This document shows, one piece after another, positions 1-64,000 of a stretch of DNA of 64,000 nucleotides. Source of the DNA: Actinomycetota bacterium. GTDB lineage: Bacteria; Actinomycetota; Actinomycetes; Mycobacteriales; Mycobacteriaceae. Every line of letters begins with the position of its first letter. Within the stretch, counting starts at the first letter, position 1. A program made the translations under genes and the position numbers. The notes below the pieces were generated by a model. That model did not search any database. It worked only from the letters and a program-made list of their open reading frames with translations, and had not been told where the DNA came from. The stretch is taken from the NCBI GenBank assembly GCA_018268465.1, contig JAFDWN010000020.1:1-64000 (forward strand), written 5' to 3'.

Positions 1-148
1 CCGTTACGAAGGTGTTTGCGGGCGCCACGCCGGGTGGTGTGGGGAGTTTACGCACACTCGTATGGGGTGAATTCGGTTTGGCCCCTCGGGGTTTCAGCAG
101 TCACACCGGCGACCGGGAATGTCGGGGGGTCGCACTAGTGTTCGACCT

Positions 149-1004
149 ATGGACACCGCCACCGCCACCGTCACCGCGCTGGACGCGCTGGACGCGGCGT
201 GCGACACCATCGCGGCCCTGACCATCGACCCCCTGTCCCACCGCGACCTCGTCGAGGTGGGGACCCGGGTCGAACGCGTGCGCCGGCGCCTGCCCGCGCT
301 GGAGCACCGGCTGCTGGCCCGCCTGAGCACCGAAGCCTCCCCACCGGCGCTGGGCGCCAACAACCTCACCACCGTGCCGGCCACCCGCCTGGTCCTGTCC
401 ACCCGCGAAGCCACCCGCCGGCTCCGCGACGCCGCCGACCTGGGCCCCCCGCCACACCCTCACCGGGGACGCCCTGGAGCCCGTGCTGCCGGTCGCCGCG
501 GCCGCCCAAGCCGCCGGCCACCTGGGCACCGAGCACATCACCATCCTGCGGCAGTTCTTCCACACCCTGCCCCGCGCCATCGACATCAGCATCCGCGCCC
601 ACGCCGAAACCCACCTGGTCACCCTGGCCACCACCGGCATGACCCCCGACTCGCTACGCACAGCCGCCGACCGGATCGCCGCGCACCTCGACCCCGACGG
701 CGCCCTACCCGACGACCACGACCGCGCCCGCCGCCGCTACCTGCACCTAGGCCCCCAACACGCCGACGGCATGAGCGACATCCGCGGCCCACTCGACCCC
801 CGCGCCCGCGCCACCCCGGACGCGGTGTTCGCGAAACTGGCCGCACCCCACGCAACATCAACAACACCCGGCAGACAGCGACACCACGGCAACCCACAGA
901 ACACCGGCAACACCAGCGAACAACGAAACACACCGGGCCACAACCCGAAACACCCAGGAAGACAACGACTTACCGTGGGTATCGGTCACGGTTGCCGCAC
1001 GTAA
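149..1004 (+). pseudogene. Frameshifted, truncated 13E12/DUF222 family protein
   Basis: The reading frame from the ATG at 149 encodes a typical DUF222 N-terminus (helical region ending in a REATRRLRDAADLG segment), as in the mycobacterial 13E12 repeat family. The frame breaks at a run of six C at 445-450. Removing one C restores a continuous DUF222 protein into the frame that runs on to about 1004 (segments such as GTEHITILRQFF and PDAVFAKLAAP). Just after the VFAKLAAP segment the protein changes into low-complexity Thr/Asn/Gln-rich sequence, so the C-terminal HNH nuclease domain expected of the family is missing. Two lesions, a frameshift and a 3' truncation, make this a pseudogene. The homopolymer break alone could be a sequencing error, but the missing HNH domain could not. 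Confidence 0.75.
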
Positions 1005-1304
1005 AGACCGCTGCGTGCACCCACAGGGACGACCTGCCAGACGCCCCCGTTGACGCCTGCGCCGGGACACCGCGATGAGTTACCCCGAGCGGGCAGCCGA
1101 AATGCCCCATCTGCCGTCCGTGCGAGCGGGCCGGCCCGCTGGCGCCCGCCGCCGGACAACGATGCAACGATGACCGGCCAATGCAGACAAGGGATTACAC
1201 ATGGCCGCCCATCCATACCGGCCGGTGCCCATGGAGTGCGTGTCAGTGCGTGGGGCGCTTGCCGGTCCGGGTGGGCGGCTGCGGGAAACGGGGTGCGGCA
1301 ACCC
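1005..1304. other. Intergenic stretch without a supported gene
   Basis: This is about 300 bases between the DUF222 remnant and the 3' end of the small secreted-protein gene on the other strand. Short frames on both strands lack a ribosome binding site or a recognisable protein. No clear terminator, repeat or RNA gene was seen. It probably contains decayed DNA from the truncated 3' part of the 13E12 element. Confidence 0.5.
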
Positions 1305-1610
1305 TCAGCAGACGACGTCGACGTAGGCGACCATGGACGTCACGGTGGTCACAATGTCGTCCATCGCGCCGGGTGCACCGGAATCCATGCGCGCCAACGT
1401 TTGTGGCCGAACGGCACTGACATTGCACTGGCTGAGCGGCTGAGCGCCGACCTTGTTGACGATCACCTGGAACCCTTGCGACTGCAGTTCCCCGATGGTC
1501 TGATCCGCCGTCGTGGGACCCGACGGTGCGGCGTTCGCCGCGGCGGCCAAACCCATACTGGCGGTGGCGATCACGCCGACGGTCAGGGCGGTGAATGTGA
1601 ATGACTTCAT
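1305..1610 (-). CDS. Small secreted protein with C-terminal cysteine
   Basis: The gene encodes 101 residues. The first 28 or so form a Sec signal peptide (short basic start, hydrophobic core, cleavage after ANAA), so the mature protein of about 73 residues should be exported. The mature part contains a DQTIGELQSQGFQV segment that resembles the helix-strand start of PASTA-like mycobacterial exported proteins. It has two cysteines, one mid-protein (LSQC) and one as the last residue, which could form a disulphide. A GGAAGG motif lies nine bases before the ATG at 1610. The molecular role is unknown. It stands alone downstream of the GntR regulator gene on the same strand. Confidence 0.7.
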   Translation of the reverse strand: MKSFTFTALTVGVIATASMGLAAAANAAPSGPTTADQTIGELQSQGFQVIVNKVGAQPLSQCNVSAVRPQTLARMDSGAPGAMDDIVTTVTSMVAYVDVVC

Positions 1611-1705
1611 TGTCTTCTGCCTTCCGAATTGAGAAGCGGCTTTCTCGACTGCAGTGCGTCGATGCCTCCCATTCGTTACAGCCGCCCGGCTGGATGGGCC
1701 CCCGA

Positions 1706-2401
1706 CTACTCGGATTCGCGCAGCAGCGCGACGTCGGAGACCAGCCGAATGTGTTCGGCCATCGCCCGCGAAGCCTCACGGGAGTCCTGCCGTCTCACCG
1801 CGTCGGCGATACGCCGGTGCCCTTCGAGGGAAGCCCGCGGGCGATTCTCCTGCGACAGCGATTCGATGCGCGTCTCGCGGATCAGACCCGAGATCTCATG
1901 CATCAATTTGGCCAGCAGCGACGAGTGGGCCGCGACGGTGATCGCCTCGTGGAACATCTCGTCACCGACCACCCCACGGTCGCCATCCTCGATCTCGGCT
2001 TCCATCGTCGCGATCGCCGCGTCGATTGCCGCCATCTCCGCATCCGACCGGCGCGCGGCGGCCAATCCGGCGAGCTTCACTTCGAGCGCCTCTCGCGCCT
2101 CGATGACATCGGGGATCCGGTCGGCGTGTTCGCGCAGCGCCTTGATCGCGCGTTCCTCAGTGGGGCGGCGGACCAGAATGGCACCGTCGCCATGCCGAAC
2201 CGACAGCACCCCCTGTACCTCGAGCGCCACCAGCGCCTGACTCAGCGACGCCCGGCTCACGCCGAGTTTGGCCGCCAGATCCCGCTCGGCCGGCAGCCGC
2301 CCACCCGGGGTCATCTCGTTGTCGGCGATGTACGCGCACAACTGCTCGACGATCACCTCGTACAGCCGCGGCCGCGCGACGCGCCTTAGTTGCTCAACCA
2401 C
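1706..2401 (-). CDS. FadR-type GntR transcriptional regulator (MatR-like)
   Basis: This is a GntR regulator of the FadR subfamily. An N-terminal winged helix-turn-helix (segment PAERDLAAKLGVSRASLSQ) precedes an all-helical FCD ligand domain with the usual metal-site pattern: Asp and His four residues apart in GDEMFHEAI, then His in LEGHRRI and AEHIRLV. The chosen start is the GTG at 2401, because AGGTGA lies four bases upstream and the protein then begins near the DNA-binding domain as in relatives (231 residues). An in-frame ATG at 2458 would add 19 residues. It diverges from the dicarboxylate carrier gene across an interval holding the palindrome TGGCTAGGCCA. The inferred role is to repress the adjacent transport and CoA-transferase genes until a dicarboxylate or acyl-CoA ligand binds. 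Confidence 0.85.
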   Translation of the reverse strand: MVEQLRRVARPRLYEVIVEQLCAYIADNEMTPGGRLPAERDLAAKLGVSRASLSQALVALEVQGVLSVRHGDGAILVRRPTEERAIKALREHADRIPDVIEAREALEVKLAGLAAARRSDAEMAAIDAAIATMEAEIEDGDRGVVGDEMFHEAITVAAHSSLLAKLMHEISGLIRETRIESLSQENRPRASLEGHRRIADAVRRQDSREASRAMAEHIRLVSDVALLRESE

Positions 2402-2495
2402 TGACTCACCTACTCTCTGCTCCAACCATAGCGAGCGCACCTTCGTAATGCGCCTCACACCCGCCCGTTGACAGTGATTCGCTTCACTGCTTTAC

Positions 2496-2506
2496 TGGCT
2501 AGGCCA
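2496..2506. promoter_or_regulatory. Palindromic operator candidate TGGCTAGGCCA (site 1)
   Basis: This perfect inverted repeat TGGC-TAG-GCCA lies between the divergent GntR regulator and the MatC-like carrier gene. The identical 11-mer recurs at 4060-4070 before the CoA-transferase gene. GntR proteins bind short palindromes of this kind, so it is the likely operator of the adjacent regulator. The repeat is seen directly; the binding is inferred. Confidence 0.6.
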
Positions 2507-2553
2507 CTGCTCCACCAGGTCAGTCAGCGACCCACTCACCCCCGGAGATACCG

Positions 2554-3924
2554 ATGCCGCTCGAACTCATACCGATCCTGGCTCTTATCGCCATGTTTGT
2601 GGCGGCGACGCTGCTGCCGATAAACATGGGCACGCTCGGCTTTGTCGCCGCCTTCATCGTCGGAACCGTCTGGGTCGGGATGAGCACCGACGACATCATC
2701 GGCGGCTTTCCCAGCGACCTCTTCCTGACCCTCGTCGGCGTCACCTATCTCTTCGCGATCGCGCAGAACAACGGCACCGTCGACCTGATGATCCGCGGCG
2801 CCGTCCAGCTGGTCCGCGGACGGGTGGTCTTCATCCCCTGGGTGATGTTCGGCATCACCGCGCTGTTGACCGCATTCGGCGCGCTCGGCCCCGCGGCCGT
2901 GGCGATCGTCGCGCCCATCGCGCTCAGTTTCGCTCGTCAATACCGCATCAATGCGCTGTTGATGGGCATGATGGTCATCCACGGCGCCCAGGCCGGCGGA
3001 TTCTCCCCGATCAGCATCTACGGGGTGACCGTCAACAACATCGTCGCCAAAGCCGGCCTGGTCAACAGCCCGCTGACACTGTTCCTGGGCAGCTTGTTCT
3101 TCAATGCCGCGATCGGGGTGTTGCTCTTCGCGTTCCTCGGCGGACGCTCGCTCATCGGCCGGACGGTCCACGACACCGACGACACGACGGCACCGTCGCC
3201 ACACGGATCCACCACACAGCCCGGCGGATCCGGCGGCGCCACGGCTTCGTGCTCGGGCGGCGTCGCGACGGCGACGCTCGCCCCGAAGACCACGGTGACA
3301 CCCACCGGCGTCCTGCCGAAGCGCTCGGTCACCTTCGACCAGGTCCTCACGCTGGTCGGGCTCGCCGCCCTCGGCGTGTTCTCGCTCATCCTGGATCTCG
3401 ACATCGGTTTCGTCGCGATGACGGTGGCCGTGGTGCTTGCGCTGGCCTCGCCGAAGGCCCAGAAGGGCGCGGTCGCACAGATCAGCTGGTCGACCGTGCT
3501 GCTCATCGGCGGAGTCCTGACCTTCGTCGGCGTGCTTCAGCAGGCGGGCAGCGTGGAGTTCGTCGGCGAAGGTGTGGCCCGCCTGGGCATGCCACTGCTG
3601 GTCTCACTGCTGCTCTGCTATCTCGGTGCGATCGTCTCGGCATTCGCCTCCTCCACCGCCATCCTCGGCGCCACGATCCCCCTGGCGGTTCCCCTCCTGC
3701 TCGGCGGTGAGGTCGGTGCAGTGGGAGTGATTGTCGCCCTGGCGATTTCGTCCACCATTGTCGACGTCAGTCCGTTCTCGACGAACGGCGCGCTGGTGCT
3801 GGCCAATGCTCAAGGGGTCGACCGCGACCGGTTCTACAAACAGATCCTCAAGTACAGCTGCCTGGTCGTCGCGATCGGCCCGCTCATCGCGTGGGCGGCC
3901 CTGGTCCTGCCCGGCTGGCTGTAG
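2554..3924 (+). CDS. matC: MatC-like dicarboxylate (malonate) carrier
   Basis: This is a 456-residue polytopic inner-membrane permease. Its first 200 residues match the MatC N-terminal family (segments LPINMGTLGF, IGGFPSDLFLTLVG and FGALGPAAVAIVAP). MatC proteins take up malonate or related dicarboxylates. About a dozen hydrophobic segments split into two halves joined by a Gly/Ser/Thr/Pro-rich hydrophilic linker at residues 205-255. The second half carries the expected ASSTAILGATIPLAVP segment. It starts at the ATG at 2554 downstream of a GGAG motif and is followed by a strong hairpin. Context (GntR regulator, CoA-transferase, carboxyltransferase) supports import of a dicarboxylic acid that is then converted to a CoA ester. 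Malonate specificity is inferred from the family and not proven. Confidence 0.8.
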   Translation: MPLELIPILALIAMFVAATLLPINMGTLGFVAAFIVGTVWVGMSTDDIIGGFPSDLFLTLVGVTYLFAIAQNNGTVDLMIRGAVQLVRGRVVFIPWVMFGITALLTAFGALGPAAVAIVAPIALSFARQYRINALLMGMMVIHGAQAGGFSPISIYGVTVNNIVAKAGLVNSPLTLFLGSLFFNAAIGVLLFAFLGGRSLIGRTVHDTDDTTAPSPHGSTTQPGGSGGATASCSGGVATATLAPKTTVTPTGVLPKRSVTFDQVLTLVGLAALGVFSLILDLDIGFVAMTVAVVLALASPKAQKGAVAQISWSTVLLIGGVLTFVGVLQQAGSVEFVGEGVARLGMPLLVSLLLCYLGAIVSAFASSTAILGATIPLAVPLLLGGEVGAVGVIVALAISSTIVDVSPFSTNGALVLANAQGVDRDRFYKQILKYSCLVVAIGPLIAWAALVLPGWL

Positions 3925-3949
3925 CCGCCCGCACCCATCCCGGACGCCT

Positions 3950-3982
3950 CGGGCCCACGGCAATCACCTTGCCGTGGGCCCG
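3950..3982 (+). terminator. Strong hairpin terminator after the MatC-like carrier
   Basis: Fourteen-base complementary arms at 3950-3963 and 3969-3982 flank a five-base loop, 26 bases after the carrier stop codon. The following ATTTCGTCGT has only a short T run, as is common for intrinsic terminators in mycobacteria. It would separate the carrier transcript from the CoA-transferase gene, which has its own operator. Confidence 0.75.
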
Positions 3983-4059
3983 ATTTCGTCGTGGGAGTTC
4001 ACAGAAACCTCTCAGAGATCAGGCCTTGACGGCCGCGGAAGCGCCATGGTCTAGTTAAT

Positions 4060-4070
4060 TGGCTAGGCCA
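4060..4070. promoter_or_regulatory. Palindromic operator candidate TGGCTAGGCCA (site 2)
   Basis: This is the second copy of the palindrome found at 2496-2506, placed 48 bases before the CoA-transferase start codon. Here it is nested in a wider inverted repeat, with CTAGT on the left (4051-4055) and ACTAG on the right (4070-4074). Its recurrence only before genes of this locus supports a shared regulon. Confidence 0.6.
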
Positions 4071-4117
4071 CTAGCTCACTTAGCCACTCATCCACACGTC
4101 GCCAAAGGTGGTTTCCC

Positions 4118-5326
4118 ATGACATCGACAGTTCGCACCACACCGCCCGCCGAACCGAGCGGCCCCCTGGCCGGCCTGCTGGTGGTCGATCTGACCCGCGC
4201 CCTGGCCGGCCCGCACGCTGCGATGATGCTCGGCGACCTGGGCGCGGAGGTCATCAAGGTCGAGAACCCCGACGGCGGGGACGACACCCGCGGCTGGGGC
4301 CCGCCTTTCGTCGACCCCGAACACGGCGAGCGCGAGTCGACCTACTTCCTGTGCGCGAACCGCAACAAGAAGTCGGTCACCCTCGACCTCAAGGACGAGG
4401 CGGGCAAGGCCGCACTGCGACGCCTCCTCACGCGCGCCGACGTGTTGATGGAGAATTTCCGGCCAGGTGTGCTGGACCGCTTGGGTTTCTCCGAGCACCA
4501 GCTCGGCGAGATCAATCCGCGTCTGGTCGTCTTGTCCATCAGCGGATTCGGCCACGACGGCCCGGAAGCCGGCCGCGCCGGCTACGACCAGATCGCCCAG
4601 GGCGAGGCGGGGCTGATGTCGGTGACCGGATCCGGCCCGACCGACCTGCAACGCGTCGGGGTGCCCATCGCCGACCTCCTGGCCGGGATGTACGGCGCAT
4701 TCGGTGTACTGGCCGCGCTGCGGGAACGCGAGATCTCCGGACGCGGACAGGTCATACGGGCGTCGCTGCTGGCCGCCGTCGTCGGGGTGCACGCCTTCCA
4801 GGGCACGAAATGGACGGTCGCGGGCCAGGTGGGTGAGGCGGCAGGCAACCACCATCCGTCGATCTGCCCGTACGGCCTGTTCGACACCGCCGACGGCGCG
4901 GTGCAGATCGCCGTCGGCAGCGAAGGTCTATGGGCGCGCTTCTGCGCCGGATTCGGCATCGACCCGGCGGGCGCCGGCATGTCCACCAATCCCGAACGGG
5001 TGGCGAACGCCAAGCAGGTCAACGAGCTCGTGCAGAGCCTCTTCGGGCTGTACTCGACCGACGAACTGCTCGCCGAACTCGATCGAATCGGCGTGCCAGC
5101 GGGGCGAATCCGATCGATCCGCGAAGTCTACGAGTGGGAACAGACCCGCTCGCAAGGTCTGCTGATCGATGTCGATCACGACACGCTCGGCACCATCACG
5201 CTGCCCGGCCCGCCGCTGCGGTTCTTCGACGCGGACGGCACCGAACGAACCCGCCGCCACCACAGCGCGCCGCCCGTGCTGGGCGCCGACAACCACCTCG
5301 TCGCGGCCCTGCAGGACATCCGATGA
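4118..5326 (+). CDS. Class III CoA-transferase (CaiB/BaiF family)
   Basis: This 402-residue cytosolic enzyme moves CoA between carboxylic acids through an enzyme-bound mixed anhydride. Family features are the N-terminal LVVDLTRALAGPHAAMMLGD and LGAEVIKVE segments, NRNKKSVTLDLK, and the Asp of the GYD motif near residue 157, which is the expected catalytic carboxylate, followed by a LMSVTG loop. The ATG at 4118 has AAAGGTGG upstream. The stop overlaps the start of the carboxyltransferase gene as ATGA, so the two are translationally coupled. In a locus with a dicarboxylate carrier the likely job is to activate the imported acid using an acyl-CoA donor, replacing the synthetase (MatB) of classical malonate loci. 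Both substrates remain unproven. Confidence 0.85.
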   Translation: MTSTVRTTPPAEPSGPLAGLLVVDLTRALAGPHAAMMLGDLGAEVIKVENPDGGDDTRGWGPPFVDPEHGERESTYFLCANRNKKSVTLDLKDEAGKAALRRLLTRADVLMENFRPGVLDRLGFSEHQLGEINPRLVVLSISGFGHDGPEAGRAGYDQIAQGEAGLMSVTGSGPTDLQRVGVPIADLLAGMYGAFGVLAALREREISGRGQVIRASLLAAVVGVHAFQGTKWTVAGQVGEAAGNHHPSICPYGLFDTADGAVQIAVGSEGLWARFCAGFGIDPAGAGMSTNPERVANAKQVNELVQSLFGLYSTDELLAELDRIGVPAGRIRSIREVYEWEQTRSQGLLIDVDHDTLGTITLPGPPLRFFDADGTERTRRHHSAPPVLGADNHLVAALQDIR

Positions 5327-6858
5327 ACCGGCTGACCGCCCGGGAGTTGATCACCGTCGTCACCGACGACGGTTCGTGGCGGCCATGGGACACGACACTG
5401 CCCCGTGCCGAGATCGATCTCCAGGCGGACCCGGCATATGCAAAAGAACTGGCCGACGCCCGCGCCAAGACCGGACTCGACGAGGCGGTGACCACCGGTG
5501 CGGGAATGATCGGCGGCCACCGGGTCGCAATCGTAGTGTGCGAGTTCGAGTTTCTCGGCGGCACGATCGGCATCGCCGCAGCCGACCGCATCACCGCGGC
5601 GATCCGCAAAGCGACCGCCGAGCGGCTGCCGCTGCTCATGCTGCCCACCTCGGGCGGTACGCGTATGCAGGAAGGCACCCATGCGTTTTTGCAGATGGTC
5701 CGGATCACGGCGGCCGTCACCGACCACAAGCACGCACGGCTGCCCTATCTCGTCTATCTCCGTCATCCGACGACCGGGGGCGTCTTCGCCTCCTGGGGTT
5801 CGCTGGGACACCTCACCCTCGCCGAACCCGCCGCCATGATCGGCTTCCTCGGCCCGCGGGTCTATCAGGCGATCCACGGGTCACCGTTCCCCTCCGGCGT
5901 ACAGACCTCGGAAAACCTCCACCACCGCGGACTGGTCGACAGCGTGTGTCCCCCCGGCGAACTCGCCGCGACGGTGGCAGACGTCCTCGACATACTCGCC
6001 CGCCCAGCGACGCGGGCGCGTCACCAACGTCCCGCCCATCCGGGTCCGTCCGGCGACGACGTTCCCGCCTGGACGTCGGTCCTGGCGACACGCCACCGCG
6101 ACCGGCCCGGTACGCGCGACATCCTGCGCTGCGCCAGTCGCGCCGTGCCTCTGCACGGCACCGGCGAGGGTGAGGCCGAGGACACGCTCATCGTCGCGCT
6201 CGCGCGATTCGGCGACGCCCCCTGCGTCCTCGTCGGTCAGGATCGTGACGCGCAGGCCGCCAGAGGCGCGATCGGCCCGGCCGCGCTGCGTCAGGCCCGT
6301 CGCGGCATGCGGCTGGCCGCCGAACTCGACATCCCGCTGGTGTCGCTCATCGACACCCCGGGCGGCGAACTGTCCGGGGCCGCGGAGGAAGGTGCGATCG
6401 CCGGGGAGATCGCGCGCTGCCTGGCCGACCTGATCACACTGGACGTGCCGACGCTGTCGATCCTGCTCGGACAGGGCACCGGTGGTGCGGCGCTGGCCCT
6501 GTTTCCCGCCGACCGGTCGGTTGCGGCGACACACGCATGGTTGTCGCCGCTGCCGCCGGAAGGTGCCAGCGCGATCCTGTACCGCACGGTCGACCGAGCC
6601 TCCGAACTGGCTGCGCGCCAAGGTATCCGCGCCACCGATCTGTTCAGCCACGGCGCCGTCGACGCGGTGATCCCCGAGTACCCGGATGCGCGTCGGGAGC
6701 CCGGAGCCTTCAGCGATCGGGTGGCCGCGACGATCCGCCGGGAGCTGCTGGCGCTGACCTCGCTGGACCGGACGAACCGGCTGCAACGGCGGCATCAACG
6801 ATTCGACCGGCTCGCGACGGGTCGCGCCGGACTGGCGCCGGTGGCCGACACCGCCTGA
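5323..6858 (+). CDS. Fused acyl-CoA carboxyltransferase, AccD3-like
   Basis: The 511-residue protein contains both crotonase-fold halves of a biotin-dependent carboxyltransferase in one chain. The AccD-like half covers about residues 30-245 (PTSGGTRMQEG and GGVFASWGSLGH oxyanion loops) and the AccA-like half about 265-490 (LIDTPGGELSG and LGQGTGGAALAL). It closely resembles mycobacterial AccD3 (Rv0904c in M. tuberculosis). The Cys4 zinc finger of bacterial AccD is absent. No biotin carboxylase or biotin carrier gene is nearby. The ATG at 5323 overlaps the previous stop. Family knowledge allows carboxylation of acyl-CoA; the neighbourhood also allows the reverse, decarboxylation of malonyl-CoA, as in the paired MdcD/MdcE subunits of malonate decarboxylase. 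The direction is unresolved. Confidence 0.75.
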   Translation: MNRLTARELITVVTDDGSWRPWDTTLPRAEIDLQADPAYAKELADARAKTGLDEAVTTGAGMIGGHRVAIVVCEFEFLGGTIGIAAADRITAAIRKATAERLPLLMLPTSGGTRMQEGTHAFLQMVRITAAVTDHKHARLPYLVYLRHPTTGGVFASWGSLGHLTLAEPAAMIGFLGPRVYQAIHGSPFPSGVQTSENLHHRGLVDSVCPPGELAATVADVLDILARPATRARHQRPAHPGPSGDDVPAWTSVLATRHRDRPGTRDILRCASRAVPLHGTGEGEAEDTLIVALARFGDAPCVLVGQDRDAQAARGAIGPAALRQARRGMRLAAELDIPLVSLIDTPGGELSGAAEEGAIAGEIARCLADLITLDVPTLSILLGQGTGGAALALFPADRSVAATHAWLSPLPPEGASAILYRTVDRASELAARQGIRATDLFSHGAVDAVIPEYPDARREPGAFSDRVAATIRRELLALTSLDRTNRLQRRHQRFDRLATGRAGLAPVADTA

Positions 6859-6869
6859 TCCGCATGCGG

Positions 6870-7385
6870 CTAGAGCGGTGACGCACCGCGCAGGTGCTCG
6901 AAGATCAGCGACGTCTGGGTGCCCGCCACATCACCGTCGGCGTTGAGGTTCTCCACCACGAACGACCGCAGATCGTCGGTGTCGCGGGCGGCAACGTGCA
7001 GGATGAAGTCGTCGGCGCCGGCCAGGAAGTACACCTCGATGACCTGGGACTTGCGCCTGATCTGCTGGATGAAGTTGCGGATCTTGCCTCGCGCGTTGGA
7101 TTGCAGGGTCACCGAGATCATCGCCTGCAGCGGCAGCCCGATGGCCGCCGGGTCGACGTCGGCGTAGAAGCCGCGGATGACGCCCATCTCCTGCAGCCGC
7201 CGGACCCGGCCGTGACATGTCGACGCGGCGATGCCCACCAGCTCGGCCAGCGCGCTGTTGGGCATCCTGGCGTCGGCGTGGAGGGCGGTGAGGATGCGGC
7301 GGTCGACGTCGTCGATCTCGGTGGGCTGAACATCCTTCGGCGACCGGCCCGTCGCACGTGAGCCCTTCGCAGATTGTTCCGACAT
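6870..7385 (-). CDS. aldR: Lrp/AsnC-family regulator AldR
   Basis: This 171-residue Lrp/AsnC regulator has an N-terminal helix-turn-helix (LAELVGIAASTCHGRVRRL) and a C-terminal RAM ligand domain (segments VIEVYFLAGADDFILHV and SLIFEHLRG). It diverges from ald exactly as Rv2779c (AldR) does in M. tuberculosis, where the octameric regulator controls alanine dehydrogenase in response to amino acids. The basic and polar residues 1-22 precede the DNA-binding domain. The stop lies 12 bases from the end of the convergent carboxyltransferase gene. Confidence 0.9.
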   Translation of the reverse strand: MSEQSAKGSRATGRSPKDVQPTEIDDVDRRILTALHADARMPNSALAELVGIAASTCHGRVRRLQEMGVIRGFYADVDPAAIGLPLQAMISVTLQSNARGKIRNFIQQIRRKSQVIEVYFLAGADDFILHVAARDTDDLRSFVVENLNADGDVAGTQTSLIFEHLRGASPL

Positions 7386-7413
7386 TTGGCGATTCTATCG
7401 AATGATCGCCGAA
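7385..7413. promoter_or_regulatory. Candidate AldR operator in the aldR-ald interval
   Basis: Inverted arms GGCGAT (7388-7393) and ATCGCC (7405-7410) are separated by 11 bases and flanked by T-rich and A-rich ends. The site lies just upstream of aldR and about 70 bases before ald. Lrp-family proteins bind such spaced dyads, so this is a likely control site for one or both genes. Binding is inferred. Confidence 0.45.
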
Positions 7414-7478
7414 ATGATTGCCATCGTGCCGAAAGTTCTTCACAATTCTCGTAGCCCACCACGATACGAGGAGCGATC

Positions 7479-8591
7479 ATGCGCGTCGGCATCCCGACCG
7501 AGATCAAGAACAACGAATACCGCGTCGCCATCACCCCGGCGGGGGTCTCCGAACTCGTCCGCCGCGGCCACGAGGTGCTCGTGCAGGCCGGCGCGGGCGA
7601 GGGCTCGGCCATCTCCGATGCCGACTTCAAATCCGCAGGCGCGCAACTGATCAATGGTCCCGAACGGGTGTGGGCCGAAGCCGATCTCCTGCTCAAGGTC
7701 AAGGAACCGATCGAGCCCGAATACGCCCGTATGCGCAAGGGCCAGACGCTGTTCACCTATCTGCACCTGGCCGCTTCCAAGCCGTGCACCGACGCGCTGA
7801 TCACCTCGGGCACGACCTCGATCGCCTACGAGACCGTCCAGACAGCCGACGGCGCCCTGCCGCTGCTGGCCCCTATGAGTGAGGTCGCCGGCCGGCTGTC
7901 GGCCCAGGTCGGCGCGTATCACCTGATGCGCACCCAGGGCGGTCGCGGCGTGCTCATGGGCGGCGTCCCCGGCGTCGCCCCGGCCAACGTCGTGGTGATC
8001 GGTGGCGGAATGGCCGGCGACAACGCCGCCGCCGTCGCCTGGGGTATGGGTGCGCACGTCACCGTGTTCGACCTCAACATCAACATCTTGCGCAAGATCG
8101 ACGCCGAGTACGGCGGCGCCATCGAGACCCGCTACTCCTCGCGGCTGGACCTGGAGGACGCCGTCAAGCAGGCCGATCTGGTCATCGGCGCCGTGCTGGT
8201 GCCCGGCGCAAAGGCACCCAAGCTGGTGACGAATTCGACTGTGGCGGACATGAAGTCAGGCGCGGTCCTGGTGGACATCGCTATCGACCAGGGCGGCTGC
8301 TTCGAGGATTCGCGGCCCACGACCCACGACGAGCCCACCTTCGCCGTGCACGACACCGTCTTCTACTGCGTGGCGAACATGCCCGGCGCGGTGCCGCGCA
8401 CGTCGACGTTCGCGCTGACCAACGCGACGATGCCCTACGTGCTCCGACTGGCCGACAAGGGCTGGCGTGCCGCATGCCAGGCCGACCCCGCGCTGGCCAA
8501 GGGGTTGTCGACCCACGAGGGTGCCCTGCTCAACGAACAGGTGGCCGCCGATCTGAGCCTGCCGTTCACCGATCCCGCGACGCTGCTGTAG
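7479..8591 (+). CDS. ald: L-alanine dehydrogenase
   Basis: This 370-residue NAD-dependent enzyme interconverts L-alanine and pyruvate plus ammonia (and can reduce glyoxylate to glycine). Family residues are in place: Arg15 and Lys75 (VKEP) for pyruvate binding, His96 (TYLHLA), the [10 protein letters not shown] nucleotide-binding loop near residue 175, and the Asp in VDIAIDQGG near residue 270. The length is within one residue of the M. tuberculosis enzyme. GAGGAG lies six bases before the ATG. It is divergent from aldR, and transcription probably ends at the hairpin at 8617-8655. Confidence 0.97.
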
Positions 8592-8616
8592 CCGCGGCCG
8601 GACACAGCTTGTCTCC

Positions 8617-8655
8617 CATCGCCCGGTCTGCGCGCTCCGCGCGGGCCGGGCGATG
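8617..8655 (+). terminator. Hairpin terminator after ald
   Basis: Ten-base arms CATCGCCCGG (8617-8626) and CCGGGCGATG (8646-8655) enclose a GC-rich inner hairpin. No U tract follows, which is a common mycobacterial form. It lies 26 bases after the ald stop codon. Confidence 0.6.
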
Positions 8656-8687
8656 ATTCCGTTCCGGCCGGATCGCCATCGACATAG

Positions 8688-8701
8688 TTGACATCTGTCA
8701 A
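8688..8701. promoter_or_regulatory. Palindrome TTGACA-TC-TGTCAA before the GXWXG gene
   Basis: This perfect 6-2-6 inverted repeat ends 13 bases before the start codon of the GXWXG/DUF4334 gene. Its left arm is also an exact -35 hexamer, but the spacing leaves no room for a -10 box before the ATG, so an operator is the better reading. No regulator gene is adjacent. Confidence 0.45.
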
Positions 8702-8714
8702 GTACGGTGGGCGG

Positions 8715-9278
8715 ATGCTTCTCGACGAGCTGCTTCCCGCCGTGCCGCACACCACCGCCGACGCGCTGGCCGTCTTCGATTCCGCCCCGGCTGTCGAACC
8801 CGACGTCATGATCGGAACCTGGCGCGGCGCCGAAGTCCCCACCGGACACCCCTTGGACGGACTGCTCGAGGCCAGCGGATGGTGGGGTAAACAGTTCGTC
8901 GACGCCGAGACGGTGCACCCGCTGTTGTTCCCCGACGCCGCGGGCACAGCGGTGTGGGCACTCAACCCGCTCCTGGCGTTCACCGGCCTCGGACTGGTGA
9001 CCAAGGTGCCCGCGCTGCGAAATCGCTCCTACGCCAAGGCGATCCAGCGGTCACGGCCGGTGCTGGCGACCCGCGCGGCAAAGGCGCGGCTGCGCACCAC
9101 CCGCTACCGGGGCACCGACACGGCGACCATGATCTACGACCAGCTACCGATCAACGATGTGTTCCGCCGGCTTTCCGACGATGCGGTCCTCGGCGCGATG
9201 GACCTGCGCGGCTCCGCGCGTCCGTATTTCTTCGTGCTGCAGCGCGACACGACGATGGCTCTCAGAGCCGAGAGCTGA
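8715..9278 (+). CDS. GXWXG / DUF4334 domain protein
   Basis: The 187-residue soluble protein has an N-terminal GXWXG motif (GTWRG, residues 34-38) followed by a DUF4334 region with the segments GWWGKQFVDAETVHPLLF and YDQLPINDVFRRL. Members are small uncharacterised proteins, often next to lipid-metabolism or oxidoreductase genes; no activity can be assigned. The start is the ATG at 8715, preceded by GGTGGGCGG, which gives the usual N-terminus MLLDELL. An earlier in-frame codon at 8688 lies inside the upstream palindrome and is less likely. The gene is monocistronic between the ald terminator and the biosynthetic cluster. Confidence 0.8.
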   Translation: MLLDELLPAVPHTTADALAVFDSAPAVEPDVMIGTWRGAEVPTGHPLDGLLEASGWWGKQFVDAETVHPLLFPDAAGTAVWALNPLLAFTGLGLVTKVPALRNRSYAKAIQRSRPVLATRAAKARLRTTRYRGTDTATMIYDQLPINDVFRRLSDDAVLGAMDLRGSARPYFFVLQRDTTMALRAES

Positions 9279-9459
9279 CCGGGCAGCACATCTGCGTCGG
9301 GCGACGACCGCGCCGCGAGGGTGCGTCGCGCCCGGTGACCGGCCGGTTCGGCGTCGATCCGATTCGCCGTGACCGCGGTACAGAGGACAGTACGTCACCC
9401 CGCCGTCCGTCCCGATACATCGTGTCGGAGATTTTTGCCAGGAATGTGAACCAGAAGCC

Positions 9460-9465
9460 GATAAT
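9460..9465 (+). promoter_or_regulatory. Possible -10 element before the dar cluster
   Basis: GATAAT lies 45 bases before the darB start codon within a 230-base gap that otherwise shows no gene. A TTGCCA at 9435-9440 could act as a weak -35 with a long 19-base spacer. GGGAG seven bases before the ATG at 9510 is the ribosome binding site. This is the most plausible promoter of the forward biosynthetic operon, on weak evidence. Confidence 0.35.
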
Positions 9466-9509
9466 TCTCGTGTCCACACCACTGGCACCGGACGACCGGG
9501 AGCGACGAC

Positions 9510-10640
9510 ATGAGCGCATACATCACAGCCACGGGCAGGTTCCTACCCGGTGAGCCGGTATCGAACGAAGAAATCGAGGACTACATCGGCACGGCGGGTC
9601 GCGCCACCACCGATCTGCGCGACATCACCCTCGCGAACTGCGGCATCAAAACCCGCTATTACGCGATCGACAAGAACCAGCAAACCGTCATATCGAACGC
9701 AGCCATGGCAGCCGGCGCCGTGCGCAACGCCGTCGACCGTGCTGGAATCGGCCCTGGCGACGTCGAACTACTATGCGCAGCAACCACGATTGCCGACGTG
9801 CTGGCGCCCGGGCACGCCAGTATGGTGCACGGCGAACTGGGCTACGGCCCGCTGGAGATCGCCACCGCGCACGGTGTGTGCAGTTCGGGGATGATGGCCC
9901 TGAAGAACGCCTACCTGCAAGTGGCCGTGGGCGAGAAGCGGACCGCGGTCAGCGTGGCCAGCGAGTTCGCGTCCCGATTCTTCAAGAATTCCCGTTATGT
10001 CCAGATGGGAGCGACGGCCGACGAGGGCTCCCTGCCGCTCGAGGCCGCATTCCTGCGCTACATGCTCTCCGATGGCGCGGGCGCGATGGTGGTCTCGGAT
10101 CAACCGTCAGCGGCGGGGGTCAGCCTGCGCATCGACTGGATCTCGCTGACGTCCTACGCCAACACCGAGAAGGCGTGCATGTTCGGCGGCGCCACCGACA
10201 ACGCCCGTGCGCAGTCCTGGGGGGACTACCCGTCGGCCTCCGAGGCCGACGCCGCCGGCGCACTGGTGCTGCGGCAGGATCTGTCGCTGCTTCCCCACCT
10301 GGTGAAAGTCGGAGTCGACGAGTACGAACGTCTGCTCGCTCTTGGCAGGTTCGATCCGGCGACGTTGACCTGGATTCCCGCGCACTATTCGAGCGAGCGT
10401 ATGAAATCCATTGTCTTCGGCGAATTCTCGCGACGCGGAGTGGATGCCGGCACGCCCGACATGTGGTACAGCAACCTGACCAGTGTCGGCAACATCGGCA
10501 GCGCCTCGATGTACATCATCCTCGACGAGATGCTCACCGAGGGATTGATCAAGGACGGCGACACGCTGCTGTGCATGGTTCCGGAATCCGGCCGGTTCGC
10601 GATTTCCTTCATGCATCTGACGGCGGTGGAATCCCGGTAA
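9510..10640 (+). CDS. darB: DarB-like beta-ketoacyl-ACP synthase III
   Basis: This 376-residue thiolase-fold condensing enzyme has the KAS III catalytic triad in order: Cys124 (HGVCSSG), His292 (WIPAH) and Asn328 (SVGNIG). Its length, divergence from FabH and the immediately following DarA partner place it with the DarB ketosynthases of dialkylresorcinol and flexirubin clusters, which join two fatty-acid-derived chains by Claisen condensation. GGGAG stands seven bases before the ATG. The stop overlaps the darA start as TAATG. A stand-alone FabH role in fatty acid synthesis is unlikely given the operon. The chain lengths of the substrates cannot be read from sequence. Confidence 0.85.
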   Translation: MSAYITATGRFLPGEPVSNEEIEDYIGTAGRATTDLRDITLANCGIKTRYYAIDKNQQTVISNAAMAAGAVRNAVDRAGIGPGDVELLCAATTIADVLAPGHASMVHGELGYGPLEIATAHGVCSSGMMALKNAYLQVAVGEKRTAVSVASEFASRFFKNSRYVQMGATADEGSLPLEAAFLRYMLSDGAGAMVVSDQPSAAGVSLRIDWISLTSYANTEKACMFGGATDNARAQSWGDYPSASEADAAGALVLRQDLSLLPHLVKVGVDEYERLLALGRFDPATLTWIPAHYSSERMKSIVFGEFSRRGVDAGTPDMWYSNLTSVGNIGSASMYIILDEMLTEGLIKDGDTLLCMVPESGRFAISFMHLTAVESR

Positions 10641-11584
10641 TGGCCCGGGCAGCCGGGGAGGAGGCGCGCGGCCGGCAGGACCCGCGCGCGACGGTCTATC
10701 TCTACACCCAGACCGGACAGCTGCGCGAGGTTGCCGAGGCATTCACCGCGCCGCTGACCGCCAGCGGATGGGACATCAGCTGGGTCGAGGTGACACCCCA
10801 AGTGGCGTATCCGTTCCCGTGGCCCGTTCGGCGGTTTTTCGGGGTGTTCCCCGACGCGGTGGATCCCGACGCGCTGGTGGAACTCGTCGACCCGGCCGGT
10901 GGCTTCGGCACGAATGCCGGCGATGTGGTGATCCTGGCCTCCCAGGTGTGGTACCTGTCCCCCTCACTCCCGATCCGCTCGCTGCTCACCACCCATCCCG
11001 AGGCGTTTCGCGACCGGCACGTGGTGTCGGTGATCGCGTGCCGCAACATGTGGTACTCCGCGGCGATCGAGACCGCGGCGCTGCTGCGGTCGGCCGGTGC
11101 GCGCAGCGTGCGAACGGTTGTCGCGACCGACACACGACGCTCGGCGACCACGCTGGTGACCACGCTGCGCTGGCTGCTTACCGGAAAGCGCGAACCATTC
11201 CTGTGGTTCGGGCGTGCCGGGGTCGGCCCCGACGAACTCGCCAGAGTCGAAGCGGTGGGACGGGACGTTGCCGAGTCGAGGCCGTTACCGGTTGACGCGG
11301 CTCTTGTCGTGCCCGCCCTTGCCGCCGCAGATCTATTCGCGGGCAGGGTGTTTCGGCGGTGGGGAGCGAAGATCCGGTCGGCGCGGCGGTTCGGCGCGGC
11401 CGCGTATGCCGCCGGCCTCACCGCCTTCGCGCTCACGCTGGGGATTGCCATCGTGGTCGGCCTGCCGGTGATCGGATTGGCGGCGCTGGCCGGCGGCGCG
11501 CGCTTCGCGACGGGTGTTCGCGAGTACACGGCCCGCCGGATCACGTTCGGCGACACGGCGGTCCATCCGGAGGTCGAGATATGA
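10640..11584 (+). CDS. darA: DarA-like dialkylresorcinol condensing enzyme
   Basis: The 314-residue protein matches the DarA family from end to end. It has a flavodoxin-like start (VYLYTQTGQLREV), a PYPFPWPVRRFFGVFPD block, ASQVWYLSPSLPIRS, an ACRNMWYSA block and TTLRWLLTGKREPF. A long hydrophobic stretch at about residues 255-295 should form one or two membrane segments, so the enzyme is probably membrane-tethered near lipid substrates. DarA works with DarB to cyclise two coupled beta-ketoacyl chains to a dialkyl cyclohexanedione, the precursor of a 2,5-dialkylresorcinol. The start is fused to the darB stop, and the end is 13 bases from the ACP gene. DarA is best known from Proteobacteria and Bacteroidetes, so its presence in a mycobacterial backbone is notable. 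Confidence 0.85.
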   Translation: MARAAGEEARGRQDPRATVYLYTQTGQLREVAEAFTAPLTASGWDISWVEVTPQVAYPFPWPVRRFFGVFPDAVDPDALVELVDPAGGFGTNAGDVVILASQVWYLSPSLPIRSLLTTHPEAFRDRHVVSVIACRNMWYSAAIETAALLRSAGARSVRTVVATDTRRSATTLVTTLRWLLTGKREPFLWFGRAGVGPDELARVEAVGRDVAESRPLPVDAALVVPALAAADLFAGRVFRRWGAKIRSARRFGAAAYAAGLTAFALTLGIAIVVGLPVIGLAALAGGARFATGVREYTARRITFGDTAVHPEVEI

Positions 11585-11597
11585 CGGAACGCCGACG

Positions 11598-11855
11598 ATG
11601 ACCCCCGAGTCCACCCATCGGGAACTGGTCGACTGGCTGACCACCAAAGTGGCCGGATACCTCAACGTGGCCCCCGACGTGATCGACGACGACACCCCGC
11701 TGGCCGACTACGGAATCGACTCGGCGGCAAGTCTGGCGTTGTGCGCCGACCTCGAATGCGAGAAGGGCTACGCCGTCGACACCACGATCGTCTGGGACTA
11801 CGCGACCATCGCAGCCATCGCCACCCACCTCGTGTCCGGGCAGGCCGCGCCGTGA
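11598..11855 (+). CDS. Free-standing acyl carrier protein
   Basis: The gene encodes an 85-residue four-helix carrier protein. The phosphopantetheine site is Ser42 in YGIDSAASLAL, which departs slightly from the usual GxDSL motif by having Ala after Ser. The start at ATG 11598 keeps the full first helix; a longer frame upstream runs through darA and is not real. The stop overlaps the GTG start of the PKS gene (GTGA), showing translational coupling. It probably carries the fatty acyl starter loaded by the FAAL, or one of the two chains joined by DarB. The phosphopantetheinyl transferase PptT encoded at 28.5-29.2 kb is a likely activator. Confidence 0.9.
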   Translation: MTPESTHRELVDWLTTKVAGYLNVAPDVIDDDTPLADYGIDSAASLALCADLECEKGYAVDTTIVWDYATIAAIATHLVSGQAAP

Positions 11856-14815
11856 CACCCATCGCGGTGGTCGGCATCGACTGCCGCTTCCCCCGCGCAC
11901 CCGACAAGGACGCGTTCTGGCGGCTGATGATGGACGGTGTCGTGACCGACACCGAGGTGCCGCCGCAGCGCTGGGACGTCGACACCTACTACCACCCCGA
12001 CGGCGTCGCCGGCACGATGAACACCCGGCGCGCACACTTCATCGACGACGCGGACGCCTTCGACAACGAGTTCTTTGGCATCGCACCCGTCGAGGCGGCC
12101 GCACTGGATCCGCAGCACCGGCTGCTGCTGCAGTCGTCGTGGCGAGCGCTCGAGGACGCGGCCATCGACCCGCGGTCGCTGGCCGGCACCCCGACCGGGG
12201 TGTACGTCGGGGTCATGTCCAGCGAGTGGAGCACCCTGCAGATCATCGACTTCGCCCGGCTGTCCGCGGTGCGCGGCACCGGCAGCGGGTATTTCATGGC
12301 GGCCAATCGCATCTCCTACCACCTCGGCCTGACCGGCCCGAGTATGGCTATCGACTCCGCCTGTTCGTCCTCGCTGCTGGCGATCCAGCAGGGATGCGCC
12401 GCGCTGCGCGCCGGGGACACCGACACCGTGATCGCTGCCGGAGCGAATCTTCTTCTGATACCTGCGCTTTCGATCTTCTACACCCAGGCGCGACTGTCAG
12501 CGCCCGACGGGCGCTGCAAGCCGTTCGGACGGGACGCCGACGGCATCGGCCGCGGTGACGGCGTGGCAGCGGTGGTGTTGCGCCGACTCGACGACGCCCT
12601 CACCGACGGGCAGCCGATCTACGCGGTGGTCAAGAGCTCCGTCGCCAACCACGACGGGCGCAGCAACGGGATCACCGCGCCGAACCGTCGCGCGCAGGTG
12701 GCGCTGATGCGGCGCGCGCTGGAGCTGGCGGGGGTCGACGCGGGACAGCTGTCCTTCGTCGAGGCACACGGCACCGGCACGGTTCTCGGCGACATGATCG
12801 AGGCCAACGCGCTGGGCGACATCCACCGGACCCGGGGCGGCGCACCGTGCCTGCTGGGTTCGGTCAAGGGCAATATCGGCCACACGGAGGGCAGCGCGGG
12901 GATCGCCGCATTCGTCAAGGCGTGCCTGGCCCTGCACCACCACACGCTGCCGCCGACGGTGTACGGCGAGGCCGCCAATCCGCGGCTGCGGCTCGACGAC
13001 AACGGTCTGCGGCTCGCCCACGGCCCCGAGCAGCTGCCCGCCGCGGGCTCTCTCGGGGCGGTCAGCTCGTTCGGGCTGGGGGGCAGCAACGCCCATGTGG
13101 TGCTCGAGGCGGCCCCGGTCACCACGCCACCCCCGCCCGGACGATACGGCGTCCTGACGCTGTCGGCGCCCTCCCCGCAGGGCCTGCGGCGCAATGCCGG
13201 TGCGGCCGCAGACGCGCTGGAAGCGGTCGACGCCACGCAGGTAGCCGGCTGGTGCCGGACCACCAACGCCGTCAAACGGGCGTTCCGGGACCGCGTCGTA
13301 CTCGCCGGCGACCGCGACACGATCCTCGACGGCTTACGGCGGTTCGCCGCGGGAGCCCACACCGGCCCGGCGTCCTCGGCACCGCCGCGCGGCGCCCCGG
13401 CCCGGATCGGATTGCTGTGTTCCGGGCAGGGCACCCCGTTCCCCGGCATGACCCGGCCCCTGTACGACACCAATCCGGTCTATCGCGCCCATCTCGACGC
13501 CGTCGTCGGCGCACTCGACCCGCACCTGCAATCGCCGCTGCTCGCGGTGATCCTCGGTGAGCGGCCCGGCCTCGACGACACCGCGCTGGCACAGCCCGCC
13601 TTGTTCGCGGTGTCCTATGCGCTGGGAAAGACGTTGCTGCAGAGCGGAATCCGGATCGCTTTCGGCATCGGCCACAGCCTTGGCGAGGTGAGCATCGCAT
13701 GCCTGGCCGGCATCCTGCCGGTCGGGGACGCGGCCCGGCTCGTCGCCGCCAGGGGCCGGTTGATGGCCTCGCTGCCCCCTGGCGGGGCGATGTTCGCCGC
13801 CGATCTCGGCACCGAACGTGCCGAGGCCGCCCTCGCCGAGGCGCCGGGCTGCGTCATCGCCGCGATCAACGGCCCGACCGCGCTGACCATCTCCGGACCC
13901 ACCGACGCCGTGGCGGTCGCCCGTGCCGCGATCCGGCGCCACGGCGGCAGGACGACGGATCTCACGGTGTCACACGCGTTCCATTCGCCGCTGATGGAGC
14001 CCATCGTGGCGCAGTTCCGCGGCGAACTGGCCGGGTTGCAGCCGGACGCCGCCGATTTCCCGGTGTACTCCACGGTGCTGGGCGCACCGGTCGACGGCCA
14101 CGATATGGACGCCGACTACTGGGCACGCCAGATCTGCGCACCGGTGCGGTTTCTCGACGCCGTCCGCGGCGCGCTGGACGCGGTGCCCGCCGACTACGTC
14201 GCCGAAGCGGGACCGCGGTCCACACTGTTGACACTGGCCCGCAAATGCGGACTCCCCGCGGACATCCCGTCGATGGTGCTGTGCGGTGGGCCCGATGCAC
14301 CGGGCACCGAGCTGCTCGAGGCGGCCGCGACGCTGCTGCGGGACGGCTATTCACCGGATTTGACGGCGCTGTCCGGCCATCCGGGCGGCCAGCTGAACCG
14401 GCTCCCGCCGTACGTCTTCGATACATCCCGCCGCTACTGGTTCGATCATGCGGTGACCGTCGTCACGGACACTCCAGGACCTGCCGGGGAGGACGCAGCC
14501 GGCCCCGCAGATGACGCGCAACGGGGAGCCGACAGCGCGGTGCTCCGCCTGATCGCCGAGATCGGCGGCTATCCCCTGACCGAGCTGACGCCCTCAAGCC
14601 GCCTCGCCGAGGATCTCGGCTACGACTCACTGCTGCAGCTCCGCCTGCTCGACCGGCTGCGCACCGAGTTCCCCACCTTGGCCGACGTCACGGTCGCCGA
14701 CGTGCTTCCGAAGATCCACAGCGTAGGCGATCTCGTCGACTTCGTCGTGCAGCGGCTCGATCAACGCGTGACGTCCGACGGACGCCACGGTGGCGTGGCA
14801 CCGGAAGGGAGTTGA
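11852..14815 (+). CDS. Single-module non-reducing type I PKS (KS-AT-ACP)
   Basis: The 987-residue synthase has three domains. A ketosynthase (residues 1-420) has Cys171 in DSACSSS and His306 and His344 in EAHGTGT and GNIGHTEGS. An acyltransferase (about 518-840) has Ser609 in GHSLGE and a HAFH signature at 708-711, which indicates malonyl-CoA. An ACP (about 893-968) has Ser926 in LGYDSLLQL. There is no ketoreductase, dehydratase, enoylreductase or thioesterase. One extension without reduction gives an ACP-bound beta-ketoacyl chain, the substrate type a DarA/DarB pair uses. The GTG at 11852 overlaps the ACP stop, and the end overlaps or abuts the FAAL gene. Product release is presumably by DarB. 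Confidence 0.93.
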   Translation: MTPIAVVGIDCRFPRAPDKDAFWRLMMDGVVTDTEVPPQRWDVDTYYHPDGVAGTMNTRRAHFIDDADAFDNEFFGIAPVEAAALDPQHRLLLQSSWRALEDAAIDPRSLAGTPTGVYVGVMSSEWSTLQIIDFARLSAVRGTGSGYFMAANRISYHLGLTGPSMAIDSACSSSLLAIQQGCAALRAGDTDTVIAAGANLLLIPALSIFYTQARLSAPDGRCKPFGRDADGIGRGDGVAAVVLRRLDDALTDGQPIYAVVKSSVANHDGRSNGITAPNRRAQVALMRRALELAGVDAGQLSFVEAHGTGTVLGDMIEANALGDIHRTRGGAPCLLGSVKGNIGHTEGSAGIAAFVKACLALHHHTLPPTVYGEAANPRLRLDDNGLRLAHGPEQLPAAGSLGAVSSFGLGGSNAHVVLEAAPVTTPPPPGRYGVLTLSAPSPQGLRRNAGAAADALEAVDATQVAGWCRTTNAVKRAFRDRVVLAGDRDTILDGLRRFAAGAHTGPASSAPPRGAPARIGLLCSGQGTPFPGMTRPLYDTNPVYRAHLDAVVGALDPHLQSPLLAVILGERPGLDDTALAQPALFAVSYALGKTLLQSGIRIAFGIGHSLGEVSIACLAGILPVGDAARLVAARGRLMASLPPGGAMFAADLGTERAEAALAEAPGCVIAAINGPTALTISGPTDAVAVARAAIRRHGGRTTDLTVSHAFHSPLMEPIVAQFRGELAGLQPDAADFPVYSTVLGAPVDGHDMDADYWARQICAPVRFLDAVRGALDAVPADYVAEAGPRSTLLTLARKCGLPADIPSMVLCGGPDAPGTELLEAAATLLRDGYSPDLTALSGHPGGQLNRLPPYVFDTSRRYWFDHAVTVVTDTPGPAGEDAAGPADDAQRGADSAVLRLIAEIGGYPLTELTPSSRLAEDLGYDSLLQLRLLDRLRTEFPTLADVTVADVLPKIHSVGDLVDFVVQRLDQRVTSDGRHGGVAPEGS

Positions 14816-14820
14816 GTCTC

Positions 14821-16461
14821 GTGAGCGTCTTCACTCGCGGAATACTTGCCGCGGCGGCATCCTCGCCACGCTGTCTGACCGCGGTCGCGGGCCCCGATCC
14901 CACCCGGCTCACCTGGCGCGAAGTCCACGAGCGGGCCGTCCCCATGGTGGCCGCACTGGCCGAACGGGGTGTGGGCCGGCACGGCTCCGTCGCGGTACTC
15001 GCCGCCGACCCCGCCGAGGTGGCCCCGCTGGCGCAGGCGGTCTGGCTGCGCCGCGCCGCGCTCACCATGTTGCAGCAGCCGACCCCACGCGTCGACCTCG
15101 AGGTCTGGCTGGCCGACACCGTGCGGGCCATCCGGACGATCAACGCCGACCTCGTCGTGCTCGGCGAGCCCTTCACGATGGCACACAATCAGCTCAGCGC
15201 CCACGACCTCGACGTCTGTGACATCGAATCACTCTGCAGCACAACAGTAATCGCCGACGACGGAGTGGATCATGCCGATGAGGCGGACCTCGCGATCCGT
15301 CAACTGACGTCCGGGTCCACCGGCCAGCCGAAGGCCGTCGAAATCAGCCATGGCAATCTCGCCGCCAATGCCGTCGCGCAGCGCGACGCACTCGACCTCG
15401 ACCTCGACACCGACGTGATGCTGAGCTGGCTGCCCCTCTCCCACGACATGGGCATGATCGCCTTCGTCTGCTTCCCGATGCAGATGGGCATCGAGTCCGT
15501 CGTCGTCACCCCCGAACATTTCCTGCGTCGCCCCATCATCTGGGCCGAGCTGATCAGCCGGTACCGTGCCACCATCACCTCGGGCCCCAACTTCGCCTAC
15601 TCGGTGCTCACCCGGGTACTCCGCCGGGCCGACCCGACCGGGATCGACCTGTCCTCGCTGCGGGTCGCGGTGAACGGCGCCGAGCCCGTCAACCATCACG
15701 ACATCGCCGAGTTCGCCGCCGTCGGCGCGCGATTCGGCCTCCAGCCGACCGCGCTGATGCCCGGCTACGGACTCGCCGAGGCGACACTGGTCGTCTCGCT
15801 GGGATCGCCGCACGAACCACCGGCCGTCGACACCGTCTCGAGGCAGGCCCTCATCCAGGACCACCGTGCGCAGCCGGTCGCAGACACCTCGCAGGACGTA
15901 CGGCACATCGTGTGCTCGGGCCGTCCGGTCCCCGGCATGCGGGTACGCATCACCCGGGACGGAAACACCCTGGCGCCCAGGGAGATCGGCGCCATCGAAC
16001 TGCGCGGTCCTGCCGTGGCCCGCAGCTATCTCACGACCGACGGTGTGGTGCCGCTGGCCAACGATCGGGGATGGTTCGACACCGGAGACCTCGGTTACCT
16101 CGACGAGGACGGCCGGGTCTACGTCTGCGGCCGCAGCAAGGATCTCATCGTGGTGGCCGGGCGCAACCTCTACCCGCACGACATCGAAAGAGCCGCCGAG
16201 AACGTCGAGGGGGTGCGCAAAGGCTGCGTGATCGCGCTGCGCGTCGACGCCGATCACGAGGGCTTCGCGGTGCTGGCCGAGGTGCACGACCCCGACGACG
16301 AGGACGCGCGCCGGCGTATCGGCCGGGAGATCACCGCCCGGGTGAGCCGCCACGTCGGGCACCTGCCCAGCGAAGTCCGCCTGTTTCCCCGCGGCACCCT
16401 GCCCAAGACGCCGTCGGGCAAGCTGCGCCGGGACCGGGCCCGCGACCTGCTCCACATCTGA
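14821..16461 (+). CDS. fadD: Fatty-acyl-AMP ligase (FAAL)
   Basis: This 546-residue adenylating enzyme activates a fatty acid and passes it to an ACP. It has the ATP-binding loop QLTSGSTGQPKAVEISH, a MPGYGLAEATL motif, the FDTGDLGYLDEDGRVYVCGR hinge region and the catalytic Lys in KTPSGKLRRDR. Mycobacterial FAALs of this type pair with PKSs. The chosen start is GTG 14821, with GGAAGGGAG nine bases upstream; an in-frame TTG at 14812 overlaps the PKS stop and would add three residues. It is the last gene of the forward operon and converges on the methyltransferase gene 17 bases away. The predicted partner is the free ACP or the PKS ACP. Confidence 0.9.
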   Translation: MSVFTRGILAAAASSPRCLTAVAGPDPTRLTWREVHERAVPMVAALAERGVGRHGSVAVLAADPAEVAPLAQAVWLRRAALTMLQQPTPRVDLEVWLADTVRAIRTINADLVVLGEPFTMAHNQLSAHDLDVCDIESLCSTTVIADDGVDHADEADLAIRQLTSGSTGQPKAVEISHGNLAANAVAQRDALDLDLDTDVMLSWLPLSHDMGMIAFVCFPMQMGIESVVVTPEHFLRRPIIWAELISRYRATITSGPNFAYSVLTRVLRRADPTGIDLSSLRVAVNGAEPVNHHDIAEFAAVGARFGLQPTALMPGYGLAEATLVVSLGSPHEPPAVDTVSRQALIQDHRAQPVADTSQDVRHIVCSGRPVPGMRVRITRDGNTLAPREIGAIELRGPAVARSYLTTDGVVPLANDRGWFDTGDLGYLDEDGRVYVCGRSKDLIVVAGRNLYPHDIERAAENVEGVRKGCVIALRVDADHEGFAVLAEVHDPDDEDARRRIGREITARVSRHVGHLPSEVRLFPRGTLPKTPSGKLRRDRARDLLHI

Positions 16462-16477
16462 CGTACGCCACGCCCCG

Positions 16478-17563
16478 CTACACCGCCCGCGCCTCGACGA
16501 GGCTGATCGGCGCCGCCGTGGGCACCACCCGCGACACCCGGAATCCGCCGGCCTCAAGCAGACGGCGATACTGCGACTCCGTGCGGTCACGGCCGGCCTG
16601 CATCACCAACATCTCCAGATCGCTCCAGTGACCGACGTGTTCGCGGGTGTGGCTGGGGATCACGAGTTCGATCAGCAGGACCGTCGCACCCGGCGTCGCC
16701 GCCGCCCGGACGTTTCGCAGTATCTCGACGGCCTTCTCGTCGGGCCAGTCGTGGATGACCTGTTTGAGCATGTAGAGGTCCCCGCCCCGGGGTACGCCGT
16801 CGAAGAACGACCCCGGTACCACCCGCACCCGATCCGCGACCTGATAGCGATTCAACACCGCCGGGGCGTCGGCGACAGCCTGCGGCAGGTCGTAGAGGAC
16901 ACCGCGCGACTTCGGCGCTGCCGCCATGACCGCCGCGAGCAGCCTGCCCACCCCACCGCCGATATCGACGATGGTCGGATAGGCATCGAAGGCGTATGCC
17001 GCGGTGATCGGATCCACCACCATCTCGGTGGTGTCCGCCATGGCCTGATGGAAGATGTCGGCCAGATCGGGCTCTCGCAGCAGCAGGTCGAACGCGTCGA
17101 TTCCGTGCACCGCCGTGATCATCGACCCGCCGGTCCGCACGGCGTCGGGCAGGTAACTCCACAGTTCACGGTGGTGGCGCGAACCGACCATGCGGGCCAT
17201 CCCGGCGACCGACAGCGGCACACCGGAACGCAAGGTACCGGCGAGCGAATTCAGCGCGTAGCGACCGTCGCGGCTGCGACGGAATACCCCCCGGCCGGCC
17301 AATGCCCGCATCAGGCGGCCCAGCGCGTCGGGATCGGCGTGCACACGGCCTGCCAACTCGTCCACATCCAACGGTCCGTCGTCGAGCGCGTCCGCGACAC
17401 CGAGTTCCGCGGCCGTCGAGATCGCCTGCGCCGTCCACGCATTGAGGATCAACTCCATCATCACCGCATGGGGCGGAGCCGTGCGCAGATACAGCCGGGA
17501 CAAGGTGTGACGCCCCCGCTCGACGAGGCGGGCCACCGTGGGCGGCGGAACGCGAGCAGACAT
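16478..17563 (-). CDS. SAM-dependent O-methyltransferase
   Basis: The 361-residue enzyme is of the plant-type/acetylserotonin O-methyltransferase family. It has an N-terminal winged dimerisation domain (residues 30-110) and a C-terminal Rossmann domain with the SAM loop DIGGGVGRL near residue 200. The catalytic His is in LKQVIHDWPDE. Such enzymes methylate phenolic hydroxyls, which fits a resorcinol product. The ATG at 17563 follows GGAAGGAG by five bases and overlaps the VOC gene stop (TGATG). It is the last gene of the reverse tailoring operon. Confidence 0.88.
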   Translation of the reverse strand: MSARVPPPTVARLVERGRHTLSRLYLRTAPPHAVMMELILNAWTAQAISTAAELGVADALDDGPLDVDELAGRVHADPDALGRLMRALAGRGVFRRSRDGRYALNSLAGTLRSGVPLSVAGMARMVGSRHHRELWSYLPDAVRTGGSMITAVHGIDAFDLLLREPDLADIFHQAMADTTEMVVDPITAAYAFDAYPTIVDIGGGVGRLLAAVMAAAPKSRGVLYDLPQAVADAPAVLNRYQVADRVRVVPGSFFDGVPRGGDLYMLKQVIHDWPDEKAVEILRNVRAAATPGATVLLIELVIPSHTREHVGHWSDLEMLVMQAGRDRTESQYRRLLEAGGFRVSRVVPTAAPISLVEARAV

Positions 17564-18054
17564 CAACGCTCCTTCCGGTGATCGCCTGCCGGCTGCCCAA
17601 CGCCGATGCGGGCGAGTACGTCAGCCGGATCCACCTCCTCGGACCGTCCGCCGTCCGCGGCGATTCCCGCGCCGGTCGCTGGATCCGAGAGCAGACACAC
17701 GGCCACATCGGTGCCGTTGGGATCGCGGAACCACAGTGTCGTCCTGTCCGCCCGACAGGTCGCCCGGTACGGGCGAGAACCCAATTCCGCCAACCGATTC
17801 ACCATGGGTCGCACCGCCTCGAGGTCACCGGGCATCAGGGTGACGGCGGTGACACCGCTGGCCTCCGGGTGATAGTCGAGCGCGATCTGTGACCGCTCTA
17901 TCACGACTCCCAGATCGGGTCCGGTGACGGCCGTCGCCCGGGTATCCAGCGGCCGGGGTGGGCTGCCGATCAGCGCCGCCCACCACGCCACCATCTCGGC
18001 GGGACGGTAGGTGAGCAGCCGCAATTCGACGACCGGCGACATCACCTCACACAT
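17563..18054 (-). CDS. VOC (glyoxalase/dioxygenase fold) protein
   Basis: The 163-residue protein has a vicinal-oxygen-chelate fold: paired beta-alpha-beta-beta-beta units with the segment TLWFRDPNGTDVAVCLL typical of the C-terminal strand. Metal ligands are not obvious, so it may bind or isomerise an aromatic intermediate rather than act as a classical glyoxalase. The start at ATG 18054 overlaps the hydroxylase stop by eight bases and has a GGAGG-containing site upstream; an alternative ATG at 18042 would remove four residues. The position between hydroxylase and methyltransferase genes implies a role in ring tailoring. Substrate unknown. Confidence 0.75.
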   Translation of the reverse strand: MCEVMSPVVELRLLTYRPAEMVAWWAALIGSPPRPLDTRATAVTGPDLGVVIERSQIALDYHPEASGVTAVTLMPGDLEAVRPMVNRLAELGSRPYRATCRADRTTLWFRDPNGTDVAVCLLSDPATGAGIAADGGRSEEVDPADVLARIGVGQPAGDHRKER

Positions 18055-19846
18055 ACGCGGTCCCCCCTTCCTCCGCCCGGGGCGCTACGGCGGCGACCGC
18101 AAGCGCCTGCCCCAGATCAGCGGGGCCGTGCCGGTCCGACCTCAGCAGCGCCGCGATGTGACCGTCGGGCCGGACCACGAGGGCGTCCGGATCGGCACCG
18201 GCCACGCCCGTGTGGAATACCGTGTCGCCGGCATCACCGAGGGCCACCACCGAGAACGGGAGGCCCGCTGCCGCCTGCGACCACGCCTGCCGAGCCCGCG
18301 CCGATACCAGCAGTGTCAGGTCATCACTGCTGAGCAGATCCAGGGTCGACACCCGCCGGCCACGCTGCTCGACCCAGCTGTGCGGCAGCCGGCCGCCGGC
18401 GCGCACCAGGGGCGTGTAGAACTCGACATCGCCCGGCGGCAGCGGCAGGCCGTCGCCGACCACGGCCCCGCGGCGGTAACACACCCCGAGATCACGCCCC
18501 CAGCTGCGGTAGTGCGGGCCCTGGCCCTCCACCGCCTGCGCGGCCCGGCGCCGCAGCCGCCTGCCGAGCGGACCCCGTGACGCCGCCAGCGCCAGCGGGC
18601 GGTACCCCAATGTGGTGAGGCCGCGGATGGCCGCCCGCACGGGTCGCCGCGGCACCCACCCGGGGACGGCGTCGACGGCACGCGGCAGCGCCAACACGGC
18701 CCGGCGCGACATTCCCAGTGCGGCAACGACATCGAACAGCCGCTCGTAGTTGGCGACCGAATCGGCGGTGGTGTCGAGCGCCACCGGGCGGCGTTCCTGT
18801 TCATAGGTGTCCAGCAGAGCGTCGCCGGCCCGGCCGGTGATGACCCACGCCAGTTTCCACGCCAGGTTGTGCACATCGGCGACGCCGGCGTTGAGCCCCA
18901 GCCCTCCGGTGGGCGGAAAACGATGCGCCGCGTCGCCGACCAAGAAGACACGGCCGGTCCGGTACCGGGTGGCGACCTGGGCGTGCATCGCCCACGACGT
19001 GATCGACGTGATCCCGACCTCGACACCGGGATCGCCGATCGCGTCGACGATGTGCTTGCGACACACCTCGGCCGGGAAATCGTCCAGCGACTCGAACGGC
19101 GGAAAGTACGGGATCTGGAACACCAGGTCGTGCGGCGATCGGTGCACGATGACGACGCCCAGCCCGGTGCCGGTGTGCGTCCACATAACGGGACCACGAC
19201 GTGCACGCCGAAAAGGTTCGAGATCGGCGGAGAAGTGCACGCTGATCACGTGGTTGAGGACGGGGCCTGCCATGGAGACGCCGAGCGCCCGGCGCACCGC
19301 GCTGGCGGCGCCGTCGGCGCCGAGCACATACCGCGCCCGGACGGTGCGGCCGGATCCGGTCGCGGCGTCGGCGACGCTGACCACGACGCCGTCAGCCGCC
19401 TCACGGTGACCGACGTACCGCCAGCCGGTGCACACGTCGACACGCCCGCAGTCGTGCAGGCCTCGCCACAGCAGCGGCTCGAGGATGGTCTGTGGCAGGT
19501 GCGCGCTACGGGTGGGGCTGATCGATTCGATTGCGTCGAACTGGAAGTCGGGCATATCCGCCAGCGGCACCCGCCCGAGTTCGGGGCCGGCCAGCGTGGT
19601 GCAGTAGGTGATGCACCGCAACTCGTGCATCGGGGCGCTGAGTCGGCGGATGTCACGCTCCAGCCCGATCTCACGCCAGATCTCCAGCGACCGCGTCGAG
19701 AGCACGTGTGCGGCCGGGTGGCGCTGGGCCGCGGCGCGCGCCTCGATGACGGTGCTGGAGATGCCGTACTCGGCAAGCAGCAGTGCCGCGGTCGCACCCA
19801 CCGGTCCGGCGCCGACGATCAAGACGTCGCACGTGTCGTTCACCAC
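18047..19846 (-). CDS. FAD-dependent aromatic hydroxylase (PHBH fold)
   Basis: This single-component flavin monooxygenase of about 600 residues has the FAD GxGxxG loop (VLIVGAGPVGATAALLLAE), the DG motif (LGADGAASAVRRALG) and the GD motif (VFLVGDAAHRFPPTGGLGLN). A C-terminal thioredoxin-like extension (about 470-590) is typical of phenol and hydroxyphenylpropionate hydroxylases. GGTGGAGGT sits upstream of three closely spaced in-frame GTG codons at 19855, 19846 and 19843; 19846 gives the best spacing. It is the first gene of the reverse operon. It should hydroxylate the aromatic ring, or oxidise a cyclohexanedione made by DarA/DarB, using NAD(P)H and oxygen. The last role is speculative but would explain the absence of a DarC-like aromatase. 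Confidence 0.88.
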   Translation of the reverse strand: MVNDTCDVLIVGAGPVGATAALLLAEYGISSTVIEARAAAQRHPAAHVLSTRSLEIWREIGLERDIRRLSAPMHELRCITYCTTLAGPELGRVPLADMPDFQFDAIESISPTRSAHLPQTILEPLLWRGLHDCGRVDVCTGWRYVGHREAADGVVVSVADAATGSGRTVRARYVLGADGAASAVRRALGVSMAGPVLNHVISVHFSADLEPFRRARRGPVMWTHTGTGLGVVIVHRSPHDLVFQIPYFPPFESLDDFPAEVCRKHIVDAIGDPGVEVGITSITSWAMHAQVATRYRTGRVFLVGDAAHRFPPTGGLGLNAGVADVHNLAWKLAWVITGRAGDALLDTYEQERRPVALDTTADSVANYERLFDVVAALGMSRRAVLALPRAVDAVPGWVPRRPVRAAIRGLTTLGYRPLALAASRGPLGRRLRRRAAQAVEGQGPHYRSWGRDLGVCYRRGAVVGDGLPLPPGDVEFYTPLVRAGGRLPHSWVEQRGRRVSTLDLLSSDDLTLLVSARARQAWSQAAAGLPFSVVALGDAGDTVFHTGVAGADPDALVVRPDGHIAALLRSDRHGPADLGQALAVAAVAPRAEEGGTAYV

Positions 19847-19986
19847 GTTCGGCACACCTCCACCTGCAGGGCGGTGTCGTCACGGTGGCGGCGCCGTATC
19901 GGTGGACTGCGCGCCGGATCACGACGGCGCGCAGCAGAGTTCGAGCTGCGCACCGATCATAACCGTGCGGGGAGCGGGCGACGGTG

Positions 19987-20895
19987 CTAGCCGCGGAGCA
20001 CTTCGGGCAGGATCTGCGCGGCGAGTTCGCCGATCAGCGGCCGCAGCGTCGGTGCCGCCGCATCGTCCCCATCGGAGCGGGTCATCAGCGCCAACAGCAC
20101 CCGCTGCCCGTCCGGACCGTAGGCGATGCCGACGTCGTTGGTGGTGCCGTAGTCACCGGCCCCGGTCTTGTCGGCACTGGTCCATCCCGGCGGCAGCCCC
20201 GCGCGCATACTCGACGTCTGGTTGGCGCGCATCCACGCGTCGAGCCGGTCACGCTGCGCCGGCGCCAGCGCGTCGCCGGCCAGCAGGCGTCGATACCCGC
20301 CGCCGAGCGCGGCTGGTGTGCTGGTGTCGCGGGGGTCCCCCGGTATGGCCGAGTTCAACGCGGTTTCCCACCGGTCCAGCCGGGTCTCCCCGTCGCCGAT
20401 CGTGCGGGCGTAGCGGGTGATCTCCGCGGGACCGCCGATCACCCGCAGCAGCCAGTTCGCCGCGGTGTTGTCGCTCTGCTGCAGCGCCGCCTGGCACAAC
20501 TCGTCGAGCGTCATGGTGCGGCCCACGCGCGTCTCGGTGACCGGGGCGTGGGCCACGATGTCGGCGGGTTCGATGGTGACCGAGTCGTCGAGCGACAGTT
20601 CGCCGCGTTCGGCCTTCTGCAGGACGCGTGCGGCGGCGTAGGTCTTGAACGTCGAGCACATCGCGAACCGTTCCTGGGCGCGGTGCGTGACGGTCCGCGG
20701 CGAGTCGAGATCCGCGGCGAACACACCGATGAGGGCACCGTGGCCACGTTCCAGGGCGGCGATCCTGTCCTCGATCGGCGGCAGGGGCTCCGCCGGATCG
20801 GACAATGTCGGCGGCGCGGGACCGGACGGCGGCTGAGCACATCCGGTCAGCGCGGCGAGGGCGATGCCGCCGAAAAGTACGGTGCGGCGCGACAT
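19987..20895 (-). CDS. bla: Class A beta-lactamase lipoprotein
   Basis: This 302-residue serine beta-lactamase has all class A motifs: S-T-F-K with the nucleophile Ser81, S-D-N at 141-143, Glu177 in the omega loop ([10 protein letters not shown]) and K-T-G at 243-245. The start is the ATG at 20895, which puts a twin-arginine-like [10 protein letters not shown] directly before a hydrophobic core and lipobox LTGC (Cys19). The enzyme is thus exported and lipid-anchored, as for mycobacterial BlaC. It keeps the SDN Asn typical of fast growers. It lies between the biosynthetic cluster and pepR, 30 to 40 bases behind pepR. It is not at the Rv2068c locus, so it may be a paralogue. Confidence 0.93.
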
Positions 20896-20944
20896 TGCTG
20901 TAACGGGGTTGTCACCGGTCTCTGCCCGCCGGGCCGGGAATCGG

Positions 20945-22366
20945 TCAGCCCGCAATGGCCTGCAGGCGAACCGGAAGCGTATCGGGCGTCTGGTGCGGGC
21001 CGAGTACCGCGGCGCCGTAGGACCGCGTCAGCAGGCGGTGGGCCACCGCGTTCACCTCGTCGAGGGTCACCGCGTCGATCTGCGCGAGGGTGTGCTCGAT
21101 ACTGCGGTGCTCGCCGTAGTTCAGCTCGCTGCGACCGATCCGGTTCATCCGCGACGCGGAATCCTCCAGACCGAGCACCAGCCCACCGCGCAACGACCCC
21201 TTCGCGATCCGGCACTCGGACTCGGTGATGCCATCGCGCGCAACATCTTCCAGCACATCGGTGGTCACCCGCACCACTTCGTCGAACCGTTCGGGCAGAC
21301 ACGCGGCGTAGATGGACAGTGCCCCGCTGTCGGAGAAGGTGTCCACCGTCGAATACACCGAGTAGGCCAGCCCGCGGGTCTCGCGAATCTGTTGGAACAG
21401 ACGCGAACTCAGGCCGCCGCCCAGCGCGCTGTTGAGCACCGAGAGTGCCCAGCGGTGGTCCCAGTGCCGACCGGGTGTGCGCACTCCCAGCGATAGGTGG
21501 GTCTGTTCGGCATCGCGGTCGACCACGTGCAGCGACGGTTGACCCGGCACCCTGCCGGTGCCGCGCCGCGGGGGCGCCGCGGTGCGACCGCGCACCAGGC
21601 GCGCACCGAAATGCTCCCGGACCAGCGCGACGACCTCGTCGTGGTCGATGTTGCCCGCCACCGCCACGACCATCCGTTCGGGGATGTAGCGGCGGACGTG
21701 GAACGAGTGCAGCTGTGTGCGCGTCATCGCCGAGATCGACTCCACACTGCCGATCACCGGGCGGCCGACGGGGTGCGCCCCGAACATCGCCGACAGGAAG
21801 ACGTCGCCGAGGGTGTCCTCGGGGTCGTCGTCGCGCATGGCGATCTCCTCCAGGACGACGTCGCGTTCCAGCTCGACATCGTCGCCCGCGCACCGCCCGT
21901 TGAGCACCACATCGGCGACCAAGTCCACGGCCAGCGCCAGATCCGTGTCGAGCACATGGGCGTAGTAGCACGTGTGCTCGCGCGCCGTGAAGGCGTTCAG
22001 CTCGCCGCCGACCGCATCGACGGCCTGCGCGATCTCCACTGCCGAACGTGTCGGAGTCGACTTGAACAGCAGGTGTTCCAGGAAATGCGCGGCGCCCGCG
22101 ACGCTCCTGCCCTCGTCGCGTGAACCCACGCCCACCCAGACGCCGACGGATGCCGACCGCACCGACGGGATGAACTCGGTGACGACCCGCAGACCACCGG
22201 GCAGCGTGGTCCGCCGCACGGTGGCCGACGTCGGGGCGTCACGGCGGGCGCCGCGCAGCGCGCGGCGACCCGTCGTCCGTCCCGGGGCGTCACCCCGCTG
22301 TCCGTGCGGGGGGTGTCCCCGGCGCTCCCGACCCGCGGAGCCGTCAGTTACTGGCGGTCGCTGCAT
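20945..22366 (-). CDS. pepR: M16 zinc metalloprotease PepR
   Basis: The 473-residue protease is the M16B family member found next to gpsI/pnp in mycobacteria (Rv2782c). The inverted zinc motif HFLEH lies near residue 85 (two His plus Glu), followed by [20 protein letters not shown] and the C-terminal M16 domain ([21 protein letters not shown]). The start is the ATG at 22366, inside the last codons of pnp, so the genes overlap by 23 bases. The first 45 residues are basic and unconserved, and the conserved protein begins at [15 protein letters not shown]. It is cytosolic; substrates are probably peptides. Confidence 0.92.
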
Positions 22367-24587
22367 CGACAGGCGCTGCCCCCGCGTCGGCCGCTGCGGC
22401 GTCCTCTTCTTCGACGAGGACCAGCGAGATCTTGCCGCGATTGTCGATATCGGCAATCTCCACGCGGAGTTTGTCGCCGACCTTCACGACGTCTTCGACC
22501 TTGGCGATCCGCTTGCCCCGGCCCAGCTTGCTGATGTGCACGAGGCCGTCGCGTCCCGGCAGCAGCGATACGAACGCACCGAAATCGGTTGTCTTGACCA
22601 CTGTTCCGAGGAAGCGCTCACCGATCTTCGGCAGCTGCGGATTGGCGATCGCGTTGATCCGGTCGATCGCGGCCTGGGCCGACGGCCCATCGGCGGCGCC
22701 CACGAACACGGTGCCGTCGTCCTCGATCGAGATCTGCGCACCGGTCTCCTCGGTGATCGCGTTGATGACCTTGCCCTTGGGCCCGATCACCTCGCCGATC
22801 TTGTCGACGGGGACCTTGATGGTGGTGATCCGCGGCGCGTACGGGCTCATCTCGTCGGGGCGGTCGATGGCCTCGGCCATCACGTCGAGGATGGTCAGCC
22901 GGGCATCCTTGGCCTGGGCCAGCGCACCGGCCAGCACCTGGGACGGGATGCCGTCCAGCTTGGTGTCCAGCTGCAGCGCGGTGACGAAGTCCTTGGTGCC
23001 GGCCACCTTGAAGTCCATGTCGCCGAACGCGTCCTCGGCGCCGAGGATGTCGGTCAGCGCGACGTAGCGCGCCTCGCCGTTGACCTCGTCGGACACCAGG
23101 CCCATCGCGATGCCCGCGACGGGCGCCTTCAGCGGCACACCGGCATTGAGCAGCGCCAGCGTCGACGCGCACACCGAACCCATCGACGTCGACCCGTTCG
23201 AGCCGAGCGCCTCGGACACCTGGCGGATCGCGTACGGGAACTCCTCCACACTGGGCAGCACCGGCACCAGCGCCCGCTCCGCCAGCGCGCCGTGGCCGAT
23301 CTCGCGGCGCTTGGGCGAGCCGACCCGGCCGGTCTCACCGGTCGAATACGGCGGGAAGTTGTAGTGGTGCATGTAGCGCTTGGTCTTCTCCGGCCCCAGC
23401 GAGTCGATCTGCTGCGCCATCTTGATCATGTCGAGCGTGGTGACGCCCATGATCTGGGTCTCGCCGCGCTCGAACAGTGCGCTGCCGTGCGCCCGGGGAA
23501 CCACGGCGACCTCGGCGCTCAGCGCGCGGATGTCGGTGATGCCACGACCGTCGATTCGGAAGTGATCGGTGAGAATGCGCTGGCGCACAAGCTTCTTGGT
23601 CAGGGACCGGAATGCGGCGCCGATCTCCTTCTCACGTCCCGCGTACTGCTCGGCCAGGCGGCTCAGCACGTCGACCTTGATCTCGTCGGTACGGTCGTTA
23701 CGCTCGGACTTCCCTGCGATGGTCAGCGCCTGCGACAGGGCGTCGGTGGCCGCCGCCGAGACCGACTCGTAGACGTCGGAGGCGTAGTCCGGGAACACGG
23801 GATACTCGCCGACCGGCTTGGCGGCACGATCGGCCAGTTCCTGCTGCGCACCGCAGAGCGCCTTGATGAACGGTTTGGCGGCCTCCAAACCCTCGGCCAC
23901 CACAGCCTCGGTGGGCGCCTGCGCCCCGCCGGCGACCAGGTCGACGACCTTGTCGGTGGCCTCGGCCTCGACCATCATGATCGCGACGTCCCCGTCGGCG
24001 ACCACCCGGCCGGCGACGACCATGTCGAACACCGCACCCTCGAGCTGCTCGACGGTGGGGAAAGCCACCCACGTTCCGTCGATCAGGGCGACCCGTACAC
24101 CGCCCACCGGGCCGGAGAAGGGCAGCCCGGCCAGCTGAGTGGAAGCCGATGCGGCGTTGATCGCCAGCACGTCGTACAGCTCGGCCGGATCCAGGCTGAG
24201 CACGGTCACCACGACCTGGATCTCGTTGCGCAGACCGTCGACGAACGACGGGCGCAGCGGGCGGTCGATGAGCCGGCAGGTCAGGATCGCATCGGTGGAC
24301 GGGCGGCCCTCCCGGCGGAAGAAGGAGCCGGGGATGCGCCCGGCCGCATACATACGCTCTTCGACGTCGACGGTCAACGGGAAGAAGTCGAAGTGGTCCT
24401 TGGGGTTCTTACTCGCGGTCGTCGCCGACAGCAGCATGGTCTCGTCGTCGAGATAGGCGACGGCCGCGCCGGCGGCCTGCTGTGCGAGCCGGCCGGTCTC
24501 GAACCGGATGGTGCGGGTGCCGAAGCTCCCGTTGTCGATGACGGCGGTCGCCTCGAACACACCGTCTTCAATTTCAACTACAGACAT
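22344..24587 (-). CDS. pnp: Polynucleotide phosphorylase / GpsI
   Basis: This 747-residue 3'-5' phosphorolytic exoribonuclease trims mRNA in the degradosome. Two RNase PH domains cover about residues 10-235 and 315-560, joined by a helical domain. KH (segment [23 protein letters not shown]) and S1 ([26 protein letters not shown]) domains follow. The acidic C-terminal tail is Ala-rich. The start ATG at 24587 gives [13 protein letters not shown] as in GpsI of M. tuberculosis. It lies downstream of lppU and rpsO on the same strand with a 325-base gap, and is coupled to pepR by overlap. Confidence 0.97.
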
Positions 24588-24912
24588 AGAAGTCCGCGTG
24601 GCCTCTCTGATCATTCAGCTGTTTCGCGCCGTCATTCAGCGGGATGGCCCACCGGCCGCGTATGCGGGGCGGCGGGCACCGGCCTGGATTCGGCTACGGC
24701 CGTCGATCGAAGCGGCCGGAACGTCACCACGACTGTGGGACTCCCGGCAGCCACTACCGAAGACCGCCCGATCCGGCGGGCCCTGACATGACGCGCAGGA
24801 ACGGCCCCCGCGGATATTGCGGCGACCGCACCGTGCTCGAACGGCAGTCGAACGGTCCCATGTTACACGGCAGCAACCCACCTCCCGACACGCCCGCGCG
24901 ATCGGAGTGGCG
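24588..24912. other. 325-base gap between lppU and pnp
   Basis: No protein gene is supported in this interval; the short frames have neither ribosome sites nor family features. It is likely to contain the pnp promoter and 5' leader, which in many bacteria is a target of RNase III and PNPase autoregulation. No clear hairpin or riboswitch was identified by eye. Confidence 0.4.
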
Positions 24913-25416
24913 TCACCTGACGTTCTCGACGCACACCGTGAACTGGCGTTCGGCGTAGGCGTAACCCACACCGCTGACGCACTGATCGACGCTGGCGGCG
25001 TTCGGCAGGATCTGCGTGGCGCGCTGCCGATGCGGTGCCGAGCCGTCGGCGCAGTCCACGCGCGCGGGGTCCCTGTCGTTCTGCGGGTCGACGCTCATGC
25101 AGTCGCCGACCACCCAGTCGATGTCCATGCACACCGTCTGCCCGGCATCGCCGAACACTCCGCGTCTCGAGTAGGACGTGTCGACGTCGGCGGGGCACTG
25201 GCCGATGTCGTCCACGGTCGCGGCGACCTTGAAGTTGGACTGCGGGCTGCCGCACTCGACCTTGATCACCTCCGGGCGATTCTGCGTCCCCGCCAGCTGC
25301 ACGCAATCCCCCACCTGCACGTCCGCGGCCGCCGAAGCGCACCCGGACACGTTGGCCAGCACGACCAGCGCGGCCGCCCCCACAGTTGCGGGGACGGCCG
25401 CGCGGACGGTCAGCAC
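24913..25416 (-). CDS. lppU: Lipoprotein LppU
   Basis: The 167-residue lipoprotein has an N-terminal hydrophobic segment ending in the lipobox VSGC, so it is exported and lipid-anchored. Several cysteine pairs (VGDCV, VECG, GQCPAD, VCMDID, DCMSV, VDCADG, DQCVSG, TVCVEN) suggest multiple disulphides. The order pnp-lppU-rpsO matches Rv2783c-Rv2785c. GTG at 25416 is the start, ten bases after the rpsO stop. Function unknown. Confidence 0.85.
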   Translation of the reverse strand: MLTVRAAVPATVGAAALVVLANVSGCASAAADVQVGDCVQLAGTQNRPEVIKVECGSPQSNFKVAATVDDIGQCPADVDTSYSRRGVFGDAGQTVCMDIDWVVGDCMSVDPQNDRDPARVDCADGSAPHRQRATQILPNAASVDQCVSGVGYAYAERQFTVCVENVR

Positions 25417-25426
25417 GGGGTGCGGG

Positions 25427-25696
25427 TCAGCGACGCAGACCCAGCCGGTCGATCAGCGAGCGGTAGCGCTCCACGTCGACCTGGGCGACGTACTTCAGCA
25501 ACCGGCGCCGCCGGCCCACCAGCAGCAGCAGGCCGCGCCGCGAGTGGTGGTCGTGCTTGTGCACCTTGAGGTGCTCGGTGAGGTCGGCGATCCGCTTGGT
25601 CAGCAGCGCGACCTGCGCCTCCGGCGAACCGGTGTCGGTCTCGTGCAGGCCGTAGGAGCCCAGGATCTCTTTTTTCTGCTCGGCAGTAAGCGCCAC
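25427..25696 (-). CDS. rpsO: 30S ribosomal protein S15
   Basis: This 89-residue S15 binds 16S rRNA helices 20-22 during 30S assembly. The conserved block [20 protein letters not shown] and the C-terminal [12 protein letters not shown] are intact. GGAGAGATG precedes the ATG at 25696. It sits upstream of lppU and pnp, the classic rpsO-pnp order. Confidence 0.98.
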
Positions 25697-25790
25697 GAAA
25701 ACATCTCTCCATCAATCGGTCCGCGATCGGATTGTCTCGGCAGTGGCCACCGCGAACTGCAGCACACGCGGCCGGAAGTCTATCAGCAGG

Positions 25791-26765
25791 TCAGCCCGCG
25801 GACAGAATCGTGCGCGCCCGCGCGGTATCCCGGCGCATGGCGACGACCAGGTCGTCCACGGAGCCGAACTTCTCCTGGCCGCGGATCCGTGCCACGAAAT
25901 CCACCGCGACGTGCTGGCCGTACAAATCGGCCGACGTGTCCAGCACGAAGGCCTCCACGGTGCGGGTGCGGCCCGAGAACGTCGGGTTCGTGCCGACGGA
26001 CACCGCCGCCTCGTAACGCTCGCCGGGGATCACGGTACCCATCACCGGGCCGTGCCCGAGCACGGTGAACCACGCCGCGTAGACGCCGTCGGCCGGGATC
26101 GCCGAGTACATCGGCGGGGCGACGTTGGCGGTGGGGAAACCCAGTCCCCTCCCCCGGCCGTCGCCGCGGACCACGACACCCTCGACCCGGTGCGGACGGC
26201 CCAGCGCCTCGCACGCGGCGACCACGTCGCCGGCGTCCACGCAGGATCGGATGTAGGTCGAGGAGAACGTGACGGTTTCGTCGCGGTGGTGCTCGGCCAC
26301 CAGCGACATCCCCTCGACGGCGAACCCGAACCGCTCGCCCGCCCTGCGCAGCAGGTCGACGCTGCCCGCCGCCTTCTTGCCGAAGGTGAAATTCTCGCCG
26401 ACCACCACCTCGACCACGTGCAGGCGTTCCACCAGCAACTCGTGGACGTAGCGCTCGGGGGTGAGCTTCATGAAGTCCGACGTGAAGGGCATCACCAGGA
26501 AGACGTCGACACCCAGCTCCTCGACCAGCTCCGCGCGCCGCGTCAGCGTCGTGAGCTGCGCGGGATGGCTGCCGGGGAACACCACCTCCATGGGGTGCGG
26601 ATCGAATGTCATGAGCACCGTGGGTACCCCGCGGGAGCGCCCGGCCTTCACCGCATGAGTGATCAGCTCCGCATGTCCGCGATGCACACCGTCGAATACT
26701 CCGATGGTGACGACGCACCTGCCCCAGTCCGTGGGGATCTCGTCCTGGCCCCGCCAGCGCTGCAC
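25791..26765 (-). CDS. ribF: Bifunctional riboflavin kinase / FAD synthetase RibF
   Basis: This 324-residue enzyme makes FMN and FAD from riboflavin. The N-terminal FAD synthetase (about 1-180) carries TIGVFDGVHRGH and the FSSTYIRS signature. The C-terminal riboflavin kinase domain (about 185-320) has GFPTANV and the GTNPTF segment. Start, length and sequence order match Rv2786c. It is divergent from sirR across an 81-base interval that must hold both promoters. Confidence 0.97.
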   Translation of the reverse strand: MQRWRGQDEIPTDWGRCVVTIGVFDGVHRGHAELITHAVKAGRSRGVPTVLMTFDPHPMEVVFPGSHPAQLTTLTRRAELVEELGVDVFLVMPFTSDFMKLTPERYVHELLVERLHVVEVVVGENFTFGKKAAGSVDLLRRAGERFGFAVEGMSLVAEHHRDETVTFSSTYIRSCVDAGDVVAACEALGRPHRVEGVVVRGDGRGRGLGFPTANVAPPMYSAIPADGVYAAWFTVLGHGPVMGTVIPGERYEAAVSVGTNPTFSGRTRTVEAFVLDTSADLYGQHVAVDFVARIRGQEKFGSVDDLVVAMRRDTARARTILSAG

Positions 26766-26846
26766 ACGCGCAAGCCTACGGCGCGACGGGTGCGCCGTCT
26801 GCTCCAGATCCCCGGATCGGATGACGATTGCCTAAACTCTGTCCTC

Positions 26847-27542
26847 GTGAGTCCACACGGTGACGCCAGGGACCTGTCGGCGGTAGCCCAGGACTATCTC
26901 AAAGTCATCTGGACCGCCCAGGAGTGGTCGATCGAAAAGGTCAGCACCAAGATGCTGGCCGAACGCATCGGTGTCTCGGCGAGCACCGCCTCGGAATCCA
27001 TCCGCAAGCTGGCCGACCAGGGGTTGGTCAACCACGAGAAGTACGGCGCGGTGACGCTCACCGAGGCGGGGCAGCGCGCCGCGCTGGCGATGGTGCGCCG
27101 CCACCGCCTGATGGAGACGTTCTTGGTGCGCGAACTCGGCTACAGCTGGGACGAGGTGCACGACGAGGCCGAAGTGCTCGAACACGCGGTCTCCCAGCGG
27201 ATGCTCGACGCGATCGACGCCAAACTGGGCCACCCGACTCGTGACCCGCACGGCGATCCCATTCCCGCCGCCGACGGGCAGGTCCCCACACCTCCTGCCA
27301 GGCAGCTGTCCGACTGCCACGACGGCGACACCGGGACGGTGGCCCGCATCTCCGACGCCGACCCCGAGATGCTGCGGTACTTCGACAGCGTCGGCATCAG
27401 CCTGGATTCGCGCCTGCGGGTGCTGGCCCGCCGCGACTTCGCGGGGATGATCTCGGTGGCCATCGAAACACCGGGCGCCGAGGACACGACGACCGTGGAT
27501 CTGGGCAGTCCCGCCGCGGACGCGATCTGGGTCGTCGCCTGA
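26847..27542 (+). CDS. sirR: DtxR-family metalloregulator SirR (MntR-like)
   Basis: This 231-residue iron/manganese-dependent repressor has an N-terminal winged helix (KMLAERIGVSASTASESIRKLADQG), a metal-binding dimerisation domain (RRHRLMETFLVRELGY and DEVHDEAEVLEHAVS, with the conserved His and Glu ligands) and a C-terminal FeoA/SH3-like domain. The start is GTG at 26847, matching the N-terminus of Rv2788; the much longer open frame upstream runs antisense to ribF and is spurious. It converges on truB 21 bases away. The M. tuberculosis block fadE21-Rv2792c that normally separates them is absent here. Confidence 0.93.
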   Translation: MSPHGDARDLSAVAQDYLKVIWTAQEWSIEKVSTKMLAERIGVSASTASESIRKLADQGLVNHEKYGAVTLTEAGQRAALAMVRRHRLMETFLVRELGYSWDEVHDEAEVLEHAVSQRMLDAIDAKLGHPTRDPHGDPIPAADGQVPTPPARQLSDCHDGDTGTVARISDADPEMLRYFDSVGISLDSRLRVLARRDFAGMISVAIETPGAEDTTTVDLGSPAADAIWVVA

Positions 27543-27563
27543 CCCTGCGCGGCCGGGCCGACC

Positions 27564-28475
27564 TCACAGCGTCGCGGGGCGCAGCACGACCACGGATTTG
27601 GTGCGGGCCGGGCCGTCGGTCAGCAACGCGATGACACTGCCGTCGGGTGCCGTCGCCGCGTACGTGCCGTCGAATCCCGCCGGTCGCAGGGGACGGCCGT
27701 GCCTGGTGTCCTCGGTCTCGGCAGGGGTCAGATCCCGCCGCGGGAAGGCCAGCAGACATGCCGCGTCGAGGGTGTGGCTCAGCTGCGCGTTGTCGGCCAG
27801 TTCGTCCAGCGTGCGCGCCCCGTCCAGCCCGAAACCACCCACCCGGGTGCGGCGCAGCGCGGTGAGATGCCCACCCACGCCGAGCGCGGCGCCCGCGTCC
27901 CGCGCAAGTGCCCGCACATAGGTGCCCGACGAGCACGCGACGTCGACGTCCACTTCGACGGTCTGCGCGGCGGGGTCCCGCCGGATCGCGAGGATGTCGA
28001 AACGTTCGACCCGCACCCGGCGCGCGGCCAGTTCGACCGGCCGGCCCTCCCTGGCCAGGTGATAGGCGCGTTGCCCGTCGACTTTCACCGCGCTGACCGC
28101 CGCGGGCACCTGGTCGATGTCTCCGCGCAGCGCGGCGACCGCCGCGGCGATCGCATCGTCGGTGAGGTGACCCGCCGGCGCCGTCGCGACGGGTTGCCCC
28201 TCGGCGTCGTCGGTTGTGGTGCTCACACCGAGCCGCATGGTCGCCGTGTACGCCTTGTCGGTGAGGGTCAGCAGGCCGAGGATCTTCGTGGCCCGTTCGA
28301 TGCCGACCACCAACACGCCAGTGGCCATCGGATCGAGCGTCCCGGCGTGACCGACCTTGCGGGTGCGGAAGATTCGCCGGCAGCGGCCCACCACATCGTG
28401 GCTGGTGATGCCCGCCGGTTTGTCGACGACGACAAGCCCCGCCGGTTGCCGTTCGCGGTCGGTGCCCCCGCTCAC
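27564..28475 (-). CDS. truB: tRNA pseudouridine-55 synthase TruB
   Basis: This 303-residue pseudouridine synthase modifies U55 in the T-loop of tRNA. The N-terminal [16 protein letters not shown] and the catalytic Asp in [14 protein letters not shown] are present, as are the [10 protein letters not shown] and [12 protein letters not shown] motifs and a C-terminal RNA-binding tail. The start is GTG 28475, which overlaps the pptT stop as GTGA, so the pair is translationally coupled as in M. tuberculosis. Upstream in-frame codons lie within pptT and are not used. Confidence 0.96.
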
Positions 28476-29164
28476 AGCACGATGGCCGTCAACGCCAGCC
28501 CGTCGCGGACTTCCCAGCGTCCGGCCAGCGTACGCAACGGCGGACCGCTTTCCGCGACGGGATCGATCAGGATGCGCGAGGTGAATCCGCCTGTCACACC
28601 GCCGGTGTCGACATCGAAGGTGATATGCGCGTCCTCGAACCCGAGCCAGCGGTGCGTGAGCGGGAACCATGCCTTGTAGGTTGCTTCTTTGGCGCAGAAC
28701 AGAATCCGGTCCCAGTGCAGACCGGCCGGCAACGCGCCGATCTCGGCGCGCTCTGCGGGCAGGCTGATCGCGCCGAGGACACCGTCGGGCAGCACACCGT
28801 GCGGTTCGGCGTCGATACCGACCGAACGCACCGCACCACTACGGGCCACTGCCGCCCCGCGAAAGCCCTCGCAGTGGGTGAGGCTACCGACGACGCCGTC
28901 GGGCCAGCACGGTTCGCCCTTCTCCCCCTTGAGGATCGGCACCGGCGGGACGCCGAGCTCATGCAACGCCAGCCGCGCGCAGCGCCGGACGGAGACGAAC
29001 TCGTTTCGCCGCTTGGCAACCGATCGCGCGATGAGCGCCTCCTCTTCCGGCAGCGGCGCCAATCCCGGCTCGTCGGCGTACATTTCGGCGGCCGCCAGAT
29101 CTCCCGACCGCACGGGCAACACGCCACCCAGTAGTCGCGCGTTGGTCATCGGGGCAGGGTTCAT
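28472..29164 (-). CDS. pptT: 4'-phosphopantetheinyl transferase PptT
   Basis: This 230-residue Sfp-type transferase activates the carrier domains of PKSs, NRPSs and mycobactin enzymes. The signature residues are in SVGIDAEPH (Asp and Glu ligands for magnesium) and [16 protein letters not shown]. The block [16 protein letters not shown] binds CoA. ATG 29164 is preferred because an AGAAAG lies five bases upstream; ATG 29149 is possible. It would activate the ACP and PKS of the 9.5-19.9 kb cluster. A repetitive 50-base duplication lies directly upstream. Confidence 0.96.
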
Positions 29165-29180
29165 CGGTGCTTTCTAATCT

Positions 29181-29269
29181 TCATCGCTGCATTCTGCTCT
29201 TCGCGCAAGCGCTCATCGCGGCGCAAGCGCTCATCGCTGCATTCTGCTCTTCGCGCAAGCGCTCATCGC
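29181..29269. repeat. 39-base direct repeat between pptT and the phosphoesterase gene
   Basis: Bases 29181-29219 and 29231-29269 are identical over 39 positions, with a 50-base period. A shorter core, GCGCAAGCGCTCATCGC, appears three times (29203-29219, 29221-29237, 29253-29269). The last copy overlaps the stop codon of the phosphoesterase gene. It looks like a recent tandem duplication in the upstream region of pptT. Confidence 0.9.
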
Positions 29270-30228
29270 CCTTGCCGGGCGCGGATGCGCTCCTGCATCT
29301 TCTGCGCATTGGCCCGCATCTCCGGCGTCACCTCGAAATGCCCGCCGAATTCGTTGAGGTACCCCGGCGCGTACTTCGGGTCGGGAAGCACCTGGCGCAA
29401 CCACCGGTAAGGCTTGCGGCGGCGCCACTCTCGCGGGTATCCGACGGACACCTCCTCGAAACGAACGCCGTCGTACCACGTCGTGCGCGGAATGTGCAGA
29501 TGGCCGTACACCGAGCAGATCGCGTTGTAGCGGGTATGCCAGTCGGCGGTCGCCGTGGTGCCGCACCACAGCGAGAACTCCGGATAGAACATCGCGTCGC
29601 AGGGTTCCCGCACCATCGGGAAGTGGTTCACCTGCACCGTCGGCATCATCCAGTCGAGATCCTCCAGCCGTTTGCGGGTGCGCGCCACCCGGTCGCGGCA
29701 CCACGCGTCGCGGGTGGCGTACGGCTCGGAGGACAGCAGGAACTCGTCGGTGCCCACGACGTTGCGCTCCCGCGCCAGGGCCAGGCCCTCGGCCTTGGTC
29801 GCCGTGCCCGGCGGCAGGAAGGTGTAGTCGTAGAGCAGGAACATCGGCACGATCGTGGCCGGGCCCCCCTCCTCGGTCCACACCGGGTAAGGGTGCTCGG
29901 GGGTGACCACACCCATCGAGTCGCACATGTCGACCAGATAGTCGTAGCGGGACTTGCCGAAGATCTGCATCGGGTCGCGGTTGGTGGTCCACAACTCGTG
30001 GTTGCCCGGCACCCAGATGACCTTGGCGAACCGCTTGCGCAGCAGGTCGAGCGCCCACCGGATCTCGTCGGTGCGCTCGCCGACGTCGCCGGCGACGATG
30101 AGCCAGTCGTCCGGGGAGTTCGGGTGCAGCGACTCCGTCACCGGCTTGTTGCCGGTGTGACCCGTGTGCAGGTCACTGATCGCCCACAGGATCGGTCTGC
30201 GATCCCGCGAATACTGCTGGTCCACCAC
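29263..30228 (-). CDS. Calcineurin-like metallophosphoesterase
   Basis: The 321-residue cytosolic phosphoesterase is syntenic with Rv2795c. The binuclear metal motifs are complete: SDLHTGH (D-x-H), AGDVGERTDE (GD), PGNHE (GNHE), a VNHFPM histidine and VYGHLH (GHxH). The start is GTG 30228, and the protein begins close to the first metal motif. The substrate is unknown. It is transcribed toward pptT, with the direct-repeat block between them. Confidence 0.88.
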   Translation of the reverse strand: MVDQQYSRDRRPILWAISDLHTGHTGNKPVTESLHPNSPDDWLIVAGDVGERTDEIRWALDLLRKRFAKVIWVPGNHELWTTNRDPMQIFGKSRYDYLVDMCDSMGVVTPEHPYPVWTEEGGPATIVPMFLLYDYTFLPPGTATKAEGLALARERNVVGTDEFLLSSEPYATRDAWCRDRVARTRKRLEDLDWMMPTVQVNHFPMVREPCDAMFYPEFSLWCGTTATADWHTRYNAICSVYGHLHIPRTTWYDGVRFEEVSVGYPREWRRRKPYRWLRQVLPDPKYAPGYLNEFGGHFEVTPEMRANAQKMQERIRARQGR

Positions 30229-30440
30229 AACCCATCAGCGTACTGGCGTCGTCGGGTATCGCTCGCCCGACAACTGGAACACGTTCCAGTCGAACGGTCC
30301 GTGGCCGGCCCCGGCCGCCGAGCGCCATCGCCCCCGCCACCGTGGCGAGTGCACCTGACGTCAGCCGCCGCCGGCCGGATATGTCCTGGTCACAGTGGTG
30401 AGCCCAAGCCGGCGGAGGGTCGTAGGACACACTGTGAGGG

Positions 30441-32111
30441 GTGACCACCACACCGACCCGCCCGCAGTCGCCGGTCCGTCGGGCCCTCCACGAACGACTC
30501 AGCGCTGCCCTGCGCCTGCCACCGCCGACCGTCGACTTCGACGTCGACCGCAGCCTGCGGGTGCCGATGCGCGACGGAGTCGGTCTCGTCGCCGACCATT
30601 ATTCGCCGCGGACCGCGTCGCCCGCGGGCACCCTGCTGGTCCGGGGGCCCTACGGGAGGCGCTGGCCGATCTCGGCGTTGTGCGGTGCGATGTACGCGGC
30701 CCGCGGGTATCACGTCGTCATCCAGAGCGTGCGCGGTACGTTCGGCTCGGGTGGCGATTTCGCGCCGTTCGTGCACGAGGTCGACGACGGCGCCGACACC
30801 GTCGTCTGGCTGCGTGACCAGCCGTGGTTCACGGGTACGTTCGGCACGATCGGGTTGTCCTATCTGGGATTCACCCAGTGGGCCCTGCTGGCCGATCCCC
30901 CACCGGAGATGAAGGCCGCGGTGATCGCCGTCGGGCCGCACGATGTCAGCGGTCCACGCTGGGGCACTGGGTCTTTCGGGCTCAGCGATTTCCTCGGCTG
31001 GAGCGATGCCGTCGGCCGTCAGGAAGACCGCCGCGGGCTGCGCACACTGCTGAGGCGGGCCAAGGCCAACCAGCTGGCGACCGAGGCGTCACTGGGTCTG
31101 CCGCTCGGTGCGTCCAGCCGCGCACTGCTCGGCGACGGCGCGCCGTGGTTCGAATCGTGGCTGGAGCACCCCGACGCGGACGATCCGTTCTGGGCGGGGA
31201 TGCGGATGGACGGCGCGCTGGCACGCGCCGAGGTTCCGGTGCTTCTGCTCACCGGCTGGCAGGACCTGTTCCTGGAGCAGTCCCTCGCGCAGTACCAGGC
31301 GTTGCGTCGGCGCGGGGTGGCCGCCGCGGTGACGGTCGGCCCGTGGCGACACGGCGAACTGTTGGCCAAGGCGGTGCCGACCGTGACCCGGGAAACCCTC
31401 GACTGGCTCGGCACCCACCTCGCGGGTGCGGCGCCACAGCGACGGACGCCGGTGCGCATTCATCTGGGCGGCTCGTCGGGCACGGCCGGCTGGCGGGATT
31501 TCGCCGATTGGCCGCCCGCGATGCCCGAACGGGTGCTGTACCTGCAGTCCGCGGGCAGGCTGGCGGGCGGAGCGCCGGACCCCGGCGGCTCTGCGACGTT
31601 CGTCTACAACCCCGCCGACCCGACGCCCACCGTGGGCGGCAGGCTACTGGCGCCCGTCGGCGGCTACCGCGACGACCGCGCACTGGCCCGGCGTGCCGAT
31701 GTGCTGACGTTCACCGGCGAACGTCTGTCGACCGACCTGTACGTGGTCGGGAACCCGGTGCTGGAGTTGTCGCACACCTGCACCAATCCGCACAACGACC
31801 TGTTCGTGCGGATCAGCCAGGTCGACGCCCGGGGCCGCTCCCGCAACATCAGCGACGGCTACCTCGCCTCGGCCCCCGATTCCGGGACCGTGCGCATCGA
31901 ACTCGACGCCGTCGCGCACGCGTTCCCGAGCGGATCGCGCATCCGGGTGCTGATCGCCGGCGGGTCGCATCCACGCTTCGTGCGCAACCTCGGCACCGGG
32001 GAACCCACCGGGGACGCAACACGGCTGGCCACCGCCAGGCACACCGTGCACCTGGGCGCCGACTCCCGCCTGATCCTTCCCGCCGACCGCACGCCCCCGT
32101 CAGCCGACTGA
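30441..32111 (+). CDS. CocE/NonD family X-Pro dipeptidyl-peptidase-like hydrolase
   Basis: The 556-residue alpha/beta hydrolase has a C-terminal jelly-roll domain, as in cocaine esterase and Rv2800. The nucleophile Ser is in GTIGLSYLGFTQW near residue 145. The N-terminal RVPMRDGVGLVADHYSP and SVRGTFGSGGDF blocks and a VGPWRHGE histidine segment complete the catalytic domain. The jelly-roll begins near residue 350. GTG 30441 follows GTGAGGG. Its last 12 bases overlap tail-to-tail with the DUF1802 gene. The physiological ester or peptide substrate is unknown. Confidence 0.88.
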   Translation: MTTTPTRPQSPVRRALHERLSAALRLPPPTVDFDVDRSLRVPMRDGVGLVADHYSPRTASPAGTLLVRGPYGRRWPISALCGAMYAARGYHVVIQSVRGTFGSGGDFAPFVHEVDDGADTVVWLRDQPWFTGTFGTIGLSYLGFTQWALLADPPPEMKAAVIAVGPHDVSGPRWGTGSFGLSDFLGWSDAVGRQEDRRGLRTLLRRAKANQLATEASLGLPLGASSRALLGDGAPWFESWLEHPDADDPFWAGMRMDGALARAEVPVLLLTGWQDLFLEQSLAQYQALRRRGVAAAVTVGPWRHGELLAKAVPTVTRETLDWLGTHLAGAAPQRRTPVRIHLGGSSGTAGWRDFADWPPAMPERVLYLQSAGRLAGGAPDPGGSATFVYNPADPTPTVGGRLLAPVGGYRDDRALARRADVLTFTGERLSTDLYVVGNPVLELSHTCTNPHNDLFVRISQVDARGRSRNISDGYLASAPDSGTVRIELDAVAHAFPSGSRIRVLIAGGSHPRFVRNLGTGEPTGDATRLATARHTVHLGADSRLILPADRTPPSAD

Positions 32112-32672
32112 TCCGCGGACCCGCTCGGCGATGTCGCGCAGTGTCGCGTCGTCGTGCACCGGCTCGCCCCACGACGAACCGACCGGAAGCCGCACCCAGC
32201 TGGCGCACCCCCCGTATTCGGGCGTGCGGGCCAGTCTGACCGGCTCCATGAGCGGGCTGGCCTGCACGACCAGCACCGTCAACCGGTGCCTGGGCCGGAA
32301 GTCCAGCCGGTCGGTGCGCACCGACTCCGTGGTCCAGATGTGCAGCGGCTCCAGTTCACCGATCGCCTCAGGACGCGTGACCTCGACGGCGGCGACCACG
32401 CGCGCGCCGGCGCGCACCACGACCGCATCGTCGGCGCTGTCGGCGGCCGAAACCTCGAGCAGGTCGCGGTGTTCGGGGCGCACACGTTCGGCGTGGCTGT
32501 GCGCGACGGTCGGAAAGAACAGGAATTGCGACGCACTGACCTCGAAGCGCTTTTCGTGGATACCGCCCTTACGCAGCAGGATCGACTGCCGCCCGTCGAG
32601 CAGCCCCTGCACGACCGCGCCCCACTCCTTGAGCGCCGGCTGGGTCGACACCGCGGTCACCGGAGTGGTCAT
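32100..32672 (-). CDS. DUF1802 family protein
   Basis: The 190-residue protein has the family start ALKEWGAVVQGLLDGRQSIL followed by LLRKGGIHEKRFEV and FLFFPTVAHSHAERV. A C-terminal half with many Asp, Glu and Arg residues completes the domain. DUF1802 proteins are uncharacterised. The ATG overlaps the DUF2277 stop (ATGA), forming a two-gene operon. The 3' end overlaps the convergent CocE hydrolase gene. Confidence 0.85.
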   Translation of the reverse strand: MTTPVTAVSTQPALKEWGAVVQGLLDGRQSILLRKGGIHEKRFEVSASQFLFFPTVAHSHAERVRPEHRDLLEVSAADSADDAVVVRAGARVVAAVEVTRPEAIGELEPLHIWTTESVRTDRLDFRPRHRLTVLVVQASPLMEPVRLARTPEYGGCASWVRLPVGSSWGEPVHDDATLRDIAERVRGSVG

Positions 32673-32935
32673 CCCAGGCCGAGGCGCGCGCGGACCTCGG
32701 GACGGCGCAGCGGCGGAACGGATTTCGGCGGCTGACGGCGCGGTGGCAGCCCGGCGAGCAGTCGCTGGGTGGACGCCGTGACCTCGGCGACGGCGACCTC
32801 GAAGGCGTCGGTGTTCGCGCCGGACGGCCGGGTGATGCCGCTGACCTTGCGGACGTACTGGCGGGCCGCCGCCTCGACCTCATCGGCCGTCGCGGCCGGT
32901 TCCAGACCCCGCAATTCGGTGATGTTTCGGCACAT
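32669..32935 (-). CDS. DUF2277 family small protein
   Basis: The 88-residue protein begins MCRNITELRGLEPAAT, the hallmark of DUF2277, and continues with a helical AARQYVRKVSGITRPSGAN block. ATG at 32935 is chosen because the family starts at Met-Cys-Arg-Asn; an upstream ATG at 32947 would add four residues. It is coupled to the DUF1802 gene. Function unknown; the conserved Cys2 and Arg3 hint at a metal or nucleic-acid contact, but this is a guess. Confidence 0.8.
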   Translation of the reverse strand: MCRNITELRGLEPAATADEVEAAARQYVRKVSGITRPSGANTDAFEVAVAEVTASTQRLLAGLPPRRQPPKSVPPLRRPEVRARLGLG

Positions 32936-33032
32936 GGCCTCCACCATAGGCGGGGCCCGACGGGAGGGTTACGGTGAGCCGACAGGGCGGCCGACCCGGG
33001 GCCGTGATGCGACGCGACGGTCGGGGGCACTG

Positions 33033-33599
33033 ATGAACGAGGCACACGAATGCTGCGGGTCGCCCGAATGGCGGCATGCGATTCGGGAGTTCATCCTGCC
33101 GTGGGCGCTCGGCGCCACCGATCTGGGCGACGACGTACTGGAGGTGGGTCCCGGCTACGGGGCCACCACCGACGTGTTGAGCACCCGGACGGCATGCCTC
33201 ACGGCGGTGGAGATCGACGACGACCTGGCCGCCATGCTCCGTCGTCGTTTCGCCGGGACGCCGTCGGTGCACATCGTCGTCGGCGACGCGACGAACCTGC
33301 CCTACGACGACCGGCGATTCTCGGGCGCGGCCTGTTTCACGATGCTGCACCATGTGGCGACAGCCGATCTGCAGGACCGGCTGCTCGCCGAGGTGGCCAG
33401 GGTGCTGCGGCCGGGGGCGGCACTGGTGGCCAGCGACAGCCTCGCCGGCGACGACCTGGCCGCCGCCCACGACGGTGACACGTACAACCCGGTCGACCCC
33501 GGGTCGCTGCCGCACCGCCTGACGGCCGCGGGGTTCGTCGGTATCGACGTCAAGACCAACGACTACGGCTGGGCGGCGATCGCGCGCACACCCGGGTGA
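33033..33599 (+). CDS. Class I SAM-dependent methyltransferase
   Basis: The 188-residue methyltransferase has a compact Rossmann domain: motif I LEVGPGYGATTDVL, an acidic motif II (AVEIDD), VVGDATNLPYDDRRFS and the LRPGAALVASDSL segment. This pattern is that of UbiE-type methyltransferases, but the substrate cannot be predicted. ATG 33033 starts the conserved protein; a longer open frame upstream is antisense to the DUF2277 gene. It converges on dinF. Confidence 0.85.
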   Translation: MNEAHECCGSPEWRHAIREFILPWALGATDLGDDVLEVGPGYGATTDVLSTRTACLTAVEIDDDLAAMLRRRFAGTPSVHIVVGDATNLPYDDRRFSGAACFTMLHHVATADLQDRLLAEVARVLRPGAALVASDSLAGDDLAAAHDGDTYNPVDPGSLPHRLTAAGFVGIDVKTNDYGWAAIARTPG

Positions 33600-33632
33600 A
33601 GCGTGACCGGCGCCCGGCCGGCACGCGCACCG

Positions 33633-34982
33633 TCAGTGGGTACCGGGCACCAGCCAGCGACCCGAGAACGCACGCCAGCCGACGAAGCCCAGCCGCAGCA
33701 CCATGAACAGGCTCAGACCCGACCAGATGCCGACCAGACCCCAGCCGAATGCCAGGGACAGCCAGATCAGGGGCAGGAATCCCACCAGCGCGCTGACCAG
33801 CGTCGCGTTACGCATGAACTTCGCGTCACCCGCGCCCAGCAGCACCCCGTCGAGCGCGAAAACCATTCCGGCGATCGGCAATTGGGCAACCAGGAACCAC
33901 CACGGCACCCCGATGGAATCCAGCACGGCGCGGTCGTCGGTGAACACGGCGGGAAGCACCGGCGCGCCGACGGCGAACACGGCGGCCAGCATCATGGCCG
34001 CGATCGTGGAGAACACCGTCACCCGCACGGCCACCGACTTGGCGTGCGCCAGCGCACCGGCGCCCAGCGCTGCGCCAACCAGTGACTGCGCTGCGATCGC
34101 CAGCGAATCCAGCACCAGCGCCAGAAAACTCCACAGTTGCAGCACGACCTGATGAGCGGCCACCGCGGCCGCCCCGAATCGGGCCGCCACGGCCCCCGCG
34201 GAGACGAAACATGCCTGGAATGCCATGGTGCGCACCAGCAGATCCCGTCCCATCACCAGCTGCGCCCGCAGCAACGCCGGCTGGATGCGCAGCGGGACGC
34301 GCTCCGCCAGCAATGCCCACAGGAACAGGGCGGCGGCCACCCACTGGCCCACCAGATTCGCCACCGCCGAACCCTCCAGCCCCAGGCGTGGCAGGCCCAG
34401 CCAGCCGTACACGAGCAGCGGGCACAACACCGCCGACACGGCGAAACCCGTGACGACGTAGCGCAACGGCCGCACGGTGTCCTGAACGCCACGCATCCAA
34501 CCGTTGCCCGCCAGCGACACCAGGATGGCCGGCACCGCCAGGATCGCGATCCGCAGCCACGGCAGCGCCGTGCCGGCGATCTCCCCCGGGCCAGCCAGTG
34601 CGGTCAGCAACGGCGCCGCCGTCGCCTGCACCGCGACCACGATGACCACGCCCAGGCCCAGCGCCAGCCAGGTGGCCTGCACACCCTCGCCGACGGCGGC
34701 AGCACGGTCACCGGCACCGTAGTACCGCGCCGAGCGGGCCGTCGTCCCGTAGGACAGGAACGTCAACTGCGAACTGACCAGGGCGAGCACCAGCCCGCCG
34801 ACCGCCAGACCCGCCAGGCTCAGCGCGCCCAGTCGCCCCACCACGGCCAGGTCGAACAGCAGATACAGCGGCTCGGCGGCCAGCACCCCCAGCGCGGGCA
34901 GCGCCAGCGCGGCAATCCGCCGACCGGTGACCGGCTCGCCCGGCTGGATCGGCGGATGGTCCTCGCCGTGCGGATCAGCCAA
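33633..34982 (-). CDS. dinF: MATE-family efflux protein DinF
   Basis: This 449-residue, 12-helix integral membrane transporter of the MATE superfamily is syntenic with Rv2836c. Two MatE halves are seen (segments LPALGVLAAEPLYLLFDLAVVG near residue 35 and AHQVVLQLWSF near 275). MATE proteins export cationic drugs or metabolites with proton or sodium antiport. The gene starts 11 bases after the nrnA stop codon, so it is the distal gene of the rbfA-nrnA-dinF run. Confidence 0.92.
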   Translation of the reverse strand: MADPHGEDHPPIQPGEPVTGRRIAALALPALGVLAAEPLYLLFDLAVVGRLGALSLAGLAVGGLVLALVSSQLTFLSYGTTARSARYYGAGDRAAAVGEGVQATWLALGLGVVIVVAVQATAAPLLTALAGPGEIAGTALPWLRIAILAVPAILVSLAGNGWMRGVQDTVRPLRYVVTGFAVSAVLCPLLVYGWLGLPRLGLEGSAVANLVGQWVAAALFLWALLAERVPLRIQPALLRAQLVMGRDLLVRTMAFQACFVSAGAVAARFGAAAVAAHQVVLQLWSFLALVLDSLAIAAQSLVGAALGAGALAHAKSVAVRVTVFSTIAAMMLAAVFAVGAPVLPAVFTDDRAVLDSIGVPWWFLVAQLPIAGMVFALDGVLLGAGDAKFMRNATLVSALVGFLPLIWLSLAFGWGLVGIWSGLSLFMVLRLGFVGWRAFSGRWLVPGTH

Positions 34983-34993
34983 GGCGGACGGAG

Positions 34994-36485
<1,492 letters not shown>

Positions 36486-36526
36486 GTCGCTCCCCTGGTA
36501 AACGCTCGTCGCCCAGCATGCGGACG

Positions 36527-39304
36527 CTACACACGTTCTTTTTCAACCAGCTCGTACGTCTCGACGATGTCGCCTTCCTTGATGTCGGAGTAGCCGACCG
36601 TCAGACCACACTCGTAACCGTCGCGCACCTCGGTCACGTCGTCCTTCTCCCGGCGCAACGACTGCACCGTGAGGGTCTCGGCGACGACGACGTTGTCCCG
36701 CAGCAGGCGCGCCTTGGCGTTGCGGCGGATGATGCCCGAGGTCACCAGGCAGCCGGCGATATTGCCGAACTTCGACGACCGGAAGACCGCGCGAATCTCG
36801 GCCCGGCCCAGCTCACGCTCCTCGTAGACCGGCTTGAGCAGACCACGCAGGGCCTTTTCGATCTCGTCGATGGCCTGGTAGATCACCGAGTAGTACCGGA
36901 TCTCCACACCTTCGCGGTTGGCCAGTTCGGTGGCCTTGCCCTCGGCGCGGACGTTGAAGCCGATGATGATCGCGTCCGAGGCCGACGCCAGGTTGACGTT
37001 GGTCTCGGTGACACCACCGACGCCGCGGTCGATGACGCGCAGCTCCACCTCGTCGTCGACCTGGATACCCAGCAGAGCCTCCTCCAGCGCCTCGACCGTA
37101 CCGGCGTTGTCGCCCTTGAGGATCAGGTTGAGCTGGCTGGTTTCCTTCAGCGCCGAATCCAGGTCCTCCAGGCTGATCCGCTTGCGGCTGCGCGCGGCCA
37201 TCGCGTTGCGTTTGCGCGCGCTGCGCCGGTCGGCGATCTGGCGGGCGATGCGGTCCTCGTCGACGACGAGGAAGTTGTCGCCCGCACCCGGCACCGAGGT
37301 GAAGCCGATGACCTGAACGGGCCGCGACGGCAACGCCTCTTCGACGTCGTCACCGTGCTCGTCGACCATGCGGCGCACCCGGCCGTAGGCGTCGCCCGCC
37401 ACCACCGAGTCGCCGACCCGCAGGGTGCCGCGTGCCACCAGCACGGTGGCCACGGGACCGCGGCCGCGGTCCAGATGGGCTTCGATCGCCACACCCTGGG
37501 CCTCCATGTCTGGGTTGGCCCGAAGGTCCAGCGCCGCATCGGCGGTGAGCAGCACCGCCTCCAGCAGCGCCTCGATGTTGGTGCCCTGCTTGGCCGAGAT
37601 GTCGACGAACATGGTGTCGCCGCCGAAATCCTCTGCCACGAGGCCGTACTCGGTGAGCTGCCCGCGGATCTTCTGCGGGTCGGCACCTTCCTTGTCGATC
37701 TTGTTGACCGCCACCACGATCGGCACGTCGGCGGCCTGCGCGTGGTTGATGGCCTCCACCGTCTGCGGCATCACGCCGTCGTCGGCGGCGACCACCAGGA
37801 TCGCGATGTCGGTGGCCTTGGCGCCGCGGGCACGCATGGCCGTGAACGCCTCGTGACCCGGGGTGTCGATGAAGGTGATCGGCCGCACCGTGCCGTCGAG
37901 GTCGATTTCGACCTGGTAGGCACCGATGTGCTGGGTGATGCCGCCGGCCTCGCCCTCGCGGACGTTGGCCTGGCGGATGGTGTCCAGCAGGCGGGTCTTG
38001 CCGTGGTCGACGTGACCCATGACGGTGACCACCGGCGGACGCACCTCGAGGTCGTCCTCGCCGCCTTCGTCCTCGCCGTAGGTGAGGTCGAACGATTCCA
38101 GCAGCTCGCGGTCCTCGTCCTCGGGGGACACGACCTGCACGACGTAATTCATCTCGCTGCCCAGCAGCTCGAGAGTCTCGTCACCCACCGACTGGGTGGC
38201 GGTCACCATCTCACCGAGATTGAACAACGCCTGCACCAGCGAAGCGGGGTTGGCGTCGATCTTCTCGGCGAAGTCGCTCAGCGACGCGCCGCGGGCCAGC
38301 CGGATGGTCTCACCGTTGCCGTGGGGCAGCCGCACACCGCCGACGACGGGCGCCTGCATCGAGTCGTATTCCTGGCGCTTCTGCCGCTTCGACTTACGTC
38401 CGCGCTTGGGCGCACCGCCGGGCCGTCCGAACGCACCGGCGGCACCGCCGCGCTGACCGGGACGGCCACCGCCGCCACCACCGCCGGGGCGGCCTCGGAA
38501 GCCACCACCGGCGGCCGCACCGCCGGCACCACCACCACCGCCGGCACCACCGCCGCGGTAGTTACCGCCGCCGCCACCGGGACGGCCGCCCTGACCTGCA
38601 CCGGGACGGGGTCCGCCGCCGGGACCGGGACGCGGTCCGCCGCCGGGACGCGGCGGCCGGGGGCCGCCGGGACGCGGGGGCATATTGCCCGGCGTGACGC
38701 CGGGACGGGGTCCGCCGCCGGGACGCGGCGCGTTGCCGGGTCCGGGCCGGGGGCCCTGCGGACGGGGAATCGGCCGTTCCGCCGGCTGCTGCGAGGAGAA
38801 CGGATTGTTGCCGACGCGCGGTGTGCGCGGGGCGGGTTTGGGGCCGCCGGGCACGGGGCCGGGTCGCGGGCCAGGGGTCGGGGCCGGTCGGGTCGGAGCC
38901 GGCGCCGGGGCGGCGCTGGCGGCCGCGGGCGGCGGGCTGACCGGAGCCTGACGTGGCGCGGGCACCGGAGCGCGGGTCGGCGCCGGAGCCGGAGCCGGGG
39001 CCGCGACCTGAGGCTCGGCCGGACGGGCCGGCCGGGGCGCCGAGGGCTTCGGCGCGGCGGGGCTGGGCGCAGCGGGCACCGGGCTGGACGCCGCCACCCG
39101 GGCGGGGCCGCCGTTGCCGCCGGGCCTCGCCCGGTCGGATTTTGCGCCGCCGAATGTCTCCCGAAGTCGCCGCGCCACCGGCGCTTCGACGGTCGAGGAG
39201 GCGGACTTGACGAACTCGCCCTGCTCTTTCAGCGTCGCGAGAAGTTGCTTACTGGTGACACCGAGTTCCTTGGCCAACTCGTGCACACGGGCCTTACCTG
39301 CCAC
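36527..39304 (-). CDS. infB: Translation initiation factor IF-2
   Basis: This 925-residue GTPase delivers initiator tRNA to the 30S subunit. A first IF2_N domain (1-51) is followed by a linker of about 280 residues made almost entirely of Gly, Pro, Ala and Arg, with runs such as RPGGGGGG. A second IF2_N domain (about 320-375) leads into the GTPase, with GHVDHGKT near residue 430, DTPGHE and NKID, then EF-Tu-like domains II and IV. The linker (about 38.4-39.1 kb) is highly repetitive at DNA level. The long open frame on the other strand is a GC shadow. Confidence 0.97.
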
Positions 39305-39382
39305 TACATCTCCTGGTCGGGAGGCGACAGCGGTGGTAGGCGCCGCGCCTCGGTTTAGCTATGACGCATGGTCATCGGGACT

Positions 39383-39757
39383 TCACGGTGTGCTCATGTT
39401 CTTCGCTACCTGTTCTGTTGCCTGGTGTACCGGACTCCCCGAGAGGCTCTCGACGTGACCGATCACCCCGGAAAGGTCCGGTGAACCGGTGATCCGCAAC
39501 GCTCGCGCGAATGCCCGCCGCCGTACTGCCGCCTGGAGGCATATGCCGTCGGGGTGCAACCACGCGCCCCGCCCCGGAAGAGTCCTCGCCGAGTCGACAG
39601 TCACGGTGGCGACACCGTTCCCGCCGGGCCGAGCAACGACTCGAAGCAGTCCGATGGCCAGCTCTCGCCCCCGGCAGCCGATGCATGTCCGCACCGGTCC
39701 GACGGGGGTGTCGGGGGTGCGTCGATGCTCCGGAGCCGGAGTCTCACGCTGGATCAC
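39383..39757 (-). CDS. ylxR: YlxR family RNA-binding protein (DUF448)
   Basis: The 124-residue protein is syntenic with Rv2840c between nusA and infB. The family motif [15 protein letters not shown] (Cys-x-x-Cys) is followed by [11 protein letters not shown] and [11 protein letters not shown]. YlxR proteins are small basic factors linked to transcription or RNase P. ATG 39757 is the first in-frame start, with no strong ribosome site. Its short 48-base distance from nusA suggests cotranscription. Confidence 0.9.
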
Positions 39758-39805
39758 GGCTCAGTCTACCGTCACCGGCGCCGCGAACCGAAACGCGCAC
39801 CCCAC

Positions 39806-40849
39806 CTACCGATCGGGCACCTTCCCGTGCGCCGCGTCGCGGCTGGCCTGCGGCGCAGCGGCCGGAGCGGCGTCGCTGCGGATGTCGATCCGCCAGCCGG
39901 TCAGCCGGGCCGCCAGCCGCGCGTTCTGACCCTCCTTGCCGATCGCCAGGGACAACTGGAAATCGGGGACCACCACACGCGCCGCCCGGCCCTGTTCATC
40001 GATCACCGACACCGACACCACCTTGGCGGGTGACAGCGCGTTGGCGACGAATCGCGCCGGGTCCTCGTCGTAATCGATGATGTCGATCTTCTCGCCGGAC
40101 AGCTCACTCATCACGTTGCGCACCCGCTGCCCCATCGGGCCGATGCAGGCGCCCTTCGGGTTGAGGCCCGGGACCCGGGAGGTGACGGCGATCTTGGAGC
40201 GATGCCCCGCCTCGCGGGCAACCGCGACGATCTCGACCGAACCGTCGGCGATCTCCGGCACCTCCAGCGAGAACAGTTTGCGGACCAGATTGGGATGCGT
40301 CCGCGACAGGGTGATCAGTGGCTCCCGGGCGCCGCGCGTCACACCGACGACGTAGCAGCGCAGGCGGTCGCCGTGTTCGTAACTCTCCCCCGGCACCTGT
40401 TCGGCGGACGGGATCACCCCTTCGGAGCCCTTGGTCTCGCTGCCCATCCGCACCACCACCAGCCCGCGCGCATTGGCCCTCGCGTCACGCTGGATCACCC
40501 CGGCCACGATGTCGCCCTCGCGGGCGGCGAACTCGCCGAAATTTTTCTCGTTCTCGGCGTCGCGCAGCCGCTGCAGGATGACCTGGCGCGCGGTGGTGGC
40601 CGCGATACGGCCGAAACCCTCTGGGGTGTCGTCCCATTCGTGGATGACATTGCCGTCGCCGTCGGTCTGGCGCGCGATCACCTTGACCACGCCCGACTTG
40701 CGGTCGATGTCGATGCGGGCGTCGGATTCGTGGCCCTCGGTGTGGCGATACGCGGTGAGCAACGCCGATTTGATGGTGTCGACGACCACGTCGACCGAGA
40801 TACCTTTGTCAGCCTCGATGGCGTGCAACGCCGCCATGTCGATGTTCAT
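39806..40849 (-). CDS. nusA: Transcription termination/antitermination factor NusA
   Basis: This 347-residue factor binds RNA polymerase and nascent RNA. It has an N-terminal polymerase-binding domain (1-130), an S1 domain ([20 protein letters not shown]) and two KH domains ([19 protein letters not shown] with [10 protein letters not shown], and the last [19 protein letters not shown]). The C-terminal acidic repeats of Escherichia coli NusA are absent, as usual in mycobacteria. ATG 40849 overlaps the rimP stop (ATGA). Confidence 0.97.
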
Positions 40850-41406
40850 GCCCCAGCCTCCTTTCCGAACTCGCCGGCCAGTTCCAGCTCTCGTTTATCC
40901 GGAGGCGAAAACTCAACCTGGACAATGGCTTTCGATATACCGTCCAGCGGCAGTTCACGAACCGTCAAGGTGCCCCGCGAGCCTTCACGGACCACCAGGT
41001 TCACGACACCGTCGCGGGTCCGGCCCACACGGCCGGTCAGCCGCGATCCGTCGGACAGCGTCAGATCCACCATGCGGCCATGCGCCCGCCGGTAGTGCTT
41101 CTCACTGGTGAGGGGCCGGTCCACCCCACGGCTGGTGACCTCGAGGACATACGGGACGCCACGGCCGGGCTCCGCGTCGAGGCTGTCGAGCAACTCCGAA
41201 GCCGACCGGGACAGTTCGGCCAGGGAATCCAGGTCGAGGCCTTCGTCAGCATCGGCGACCACGGTGATGCGCGGCGGCCGCGCGGAGGCGTCGATGACGA
41301 CATCCTCGATCTCGTACCCGGCGCGGGAGAACTCGCCGTCGAGCAGCTCGATCACCTGCTGCTGCGAGGGCAGTCCCGCAGACCGCAACGTGGGATCCGG
41401 TACCAC
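40846..41406 (-). CDS. rimP: Ribosome maturation factor RimP
   Basis: This 186-residue 30S maturation factor has the N-terminal alpha/beta domain ([34 protein letters not shown]) and the C-terminal SH3-like barrel ([15 protein letters not shown]). The start is GTG 41406, with GGAG six bases upstream (overlapping an in-frame GATGAGGAG region); the long frame further upstream has no conserved sequence. It heads the rimP-nusA-ylxR-infB-rbfA transcription and translation operon. Confidence 0.92.
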
Positions 41407-41573
41407 GGCGAGCTCCTCATCTTGAGTTGTCCTGACATGGTTCCGCGGTGAGGCCACCGGCGGGAACCGAGTATCAACGATACGCCAGCCCGGCGGCGGT
41501 AATCGCCGAACCGGCGGTGGTGCGGGCCACCGACGGCTCGCCGCGGTGGGGGTCCCGACACGGCAATGGCAGG

Positions 41574-42107
41574 ATGTTGCTCGTGCCGAGCGCCCTACCC
41601 GCCGTGTCCAGGCGCCGTGTCCTGGCCGGCGCGGCAGCTCTGGCGCTCGCCGGTGTCGGCGCCGCCGCCTGCGGGACGCCTCCACCACCGCCCGAGGTCG
41701 ACGAACTCTCCGCCGCACTCACCCGCGCGCGCGCCGACAGCCGGCTGGCCGCCGACGTCGCCACCCGTGCGGTACCCGCGCAGGCCAAGGCGCTGACCGT
41801 CGTCGCCGCGGAGCGCGAATCGCACGCCCAGGCACTGGCCGACGAGCTCGTGCGCATCATGGGGACCGACGCGCCCACCGCCGAACCGTCCGCATCCCCG
41901 CAATCCACGGGGACGTCGGGCACGACCGCACCACCCGTCGTACCGCCGACCGCCGCCGACGTCGCCGCCGCCCTTCGCCAATCCGCCGACAGCGCCGCCG
42001 AACTGGCCGCCTCGATGTCGGGCTACCGGGCCGGCCTGCTCGGATCGATCTCGGCCGCCTGCACCGCGGCCTACACCGTCGCCCTCAGCGAGGTGGGAGT
42101 CGCGTGA
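41574..42107 (+). CDS. Twin-arginine lipoprotein, Rv2843-like
   Basis: The 177-residue exported lipoprotein has [12 protein letters not shown] (twin-arginine-like) leading to a lipobox with Cys just before a GTPPPPPE segment. The mature part is helical and Ala-rich, and carries a Thr/Ser/Pro linker in the middle. ATG 41574 is one choice; GTG 41583 three codons later is equally possible. It shares a GTGA overlap with the DUF4439 gene, and the pair diverges from rimP, as in M. tuberculosis. Function unknown. Confidence 0.8.
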
Positions 42108-42574
42108 CCTCCGCAGAACCGACCGGCCCGTCACGGCCGGCGGACCCGGCCGACGCGGCGCTTTTCGACGCCATCGCCACCGAACACGGCATCATCTACG
42201 GATACGGGTTGGTGTCGGCGCATTCCACCCCCGACCTCAACGATCTGGTGTCCTCGACGCTGGTGGCGCACCGCAAACGCCGCGAGGCCGCCATTGCGAT
42301 GCTCGACGAGCGGTCGGCCGTTGCGCCGCTGCCCGCGGCAGGCTATCGACTGCCGAACCCGGTCGAAAACCCCACCGACGCGGCCCACCTGGCCGTGCAG
42401 ATGGAGAAGGACGCCGCCGTCGCATGGCGCGCGGTGCTCGAACAGGCCACCTCCGAGCCTCAGCGCCAATTCGCGGTGACCGCGCTGACGGAGAGCGCCG
42501 TCGCCGCCGCGCGCTGGAATCAGGTGCTCGAGGTGTGGCCGGTCACCGTCGCGTTCCCCGGCGGCAGCGAGTAG
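42104..42574 (+). CDS. Ferritin-like DUF4439 protein, Rv2844-like
   Basis: The 156-residue protein has a four-helix ferritin-like fold (DUF4439), seen in ATEHGIIYGYGLVSAHS and VAHRKRREAAIAML. Conserved Glu and His residues suggest a metal or membrane-associated role, but none is proven. GTG 42104 overlaps the preceding lipoprotein stop. It converges on proS, separated by only six bases. Confidence 0.82.
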   Translation: MTSAEPTGPSRPADPADAALFDAIATEHGIIYGYGLVSAHSTPDLNDLVSSTLVAHRKRREAAIAMLDERSAVAPLPAAGYRLPNPVENPTDAAHLAVQMEKDAAVAWRAVLEQATSEPQRQFAVTALTESAVAAARWNQVLEVWPVTVAFPGGSE

Positions 42575-42580
42575 CCCGGG

Positions 42581-44335
42581 TCAGCGCACCGCCGCGGCGA
42601 CCTCGCCCGCGGCCCCGTCGACGGCGATCTCCCGGGTCTCGCCGCTGAAACGGTTCCGCAGCTCGACGATCCCGTCGGCCCAGCCCCGCCCGACAACCAC
42701 GATCCACGGCACACCCAGCAGCTCGGCGTCCTTGAACTTCACCCCGGGAGACGCCGACCGGTCGTCGAGCAGCACCTCCAGACCCAGCGCGTCCAGACTC
42801 GCCGCCAGCTCCGTCGCTCCCCCGCGCGCCCCGCTGTCCTTGTTCGCAATCACCACGTGGACGTCGAACGGCGACACCGACGACGGCCACCGCAGCCCCA
42901 GGGCGTCGTGGTGCTGTTCGGCGATGACCGCGACCAGTCGCGATACGCCGATGCCGTAAGAACCCATGGTGAGCCGCACCGGCTTGCCGTCCTCGCCGAG
43001 CACGTCGGCGGAGAAGGCATCGGTGTATTTGCTGCCGAGCTGGAAGATGTGGCCGATCTCGATACCCCGTGCCGACACCAGCGGGCCCGCGCCGTCGGGC
43101 GACGGATCGCCGTCGCGCACCTCGGCGGCCTCGACGATGCCGTCGGCGGTGAAATCGCGCCCGGCCACCAGACCCACCACATGCCTGCCCGGTTCGTCGG
43201 CGCCGGTGATCCACGCCGTTCCGTCGACCACCCGGGGGTCGACGAGGAAGCGCACGCCGTTGGCCAGCAGCGCCTTGGGACCGATATAACCCTTGACCAG
43301 GAAGGGGTGCGCGGCGAAGTCGGCGTCGTCGAGCATCGCGTACTCCGCGGGTTCCAGCGCCGCTCCCAACCGCTTGTCGTCCACCTCGCGGTCGCCGGGC
43401 ACCCCGACGGCGAGTAACTCCCAATCGCCGCCGGGCAGGCGGGTCTTGAGCAGGACGTTTTTGAGCGTGTCGGCGGCGGTGACCTCGCGCTGCGCGAACT
43501 GCGGCAGCTGCGCGCCGTTGGCCCAGTCGACCAGTGTGGCGATGGTCGGGGTGCCTGGCGTGTCGTGCACCACGGCATCGGGCAGACCGTCGACGGGCAG
43601 CGCCTCGGGGATCGCGGTGATCACCGCCTCGACGTTGGCCGCATAGCCCGATTCCAGGCAGCGCACGAACGTGTCCTCACCCACCTCACTTTCGGCGAGG
43701 AACTCCTCGGACGCGCTGCCACCCATCGCCCCGGACACCGCCGACACGATGACGTAGCGGACCCCCAGCCGGCCGAAGATGCGCTGGTAGGCCTCGCGGT
43801 GCGCGTGGTAGGCGTTCTTGAGGCCGTCGTCGTCCACGTCGAACGAGTACGAATCCTTCATCAGGAACTCACGGCCCCGCAGGATGCCCGCCCGGGGCCG
43901 CGCCTCGTCACGGTATTTGTTCTGGATTTGGTACAGGGTCAGCGGGAAGTCCTTGTAGGAGCTGTATTCACCCTTGACGGTCAGCGTGAACAGTTCCTCG
44001 TGCGTCGGACCGAGCAGATAGTCGTTGGCGCGGCGGTCCTTCAGCCGGAACACGCCGTCCCCGTACTCGGTCCAGCGGTTCGTCGTCTCGTACGGGCCGC
44101 GCGGCAACAACGCGGGGAACAGGATCTCCTGTCCGCCGATGGCGTTCATCTCGTCCCGCACGATGCGCTCGATCCTGCGAAGCACCCGCAGACCCAGCGG
44201 CAACCAGCTGTAGAGCCCGGGCCCGACCGGGCGGACATAGCCGGCCCGGATCAGCAGCTTGTGGCTGGGAACCTCGGCGTCGGCCGGGTCGTCACGCAGG
44301 GTTCGCAGGAACAGCTCGGACATGCGGGTGATCAC
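42581..44335 (-). CDS. proS: Prolyl-tRNA synthetase
   Basis: This 584-residue class II synthetase charges tRNA-Pro. Motif 2 ([27 protein letters not shown]; the central Arg contacts ATP) and motif 3 (GIGVSRLVA) flank the editing insertion of about 180 residues that is typical of bacterial-type ProRS. A C-terminal anticodon domain follows. GTG 44335 matches the M. tuberculosis start ([11 protein letters not shown]); a TTG at 44344 would add three residues. It is transcribed singly between the Rv2844-like gene and efpA. Confidence 0.96.
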
Positions 44336-44517
44336 AGCCGACAACCTTAGCCTTCGACGCTCGGCCCGTTTGCGCGCGATTGCCCGCGATCAGGAATGCG
44401 GCATGCGCCGGGCGCCGCGCCAACGTAACGCCACGGCGGGAATTGCCCGGTTCGCCCGCCACCACGTCACGCTCGGGGAAACACCCCGGCCGGCGATCCT
44501 GTCTCGGTTGCGAGCTC

Positions 44518-44531
44518 GAGCTCTAGAGCTC
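44518..44531. terminator. Palindrome spanning the efpA stop codon
   Basis: GAGCTCTAGAGCTC is a perfect 14-base palindrome that includes the efpA stop codon. A further GAGCTC lies just beside it, so a small hairpin with a GAGCTC-rich stem can form. It may help end efpA transcription before proS, but it is short and lacks a U tract. Confidence 0.3.
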
Positions 44532-46103
44532 TCCGGCGTCCATCGCGTCTTTGACTTCCTGCGCATGCGCCACCTGCTGCGACGAGTAGCCGATCAGCAG
44601 CGCTGCGGCACCGACCAGAACGGCCACCGCAGCCACCCAGAGCAGGCCGTACGTATACCCGGCGTCCAGCGCCGCGATCTGCGCGTCGTTCATATTCTTC
44701 ACCGGGCCGGTGGTGCCGCCCAGGTACAGCGTGCGGGACGTGATGACGGCCTGGATGATCGCGAGCACCACGGGACCGCCGAGATTCTGCAGCATCAGCG
44801 CGATCGCCGACACCGGGCCGATCCGGTCGAAGCCGACACCCGCGATCGCCGACAGCATGAGCGGCACCACGATCAAACCGATGCCGATGCCGCCCACCAC
44901 GATCGGGATGACCAGGTTCGGGAAGTACGGGATCCCCCGGTTGAGCGTCGAACCGTAGACCATCGCGCCCAGCACCAGGATGCCGCCGGCGATGACCAGC
45001 ACCCGCGGCGGGAAGATCGACACGAGCTGCGAGGACAACCCCAGCCCGATTCCCATCGCGATGACGAACGGGATGAATCCGATACCGGCACGCAACGCGC
45101 TGTACCCCATGATGTCCTGCACGTACAGGCCGATCAGCACGGTCAGTGTGAACAACACACCGCCGGCGAGGAAGATCGCCCCGAAGGTCGCCACCCGGTT
45201 GCGGTCGCGAAACAGGTCGAACGGCACGACGGGATTCTCGGCCGTGCGTTCCACGATCACGAAGGCGATGAGGAATACCGCGGCGGCGATCAGCGAACCC
45301 ACCGTGAGGGGCGACTGCCAGCCGTGTTCGGGTCCCATCGAGAAACCGAACACCGCCGCCGTGCAGCCCAGCGTGGCCAGAATGGCGCCGGCGGCATCGA
45401 GCTTCATCCGTTCGCGATGCGTCTCGCGCAGCGTCCGGCTGGCCAGGTAGAGCATCACCAGGCCGATCGGCACGTTGACCAGGAAGGCCAGCCGCCACGA
45501 CACCTCCGTGAGCGCTCCGCCGACGACCAGGCCCATCACCGAGCCGATGGCCGTCATCGCGCCGAATACGGCGGTGGCCGCGTTGCGCGCGGGGCCCTTG
45601 GGGAAGGTGGTCGCCACGAGGGCCAGACCGGTCGGCGACGCGATGGCCGCGCCCACCCCCTGCAGCAGCCGGGCGATCACCAGAGTGGCTTCGTCCCAGG
45701 CGATACCGCACAGGATCGAGGCGATGGTGAACAGCGCGACACCGACGATGAACGCGCGCTTACGGCCGATGGTGTCGCCGAGGCGCCCGCCGAGCAGCAT
45801 CAACCCGCCGAATGTCAGAACGTAGGCGGTGATGACCCAGCTACGGCCTGCATCGGACAAGCCGAGCTCGTCCTGGATCCTGGGCAGCGCCACGATCGCG
45901 ACCGTGCTGTCCATGGTGGCGAGCAACTGCATGCCACCGATCGCGATCACCGCGGCGACGAATCGCCGCGACGGAAGCCAGTCCGGAAGCCTGCCGGTTC
46001 GCCCCGCCGTCGAATGGTCGACGTCCTTCGGTAGCGACCGATCCGCCCTGCCCTCGGCGTCCCGGTACATGGCGGCGCGCTCCGCGTCGTTGAGAGCCGT
46101 CAT
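44523..46103 (-). CDS. efpA: MFS drug efflux pump EfpA
   Basis: This 526-residue, 14-helix MFS transporter of the QacA/DHA2 family has motif A GGRLGDTIGRKR, a D1 TMDSTVAIVALPR motif in TM1 and the antiporter motif C region in TM5 (VMGLVVGGALTEVSWR). In M. tuberculosis EfpA is an efflux pump, and lipid transport has been proposed for it. The cytosolic N-terminus is charged. ATG 46103 is preceded by a TAAGGT box only 11 bases upstream, suggesting a leaderless or near-leaderless transcript. Confidence 0.94.
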   Translation of the reverse strand: MTALNDAERAAMYRDAEGRADRSLPKDVDHSTAGRTGRLPDWLPSRRFVAAVIAIGGMQLLATMDSTVAIVALPRIQDELGLSDAGRSWVITAYVLTFGGLMLLGGRLGDTIGRKRAFIVGVALFTIASILCGIAWDEATLVIARLLQGVGAAIASPTGLALVATTFPKGPARNAATAVFGAMTAIGSVMGLVVGGALTEVSWRLAFLVNVPIGLVMLYLASRTLRETHRERMKLDAAGAILATLGCTAAVFGFSMGPEHGWQSPLTVGSLIAAAVFLIAFVIVERTAENPVVPFDLFRDRNRVATFGAIFLAGGVLFTLTVLIGLYVQDIMGYSALRAGIGFIPFVIAMGIGLGLSSQLVSIFPPRVLVIAGGILVLGAMVYGSTLNRGIPYFPNLVIPIVVGGIGIGLIVVPLMLSAIAGVGFDRIGPVSAIALMLQNLGGPVVLAIIQAVITSRTLYLGGTTGPVKNMNDAQIAALDAGYTYGLLWVAAVAVLVGAAALLIGYSSQQVAHAQEVKDAMDAGEL

Positions 46104-46121
46104 AGCGGGTTACCTTACAGT

Positions 46122-46133
46122 AATCTTAAGATT
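46122..46133. promoter_or_regulatory. Perfect palindrome AATCTTAAGATT upstream of efpA
   Basis: The 12-base AT-rich palindrome lies 19 bases upstream of the efpA start codon, just behind a TAAGGT box that fits the mycobacterial TANNNT -10 pattern. It is located between efpA and the 3' end of cysG. Its AT content stands out from the high-GC surroundings. It is a good operator candidate for efpA, with no regulator named. Confidence 0.5.
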
Positions 46134-46136
46134 CCT

Positions 46137-47333
46137 TTAAGCACCGAATGCCGCCACGGGCCCGATCACGATGATCGCCGGCGGCCGGATACCCTCCGAA
46201 CGGATCCTCTCCGGTGCGTCCCGCAGTGTCGACCGCAAACTTCGCTGAGCGGTTGTCGAGCCGTGCTGAACTACAACGACCGGAGTATCCGCAGGTCGTC
46301 CGCCTTCCAGCAACGCCTTGGCGAACAACTCGATCCGTTCCACCGCCATCAGCAAAACGATGGTCCCCGACATCGCGGCCAACGCATTCCAATTCACTAA
46401 CGATTCGGGATGCCCTGGCGCGATATGGCCGCTGACCACCACGAATTCATGTGCGACACCCCGGTGCGTGACCGGAACACCGGCCAGGGCGGGGACGGCT
46501 ATGGCACTGGTCACACCCGGCACAACCGACACGGGAATGCCGGCATCCGCGCACGCGAGAACCTCCTCATAGCCCCGCGCGAACACGAACGGGTCGCCGC
46601 CCTTGAGCCGCACCACGAACTTGCCCGCTCTGGCGCGGTCGATGAGGACCTCGTTGATCGCATCCTGTGCCATGGCCCGGCCGTACGGGATCTTCGCGGC
46701 GTCGATGACCTCCACGTGCGGCGCCAGTTCGGCGAGCAGCTCCTGCGGCGCCAGCCGGTCGGCGACGACGACGTCGGCCTGAGCCAACAGGCGACGGCCC
46801 CGCACCGTGATCAGCTCGGGATCACCCGGCCCGCCGCCGACCAGCGCCACGCCCGTGGTGACCGTGCCCGCGGTCTCGGCGGTGATCACGCCGCGCTGCA
46901 AGGCCTCGTGGATCGCCGAACGGATGGCCGCCGAGCGGCGGTGTTCACCACCGGCAAGCACACCGATCGACAGGCCCTCGTACTCGAACGACGCGGGCGT
47001 GACCGCGCTGCCCTCACGGGCCACGTCGGCGCGGACACAGAAGATGTGGCGTCGTTCGGCCTCGGCGACGACGGCGGCATTGACCGCGGGGTCGTCGGTG
47101 GCCGCGATGGCGTACCACGCACCCTCGAGGTCGCCCTCGCGGAACTCCCGTGTGATCAGTGTGATCGCGTCCATGGCCTCCACGGCGGGCGTCGCCGCCG
47201 GGGTGATGACGTGGACGTCGGCGCCGTTGGCGATCAGCAGCGGCAGCCGGCGCTGCGCGACGGAACCCCCACCGACCACCACGACCTTCCGGCCCGCCAG
47301 GCGCAAGCCGACCAGGTATGCGTTCTCGGTCAC
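46137..47333 (-). CDS. cysG: Siroheme synthase / uroporphyrinogen-III methyltransferase CysG
   Basis: The 398-residue fusion has an N-terminal dehydrogenase/ferrochelatase (VVVVGGGSVAQRRL NAD loop) and a C-terminal SUMT methyltransferase (VALVGGGPGDPELIT and KGGDPFVFARG). Together they convert uroporphyrinogen III into siroheme or supply precorrin-2. Siroheme serves sulfite and nitrite reductases. The gene matches Rv2847c. The expected next gene, cobB, is missing; only 53 bases separate cysG from cobO. Confidence 0.93.
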   Translation of the reverse strand: MTENAYLVGLRLAGRKVVVVGGGSVAQRRLPLLIANGADVHVITPAATPAVEAMDAITLITREFREGDLEGAWYAIAATDDPAVNAAVVAEAERRHIFCVRADVAREGSAVTPASFEYEGLSIGVLAGGEHRRSAAIRSAIHEALQRGVITAETAGTVTTGVALVGGGPGDPELITVRGRRLLAQADVVVADRLAPQELLAELAPHVEVIDAAKIPYGRAMAQDAINEVLIDRARAGKFVVRLKGGDPFVFARGYEEVLACADAGIPVSVVPGVTSAIAVPALAGVPVTHRGVAHEFVVVSGHIAPGHPESLVNWNALAAMSGTIVLLMAVERIELFAKALLEGGRPADTPVVVVQHGSTTAQRSLRSTLRDAPERIRSEGIRPPAIIVIGPVAAFGA

Positions 47334-47386
47334 CCGGCGAGCTTAGAGGCTGCCGCCGCGGGGACGAATCGCACACGGTGTGGACG

Positions 47387-48001
47387 TCACCACTCGATGC
47401 CTTTCTGACCTTTCCGGCCCAGATCCATCGGGTGTTTGACCTTGACCATCTCGGTGACCAGGTCGGCGGCATCGAGTAACGCCTGCGGCGCATCCCGGCC
47501 GGTGATCACCACGTGCTGGGTGCCCGGGCGGGCTGCCAACGTGGCGACGACCTCCTCGACGTCGACCCACCCCCATTTGAGCGGATAGGTGAATTCGTCG
47601 AGCACATAGAAGTCGTGGCGCTGCGACGCCAGCCGGCCGGCGATCTCGGCCCAGCCGTCGGCGGCGGCCGCGGCATGGTCGACCTCGGTGCCGTGTTTGC
47701 GCGACCACGACCAGCCCGCACCCATCTTGTGCCATTCGACGGCACCGCCGACGCCCCGCTCGTCGTGCAGCCTGCCGAGTTCGCCGAAAGCGGCCTCCTC
47801 GCCCACTTTCCACTTCGCACTCTTGACGAACTGGAACACGGCGATGTCGAAGCCCTGATTCCAGGCCCGCAGCGCCATGCCGAACGCGGCGGTCGATTTG
47901 CCCTTGCCGGGACCGGTGTGCACGGCCAGCAGCGGCGCGTTGCGGCGCGCGCGGGTGGTCAGCCCGTCGTCGGGCACCGTCGTCGGACGGCCTTGCGGCA
48001 T
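47387..48001 (-). CDS. cobO: Cob(I)yrinic acid a,c-diamide adenosyltransferase CobO
   Basis: The 204-residue enzyme adds the 5'-deoxyadenosyl group to cobalt in the B12 pathway (CobA/CobO type). The P-loop GPGKGKSTAAFGMALRAW is intact, as are the RLASQRHDFYVLDEFTYPL and HVVITGRDAPQ segments. ATG 48001 starts ten bases after the Mg-chelatase-like gene, so the three genes cysG, cobO and Rv2850c may be one unit. Confidence 0.95.
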   Translation of the reverse strand: MPQGRPTTVPDDGLTTRARRNAPLLAVHTGPGKGKSTAAFGMALRAWNQGFDIAVFQFVKSAKWKVGEEAAFGELGRLHDERGVGGAVEWHKMGAGWSWSRKHGTEVDHAAAAADGWAEIAGRLASQRHDFYVLDEFTYPLKWGWVDVEEVVATLAARPGTQHVVITGRDAPQALLDAADLVTEMVKVKHPMDLGRKGQKGIEW

Positions 48002-48010
48002 CGGCGCCTC

Positions 48011-49969
48011 CTACGCGACGACGCGGTCGGCCTGTGACCTGACCAGTCGTGTCAGGTCGTCCGCGCGCAGGTGCGCCAACGCGACCGCGGGGGCACGCAG
48101 GTGTCCGGCCAGCTGAGCAGCCAAACCCAAACGCACATAGGATGTTTCGCAGTCGACGACCACGGCCGCCGCCCCCTCGGCCAGCAGCCGGGCGGCCGCG
48201 ATACGCGTACGGCCGAGCGGGTCCGGGCCACCCGTGGCCCGGCCGTCGGTCAGCACCACCACCAGACTGCGCCGCGACCGATCTCTGGCTTTTTCCCGCA
48301 CGACCAGATCGCGCGCGGCCTGCAGGCCCTGCGCCAGCGGCGTTTTCCCGCCGGTCTCGAAGCGCGCCAGCCGACGGCTCGCGATGTGCACGGAGGTGGT
48401 GGGCGGCAGCAGCAGGGTGGCCTGCTGTTCGCGGAACGTGATCACGGCGACCTTGTCACGACGCTGGTAGGCGTCACGCAGCAGGGACAGCGTGGCCCCG
48501 GTGACGGCCGACAACCGATCCCGGGCGGCCATCGAACCCGAGGCGTCGACCACGAAGATCACCAGATTCGCCTCGCGCCCCTCGCGGACGGCACGTCGCA
48601 CGTCGTCGGATTCCGGACGCGGCCGGCCGGCGACGGTCTGGCGCGCCGCGGCGGCGAGCAGAGTGCCGAACACGTGCACACCGTGGCCGGTGCCGGCGTC
48701 CGTGGTCGCCGCGACGACCGTTCCGCTGCGGTTGCGGGCCCGCGAACGCCGACCCGGCGCGCCCGCCCCGGTCCCGGGCACCACGAGTTGCCTGGTGCGG
48801 AACACCGGCGACGGCGGGCCGCTGACCCGGGATGGCGACGTCGAATCCCGTTGCGGAGAACCGCTGTTCGCGGGGTGCGCGGCGGCATCGGTGTCGGTTT
48901 GCTGCCCACCGCCGCCTGGTGGATCGGGATCCGGGTGCGGATCGTCGGCCGCCTCACCGGCCTGCGCCATCGCATCGTCGAGCCGCTGCGGGTCCAGCCC
49001 GGGATCGTCGAAAGGGTCGCGGCGGCGGCGATGCGGAAGCGCAAGCTCGGCCGCCACCCGAATATCCTCCTCGGTGACGGTAATCCCCCCCGTCGCTGCG
49101 CTCGCCCCAGAAATCCCCCCCGTCGCTGCGCTCGCCCCGGAAATCCCCCCCGTCGCTGCGCTCGCCCCGGTCACATCTCCCGTCGCGGCACGCCACGCCG
49201 CGTGCGCCGCCGCCGTCCGCGCCACCACCAGGTCGGCCCGCATGCCGTCGACATCGAATGCCGCACACAAGGCGGCGATGCGGCGCAGCTCCCGGTCCGG
49301 CAACTCCACGTTCGGCAGCGACGCGCGCGCCACCGCGATCTGGCGGCTGAGCTCCGCGTCCTGCCCGGCATAGCGCGCGGCAAATGCGGCGGTCTCGGCC
49401 TCGAAGGCCATCCGCCGGCGCACGACCTCGGCACGCACGTCGACGTCGCGCGACGCCGCGACGTCGACGGTCAGCCCGAACCGGTCCAGCAACTGGGGCC
49501 GCAGCTCCCCCTCCTCCGGGTTCATCGTGCCGATCAGCACGAACCGCGCGTCGTACGAGTGCGAGATGCCGTCGCGCTCGACGTGCACCCGTCCCATCGC
49601 CGCGGCGTCCAGCAGGACGTCGACCAGATGGTCGTGCAACAGATTGACCTCGTCGACGTACAGCACCCCGCCGTGTGCCCGGGCCAACAGACCCGGAGAA
49701 AAGGCGTGTTCGCCGTCGCGCAGCACCTTTTGCAGATCCAGCGATCCCACGACGCGGTCCTCGGTCGCCCCGATCGGCAGCTCCACCAGCCGCGCACCGT
49801 CCACCGCGGTCAGCACCGCAGCCAATCCGCGGACCGCGGTCGACTTCGCGGTCCCCTTCTCGCCGCGGATCAGCACCCCGCCGATCTCGGGTCGCACCGC
49901 GCACAGCACCAGCGCGAGCCGCAGCCGGTCGTGACCGACGATCGCGCTGAACGGGTAACCGTCTGTCAC
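48011..49969 (-). CDS. Magnesium-chelatase-like AAA+/VWA protein
   Basis: The 652-residue protein, syntenic with Rv2850c, joins a ChlI-like AAA+ ATPase and a ChlD-like VWA domain. Walker A is in [14 protein letters not shown] and Walker B in [11 protein letters not shown]; the MIDAS motif is DASGSM near residue 490. Between them lies a Pro/Asp-rich linker, preceded by three tandem [10 protein letters not shown] copies. Such proteins serve cobaltochelatase or magnesium-chelatase roles, or act as MoxR-like chaperones. GTG 49969 overlaps the GNAT stop (GTGA). A role in cobalt insertion is inferred from the cobO neighbour. Confidence 0.88.
49081..49170. repeat. Three tandem 30-base repeats inside the chelatase-like gene
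   Basis: Units 49081-49110, 49111-49140 and 49141-49170 are near-identical 30-mers (differing at the ends and at one position). They are in frame and encode ten-residue repeats of the form [10 protein letters not shown]. Copy number could vary by slippage without breaking the frame. Confidence 0.9.
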
Positions 49970-50463
49970 GAACGGTCTCCGGCGTCGGAACCCGGTGGTC
50001 GCGAGCCAACCTGGGAACCCGCCCGCAGCATCGGCACATGCGGGATGCCGTCGTCGAGGAACTCGTCGCCGTCGCGCAGGAACCCGTGACGTTCGTACAT
50101 CTCGGTCAGGTAGGTCTGCGCGTCGATGCGGCACGGGTAGTTGCCCACTTCGGCCAGCGCCGACTGCAGCAGCCGCGCGGCGTGGCCCTGGCCGCGCGCG
50201 GAACGCTTGGTGCACACTCGCCCGATGCGGAACGTCTTCTCCCCGCCGGCGTGCTCCTCCATCAGGCGAAGCGTCGAAATCACCTCGCCGTCATCGCCTT
50301 CCAGCCAGAAGTGGCGGGTTTCGGCGAGCAGATCTCGCCCGTCGAGTTCGGGGTACGGCGTCGCCTGCTCGACGACGAAGACCTCGATGCGGAGCTTGAG
50401 CAGCTGGTAGAGGGTTTCGGCATCGACATCCTTGGCCCAACTTCGGCGCAGTGCAACCGTCAT
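49966..50463 (-). CDS. GNAT-family acetyltransferase (ElaA-like)
   Basis: The 165-residue GCN5-related N-acetyltransferase is syntenic with Rv2851c. The ElaA-type start [16 protein letters not shown] is followed by the acetyl-CoA loop [10 protein letters not shown] and the strand [13 protein letters not shown]. The substrate is unknown. It overlaps the chelatase-like gene and is 12 bases after the mqo stop. Confidence 0.9.
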
Positions 50464-50475
50464 CCGCGCCGCCCG

Positions 50476-52041
50476 TCAGGCGGTCGCGACGGTGGCCGAA
50501 TGCTCGGTGCCCGCCGTGGATTCGCCCTCCGGTGCTTCGGGGATGGCGCTGGCGGGCTGATCCAGTTTGAGCACGCGGGTGCCCCAGGCCCAGACCTCGT
50601 CGAACAGTGCGGGCTCGTTCGACAGCTGGATACCCAGCGACGGGACCATTTCCTTGAGTTTGGGCACCCACGAGTCGTACCGGTCGCCGAAACAGCGGGA
50701 CATGACGTCGAGCATCGCCGGCACCGCGGTGGACGCGCCGGGTGAAGCGCCGAGCAGTCCGGCGATACTCCCGTCGGCGGCCGACAGCACCGTGGTGCCG
50801 AATTCGAGCACACCGCTTCGGCCCTTGCGGCGGATCACCTGCACCCGCTGCCCCGCGACGTCCAGTTCCCAATCGGAATTCTGTGCGCTGGGGGCGAATT
50901 CGCGCAGCGCGTCGACGCGGTCGGTCTCGCTGAGCAGGAGCTGACCGACCAGGTACTTCACCAGCCCGACCTCGCTCAGGCCCACGCCCAGCATCGAGGC
51001 CAGGTTGTCGGGCTTCACCGAGAACGGCAGGTCGGTGATCTTGCCCTGCTTGAGGAATTTCGGCGACCATCCGGCGAACGGCCCGAACAACAGCCACGAC
51101 TTGCCGTTGATGACCCGGGTGTCCAAGTGCGGCACCGACATCGGCGGTGCGCCAAGGGGCGGCTGGCCGTAGACCTTGGCCTGGTGCGCGGCGGTCAGCT
51201 CGGGCTTGCCGGTGCGCAGGAACTGCCCGCCGACCGGGAAACCACCGAAGCCCTTGGCCTCCGTGATGCCCGACTTCTGCAGCAGCGCAAGGGCGCCGCC
51301 GCCGGCGCCGACGAAGACGAACTTCGTGGTCAACTTGCGTTTGGCGCCCGTGCGGCGGTTGACGACATCCAACGTCCAGCTACCGTCGGCCTGCTTGTGC
51401 AGGGCGCGCACCTCGTGGCCGAACAGCGTGGTCATCCCGCGCTCGGCGGTGTAGCCGATGAGCTGGCGCGACAGCGAGCCGAAGTCGACGTCGGTGCCGT
51501 CCTGCGTCCAGTTCAGACCGACGGGATCGGCGAAATCACGCTTGTCGGCCATCAGCGGCAGCCGCCTGCTGAACTCGTCCTTGTCGTCGATGAACTCCAT
51601 CGAGGCGAACAGCGGATTGCTCACCAGAGCCTGGTGACGGCGTTTGAGGTAGTCGACGTTGTCCGCCCCGTAGACGAAGCTGACGTGCGGAACCGGGTTG
51701 AGGAAGTTCCGCACGTCGGGCAGCAGTCCGTTCTCGACCGCGTAGGCCCAGAACTGTCGGGACACCTGGAACTGCTCGTTGACGGCGACGGCCTTGCTGG
51801 TGTCGACCGAGCCGTCGGGGCGCTGCGGGGTGTAGTTCAGCTCACACAGGGCCGAATGTCCGGTGCCGGCGTTGTTCCACGGATCGCTGCTCTCCGCGGC
51901 CGCACCGTCGAGGCGCTCCACCATGGTGATCGACCAATTCGGCTCGACCTGCCGCAGCAGCGCGCCGAGTGTGGCGCTCATGATGCCGGCGCCCACAAGC
52001 ACGACGTCGGTTGTGGTCTTGGCTATCTTCGGGTCAGACAC
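50476..52041 (-). CDS. mqo: Malate:quinone oxidoreductase
   Basis: This 521-residue peripheral membrane flavoenzyme oxidises malate to oxaloacetate and reduces menaquinone. The FAD loop [17 protein letters not shown] near residue 15, the family block [21 protein letters not shown] and the GASPGAST segment near residue 425 are intact. It matches Rv2852 in position and length. A single ATG at 52041 is used. It gives the TCA cycle a bypass of malate dehydrogenase. Confidence 0.96.
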
Positions 52042-52172
52042 CAGATCAACGGTCCTTCATGGTCGCGCGGCCCGCTCGGCACGGGTTACCGCCCCACAGG
52101 TTAGCGCGAGGCGCGGGCCCCGGGTTTCCGACCACAGGAGATGGTCCTCTGTGGCGCGGGAATGCCCGTTAC

Positions 52173-52178
52173 TCCCGA
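52173..52178 (+). promoter_or_regulatory. TAAGGT -10-like box before the alpha/beta hydrolase gene
   Basis: Around this position the sequence CGATTAAGGTAACAG places a TAAGGT box about 11 bases before the GTG start at 52193. A TAAGGTAAC nonamer is shared with the efpA upstream region (reverse strand, about 46111-46119). The spacing would start transcripts at or near the start codon. The exact box edges are uncertain by a few bases. Confidence 0.35.
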
Positions 52179-52192
52179 TTAAGGTAACAGTT

Positions 52193-53233
52193 GTGACCGC
52201 GTGGGAGCCCGACGTGCTACCCGGCTACTGGCAGCACACCCTGCCGTTGGGCCCGGACCCGGACGGGGAGGGCGACCTGGTCGCCACGCTCGTGCGGCGG
52301 GGCGAACCCGGTTCGCGCGGCGGGCGCGCGGCGCTGATCGTGCACGGGTTCACCGACTACTTCTTCCACACCGAGCTCGCCGACCACCTGGCCGGCCGAG
52401 GCTTCCGCGTCTACGCGCTGGACCTGCACAAATGCGGGCGGTCCTGGCGGCAGGGACAGACACCGCACTTCACCACCGACCTGGCGCGCTACGACGGCGA
52501 GTTGCTGGGCGCGCTCGAGGTGGTCGCCGCGGAGACCACGTCCCCGGTGGGCGACCCGCCGGCGTCGGTGCTGGTCTACGGTCACTCAGCGGGGGGTCTG
52601 ATCGTGTCGCTGTGGCTGGACCGCCTGCGGCGCTCCGGCCGCCCCGCGGGACGGTTGGTCGGCGGACTGGTCCTCAACAGTCCCTGGCTGGACCTACACG
52701 GGCCGCCCGTCGTGCGTGCCACGGGCACCTCGGCCGTCATCGGCACCGTGTCGCGGTTTCGCAAGCGGCTGGTGGTACGCCCGCCCACCGCGGGCGGCGG
52801 GTACGGCGCCACGCTGCACCGCTCGTACTCCGGTGAGTTCGAGTACAACCTGCAGTGGAAGCCCGTCGGCGGATTCCCCGTGACGTTCGGCTGGTTGCAC
52901 GCCATCCGCCGCGGGCACGCCAGGCTGCACCGGGGCCTCGACGTCGGCGTGCCCAATCTGATCCTGCGATCGGACCACAGCGTGCGCGAAGGTCGCGATC
53001 CCGAAGCCATTCAGCGCGGTGACGCGGTGCTCGACGTCGGGCAGATCGCACGCTGGGCGGGTTGCATCGGCAATCGCACCACGATGGTGCCGGTCGCCGA
53101 CGCCAAACACGATGTTTTCCTGTCGCTGGCCGAACCCCGCCGCGAGGCATACCGTGAGCTCGACCGCTGGCTGGACTGGTACACAGGCTGGGTCGAAACA
53201 GACCGGACTGCAACACGATCCGAACGGGGATGA
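52193..53233 (+). CDS. Alpha/beta hydrolase, Rv2854-like
   Basis: The 346-residue hydrolase has the lipase/lysophospholipase fold: an oxyanion block LIVHGFTDYFFH, the nucleophile Ser in YGHSAGG near residue 130, and a late His in ADAKHDVFLS. It is in the Rv2854 position before mtr, from which it is separated by four bases, indicating one operon. GTG 52193 begins the conserved protein; a longer upstream frame runs antisense to mqo. The substrate is unknown, probably an acyl ester. Confidence 0.88.
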   Translation: MTAWEPDVLPGYWQHTLPLGPDPDGEGDLVATLVRRGEPGSRGGRAALIVHGFTDYFFHTELADHLAGRGFRVYALDLHKCGRSWRQGQTPHFTTDLARYDGELLGALEVVAAETTSPVGDPPASVLVYGHSAGGLIVSLWLDRLRRSGRPAGRLVGGLVLNSPWLDLHGPPVVRATGTSAVIGTVSRFRKRLVVRPPTAGGGYGATLHRSYSGEFEYNLQWKPVGGFPVTFGWLHAIRRGHARLHRGLDVGVPNLILRSDHSVREGRDPEAIQRGDAVLDVGQIARWAGCIGNRTTMVPVADAKHDVFLSLAEPRREAYRELDRWLDWYTGWVETDRTATRSERG

Positions 53234-53237
53234 CGGC

Positions 53238-54650
53238 ATGGACCATTTCGACATCGCGATCATCGGCACCGGATCGGGTAACAGCATCCTCGACGAGCGC
53301 TACGCGGGCAAGCAGGTCGCGATCTGCGAGCAGGGGACGTTCGGCGGCACGTGTCTCAACGTCGGCTGCATTCCCACGAAGATGTTCGTCTACGCCGCCG
53401 AGGTGGCCCAGATCGTCCGGGATTCGGCGCGTTTCGGCGTCGACGCCCGCATCGACGGCGTCCGCTGGCGCGACATCGTCTCGCGCGTCTTCGGCAGGAT
53501 CGACCCGATCGCGCTGAGCGGGGAACGCTACCGGCGTTCGTCACCGAATGTCACGGTCTTCGACACCCACACCCGGTTCGGTCCGACGCGTCCCGACGGC
53601 CGCCACGTGTTACGCACCGAGGGCGGAGAGCAGTTCACCGCCGACCAGGTGGTGATCGCCGCGGGCGCTCGCGCGATGGTGCCCGAGGAGATCGTGCAGT
53701 CGGGAGTGAACTATCACACCAGCGACACCATCATGCGCATCCCGGAGATCCCAGAACATCTGGTGATCATCGGGGGCGGCTTCGTCGCTGCGGAGTTCGC
53801 GCACGTCTTCTCCGCGCTCGGATCGCGGGTGACGTTGATCATCAGGGGTGCGACACTGCTGACCAATTGCGACGACGACATCTGCGAACGGTTCACCGAC
53901 ATCGCGTCGAAGAAGTGGGAGATCGTCAGCCACCACACGGTCGTCGACGCGACCGAGGACGCCGCGGGGATCACCCTGCGACTCGACGACGACTCTGCGG
54001 TGCACGCCGACACCCTGCTGGTCGCGACGGGGCGGATACCCAACGGCGACCTCCTTGACGCGGAGTTGGCCGGAGTCAAGGTGAACGATGGGATGGTCAG
54101 CGTCGACGAATACCAACGCACCACCGCGCGCAACATCTTCGCGCTCGGCGACGTCTCGTCGTCGTATCAGCTCAAGCACGTCGCCAACCACGAGGCCCGG
54201 GTGGTGCGCAACAACCTGCTGGCCGACTGGGACGACACCGACGCGCTGATGCCCTCCGATCACCGCTTCGTCCCCTCGGCGGTGTTCACCGACCCGCAGA
54301 TCGCCTGCGTCGGTCTGACCGAGAACCAGGCCAGGGCAGCGGGATACACCGTCAAGTCCAAGATTCAGGACTATGCCGATGTCGCCTACGGCTGGGCGAT
54401 GGAGGACACCACCGGCATCGCCAAGGTGATCGTCGACGACGAGACCGGCCTCATCCTCGGCGCGCACATCATGGGGCACCAGGCCTCATCGCTGATCCAA
54501 CCCCTCATCCAGGCGATGAGCTTCGAGCTGCCGGCTCAGGAGATGGCCCGCGGCCAGTACTGGATCCATCCGGCCCTGCCCGAGCTCATCGAGAACGCGC
54601 TCCTGGCGCTGTGCGGCGAACCGCCCTGGCCCAAGCCCCGCAGGCACTGA
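53238..54650 (+). CDS. mtr: Mycothione reductase
   Basis: The 470-residue NADPH-dependent flavoenzyme reduces mycothiol disulphide, keeping the actinobacterial thiol pool reduced. The FAD loop IGTGSGNSI, the redox-active disulphide in GTCLNVGCIPTKM near residue 40, the NADPH loop IGGGFVAAEFAHVFS and the C-terminal dimer interface with the catalytic His-Glu pair (HPALPELIE) are present. ATG 53238 gives the known N-terminus (MDHFDIAIIG). Confidence 0.97.
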   Translation: MDHFDIAIIGTGSGNSILDERYAGKQVAICEQGTFGGTCLNVGCIPTKMFVYAAEVAQIVRDSARFGVDARIDGVRWRDIVSRVFGRIDPIALSGERYRRSSPNVTVFDTHTRFGPTRPDGRHVLRTEGGEQFTADQVVIAAGARAMVPEEIVQSGVNYHTSDTIMRIPEIPEHLVIIGGGFVAAEFAHVFSALGSRVTLIIRGATLLTNCDDDICERFTDIASKKWEIVSHHTVVDATEDAAGITLRLDDDSAVHADTLLVATGRIPNGDLLDAELAGVKVNDGMVSVDEYQRTTARNIFALGDVSSSYQLKHVANHEARVVRNNLLADWDDTDALMPSDHRFVPSAVFTDPQIACVGLTENQARAAGYTVKSKIQDYADVAYGWAMEDTTGIAKVIVDDETGLILGAHIMGHQASSLIQPLIQAMSFELPAQEMARGQYWIHPALPELIENALLALCGEPPWPKPRRH

Positions 54651-54942
54651 ACCCGCGCGTTTTCGGCACTCTCGCGTGCGCGCGAGGCCAGCGTGCCGAG
54701 ATCACCGGGCTGCGACGTCAAACGGGTCGGCCATGGCGCGCCACCACCTGGAAGTCAGACGGTTCACGATGTGCTGCATCGACGTGCGCTGCGCACGGCC
54801 GACCCGCCAGGCCAACATATCATGTGAACACCTGAACAGGTAGGCTGATCGATGCGGGATCAGCCGGCACGAGGCCGCCACGGGATGGACCACGCACGGC
54901 CCATACGTCCCCACGCATCCCGCCAGACGCACGAAGGAATTC
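54651..54942. other. Gap between mtr and the sodA remnant
   Basis: About 290 bases hold no supported gene. A small inverted repeat ACCTG-AA-CAGGT lies at 54830-54841, next to a tandem TGAACA CC TGAACA pattern. These could be remnants of the promoter or operator of the decayed sodA gene. A consensus-like GAAGGA ribosome site (54933-54938) still precedes the pseudogene. Confidence 0.4.
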
Positions 54943-55275
54943 ACGGCCGAGTACACTGCCCGACCTGGACTACGACTACGGGGTGCTGGAACCCCACATT
55001 TCGGGCCAGACAAACGAACTGCACCACAGCAAACACCACGCCACCTACGTGAAGGGCGCGGTTACGACAAACTTGGCGGCAATCTGCTGGCCTTCCAGCT
55101 TTACGATCAGCAGGCGAACCTGCCGCTGGGTATCGTGCCGCTGCTGCAGGTGGATATGTGGGAGCACGCCTACTACCTGCAATACAAGAACGTCAAAGCC
55201 GATTACGTCACGGCGTTCTGGAACGTGGTGAATTGGGCAGACGTGCAAGACCGGTTCACCGGAGCGATCGGCTGA
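54943..55275 (+). pseudogene. sodA: sodA remnant (Mn/Fe superoxide dismutase) with internal deletion
   Basis: The sequence encodes the two ends of mycobacterial SodA. First comes an AEY...PDLDYDYG start, [24 protein letters not shown]. It then jumps to [44 protein letters not shown] and [13 protein letters not shown], ending at TGA 55273-55275. Roughly 85-90 residues of the middle, including one of the four metal ligands, are deleted near 55058-55062, and the two parts are in different frames. The start codon is ACG where ATG or GTG is expected, although GAAGGA remains in front. One C is missing in the first codons, adding another frameshift. This is a decayed gene; a working sodA must be elsewhere. 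Confidence 0.9.
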
Positions 55276-55471
55276 GCCCGGTCGCCACGTGATCCTCAGT
55301 GCCGTTCGCCGACCAGACGTACGGTGTGCGATTCGGGCGTCCGACTGCACAAGTCCTTTGACGCGGTCGCCAGAAGTGCTCTGGCGCAGTCTGATCCCCA
55401 TGCACTTGGCGCGAGTCGGAGGTACCCGGCGGACTGCTAACCCAGAGCGCCGTCGGGTCCTCACCCCCCAC

Positions 55472-56608
55472 TCAGTTCGTGAGATTCACCGACCACCGTC
55501 GCTCGATGTCGCCGAATCTCCAGACCGCAAGGGCCACAAGCCAGGACACGACGAACAGTCCGACAATCGCATACCCCACGTAGTCCAGGTCGATGTCGGC
55601 AATCGCCGCGATGGGCCCGGACTGGACCCCGAGTCGGTCGGCGATGACGCCGATCAGCTCAATCGTTCCGATGATCAATGCCACTGCCACCGAAATCGAC
55701 GTGATGGTCATGTTGTAGAAGATCTTCCGTATCGGTTTGGCGAAGGCCCAGCCGTAGGCGTAGTTCATGAAAACGCCGTCGGTGGTGTCCATTACGCACA
55801 TTCCCGCCGCGAAGAGAATCGGAAGCACCAGGATCGCATGGAACGGCAGGTTGAAGGTCGCTGCACCACCTGCCAGCACGAGTAGTCCGACCTCGGTGGC
55901 GGTATCGAAGCCGAGGCCGAACAGCACCCCGATCGGATAGATGTGCCAGGGCTTGGTAACAGATTTTGTTAGTCCCCCGAGGAATCGGTTCATCAAGCCA
56001 CGAGAGTCGAGATGCCGTTCGAGCTCGGTCTCGTCGTACTCACCGTTGCGGAGCTTCCGAAACACCTTGATGATGCCGATGAGGGCCGCGAGGTTGAGGA
56101 TCCCGAGAATCCAGAGGAAGACGCCCGACACCGACGGTCCGATCAACCCGGTGATCGTGTGCAGCGCCGAGTCTTCGTCCTCGACAGGGCCGACCAGTGC
56201 CCGTACACCAAGCGCCAGTAGGAACGAGAGCGCGAAGACGATCGTCGAATGCCCCAGCGAGAACCAGAAACCCACCGATAGGGGCTTCCGATCCACGCCG
56301 GCTTCGACGTTGTCGGCCATCAGTTTTCGGGTGGTGTTGTCCACGGCGGCGATGTGGTCGGCATCGAATGCATGTCGAAGTCCGAAGGTGTATGCGAGGA
56401 CTCCGACCCCGACCGTGAATACGGGGTGCGCACCTCCGAGGTGGTAGTTGTGTGGGACGACCAGGGCGAACAGCACCCCGAAGCCCACGAGGTGCAACAG
56501 GACGATGAACCCGTACATTCCGGCTAGTGATCGCTTGTCGGCCGGCGACAGGCTCCGGCGAAACAGCGTGAATCCGGAGGGCTGAATTGCGTTGACCCTA
56601 CTCGTCAT
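55472..56608 (-). CDS. nicT: Nickel/cobalt permease NicT (NiCoT family)
   Basis: The 378-residue membrane permease takes up nickel or cobalt. The NiCoT signature GLRHAFDADHIAAVDNTTR is in TM2, followed by GFWFSLGHSTIVF and the GLGFDTATEVGLL block; eight hydrophobic segments are visible. ATG 56608 has GGAAGGGTGGAG upstream and replaces a longer frame without homology. In M. tuberculosis nicT (Rv2856) follows mtr on the same strand; here it is on the opposite strand and belongs to a Ni/Co island. Nickel would serve urease and hydrogenases. Confidence 0.94.
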   Translation of the reverse strand: MTSRVNAIQPSGFTLFRRSLSPADKRSLAGMYGFIVLLHLVGFGVLFALVVPHNYHLGGAHPVFTVGVGVLAYTFGLRHAFDADHIAAVDNTTRKLMADNVEAGVDRKPLSVGFWFSLGHSTIVFALSFLLALGVRALVGPVEDEDSALHTITGLIGPSVSGVFLWILGILNLAALIGIIKVFRKLRNGEYDETELERHLDSRGLMNRFLGGLTKSVTKPWHIYPIGVLFGLGFDTATEVGLLVLAGGAATFNLPFHAILVLPILFAAGMCVMDTTDGVFMNYAYGWAFAKPIRKIFYNMTITSISVAVALIIGTIELIGVIADRLGVQSGPIAAIADIDLDYVGYAIVGLFVVSWLVALAVWRFGDIERRWSVNLTN

Positions 56609-56653
56609 GGGCTGCTCCACCCTTCCTGCCCACCGCATCGAGGACGGAATATG

Positions 56654-56664
56654 TTGGCGGCCAA
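56654..56664. promoter_or_regulatory. Palindrome TTGGCGGCCAA upstream of nicT
   Basis: A 5-1-5 perfect palindrome, flanked by AT on both sides, lies 46 bases before the nicT start. It could be an operator for a metal sensor. It differs from the TATxTGxGTATG elements found beside kmtR, so a second regulator may be involved. Confidence 0.35.
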
Positions 56665-56782
56665 TATCGTTGGCAGCACGTACCGACCGTATTCGCTCCC
56701 CCTTCATGTGTCCAGATGATCAGACACGCTCCCAGGAGAGTCACAGGTTCCTGCACGCCGAGCGCACCGTGACGGACTGAGA

Positions 56783-57523
56783 TCACACGGACGGTACGGT
56801 GAACCCCCACGGCAGCTCCAGCCGGTGGCTCGCCAACAGCCCTGTGTCGGAGAGGATTTCCCGCACACCACCGTCGGCGACGACGGTGCCCGCGTCCATG
56901 ATCACCGCGCGCTCGCACAGCTGCGCCGCGTACGGCAGGTCGTGGGTGACGATGAGCATCGTGGAATGCAGACCAGCCAACGTGTCGGCCAGCTCCCGTC
57001 TGGCGACCGGGTCGAGATTGGCCGAGGGTTCGTCCAGCACCAGAACCTCGGGCTCGCAGGCGAGCACCGTGGCCAGCGCGGCGCGGCGACGCTGGCCGCC
57101 GGAGAGGTGAGCAGGGCTGCGATCGGCCTGATCGGTCAAGCCCACGACACCCAGCGCCGTGGCCACTCGCACCGCCAGCTCCTCGCCGCGCACGCCGAAG
57201 TTCGCCGGGCCGAATGCGACATCCTGGGCCACGGTCGGCATGAACAGCTGATCGTCGGGGTCCTGGAACACCAGACCGACGCGACGCCTCACCTCGCGGA
57301 GAGTCTTGCGGCCCAGCGGAATACCACCGATTCGCACCTCCCCCGACGTCGCGGAGAGCACCCCGTTCAGGTGCAACATCAACGTAGTCTTTCCGGCCCC
57401 GTTGGGACCGAGCACCGCCACCCGTTCGCCCGGTTGGACGGTCAGGTCGACACCGTCAAGGGCGAGATGCCCATCGGGATAGGCGTGGCGTAGGCCGGTG
57501 ACGTGCACGGCGGGCTCGGTCAT
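56783..57523 (-). CDS. cbiO: CbiO, ATPase of the cobalt/nickel ECF importer
   Basis: The 246-residue ABC ATPase energises metal uptake. Walker A GPNGAGKTTL near residue 40, the Q-loop VFQDPDDQ, the signature LSGGQRRRAALA and Walker B VLVLDEPSANLD are complete, with the switch His in IVTHDLP. ATG 57523 overlaps the cbiQ stop (ATGA). It is the last gene of cbiMNQO. Confidence 0.96.
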   Translation of the reverse strand: MTEPAVHVTGLRHAYPDGHLALDGVDLTVQPGERVAVLGPNGAGKTTLMLHLNGVLSATSGEVRIGGIPLGRKTLREVRRRVGLVFQDPDDQLFMPTVAQDVAFGPANFGVRGEELAVRVATALGVVGLTDQADRSPAHLSGGQRRRAALATVLACEPEVLVLDEPSANLDPVARRELADTLAGLHSTMLIVTHDLPYAAQLCERAVIMDAGTVVADGGVREILSDTGLLASHRLELPWGFTVPSV

Positions 57524-58296
57524 CGCACCACCCACGCCGACGCCGCCACGACCACCGCACCGCACGCCGGCAACAGTGCGACAACCCACTGCCGGACGGA
57601 GGCCGCCGCGGTCCCGCCGGCGACGGCGAGTTCGGGAAGGCTGCCGCTGTATCCGCGCGACAGCATCGCCAGATAGACCCGTTCACCGCGCTCGTAGGAC
57701 CGCAGGAACAACGCCCCGATACTCTTCGCGATCGCGCCGGCCTGGTGAATCGTCCGTGGCGAGTCACCCCGGGAGAGCCGCGCCATCCGCATTCGACTCG
57801 CCTCGGCGGCAAGCACATCGATGTAACGGATCATCAAGACGAGCATCGACGTGACGACGGGGGGAACGCCCAACCGGCTCAACCCGATAGGCAGCACCCG
57901 CGCGGTCGTGGTGGCAGCCACCGTCAGCGATGCGGCGACGCCGAGCGTGCCCTTGATGACGATGCCCCATGCCGCGTACAGCCCGCTCACCGACAAGTGC
58001 AGGCCCGCCACCTCGATACGGTCTCCTCCCTCGGCGAACGGCAACAACACCGCCAGCACCAGAAACGGGGCCTCGATGAGCATCCGGGGCAGGATCCAGC
58101 GCAACGGTATGTCCGCTGCCCGCCAGACGACCAGCAGAATCAGTGCGTAGATACCGAAGGGCCAGAACATCTCCCGAGGTGTGGCGACAACCGCCAGCAC
58201 GAAGACGACCAGACAGACGATCTTGACTTCCGGTGGAGCGCGATGCACCGCGGAGGTGCCGACCCGATACAGCGGGTGCGCGTGACCCGCACCCAC
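57520..58296 (-). CDS. cbiQ: CbiQ, transmembrane component of the ECF importer
   Basis: The 258-residue EcfT-like protein has about five membrane helices. The two coupling motifs in the cytosolic loop, MRMARLSRGDS and the SRG-containing YLAMLSRGYSG, contact the ATPase. GTG 58296 is two bases after the cbiN stop. It connects the substrate-binding CbiM/CbiN to CbiO. Confidence 0.93.
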   Translation of the reverse strand: MGAGHAHPLYRVGTSAVHRAPPEVKIVCLVVFVLAVVATPREMFWPFGIYALILLVVWRAADIPLRWILPRMLIEAPFLVLAVLLPFAEGGDRIEVAGLHLSVSGLYAAWGIVIKGTLGVAASLTVAATTTARVLPIGLSRLGVPPVVTSMLVLMIRYIDVLAAEASRMRMARLSRGDSPRTIHQAGAIAKSIGALFLRSYERGERVYLAMLSRGYSGSLPELAVAGGTAAASVRQWVVALLPACGAVVVAASAWVVR

Positions 58297-58298
58297 CG

Positions 58299-58670
58299 TC
58301 AGTTACCGGCGGAATGGGATCGCGGAACCGACTTGGTCCGCGCGATCAGCCAGAACAGGCCACCCGCGAAGGCGACGGTCACCACCACACCGATGATGCC
58401 CGCGACACCGTTGGTGCCGTCCTTGCCGTCGACGGCGTAGTCGGCCAGCGGCGAGCCGGCCATGTGGTGGTCGGTGGCGTTCTGGGCGATGCAGGTCCCG
58501 GTCAGCTCCTCACCCTCGTGGGTCTCGACGACCTCACAGCCTTTGAGGGTGGTCGCGTCCAGGCCGTCGGGGCTGGACGCGGCGAAATAGGACACCACCC
58601 CGGCGATGAGCAGACAGGCGATTGCGAAGCCGGCGAAGAATACCCACGGACGTTTGGTCTGCGCGGTCAC
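58299..58670 (-). CDS. cbiN: CbiN, small membrane subunit of the ECF importer
   Basis: The 123-residue protein has two hydrophobic helices (residues 9-30 and about 90-110) enclosing a periplasmic loop with SSPDGLDATT, the CbiN signature. It helps load metal on CbiM. GTG 58670 overlaps the cbiM stop (GTGA). Confidence 0.92.
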   Translation of the reverse strand: MTAQTKRPWVFFAGFAIACLLIAGVVSYFAASSPDGLDATTLKGCEVVETHEGEELTGTCIAQNATDHHMAGSPLADYAVDGKDGTNGVAGIIGVVVTVAFAGGLFWLIARTKSVPRSHSAGN

Positions 58671-59398
58671 GCGGCCACCTCCGATGTCGTGCGGCTGGTG
58701 CGGATGAGGTAGACGAGATCGGGCCGGGACCGCGCGACGGCCATCACGGTCGCGGCGGTGATGACACCCTCACCGACACCGATCAGCAGGTGAGTGCCGA
58801 ACATATACGCGGTGACGGTTCCCAGCGAGGCGCCCGCCGCGCCACCGATGGCGTACTGGGCCACGAATCCCATTGCCGCGAATACGGTGCCGACGACCGC
58901 CGCGATGAATGAGACGACACCCAGAGCGGGAATCGAGGATCCTCTGCCTCCGCGGCGCACGACGGAGTAGAGCACGACGGCTGTCCCGTAACCCACGGCG
59001 ACACCGACGACGGCCATGTTGGTGATGTTGTTGCCCAGCGCCGTGACACCACCGTCGGCGAACAGCAGCGACTGCACGACAAGCACGATGGCGACACACA
59101 GGGCACCCGTGTAGGGGCCGACCAGGATCGCGGCCAGCGCACCTCCGAGCAGGTGACCGCTCACTCCCGGCAGGATCGGGAAGTTGATCATCTGCACGGC
59201 GAAGATGAAGGCGGCCACCAACCCGGCCATCGGCACCGTCTTCTCATCGAGTTCCGAGCGCGCCTTCCAGGCGGCGAAGCCCATCGCGACGACGGCGATC
59301 ACCCCGAACAGCAGCGAGGTAGGCGCGTTGATGATGCCGTCACTCTGGTGCATCGCCACGGACACGACGCTTTGCGAAGGCAACTCGGTCACTGGCAC
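58667..59398 (-). CDS. cbiM: CbiM, substrate-binding membrane protein of the ECF importer
   Basis: The 243-residue S component has about six helices. The family N-terminus MHQSDGIINAP supplies the metal-binding His2, and a SGHLLGGALAA His and NITNMAVVG are also present. The best ribosome site (GGAGG then six bases) points to GTG 59398, which would place 15 residues (MPVTELPSQSVVSVA) before that Met-His. ATG 59353 would give the free Met-His end but has no ribosome site. See the separate finding. It is the first gene of cbiMNQO. Confidence 0.9.
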   Translation of the reverse strand: MPVTELPSQSVVSVAMHQSDGIINAPTSLLFGVIAVVAMGFAAWKARSELDEKTVPMAGLVAAFIFAVQMINFPILPGVSGHLLGGALAAILVGPYTGALCVAIVLVVQSLLFADGGVTALGNNITNMAVVGVAVGYGTAVVLYSVVRRGGRGSSIPALGVVSFIAAVVGTVFAAMGFVAQYAIGGAAGASLGTVTAYMFGTHLLIGVGEGVITAATVMAVARSRPDLVYLIRTSRTTSEVAA

Positions 59399-59553
59399 GC
59401 CTCTCCTCCTCACCCTGGCGGGCTGTGTGAGAAGAGCCTAGGCCACCATGTGTTCACGTGTCCATACACACAGATGGCTCAATCGGCCAGGAGACCTTGA
59501 GTGCGAGGTTCAGTATCCCTGTGACGCCGGGGCTCGACGAGGCGGCCCAGGGG

Positions 59554-59754
59554 TCACGCGTGAGAGTGCACGTGCTCCTGTTCCAGCCCGGCCTGGTGCA
59601 CGTGGGGGTGCGCGTGCTCGCCCTCGGTGTGGCCGTGGGGATGCGCATGCTCGACATGCTCATGCTCGTGGCTGGTGTGTGCGTGCGTGTGGGCCACACC
59701 GCCGTGGTCGTGCTCGTGCGAATGCGCACCTTCGTGGATGTGTTGTTCAGCCAT
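59554..59754 (-). CDS. Histidine-rich metal-binding small protein
   Basis: The 66-residue protein contains 23 His residues, mostly as His-x-His pairs alternating with Glu, Asp or Ala, and no Cys. Such composition strongly suggests nickel, cobalt or zinc binding, as in Hpn-like storage proteins. AAGGGAG is eight bases before the ATG. It begins 15 bases after the kmtR stop and precedes cbiM by about 155 bases, so it is probably part of a metal-regulated unit. No signal peptide is seen; it should be cytosolic. Confidence 0.85.
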   Translation of the reverse strand: MAEQHIHEGAHSHEHDHGGVAHTHAHTSHEHEHVEHAHPHGHTEGEHAHPHVHQAGLEQEHVHSHA

Positions 59755-59769
59755 CGGTGTTTCTCCCTT

Positions 59770-60192
59770 TCATTGCGATTGCACCGCAGCGGTCGGCGGA
59801 TCGGCCGTCCGGCCTTCCCCGCGGGGCACCGTTGTCCGCGGCCCAACCTCGCCGCGGTGATGTCGCGGAATGCCTGGTCCCGCATGCTCGGCGTTGAATA
59901 CCGCGTCCAGCACGAGCTGACGCACATGGTCGTTTTCGAGGCTGTAGTAGATAGCCGTTCCGACCCGCCGCGTGCGGACCAGCCGGGCCATCCGCAGCTT
60001 GGCGAGATGCTGCGACACGGACGGCGGAGGCTTGCCGATCTGTTCGGCGAGTTCGTTGACGGAAAGTTCGCCCTCGGCGAGTAACCACAGCACGTTGACC
60101 CGCGTGGCGTCTGCGAGCATGCGAAACACCTCGACCACCAAGGTCACCTGGTCGTCGGGCAGCCGCCCGAGTGGACGACTTTCTGCATTCAT
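59770..60192 (-). CDS. kmtR: KmtR-type nickel/cobalt-sensing ArsR repressor
   Basis: The 140-residue ArsR/SmtB repressor aligns along its core with KmtR of M. tuberculosis (Rv0827c): EVFRMLADATRVNVLW, a winged helix KPPPSVSQHLAKLRMARLV and VFNAEHAGPGIPRHH. The KmtR metal ligands are kept with a one-residue offset: His89, Glu102, His103, His111 and His112. KmtR releases DNA when it binds Ni or Co. A TAGTAT box six bases before the ATG suggests a leaderless transcript. It is cotranscribed with the His-rich protein gene. Confidence 0.92.
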   Translation of the reverse strand: MNAESRPLGRLPDDQVTLVVEVFRMLADATRVNVLWLLAEGELSVNELAEQIGKPPPSVSQHLAKLRMARLVRTRRVGTAIYYSLENDHVRQLVLDAVFNAEHAGPGIPRHHRGEVGPRTTVPRGEGRTADPPTAAVQSQ

Positions 60193-60267
60193 ACGCAGAT
60201 ACTAGCACCGAGCCCACCATCCGAACGGCGGCCGAAGCGGCCGGCATTCGACATCTATATGTGTATG
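60190..60267. promoter_or_regulatory. Paired TATxTGxGTATG elements: candidate KmtR operators
   Basis: One element (60190-60201, reverse strand TATCTGCGTATG) overlaps the kmtR start codon. The other (60256-60267, forward strand TATATGTGTATG) lies before the short divergent ORF; ten of twelve bases match. They face each other across the divergent interval, as expected for a repressor that controls itself and a neighbour. Confidence 0.45.
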
Positions 60268-60283
60268 CGCAGGTGGACATGCG

Positions 60284-60457
60284 TTGACTGGCACTGATGG
60301 AGCCCCGGAGCAGCACCTCGGGGATGTCGCCGCGGAACTTCTCGGGCGGCTGGAGAGAATGCGCGACGTGGCAGCCACCGTGCCCCTGCGCGGAATCGAC
60401 TACGGCCAGCACACTCTGGAGTGGTGGCGGGCCTACACCGACCCCGAACGATCCTGA
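60284..60457 (+). CDS. Short divergent ORF next to kmtR
   Basis: A possible 57-residue protein starts at TTG 60284, with AGGTGGA six bases before it, and stops at 60457. It is hydrophilic and ends in a TLEWWRAYTDPERS segment with no family recognised. It starts 17 bases after a candidate KmtR operator, so it may be a Ni/Co-inducible peptide. Without comparative support it remains uncertain, and it could be the C-terminal remnant of a larger gene. Confidence 0.4.
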   Translation: MTGTDGAPEQHLGDVAAELLGRLERMRDVAATVPLRGIDYGQHTLEWWRAYTDPERS

Positions 60458-60491
60458 TAGCGAGCCGAGTGACAGCCACTGTCACAGCGAC

Positions 60492-60821
60492 TCAGCCGTG
60501 CTGGGCCCCGATCCAGTGCAGTAGATCGTGCACGATCTGATCGTCCAGGCGATAGCTCACCGAACGGCCGACCCTGGTCGAACTCACCCACCCCTGCTGG
60601 CGCAGCACCCGCAGCGCCTGCGACACCGAATTCTCCGAACGCCCGACCGCCGCGGCGAGATCGCTCACGCAGATCCCGGGTGCGCGGTGCAGCCCCAGCA
60701 GGATCTCCAGGCGATTGGGGTCGGAAAGCAAATCGAAACGCAGGGTCCAGCCCCGGATGTCCACGTCGGCCAGCGCCGACGACGCGAGATCCACACGTGC
60801 CGGGTCCCCTGCAACGTCCAC
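60492..60821 (-). CDS. Second ArsR-family repressor
   Basis: The 109-residue ArsR protein has a winged helix (VSDLAAAVGRSENSVSQALRVLRQQ) and a beta wing (STRVGRSVSYRL). The last helix, DDQIVHDLLHWIGAQHG, has Asp and His spaced like the alpha-5 metal site of zinc and cobalt sensors, but the KmtR ligand set is absent. Its target may be the nearby metal genes or an unlinked gene. It follows the short ORF tail-to-tail. Confidence 0.85.
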   Translation of the reverse strand: MDVAGDPARVDLASSALADVDIRGWTLRFDLLSDPNRLEILLGLHRAPGICVSDLAAAVGRSENSVSQALRVLRQQGWVSSTRVGRSVSYRLDDQIVHDLLHWIGAQHG

Positions 60822-60830
60822 ACTAGGAAT

Positions 60831-61580
60831 CTAATCCAGAAATCCGTGCAAGAGGGCCGCCGAGCCGGCGACATGCGCACGCATTGCCGCAGCGGCCGCC
60901 TCGGCGTCGCCCGCGAGGATGCCCATGACGATGGCCTCGTGCTGCTCGTTGGAGTGGGCGATGTTGCGCGGCAGCAGGGGAATCCGGTCGAGCAGACCGT
61001 TGAGCCGCATCCGGTTCTCCGCCACGAGCGGGACCAGTGACGGCGAACCAGCCGCCTCGGCGATCGCCAGATGCAGCCGGGAATCCAGGCGGCGGTAATC
61101 CTCCAAACCGGCGGCGCCCACGTCTGTCATCCGCGACCACAACACCTCCCGCTCGGCGGCCGTCAGCGTCCGGGTCGCCGCCATCCGCGCGGCACCGACC
61201 TCGAGGATCTCCCGCAGCCGCAACGCGTCGTCGATCTCGTCGCGGCTGACCTGCGCCTCCCCCTCGGTGGCCGTCGGCAACCGCTCGGCCAGGAAGGTGC
61301 CGCCGTAGCGGCCCCGCCGCGACACCAGATAACCCGCGTCGGCCAGCGACTTGATCGCCTCGCGCACGGTGTCGCGACTCACCCCTAGCCGCGCGGCCAG
61401 CTCACGTTCCGGCGGCAGCGACTCGCCCGGCTGCAGCACACCGAGGCGGATCGTCTGCAACAACCTGCCGACCGTGTCCTCGAACGCGTTGCCCGGCCGG
61501 ACCGGACGCAACAGTGCCTCGGCCGCCGCCTCCGTAGGCGTCTCGGGTGTGGGCCCGGGTGTATGCGCTTCAGCCGACAT
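60831..61580 (-). CDS. GntR/FadR-type regulator of the amine-catabolic block
   Basis: The 249-residue FadR-type regulator has a winged helix (PPERELAARLGVSRDTVREAIKSL) and an FCD domain with His in RLDSRLHLAIAEAAG and SNEQHEAIVMGI. ATG 61580 starts the protein; the longer frame upstream has no homology. It lies 19 bases after the SDR gene stop on the same strand, so it may be cotranscribed with and control the SDR-aldC genes. Confidence 0.9.
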   Translation of the reverse strand: MSAEAHTPGPTPETPTEAAAEALLRPVRPGNAFEDTVGRLLQTIRLGVLQPGESLPPERELAARLGVSRDTVREAIKSLADAGYLVSRRGRYGGTFLAERLPTATEGEAQVSRDEIDDALRLREILEVGAARMAATRTLTAAEREVLWSRMTDVGAAGLEDYRRLDSRLHLAIAEAAGSPSLVPLVAENRMRLNGLLDRIPLLPRNIAHSNEQHEAIVMGILAGDAEAAAAAMRAHVAGSAALLHGFLD

Positions 61581-61599
61581 ACCGGTCACCGCCTCGGTG

Positions 61600-62379
61600 T
61601 CACAACGGGGTGACGTACGCCGAGCTGATGCCGCCGTCGACCAGGAAGGTCGAGGCGGTGATGAACGACGCGTCATCGCTGGCCAGGAACGCCACCGCGG
61701 CAGCCAGTTCCTCGGGCTCGGCGAACCGGCCCAGCGGAACATGCACCAGGCGCCGGGCCGCCCGCTCGGGATCCTTGGCGAACAACTCCTGCAGCAGCGG
61801 CGTGTTCACCGGCCCCGGGCACAGCGCGTTCACCCGAATTCCGCTGCGCGCGAACTGCACTCCGAGTTCGCGGGACATCGCCAGCACGCCGCCCTTGGAT
61901 GCGGTGTAGCTGATCTGCGACGTCGCCGAACCCAACACCGCCACGAAGGACGCGGTGTTGATGATCGAACCCTTGCCCGCGGGCACCATGTGCCGCAGCG
62001 CCGCCCGGCACGACAGGTACACCGACTTGAGGTTCACGTCCTGCACCCGCTGCCAGGCGGGCAACTCGGTGGTCTCGATCAGGTCGTCGTCGGGCGGTGA
62101 GATCCCCGCGTTGTTGAACGCGACGTCGACGGATCCGTAGGCGTCGGCCGCACCGTCGAACAGCGCGTTGACCTGGCCCTCGTCGGACACGTCGACGGGC
62201 AGGAACAGACCGTCCAGTTCGTCGGCCGCATTCTGGCCCGCGGTGGCGTCGAGGTCGCCGATCACGAGGATGGCGCCCTCGGCGCGCATGCGCCGGGCTG
62301 CGGCCAGTCCGATGCCGCTACCGCCGCCGGTGACGACGGCGACCCTGCCCGCCAGCCGCCGAGTCAGATCTACCACCAT
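61600..62379 (-). CDS. Short-chain dehydrogenase/reductase, Rv2857c-like
   Basis: The 259-residue classical SDR has the NAD(P) loop TGGGSGIGLAAA, NNAG, catalytic Ser before SYTASKGG (Tyr-x-x-x-Lys) and a VDGGISSAY C-terminus. The Asp after the second strand (IGDLDA) favours NAD over NADP. ATG 62379 follows GGGAGGAA closely; GTG 62376 is the next codon and has better spacing. It is syntenic with Rv2857c beside aldC. Confidence 0.93.
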   Translation of the reverse strand: MVVDLTRRLAGRVAVVTGGGSGIGLAAARRMRAEGAILVIGDLDATAGQNAADELDGLFLPVDVSDEGQVNALFDGAADAYGSVDVAFNNAGISPPDDDLIETTELPAWQRVQDVNLKSVYLSCRAALRHMVPAGKGSIINTASFVAVLGSATSQISYTASKGGVLAMSRELGVQFARSGIRVNALCPGPVNTPLLQELFAKDPERAARRLVHVPLGRFAEPEELAAAVAFLASDDASFITASTFLVDGGISSAYVTPL

Positions 62380-62416
62380 TTCCTCCCTCGTCGTTTCGAT
62401 CCCGCCCCGCCGATGG

Positions 62417-63784
62417 TCACGGGGCGTCCTGGATCGCGATGAACACATTCTTGGTTTCGGTGAACGACAGTGGGGCGTCAGGCCCGAGTTCACGCCCCAG
62501 ACCGGACTGTTTGAACCCGCCGAACGGGGTGTTGTACCGCACCGACGAATGCGAATTGACGGACAGATTGCCGGATTCCACCGCGCGAGACACCCGCAGG
62601 GCGCGGGACAGGTTATCCGTCCAGATCGACCCGGACAGCCCGTAGGGGGTGTCGTTGGCCAGTGCGATCGCATCGGCCTCGTCGTCGAACGGCAGCACGG
62701 TCACCACCGGGCCGAAGATCTCGTCGGTGACGGTGCGATCCGTACGGGGCGGCGTGAGCACCGTCGGCGCGAACCAGAACCCGGGACCCGACGGCGCGTC
62801 GCCGCGGAACGCCACCGGGGCGTCGTCAGGCACGTACGACGCCACCGAATCCCAGTGTGCGCGCGACACCAAGGGACCCATCTCGGTGTCCCTGGCCTGC
62901 GGGTCTCCCACCACCACACCCTTGACGGCAGGTTCGAGCAGTTCCATGAACCGGTCATAGACACTGCGCTGCACCAGTATCCGGCTGCGGGCGCAGCAGT
63001 CCTGGCCGGCGTTGTCGAACACCCCGTAGGGTGCGGTGGCGGCGGCGCGCTCGAGATCGCAGTCGTCGAAGACGATATTGGCGCTCTTGCCGCCCAGTTC
63101 CAGCGTCACCCGCTTGACCTGCGCGGCGGCGCCGGCCATCACCCGGGTGCCCACCTCGGTGGAGCCCGTGAACACCAGCTTGCGCACGTCGGGGTGGGTG
63201 ACGAAGCGCTCCCCCACCACCGAACCCTTCCCCGGCAGGACCTGGAACAGGTCGGCGGGCAGCCCGGCCTCGACGGCGAGCTCGCCCAGCCGCATCGTGG
63301 TCAGCGGGGTCCACTCGGCCGGTTTGAGCACCACCGCGTTACCCGCCGCGAGCGCAGGGGCGAAACCCCACGACGCGATGGTCATCGGGAAGTTCCACGG
63401 GGTGATCACCCCGACGACGCCGAGCGGCTCGTTGAACGTCACGTCCAGGCCGCCCGCGACGGGAATCTGCTTGCCCGACATCCGTTCCGGCGTGGCCGAG
63501 TAGAACTGCAGCACATTGCGCACATGTCCGGCCTCGGCTTCGGCGCTGCCGATGGGATGCCCGGAGTTGGCGACCTCCAGCGCGGCCAGCTCGCCGATAT
63601 GGGCGTCGACCACCGCCGCGAAGGACCGCAGCGCCGCGGCGCGTGCGCCCGGCGCCAGCCGTGCCCAATCCCGTTGGGCCGCTTTGGCACGGGCCACGGC
63701 ATCGTCGACACCGTCCACGTCGACCTGCTCGACGGTGCGCAGCAGTTCCTCGGTCGCGGGGTTGATCACCGCTGACGCCGTCAT
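62417..63784 (-). CDS. aldC: Aldehyde dehydrogenase AldC
   Basis: The 455-residue NAD-dependent aldehyde dehydrogenase has TPWNFPM, the general base Glu in [12 protein letters not shown] and the nucleophile Cys in [12 protein letters not shown], followed by EIFGPV. It matches Rv2858c. GGGAAGGAG is five bases before ATG 63784, which overlaps the amidotransferase stop (ATGA). With the amidotransferase and, beyond the window in M. tuberculosis, a glutamine-synthetase-like gene, it may oxidise a gamma-glutamyl amino-aldehyde. Confidence 0.95.
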
Positions 63785-64000
63785 GCCGGTCTCCTTCCCG
63801 GGGCCGTGCCGGTCCCGCTCTGTTTCGCGTACGACGCCGCCGCGTGCACCACACCGGCGAACAGCCGGAGATCGTCGAGTCGCTCCTCCGGATGCCACTG
63901 CACCCCCAGCAGAAACACGCCGGCGCCCGGCTGCCCCTCGACGGCTTCCACGACACCGTCGGAGTCGCGGGCGCTGACGACGAGGCCGTCGCCCAGTCGG
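63781..64000 (-). CDS. Class I glutamine amidotransferase (PuuD-like), C-terminal part
   Basis: The last 72 codons of a gene that continues beyond the right edge are present. The frame reads [20 protein letters not shown] and then [20 protein letters not shown]; the His and Glu of WHPE are the catalytic partners of the class I glutaminase site. It ends at TGA 63783-63781, overlapping aldC. Relatives (Rv2859c, PuuD) hydrolyse gamma-glutamyl amide bonds, for instance gamma-glutamyl-GABA. The catalytic Cys lies outside the window. Confidence 0.88.

Follow-up and report, generated by a model that had tools for sequence, protein, structure and literature searches.

We identified, in a 64,000-nt stretch of mycobacterial DNA (the window), a block of eight genes that probably encodes a lipid pathway of the Dar type, one that provides one of its two chains itself. 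Judged from gene content, we put the probability that it leads to a methoxylated dialkylhydroquinone-type lipid at roughly 0.65. Homology, intact active-site motifs, insertion as one block, and co-occurrence are directly seen here.

Table. Features of the gene block and its neighbors (positions within the window)
Feature	Position	Strand	Basis
DarB, StlD/DarB-type ketosynthase/cyclase, 376 aa	9510..10640	+	NCBIfam StlD/DarB 363.6 bits; Cys124-His292-Asn328
DarA, predicted aromatase of the Dar pathway, 314 aa	10640..11584	+	Gram-negative DarA profile 181.6 bits
Free acyl carrier protein (ACP), phosphopantetheine site G[IL]DS	11598..11855	+	PP-binding 51.2 bits
Type I PKS, KS-AT-ACP	11852..14815	+	Pfam domains
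Fatty acyl-AMP ligase (FAAL)	14812..16461	+	AMP-binding; PDB matches
O-methyltransferase (OMT), Methyltransf_2 with dimerisation domain	16478..17566	-	Pfam 165 bits
VOC-fold protein	17563..18054	-	Glyoxalase_6 24.7 bits
FAD-dependent aromatic hydroxylase (FMO)	18047..19855	-	FAD_binding_3 293 bits, Rng_hyd_C
Inserted block, missing at this site in eight other genomes	9250..20023	.	blastn against L209 (G314)
ald	7479..8591		left of the block
Beta-lactamase-family gene	19987..20955		right of the block
M16 peptidase, pepR place	20945..22456		right of the beta-lactamase-family gene

All eight genes (9510-19855) are open and intact, and they are tightly packed into two convergent units. On the plus strand, DarB and DarA overlap by TAATG, ACP and PKS by GTGA, and PKS and FAAL by 4 bases; on the minus strand, FMO and VOC overlap by 8 bases and VOC and OMT by 4. 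The coordinates thus confirm the tight overlaps described in the earlier note, with a 13-base gap between DarA and ACP. The five forward genes it had named are likewise present and intact, with Pfam and NCBIfam domains that fit (for DarA, homology instead), and its assignments of the convergent hydroxylase, VOC, and OMT genes are borne out by their domain matches.

To the left of the block lies ald, and to the right, beyond the beta-lactamase-family gene, an M16 peptidase that we take to be pepR, as the earlier note had placed it. A blastn comparison of the window with an empty-site relative (L209, genome G314) aligned positions 6874-9249 and then 20024-20764, with 128 bases between them in L209. 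A 10.8-kb interval holding all eight genes thus replaces 128 bp, which supports a single inserted cluster in the mycobacterial backbone that the earlier note described. The block is absent from this site in all eight genomes examined, five of which have a Dar cluster elsewhere and three no DarB match, while the order Lrp, ald, pepR, PNPase, rpsO is kept in 8/8, with at most about 1.1 kb unassigned between neighbors. The block is one insertion, and because its interval takes in the minus-strand tailoring genes as well, these are part of the same unit. The window ald, beta-lactamase-family gene, and PNPase had no match in 19 other loci of the genus, and a gene further left gave one weak match (29%, in L037); the clusters of those 19 loci therefore sit elsewhere. 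GC content hardly differs between cluster (69.7%) and window (68.9%), making composition uninformative. The source assembly has an estimated contamination of 5.86%; the contig is nonetheless syntenic with other mycobacteria around ald.

By profile score, DarB is closer to StlD/DarB than to FabH-type enzymes. Its best NCBIfam model is StlD/DarB, at 363.6 bits, against 76.3 bits for the best FabH-type model. The nearest solved relative is StlD (PDB 5gk0, 241 bits; next family 52 bits), which we take to be the stilbene cyclase of Photorhabdus and which is the only characterised DarA or DarB compared directly with the window proteins. StlD acts on a cinnamoyl-derived chain. An alignment of 98 DarB sequences shows Cys124, His292, and Asn328 in at least 97% of them. 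Because the score lies under the curated NCBIfam cut-off, a naming threshold (363.6 against 450 bits; 318.5 against 550 for the exception model), we assign the window DarB to a divergent actinobacterial branch of StlD/DarB and not to the named subfamily. The DarB-like identity given in the earlier note therefore stands as regards StlD as nearest solved homologue and the catalytic residues, but not as regards the curated cut-off. In a quick tree, whose FabH-like rows are poor, actinobacterial relatives and the mycobacteria with the window DarB type form one clade of 27 rows (support 100) on a long branch (0.95), within which the mycobacterial rows of the core type, 14 in number, group together (support 99). 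The chemistry of DarB was reportedly described by Fuchs in 2013. In the literature, DarB is named the DAR-cyclase and DarA the DAR-aromatase (PMC3949708).

The window DarA has no match among the curated Pfam or NCBIfam models and no sequence relative in the PDB. It was found by a profile built only from 14 Gram-negative relatives encoded beside DarB, none of them itself a characterised DarA, at 181.6 bits (E 5.7e-55), and this profile matched no other protein of the 64,000-nt window. Together with the TAATG overlap with DarB, this match sustains the DarA-like identity claimed before. An alignment of 28 sequences has shared motifs with invariant residues around YSQTGQL, YPFPWP, WYLSPSLP, and RNMW. 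The fold expected of DarA is flavodoxin-like; a Pseudomonas relative, as distinct from the window protein, matched a flavodoxin model at E 3.5e-4.

By tblastn, DarA homologues lie directly beside DarB in Gram-negative bacteria, for example in Pseudomonas cichorii (L097, 33%). DarA was present at 46 of 103 DarB loci (40 of 97 after removing six genomes present twice), 27 of the 46 having themselves trained the DarA profile used for this count. The remaining 57 loci lack it, so DarB alone is common. Where DarA occurs, it lies within about 0.45 kb of DarB (46/46, with six genomes counted twice), and it adjoins DarB at all 27 distinct actinobacterial loci of the window DarB type that were compared, the window included and one broken (L063). 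As this proximity is unbroken and the gene set recurs elsewhere, the pairing of DarB and DarA is not chance.

The other three forward genes are predicted to supply one chain. The free ACP keeps the DS pair of its phosphopantetheine site in 18/18 aligned sequences. In the PKS, the KS and ACP motifs and the AT motif GHS.GE are also kept in 18/18, and the AT motif HAFH, presumably of the malonyl type, in 16/18. A Pfam domain search found no reductive domain (KR, DH, ER) in the window PKS, and its product is predicted to be a beta-ketoacyl-ACP. The ligase appears to resemble fatty acyl-AMP ligases more than CoA ligases. Its best PDB match, at 201 bits, is 3kxw, deposited as saframycin Mx1 synthetase B and in our understanding a FAAL; 3pbk, a fatty acyl-adenylate ligase (196 bits), FadD23 (159), and FadD32 (152) also matched, against 87 bits for the best 4-coumarate-CoA ligase, with some entries ranked between deposited as acyl-CoA synthase. 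In NCBIfam, the best model is long-chain-fatty-acid--CoA ligase (694 bits), followed by MbtM (338) and fatty acyl-AMP ligase (331). The enzyme is predicted to charge the ACP with a fatty acid.

The nearest solved relatives of the hydroxylase are named hydroxylases of substituted phenols, with 2-hydroxybiphenyl 3-monooxygenase nearest (4cy6, 256 bits) and 2,4-dichlorophenol 6-monooxygenase also close. The nearest PDB entry to the OMT is AlpH (8h3t, 299 bits). We considered the VOC protein as a ring-cleaving enzyme and rejected this assignment, since an alignment of 10 sequences contains no invariant His.

For every reaction in this organism, we infer the step from the family or domains of the enzyme. 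The FAAL would activate a fatty acid and load the free ACP, and the KS-AT-ACP protein would extend the chain once to a beta-ketoacyl thioester. DarB would then condense and cyclise this chain with an alpha,beta-unsaturated acyl thioester to give a dialkyl-cyclohexanedione; these are the two substrates described for the cyclohexanedione-forming ketosynthase class (PMC4578411). Since none of the eight block genes would provide the unsaturated partner chain, it would have to come from general lipid metabolism. DarA is expected to oxidise the ring to a 2,5-dialkylresorcinol, to which the flavin hydroxylase would add a hydroxyl group ortho to one phenol and para to the other, yielding a hydroquinone. 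The AlpH-like OMT would cap one hydroxyl group, and the resulting methoxylated dialkylhydroquinone would be open to oxidation to a quinone. The proposed route includes no step for the VOC protein, which counts against it, as do the missing gene for the partner chain and the DarB score below the cut-off. The gene content fits the hydroxylated, methylated dialkylresorcinol that the earlier note had proposed, but the product itself is predicted from genes alone.

To place the block among its relatives, we searched 396 genomes of the genus with DarB (E ≤0.001), the DarA profile, and the PKS (E ≤1e-250), in line with the check suggested for the original claim. DarB gave 90 matches, 15 of them full-length at 63-100% (class 1, the window included). 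The 75 lesser ones comprised a contig-end fragment (G163), four at 37-38%, and 70 weak matches at 35 bits or less. Of 91 matches to the DarA profile, the 15 full-length ones, at 356-385 bits, fell in the same 15 genomes; the other 76 genomes had only a shorter match (61-90 bits). The PKS search returned 20 matches: 18 lay at 61-100%, and the other two reached 54% and 48%. The 18 genomes with the higher identities comprise every class-1 genome except G358 (14 of 15) and all four with a second DarB type (class 2). Every one of them has a DarB-family gene, which in the four is of the other type and comes with no DarA. Two of the four class-2 enzymes, the ones tested, score above the 450-bit cut-off (510 and 517 bits).

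The 18 PKS sequences linked with both DarB types form one clade (support 100). Within the 396-genome sample, the PKS goes with DarB-type enzymes, as one PKS lineage and two DarB types. Identity between the types is 36-38% for DarB compared with 61-65% for the PKS, which favors an exchange of partners. We did not retain the idea that mycobacteria acquired DarB on two occasions: the types lie apart in the quick tree, but a single clade was not rejected (p-AU 0.096).

At the 14 other class-1 loci, we found DarA at 14, ACP and PKS at 13, FAAL (at least 64%) at 13, hydroxylase (>200 bits) at 12, OMT at 11, and VOC at nine. G358 pairs DarB-DarA with a 32% hydroxylase and lacks a PKS of the window type. 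Outside the genus, in a contig scan of the best 80 of 267 relatives, related genes occur in Nocardia, Streptomyces (also on linear plasmids), Streptacidiphilus, Actinoplanes, and Dactylosporangium. The view of Dar genes as a Gram-negative feature thus holds for the homology to Gram-negative DarA and DarB, but they are not confined there.

The related loci differ in several details. DarB is immediately preceded by an ACP gene in L036, L037, and two Streptomyces plasmids, and DNA similar to this extra upstream ACP was seen by eye in L039-L041. A thioesterase-family gene, absent from the window, lies between PKS and FAAL in L029; a PKS-FAAL gap of the size of such a gene occurs at six more class-1 loci and all four class-2 loci. 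An MmpL transporter gene adjoins the cluster or lies within about 2.3 kb of it in 5/15 class-1 genomes (Pfam-checked in three), the window not among them. The window leader before DarB folds well (z -3.8). Since no inverted repeat was common to 14 regions upstream of DarB, we discarded a conserved operator or leader there; the close relatives L029 and L031 share inverted-repeat arms at this position. Promoter and terminator scans stayed at chance level.

The variation among loci bears on the last steps of the pathway. It is possible, though rather unlikely, that the core yields a dialkylresorcinol, either plain or acylated, and that the hydroxylase, VOC protein, and OMT act on an unrelated, co-travelling substrate. 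Over the stretches inspected, L033 and L037 keep the core without an OMT homologue or a clear hydroxylase, so the core can exist without the window tailoring set. In L033, the only hydroxylase match reaches 112 bits, about 5 kb past FAAL, and an acyltransferase-family gene adjoins DarB. L037 has neither homologue. In L039 and L040, hydroxylase identity is as low as 37%, a further sign that the tailoring set varies. Against a separate substrate, L037 does carry other candidate tailoring genes beside its FAAL, one for an unrelated methyltransferase (Methyltransf_11, 87 bits) and one that is flavin-oxygenase-like by a weak match. In addition, all three tailoring genes lie within the window's inserted interval, and a hydroxylase homologue (>150 bits) is found at 23/27 distinct actinobacterial loci, the window included; the OMT has one at 12/15 mycobacterial class-1 loci, again counting the window.

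We regard as less probable still that this DarB branch has drifted to another condensation, yielding an alpha-pyrone or a linear beta-diketone, with DarA as its oxidoreductase. The long branch and the score under the cut-off would suit such a drift, and other ketosynthases that join two acyl chains are described as making pyrones (PMC4578411). The retention of DarA throughout the 27 loci of the clade argues against it, as do the conserved catalytic residues and the StlD-like sequence. It is highly improbable that the block belongs to the known polyketide-quinone (pkq/srs) operons of mycobacteria. Those operons follow the same logic, a resorcinol core and then a methyltransferase and an oxygenase (PMC9927152, PMC5916927), and an MmpL of one subfamily flanks some clusters of both kinds. 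However, the window genome has no match to PF00195 (type III PKS), and at two pkq-like loci, L158 and L159, tblastn (E 1e-3) gave no match for the window OMT or hydroxylase. L158 encodes an ICMT-family methyltransferase and a 340-aa FAD enzyme. Nor can the shared MmpL be taken to establish a common product: its subfamily includes multiple paralogues (in G123 a further four at 56-64%, in G000 four at 63-68%), and in G123 the Dar-linked MmpL has a nearer paralogue than the pkq-linked one. The block thus lies outside the pkq/srs group, to which it may be related by functional analogy only. PF00195 was without a match in 42 genus genomes and matched 354/396, an upper bound, as the search also matched controls such as E. 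coli and a match does not prove a type III PKS. All 14 other class-1 genomes are among those with a match, and in view of this lack of mutual exclusion, we rejected the Dar block as a replacement for the type III PKS.

The preferred reading, a methoxylated dialkylhydroquinone-type product, leads to a broader and speculative proposal, which we hold only tentatively. The block might define a second mycobacterial class of lipoquinones, 2-alkyl-3-methoxy-5-alkyl-1,4-benzoquinones or hydroquinones, made through DarB and DarA and not through a type III PKS, encoded on an inserted block, and paired in some relatives with an MmpL exporter. Such lipids might have an envelope or redox-carrier role like that of polyketide quinones, and lipid cyclohexanediones might be the product of the sister type, in which the same PKS goes with a different DarB and DarA is absent. 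If true, two-chain resorcinol chemistry would be extended to mycobacterial lipids, with the FAAL-ACP-PKS module as the beta-ketoacyl supply for DarB. The system offers a genetically simple test of a mycobacterial lipoquinone route other than the type III PKS, and the pair of clusters with related PKSs (DarB plus DarA, or the other DarB without DarA) provides a natural resorcinol versus cyclohexanedione experiment.

The earlier note knew of no described mycobacterial system of this kind. This agrees with our search of the open-licence PMC literature, which found no characterised mycobacterial DarA/DarB product, but an antiSMASH label, 'T1pks-Resorcinol', is already in print for a region of one Mycobacterium strain (PMC6351551). 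Mycobacterial clusters with a resorcinol assignment have thus been flagged before. The 7% match of that region to Sch47554/Sch47555 in the antiSMASH table says little either way.

The closest parallels to the block are the Dar clusters of Chitinophaga pinensis, Flavobacterium johnsoniae, Pseudomonas chlororaphis, and Azoarcus, which share the DarB cyclase, the DarA aromatase, and a two-chain ring. Cpin_6850/6851 expressed in another host yielded DAR (PMC3992019), and P. chlororaphis no longer makes the resorcinol when darA or darB is mutated (PMC6403133). Unlike these clusters, the window operon also encodes a free ACP, a FAAL, and a type I PKS that lacks reductive domains, together with a divergent actinobacterial DarB, the order DarB-DarA, and an attached hydroxylase and OMT; judged by domains, the eight genes include no aryl-polyene gene. 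StlD of Photorhabdus is the closest solved homologue of DarB, but the block contains no cinnamoyl-chain genes. Cyanobacterial dialkylresorcinol (bartoloside-like) clusters also have DarA and DarB homologues, and FAAL and ACP are named for the type I PKS class of cyanobacterial clusters (PMC8406957). That set was chosen for CylC halogenases (PMC8406957), and no halogenase is found among the eight window genes. The quinones of M. smegmatis were reportedly described by Anand in 2015. In the polyketide quinones of M. smegmatis and Streptomyces, which serve as alternative electron carriers, a type III PKS makes an alkylresorcinol that is then processed by a methyltransferase and an oxidoreductase (PMC9927152, PMC5916927). 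The O-methylation of an alkylresorcinol and its oxidation to a benzoquinone are also what we propose for the window block, but the core synthase differs, and the pkq/srs ring carries one chain, compared with the two predicted here.

A second type of DarB, the StlD/DarB-type ketosynthase/cyclase, is encoded at four mycobacterial loci (L044, L045, L046 and L047, in genomes G113, G382, G216 and G045, respectively), with 36-38% identity to the window DarB. In NCBIfam, the L044 and L045 proteins score 517 and 510 bits, both above the StlD/DarB cut-off. Relatives of the ACP, PKS and FAAL (60-70%) accompany this DarB at all four loci, while DarA, the predicted aromatase, is absent from them and was not detected by genome search of the same four genomes. 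The predicted product of these second-type clusters is a lipid cyclohexanedione. At L044, the neighbours of this DarB include an LCM methyltransferase as well as an ABC-2 transporter.

The supply module also occurs with other partners, at L204 (G342) and L205 (G341). The PKS relatives there show 54% and 48%, respectively, relatives of the ACP and FAAL are present, and the DarB search gave no match for either locus. At a further locus, L043 (G163), a DarB fragment of 130 residues (82%) lies close to the contig end, and the remaining cluster genes were not seen on that contig.

The DarA profile search showed that 76 genomes of the genus without full-length DarA carry a shorter DarA-like protein, scoring 61-90 bits. 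Locus L162 likewise matches this protein. The shorter gene is adjoined by PapA_C, LCM and nitroreductase genes in L161, and PKS fragments lie near it in L163 and L164.

Coordinates of the shorter DarA-like proteins and of the DarB leader
Feature	Location	Coordinates
Shorter DarA-like protein	L161	5538-6260
Shorter DarA-like protein	L163	5856-6563
Shorter DarA-like protein	L164	5649-6329
Leader 5' of DarB	window	9380-9510

The predicted fold of the leader beats 200 of 200 shuffles (z -3.8); no inverted repeat common to the DarB leaders of relatives was seen.

Two type III PKS loci, L158 (G054) and L159 (G123), contain an MmpL whose subfamily is also represented at some Dar clusters. L158 further encodes a methyltransferase of the ICMT family, together with an FAD enzyme of 340 aa.

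Outside the genus, the DarA frames of Nocardia amamiensis (L053, 436 codons) and N. transvalensis (L056, 429 codons) exceed the usual length and are divergent from DarB. They lie beside type I PKS relatives and also adjoin an OMT relative showing 43-45%. Pfam returned no match for the long L053 protein. DarB-DarA-hydroxylase clusters are also carried on Streptomyces linear plasmids (L027 and L028), where DarA is annotated as a hypothetical protein and the clusters further hold ACP, SCP2, KS, P450 and multicopper oxidase genes.
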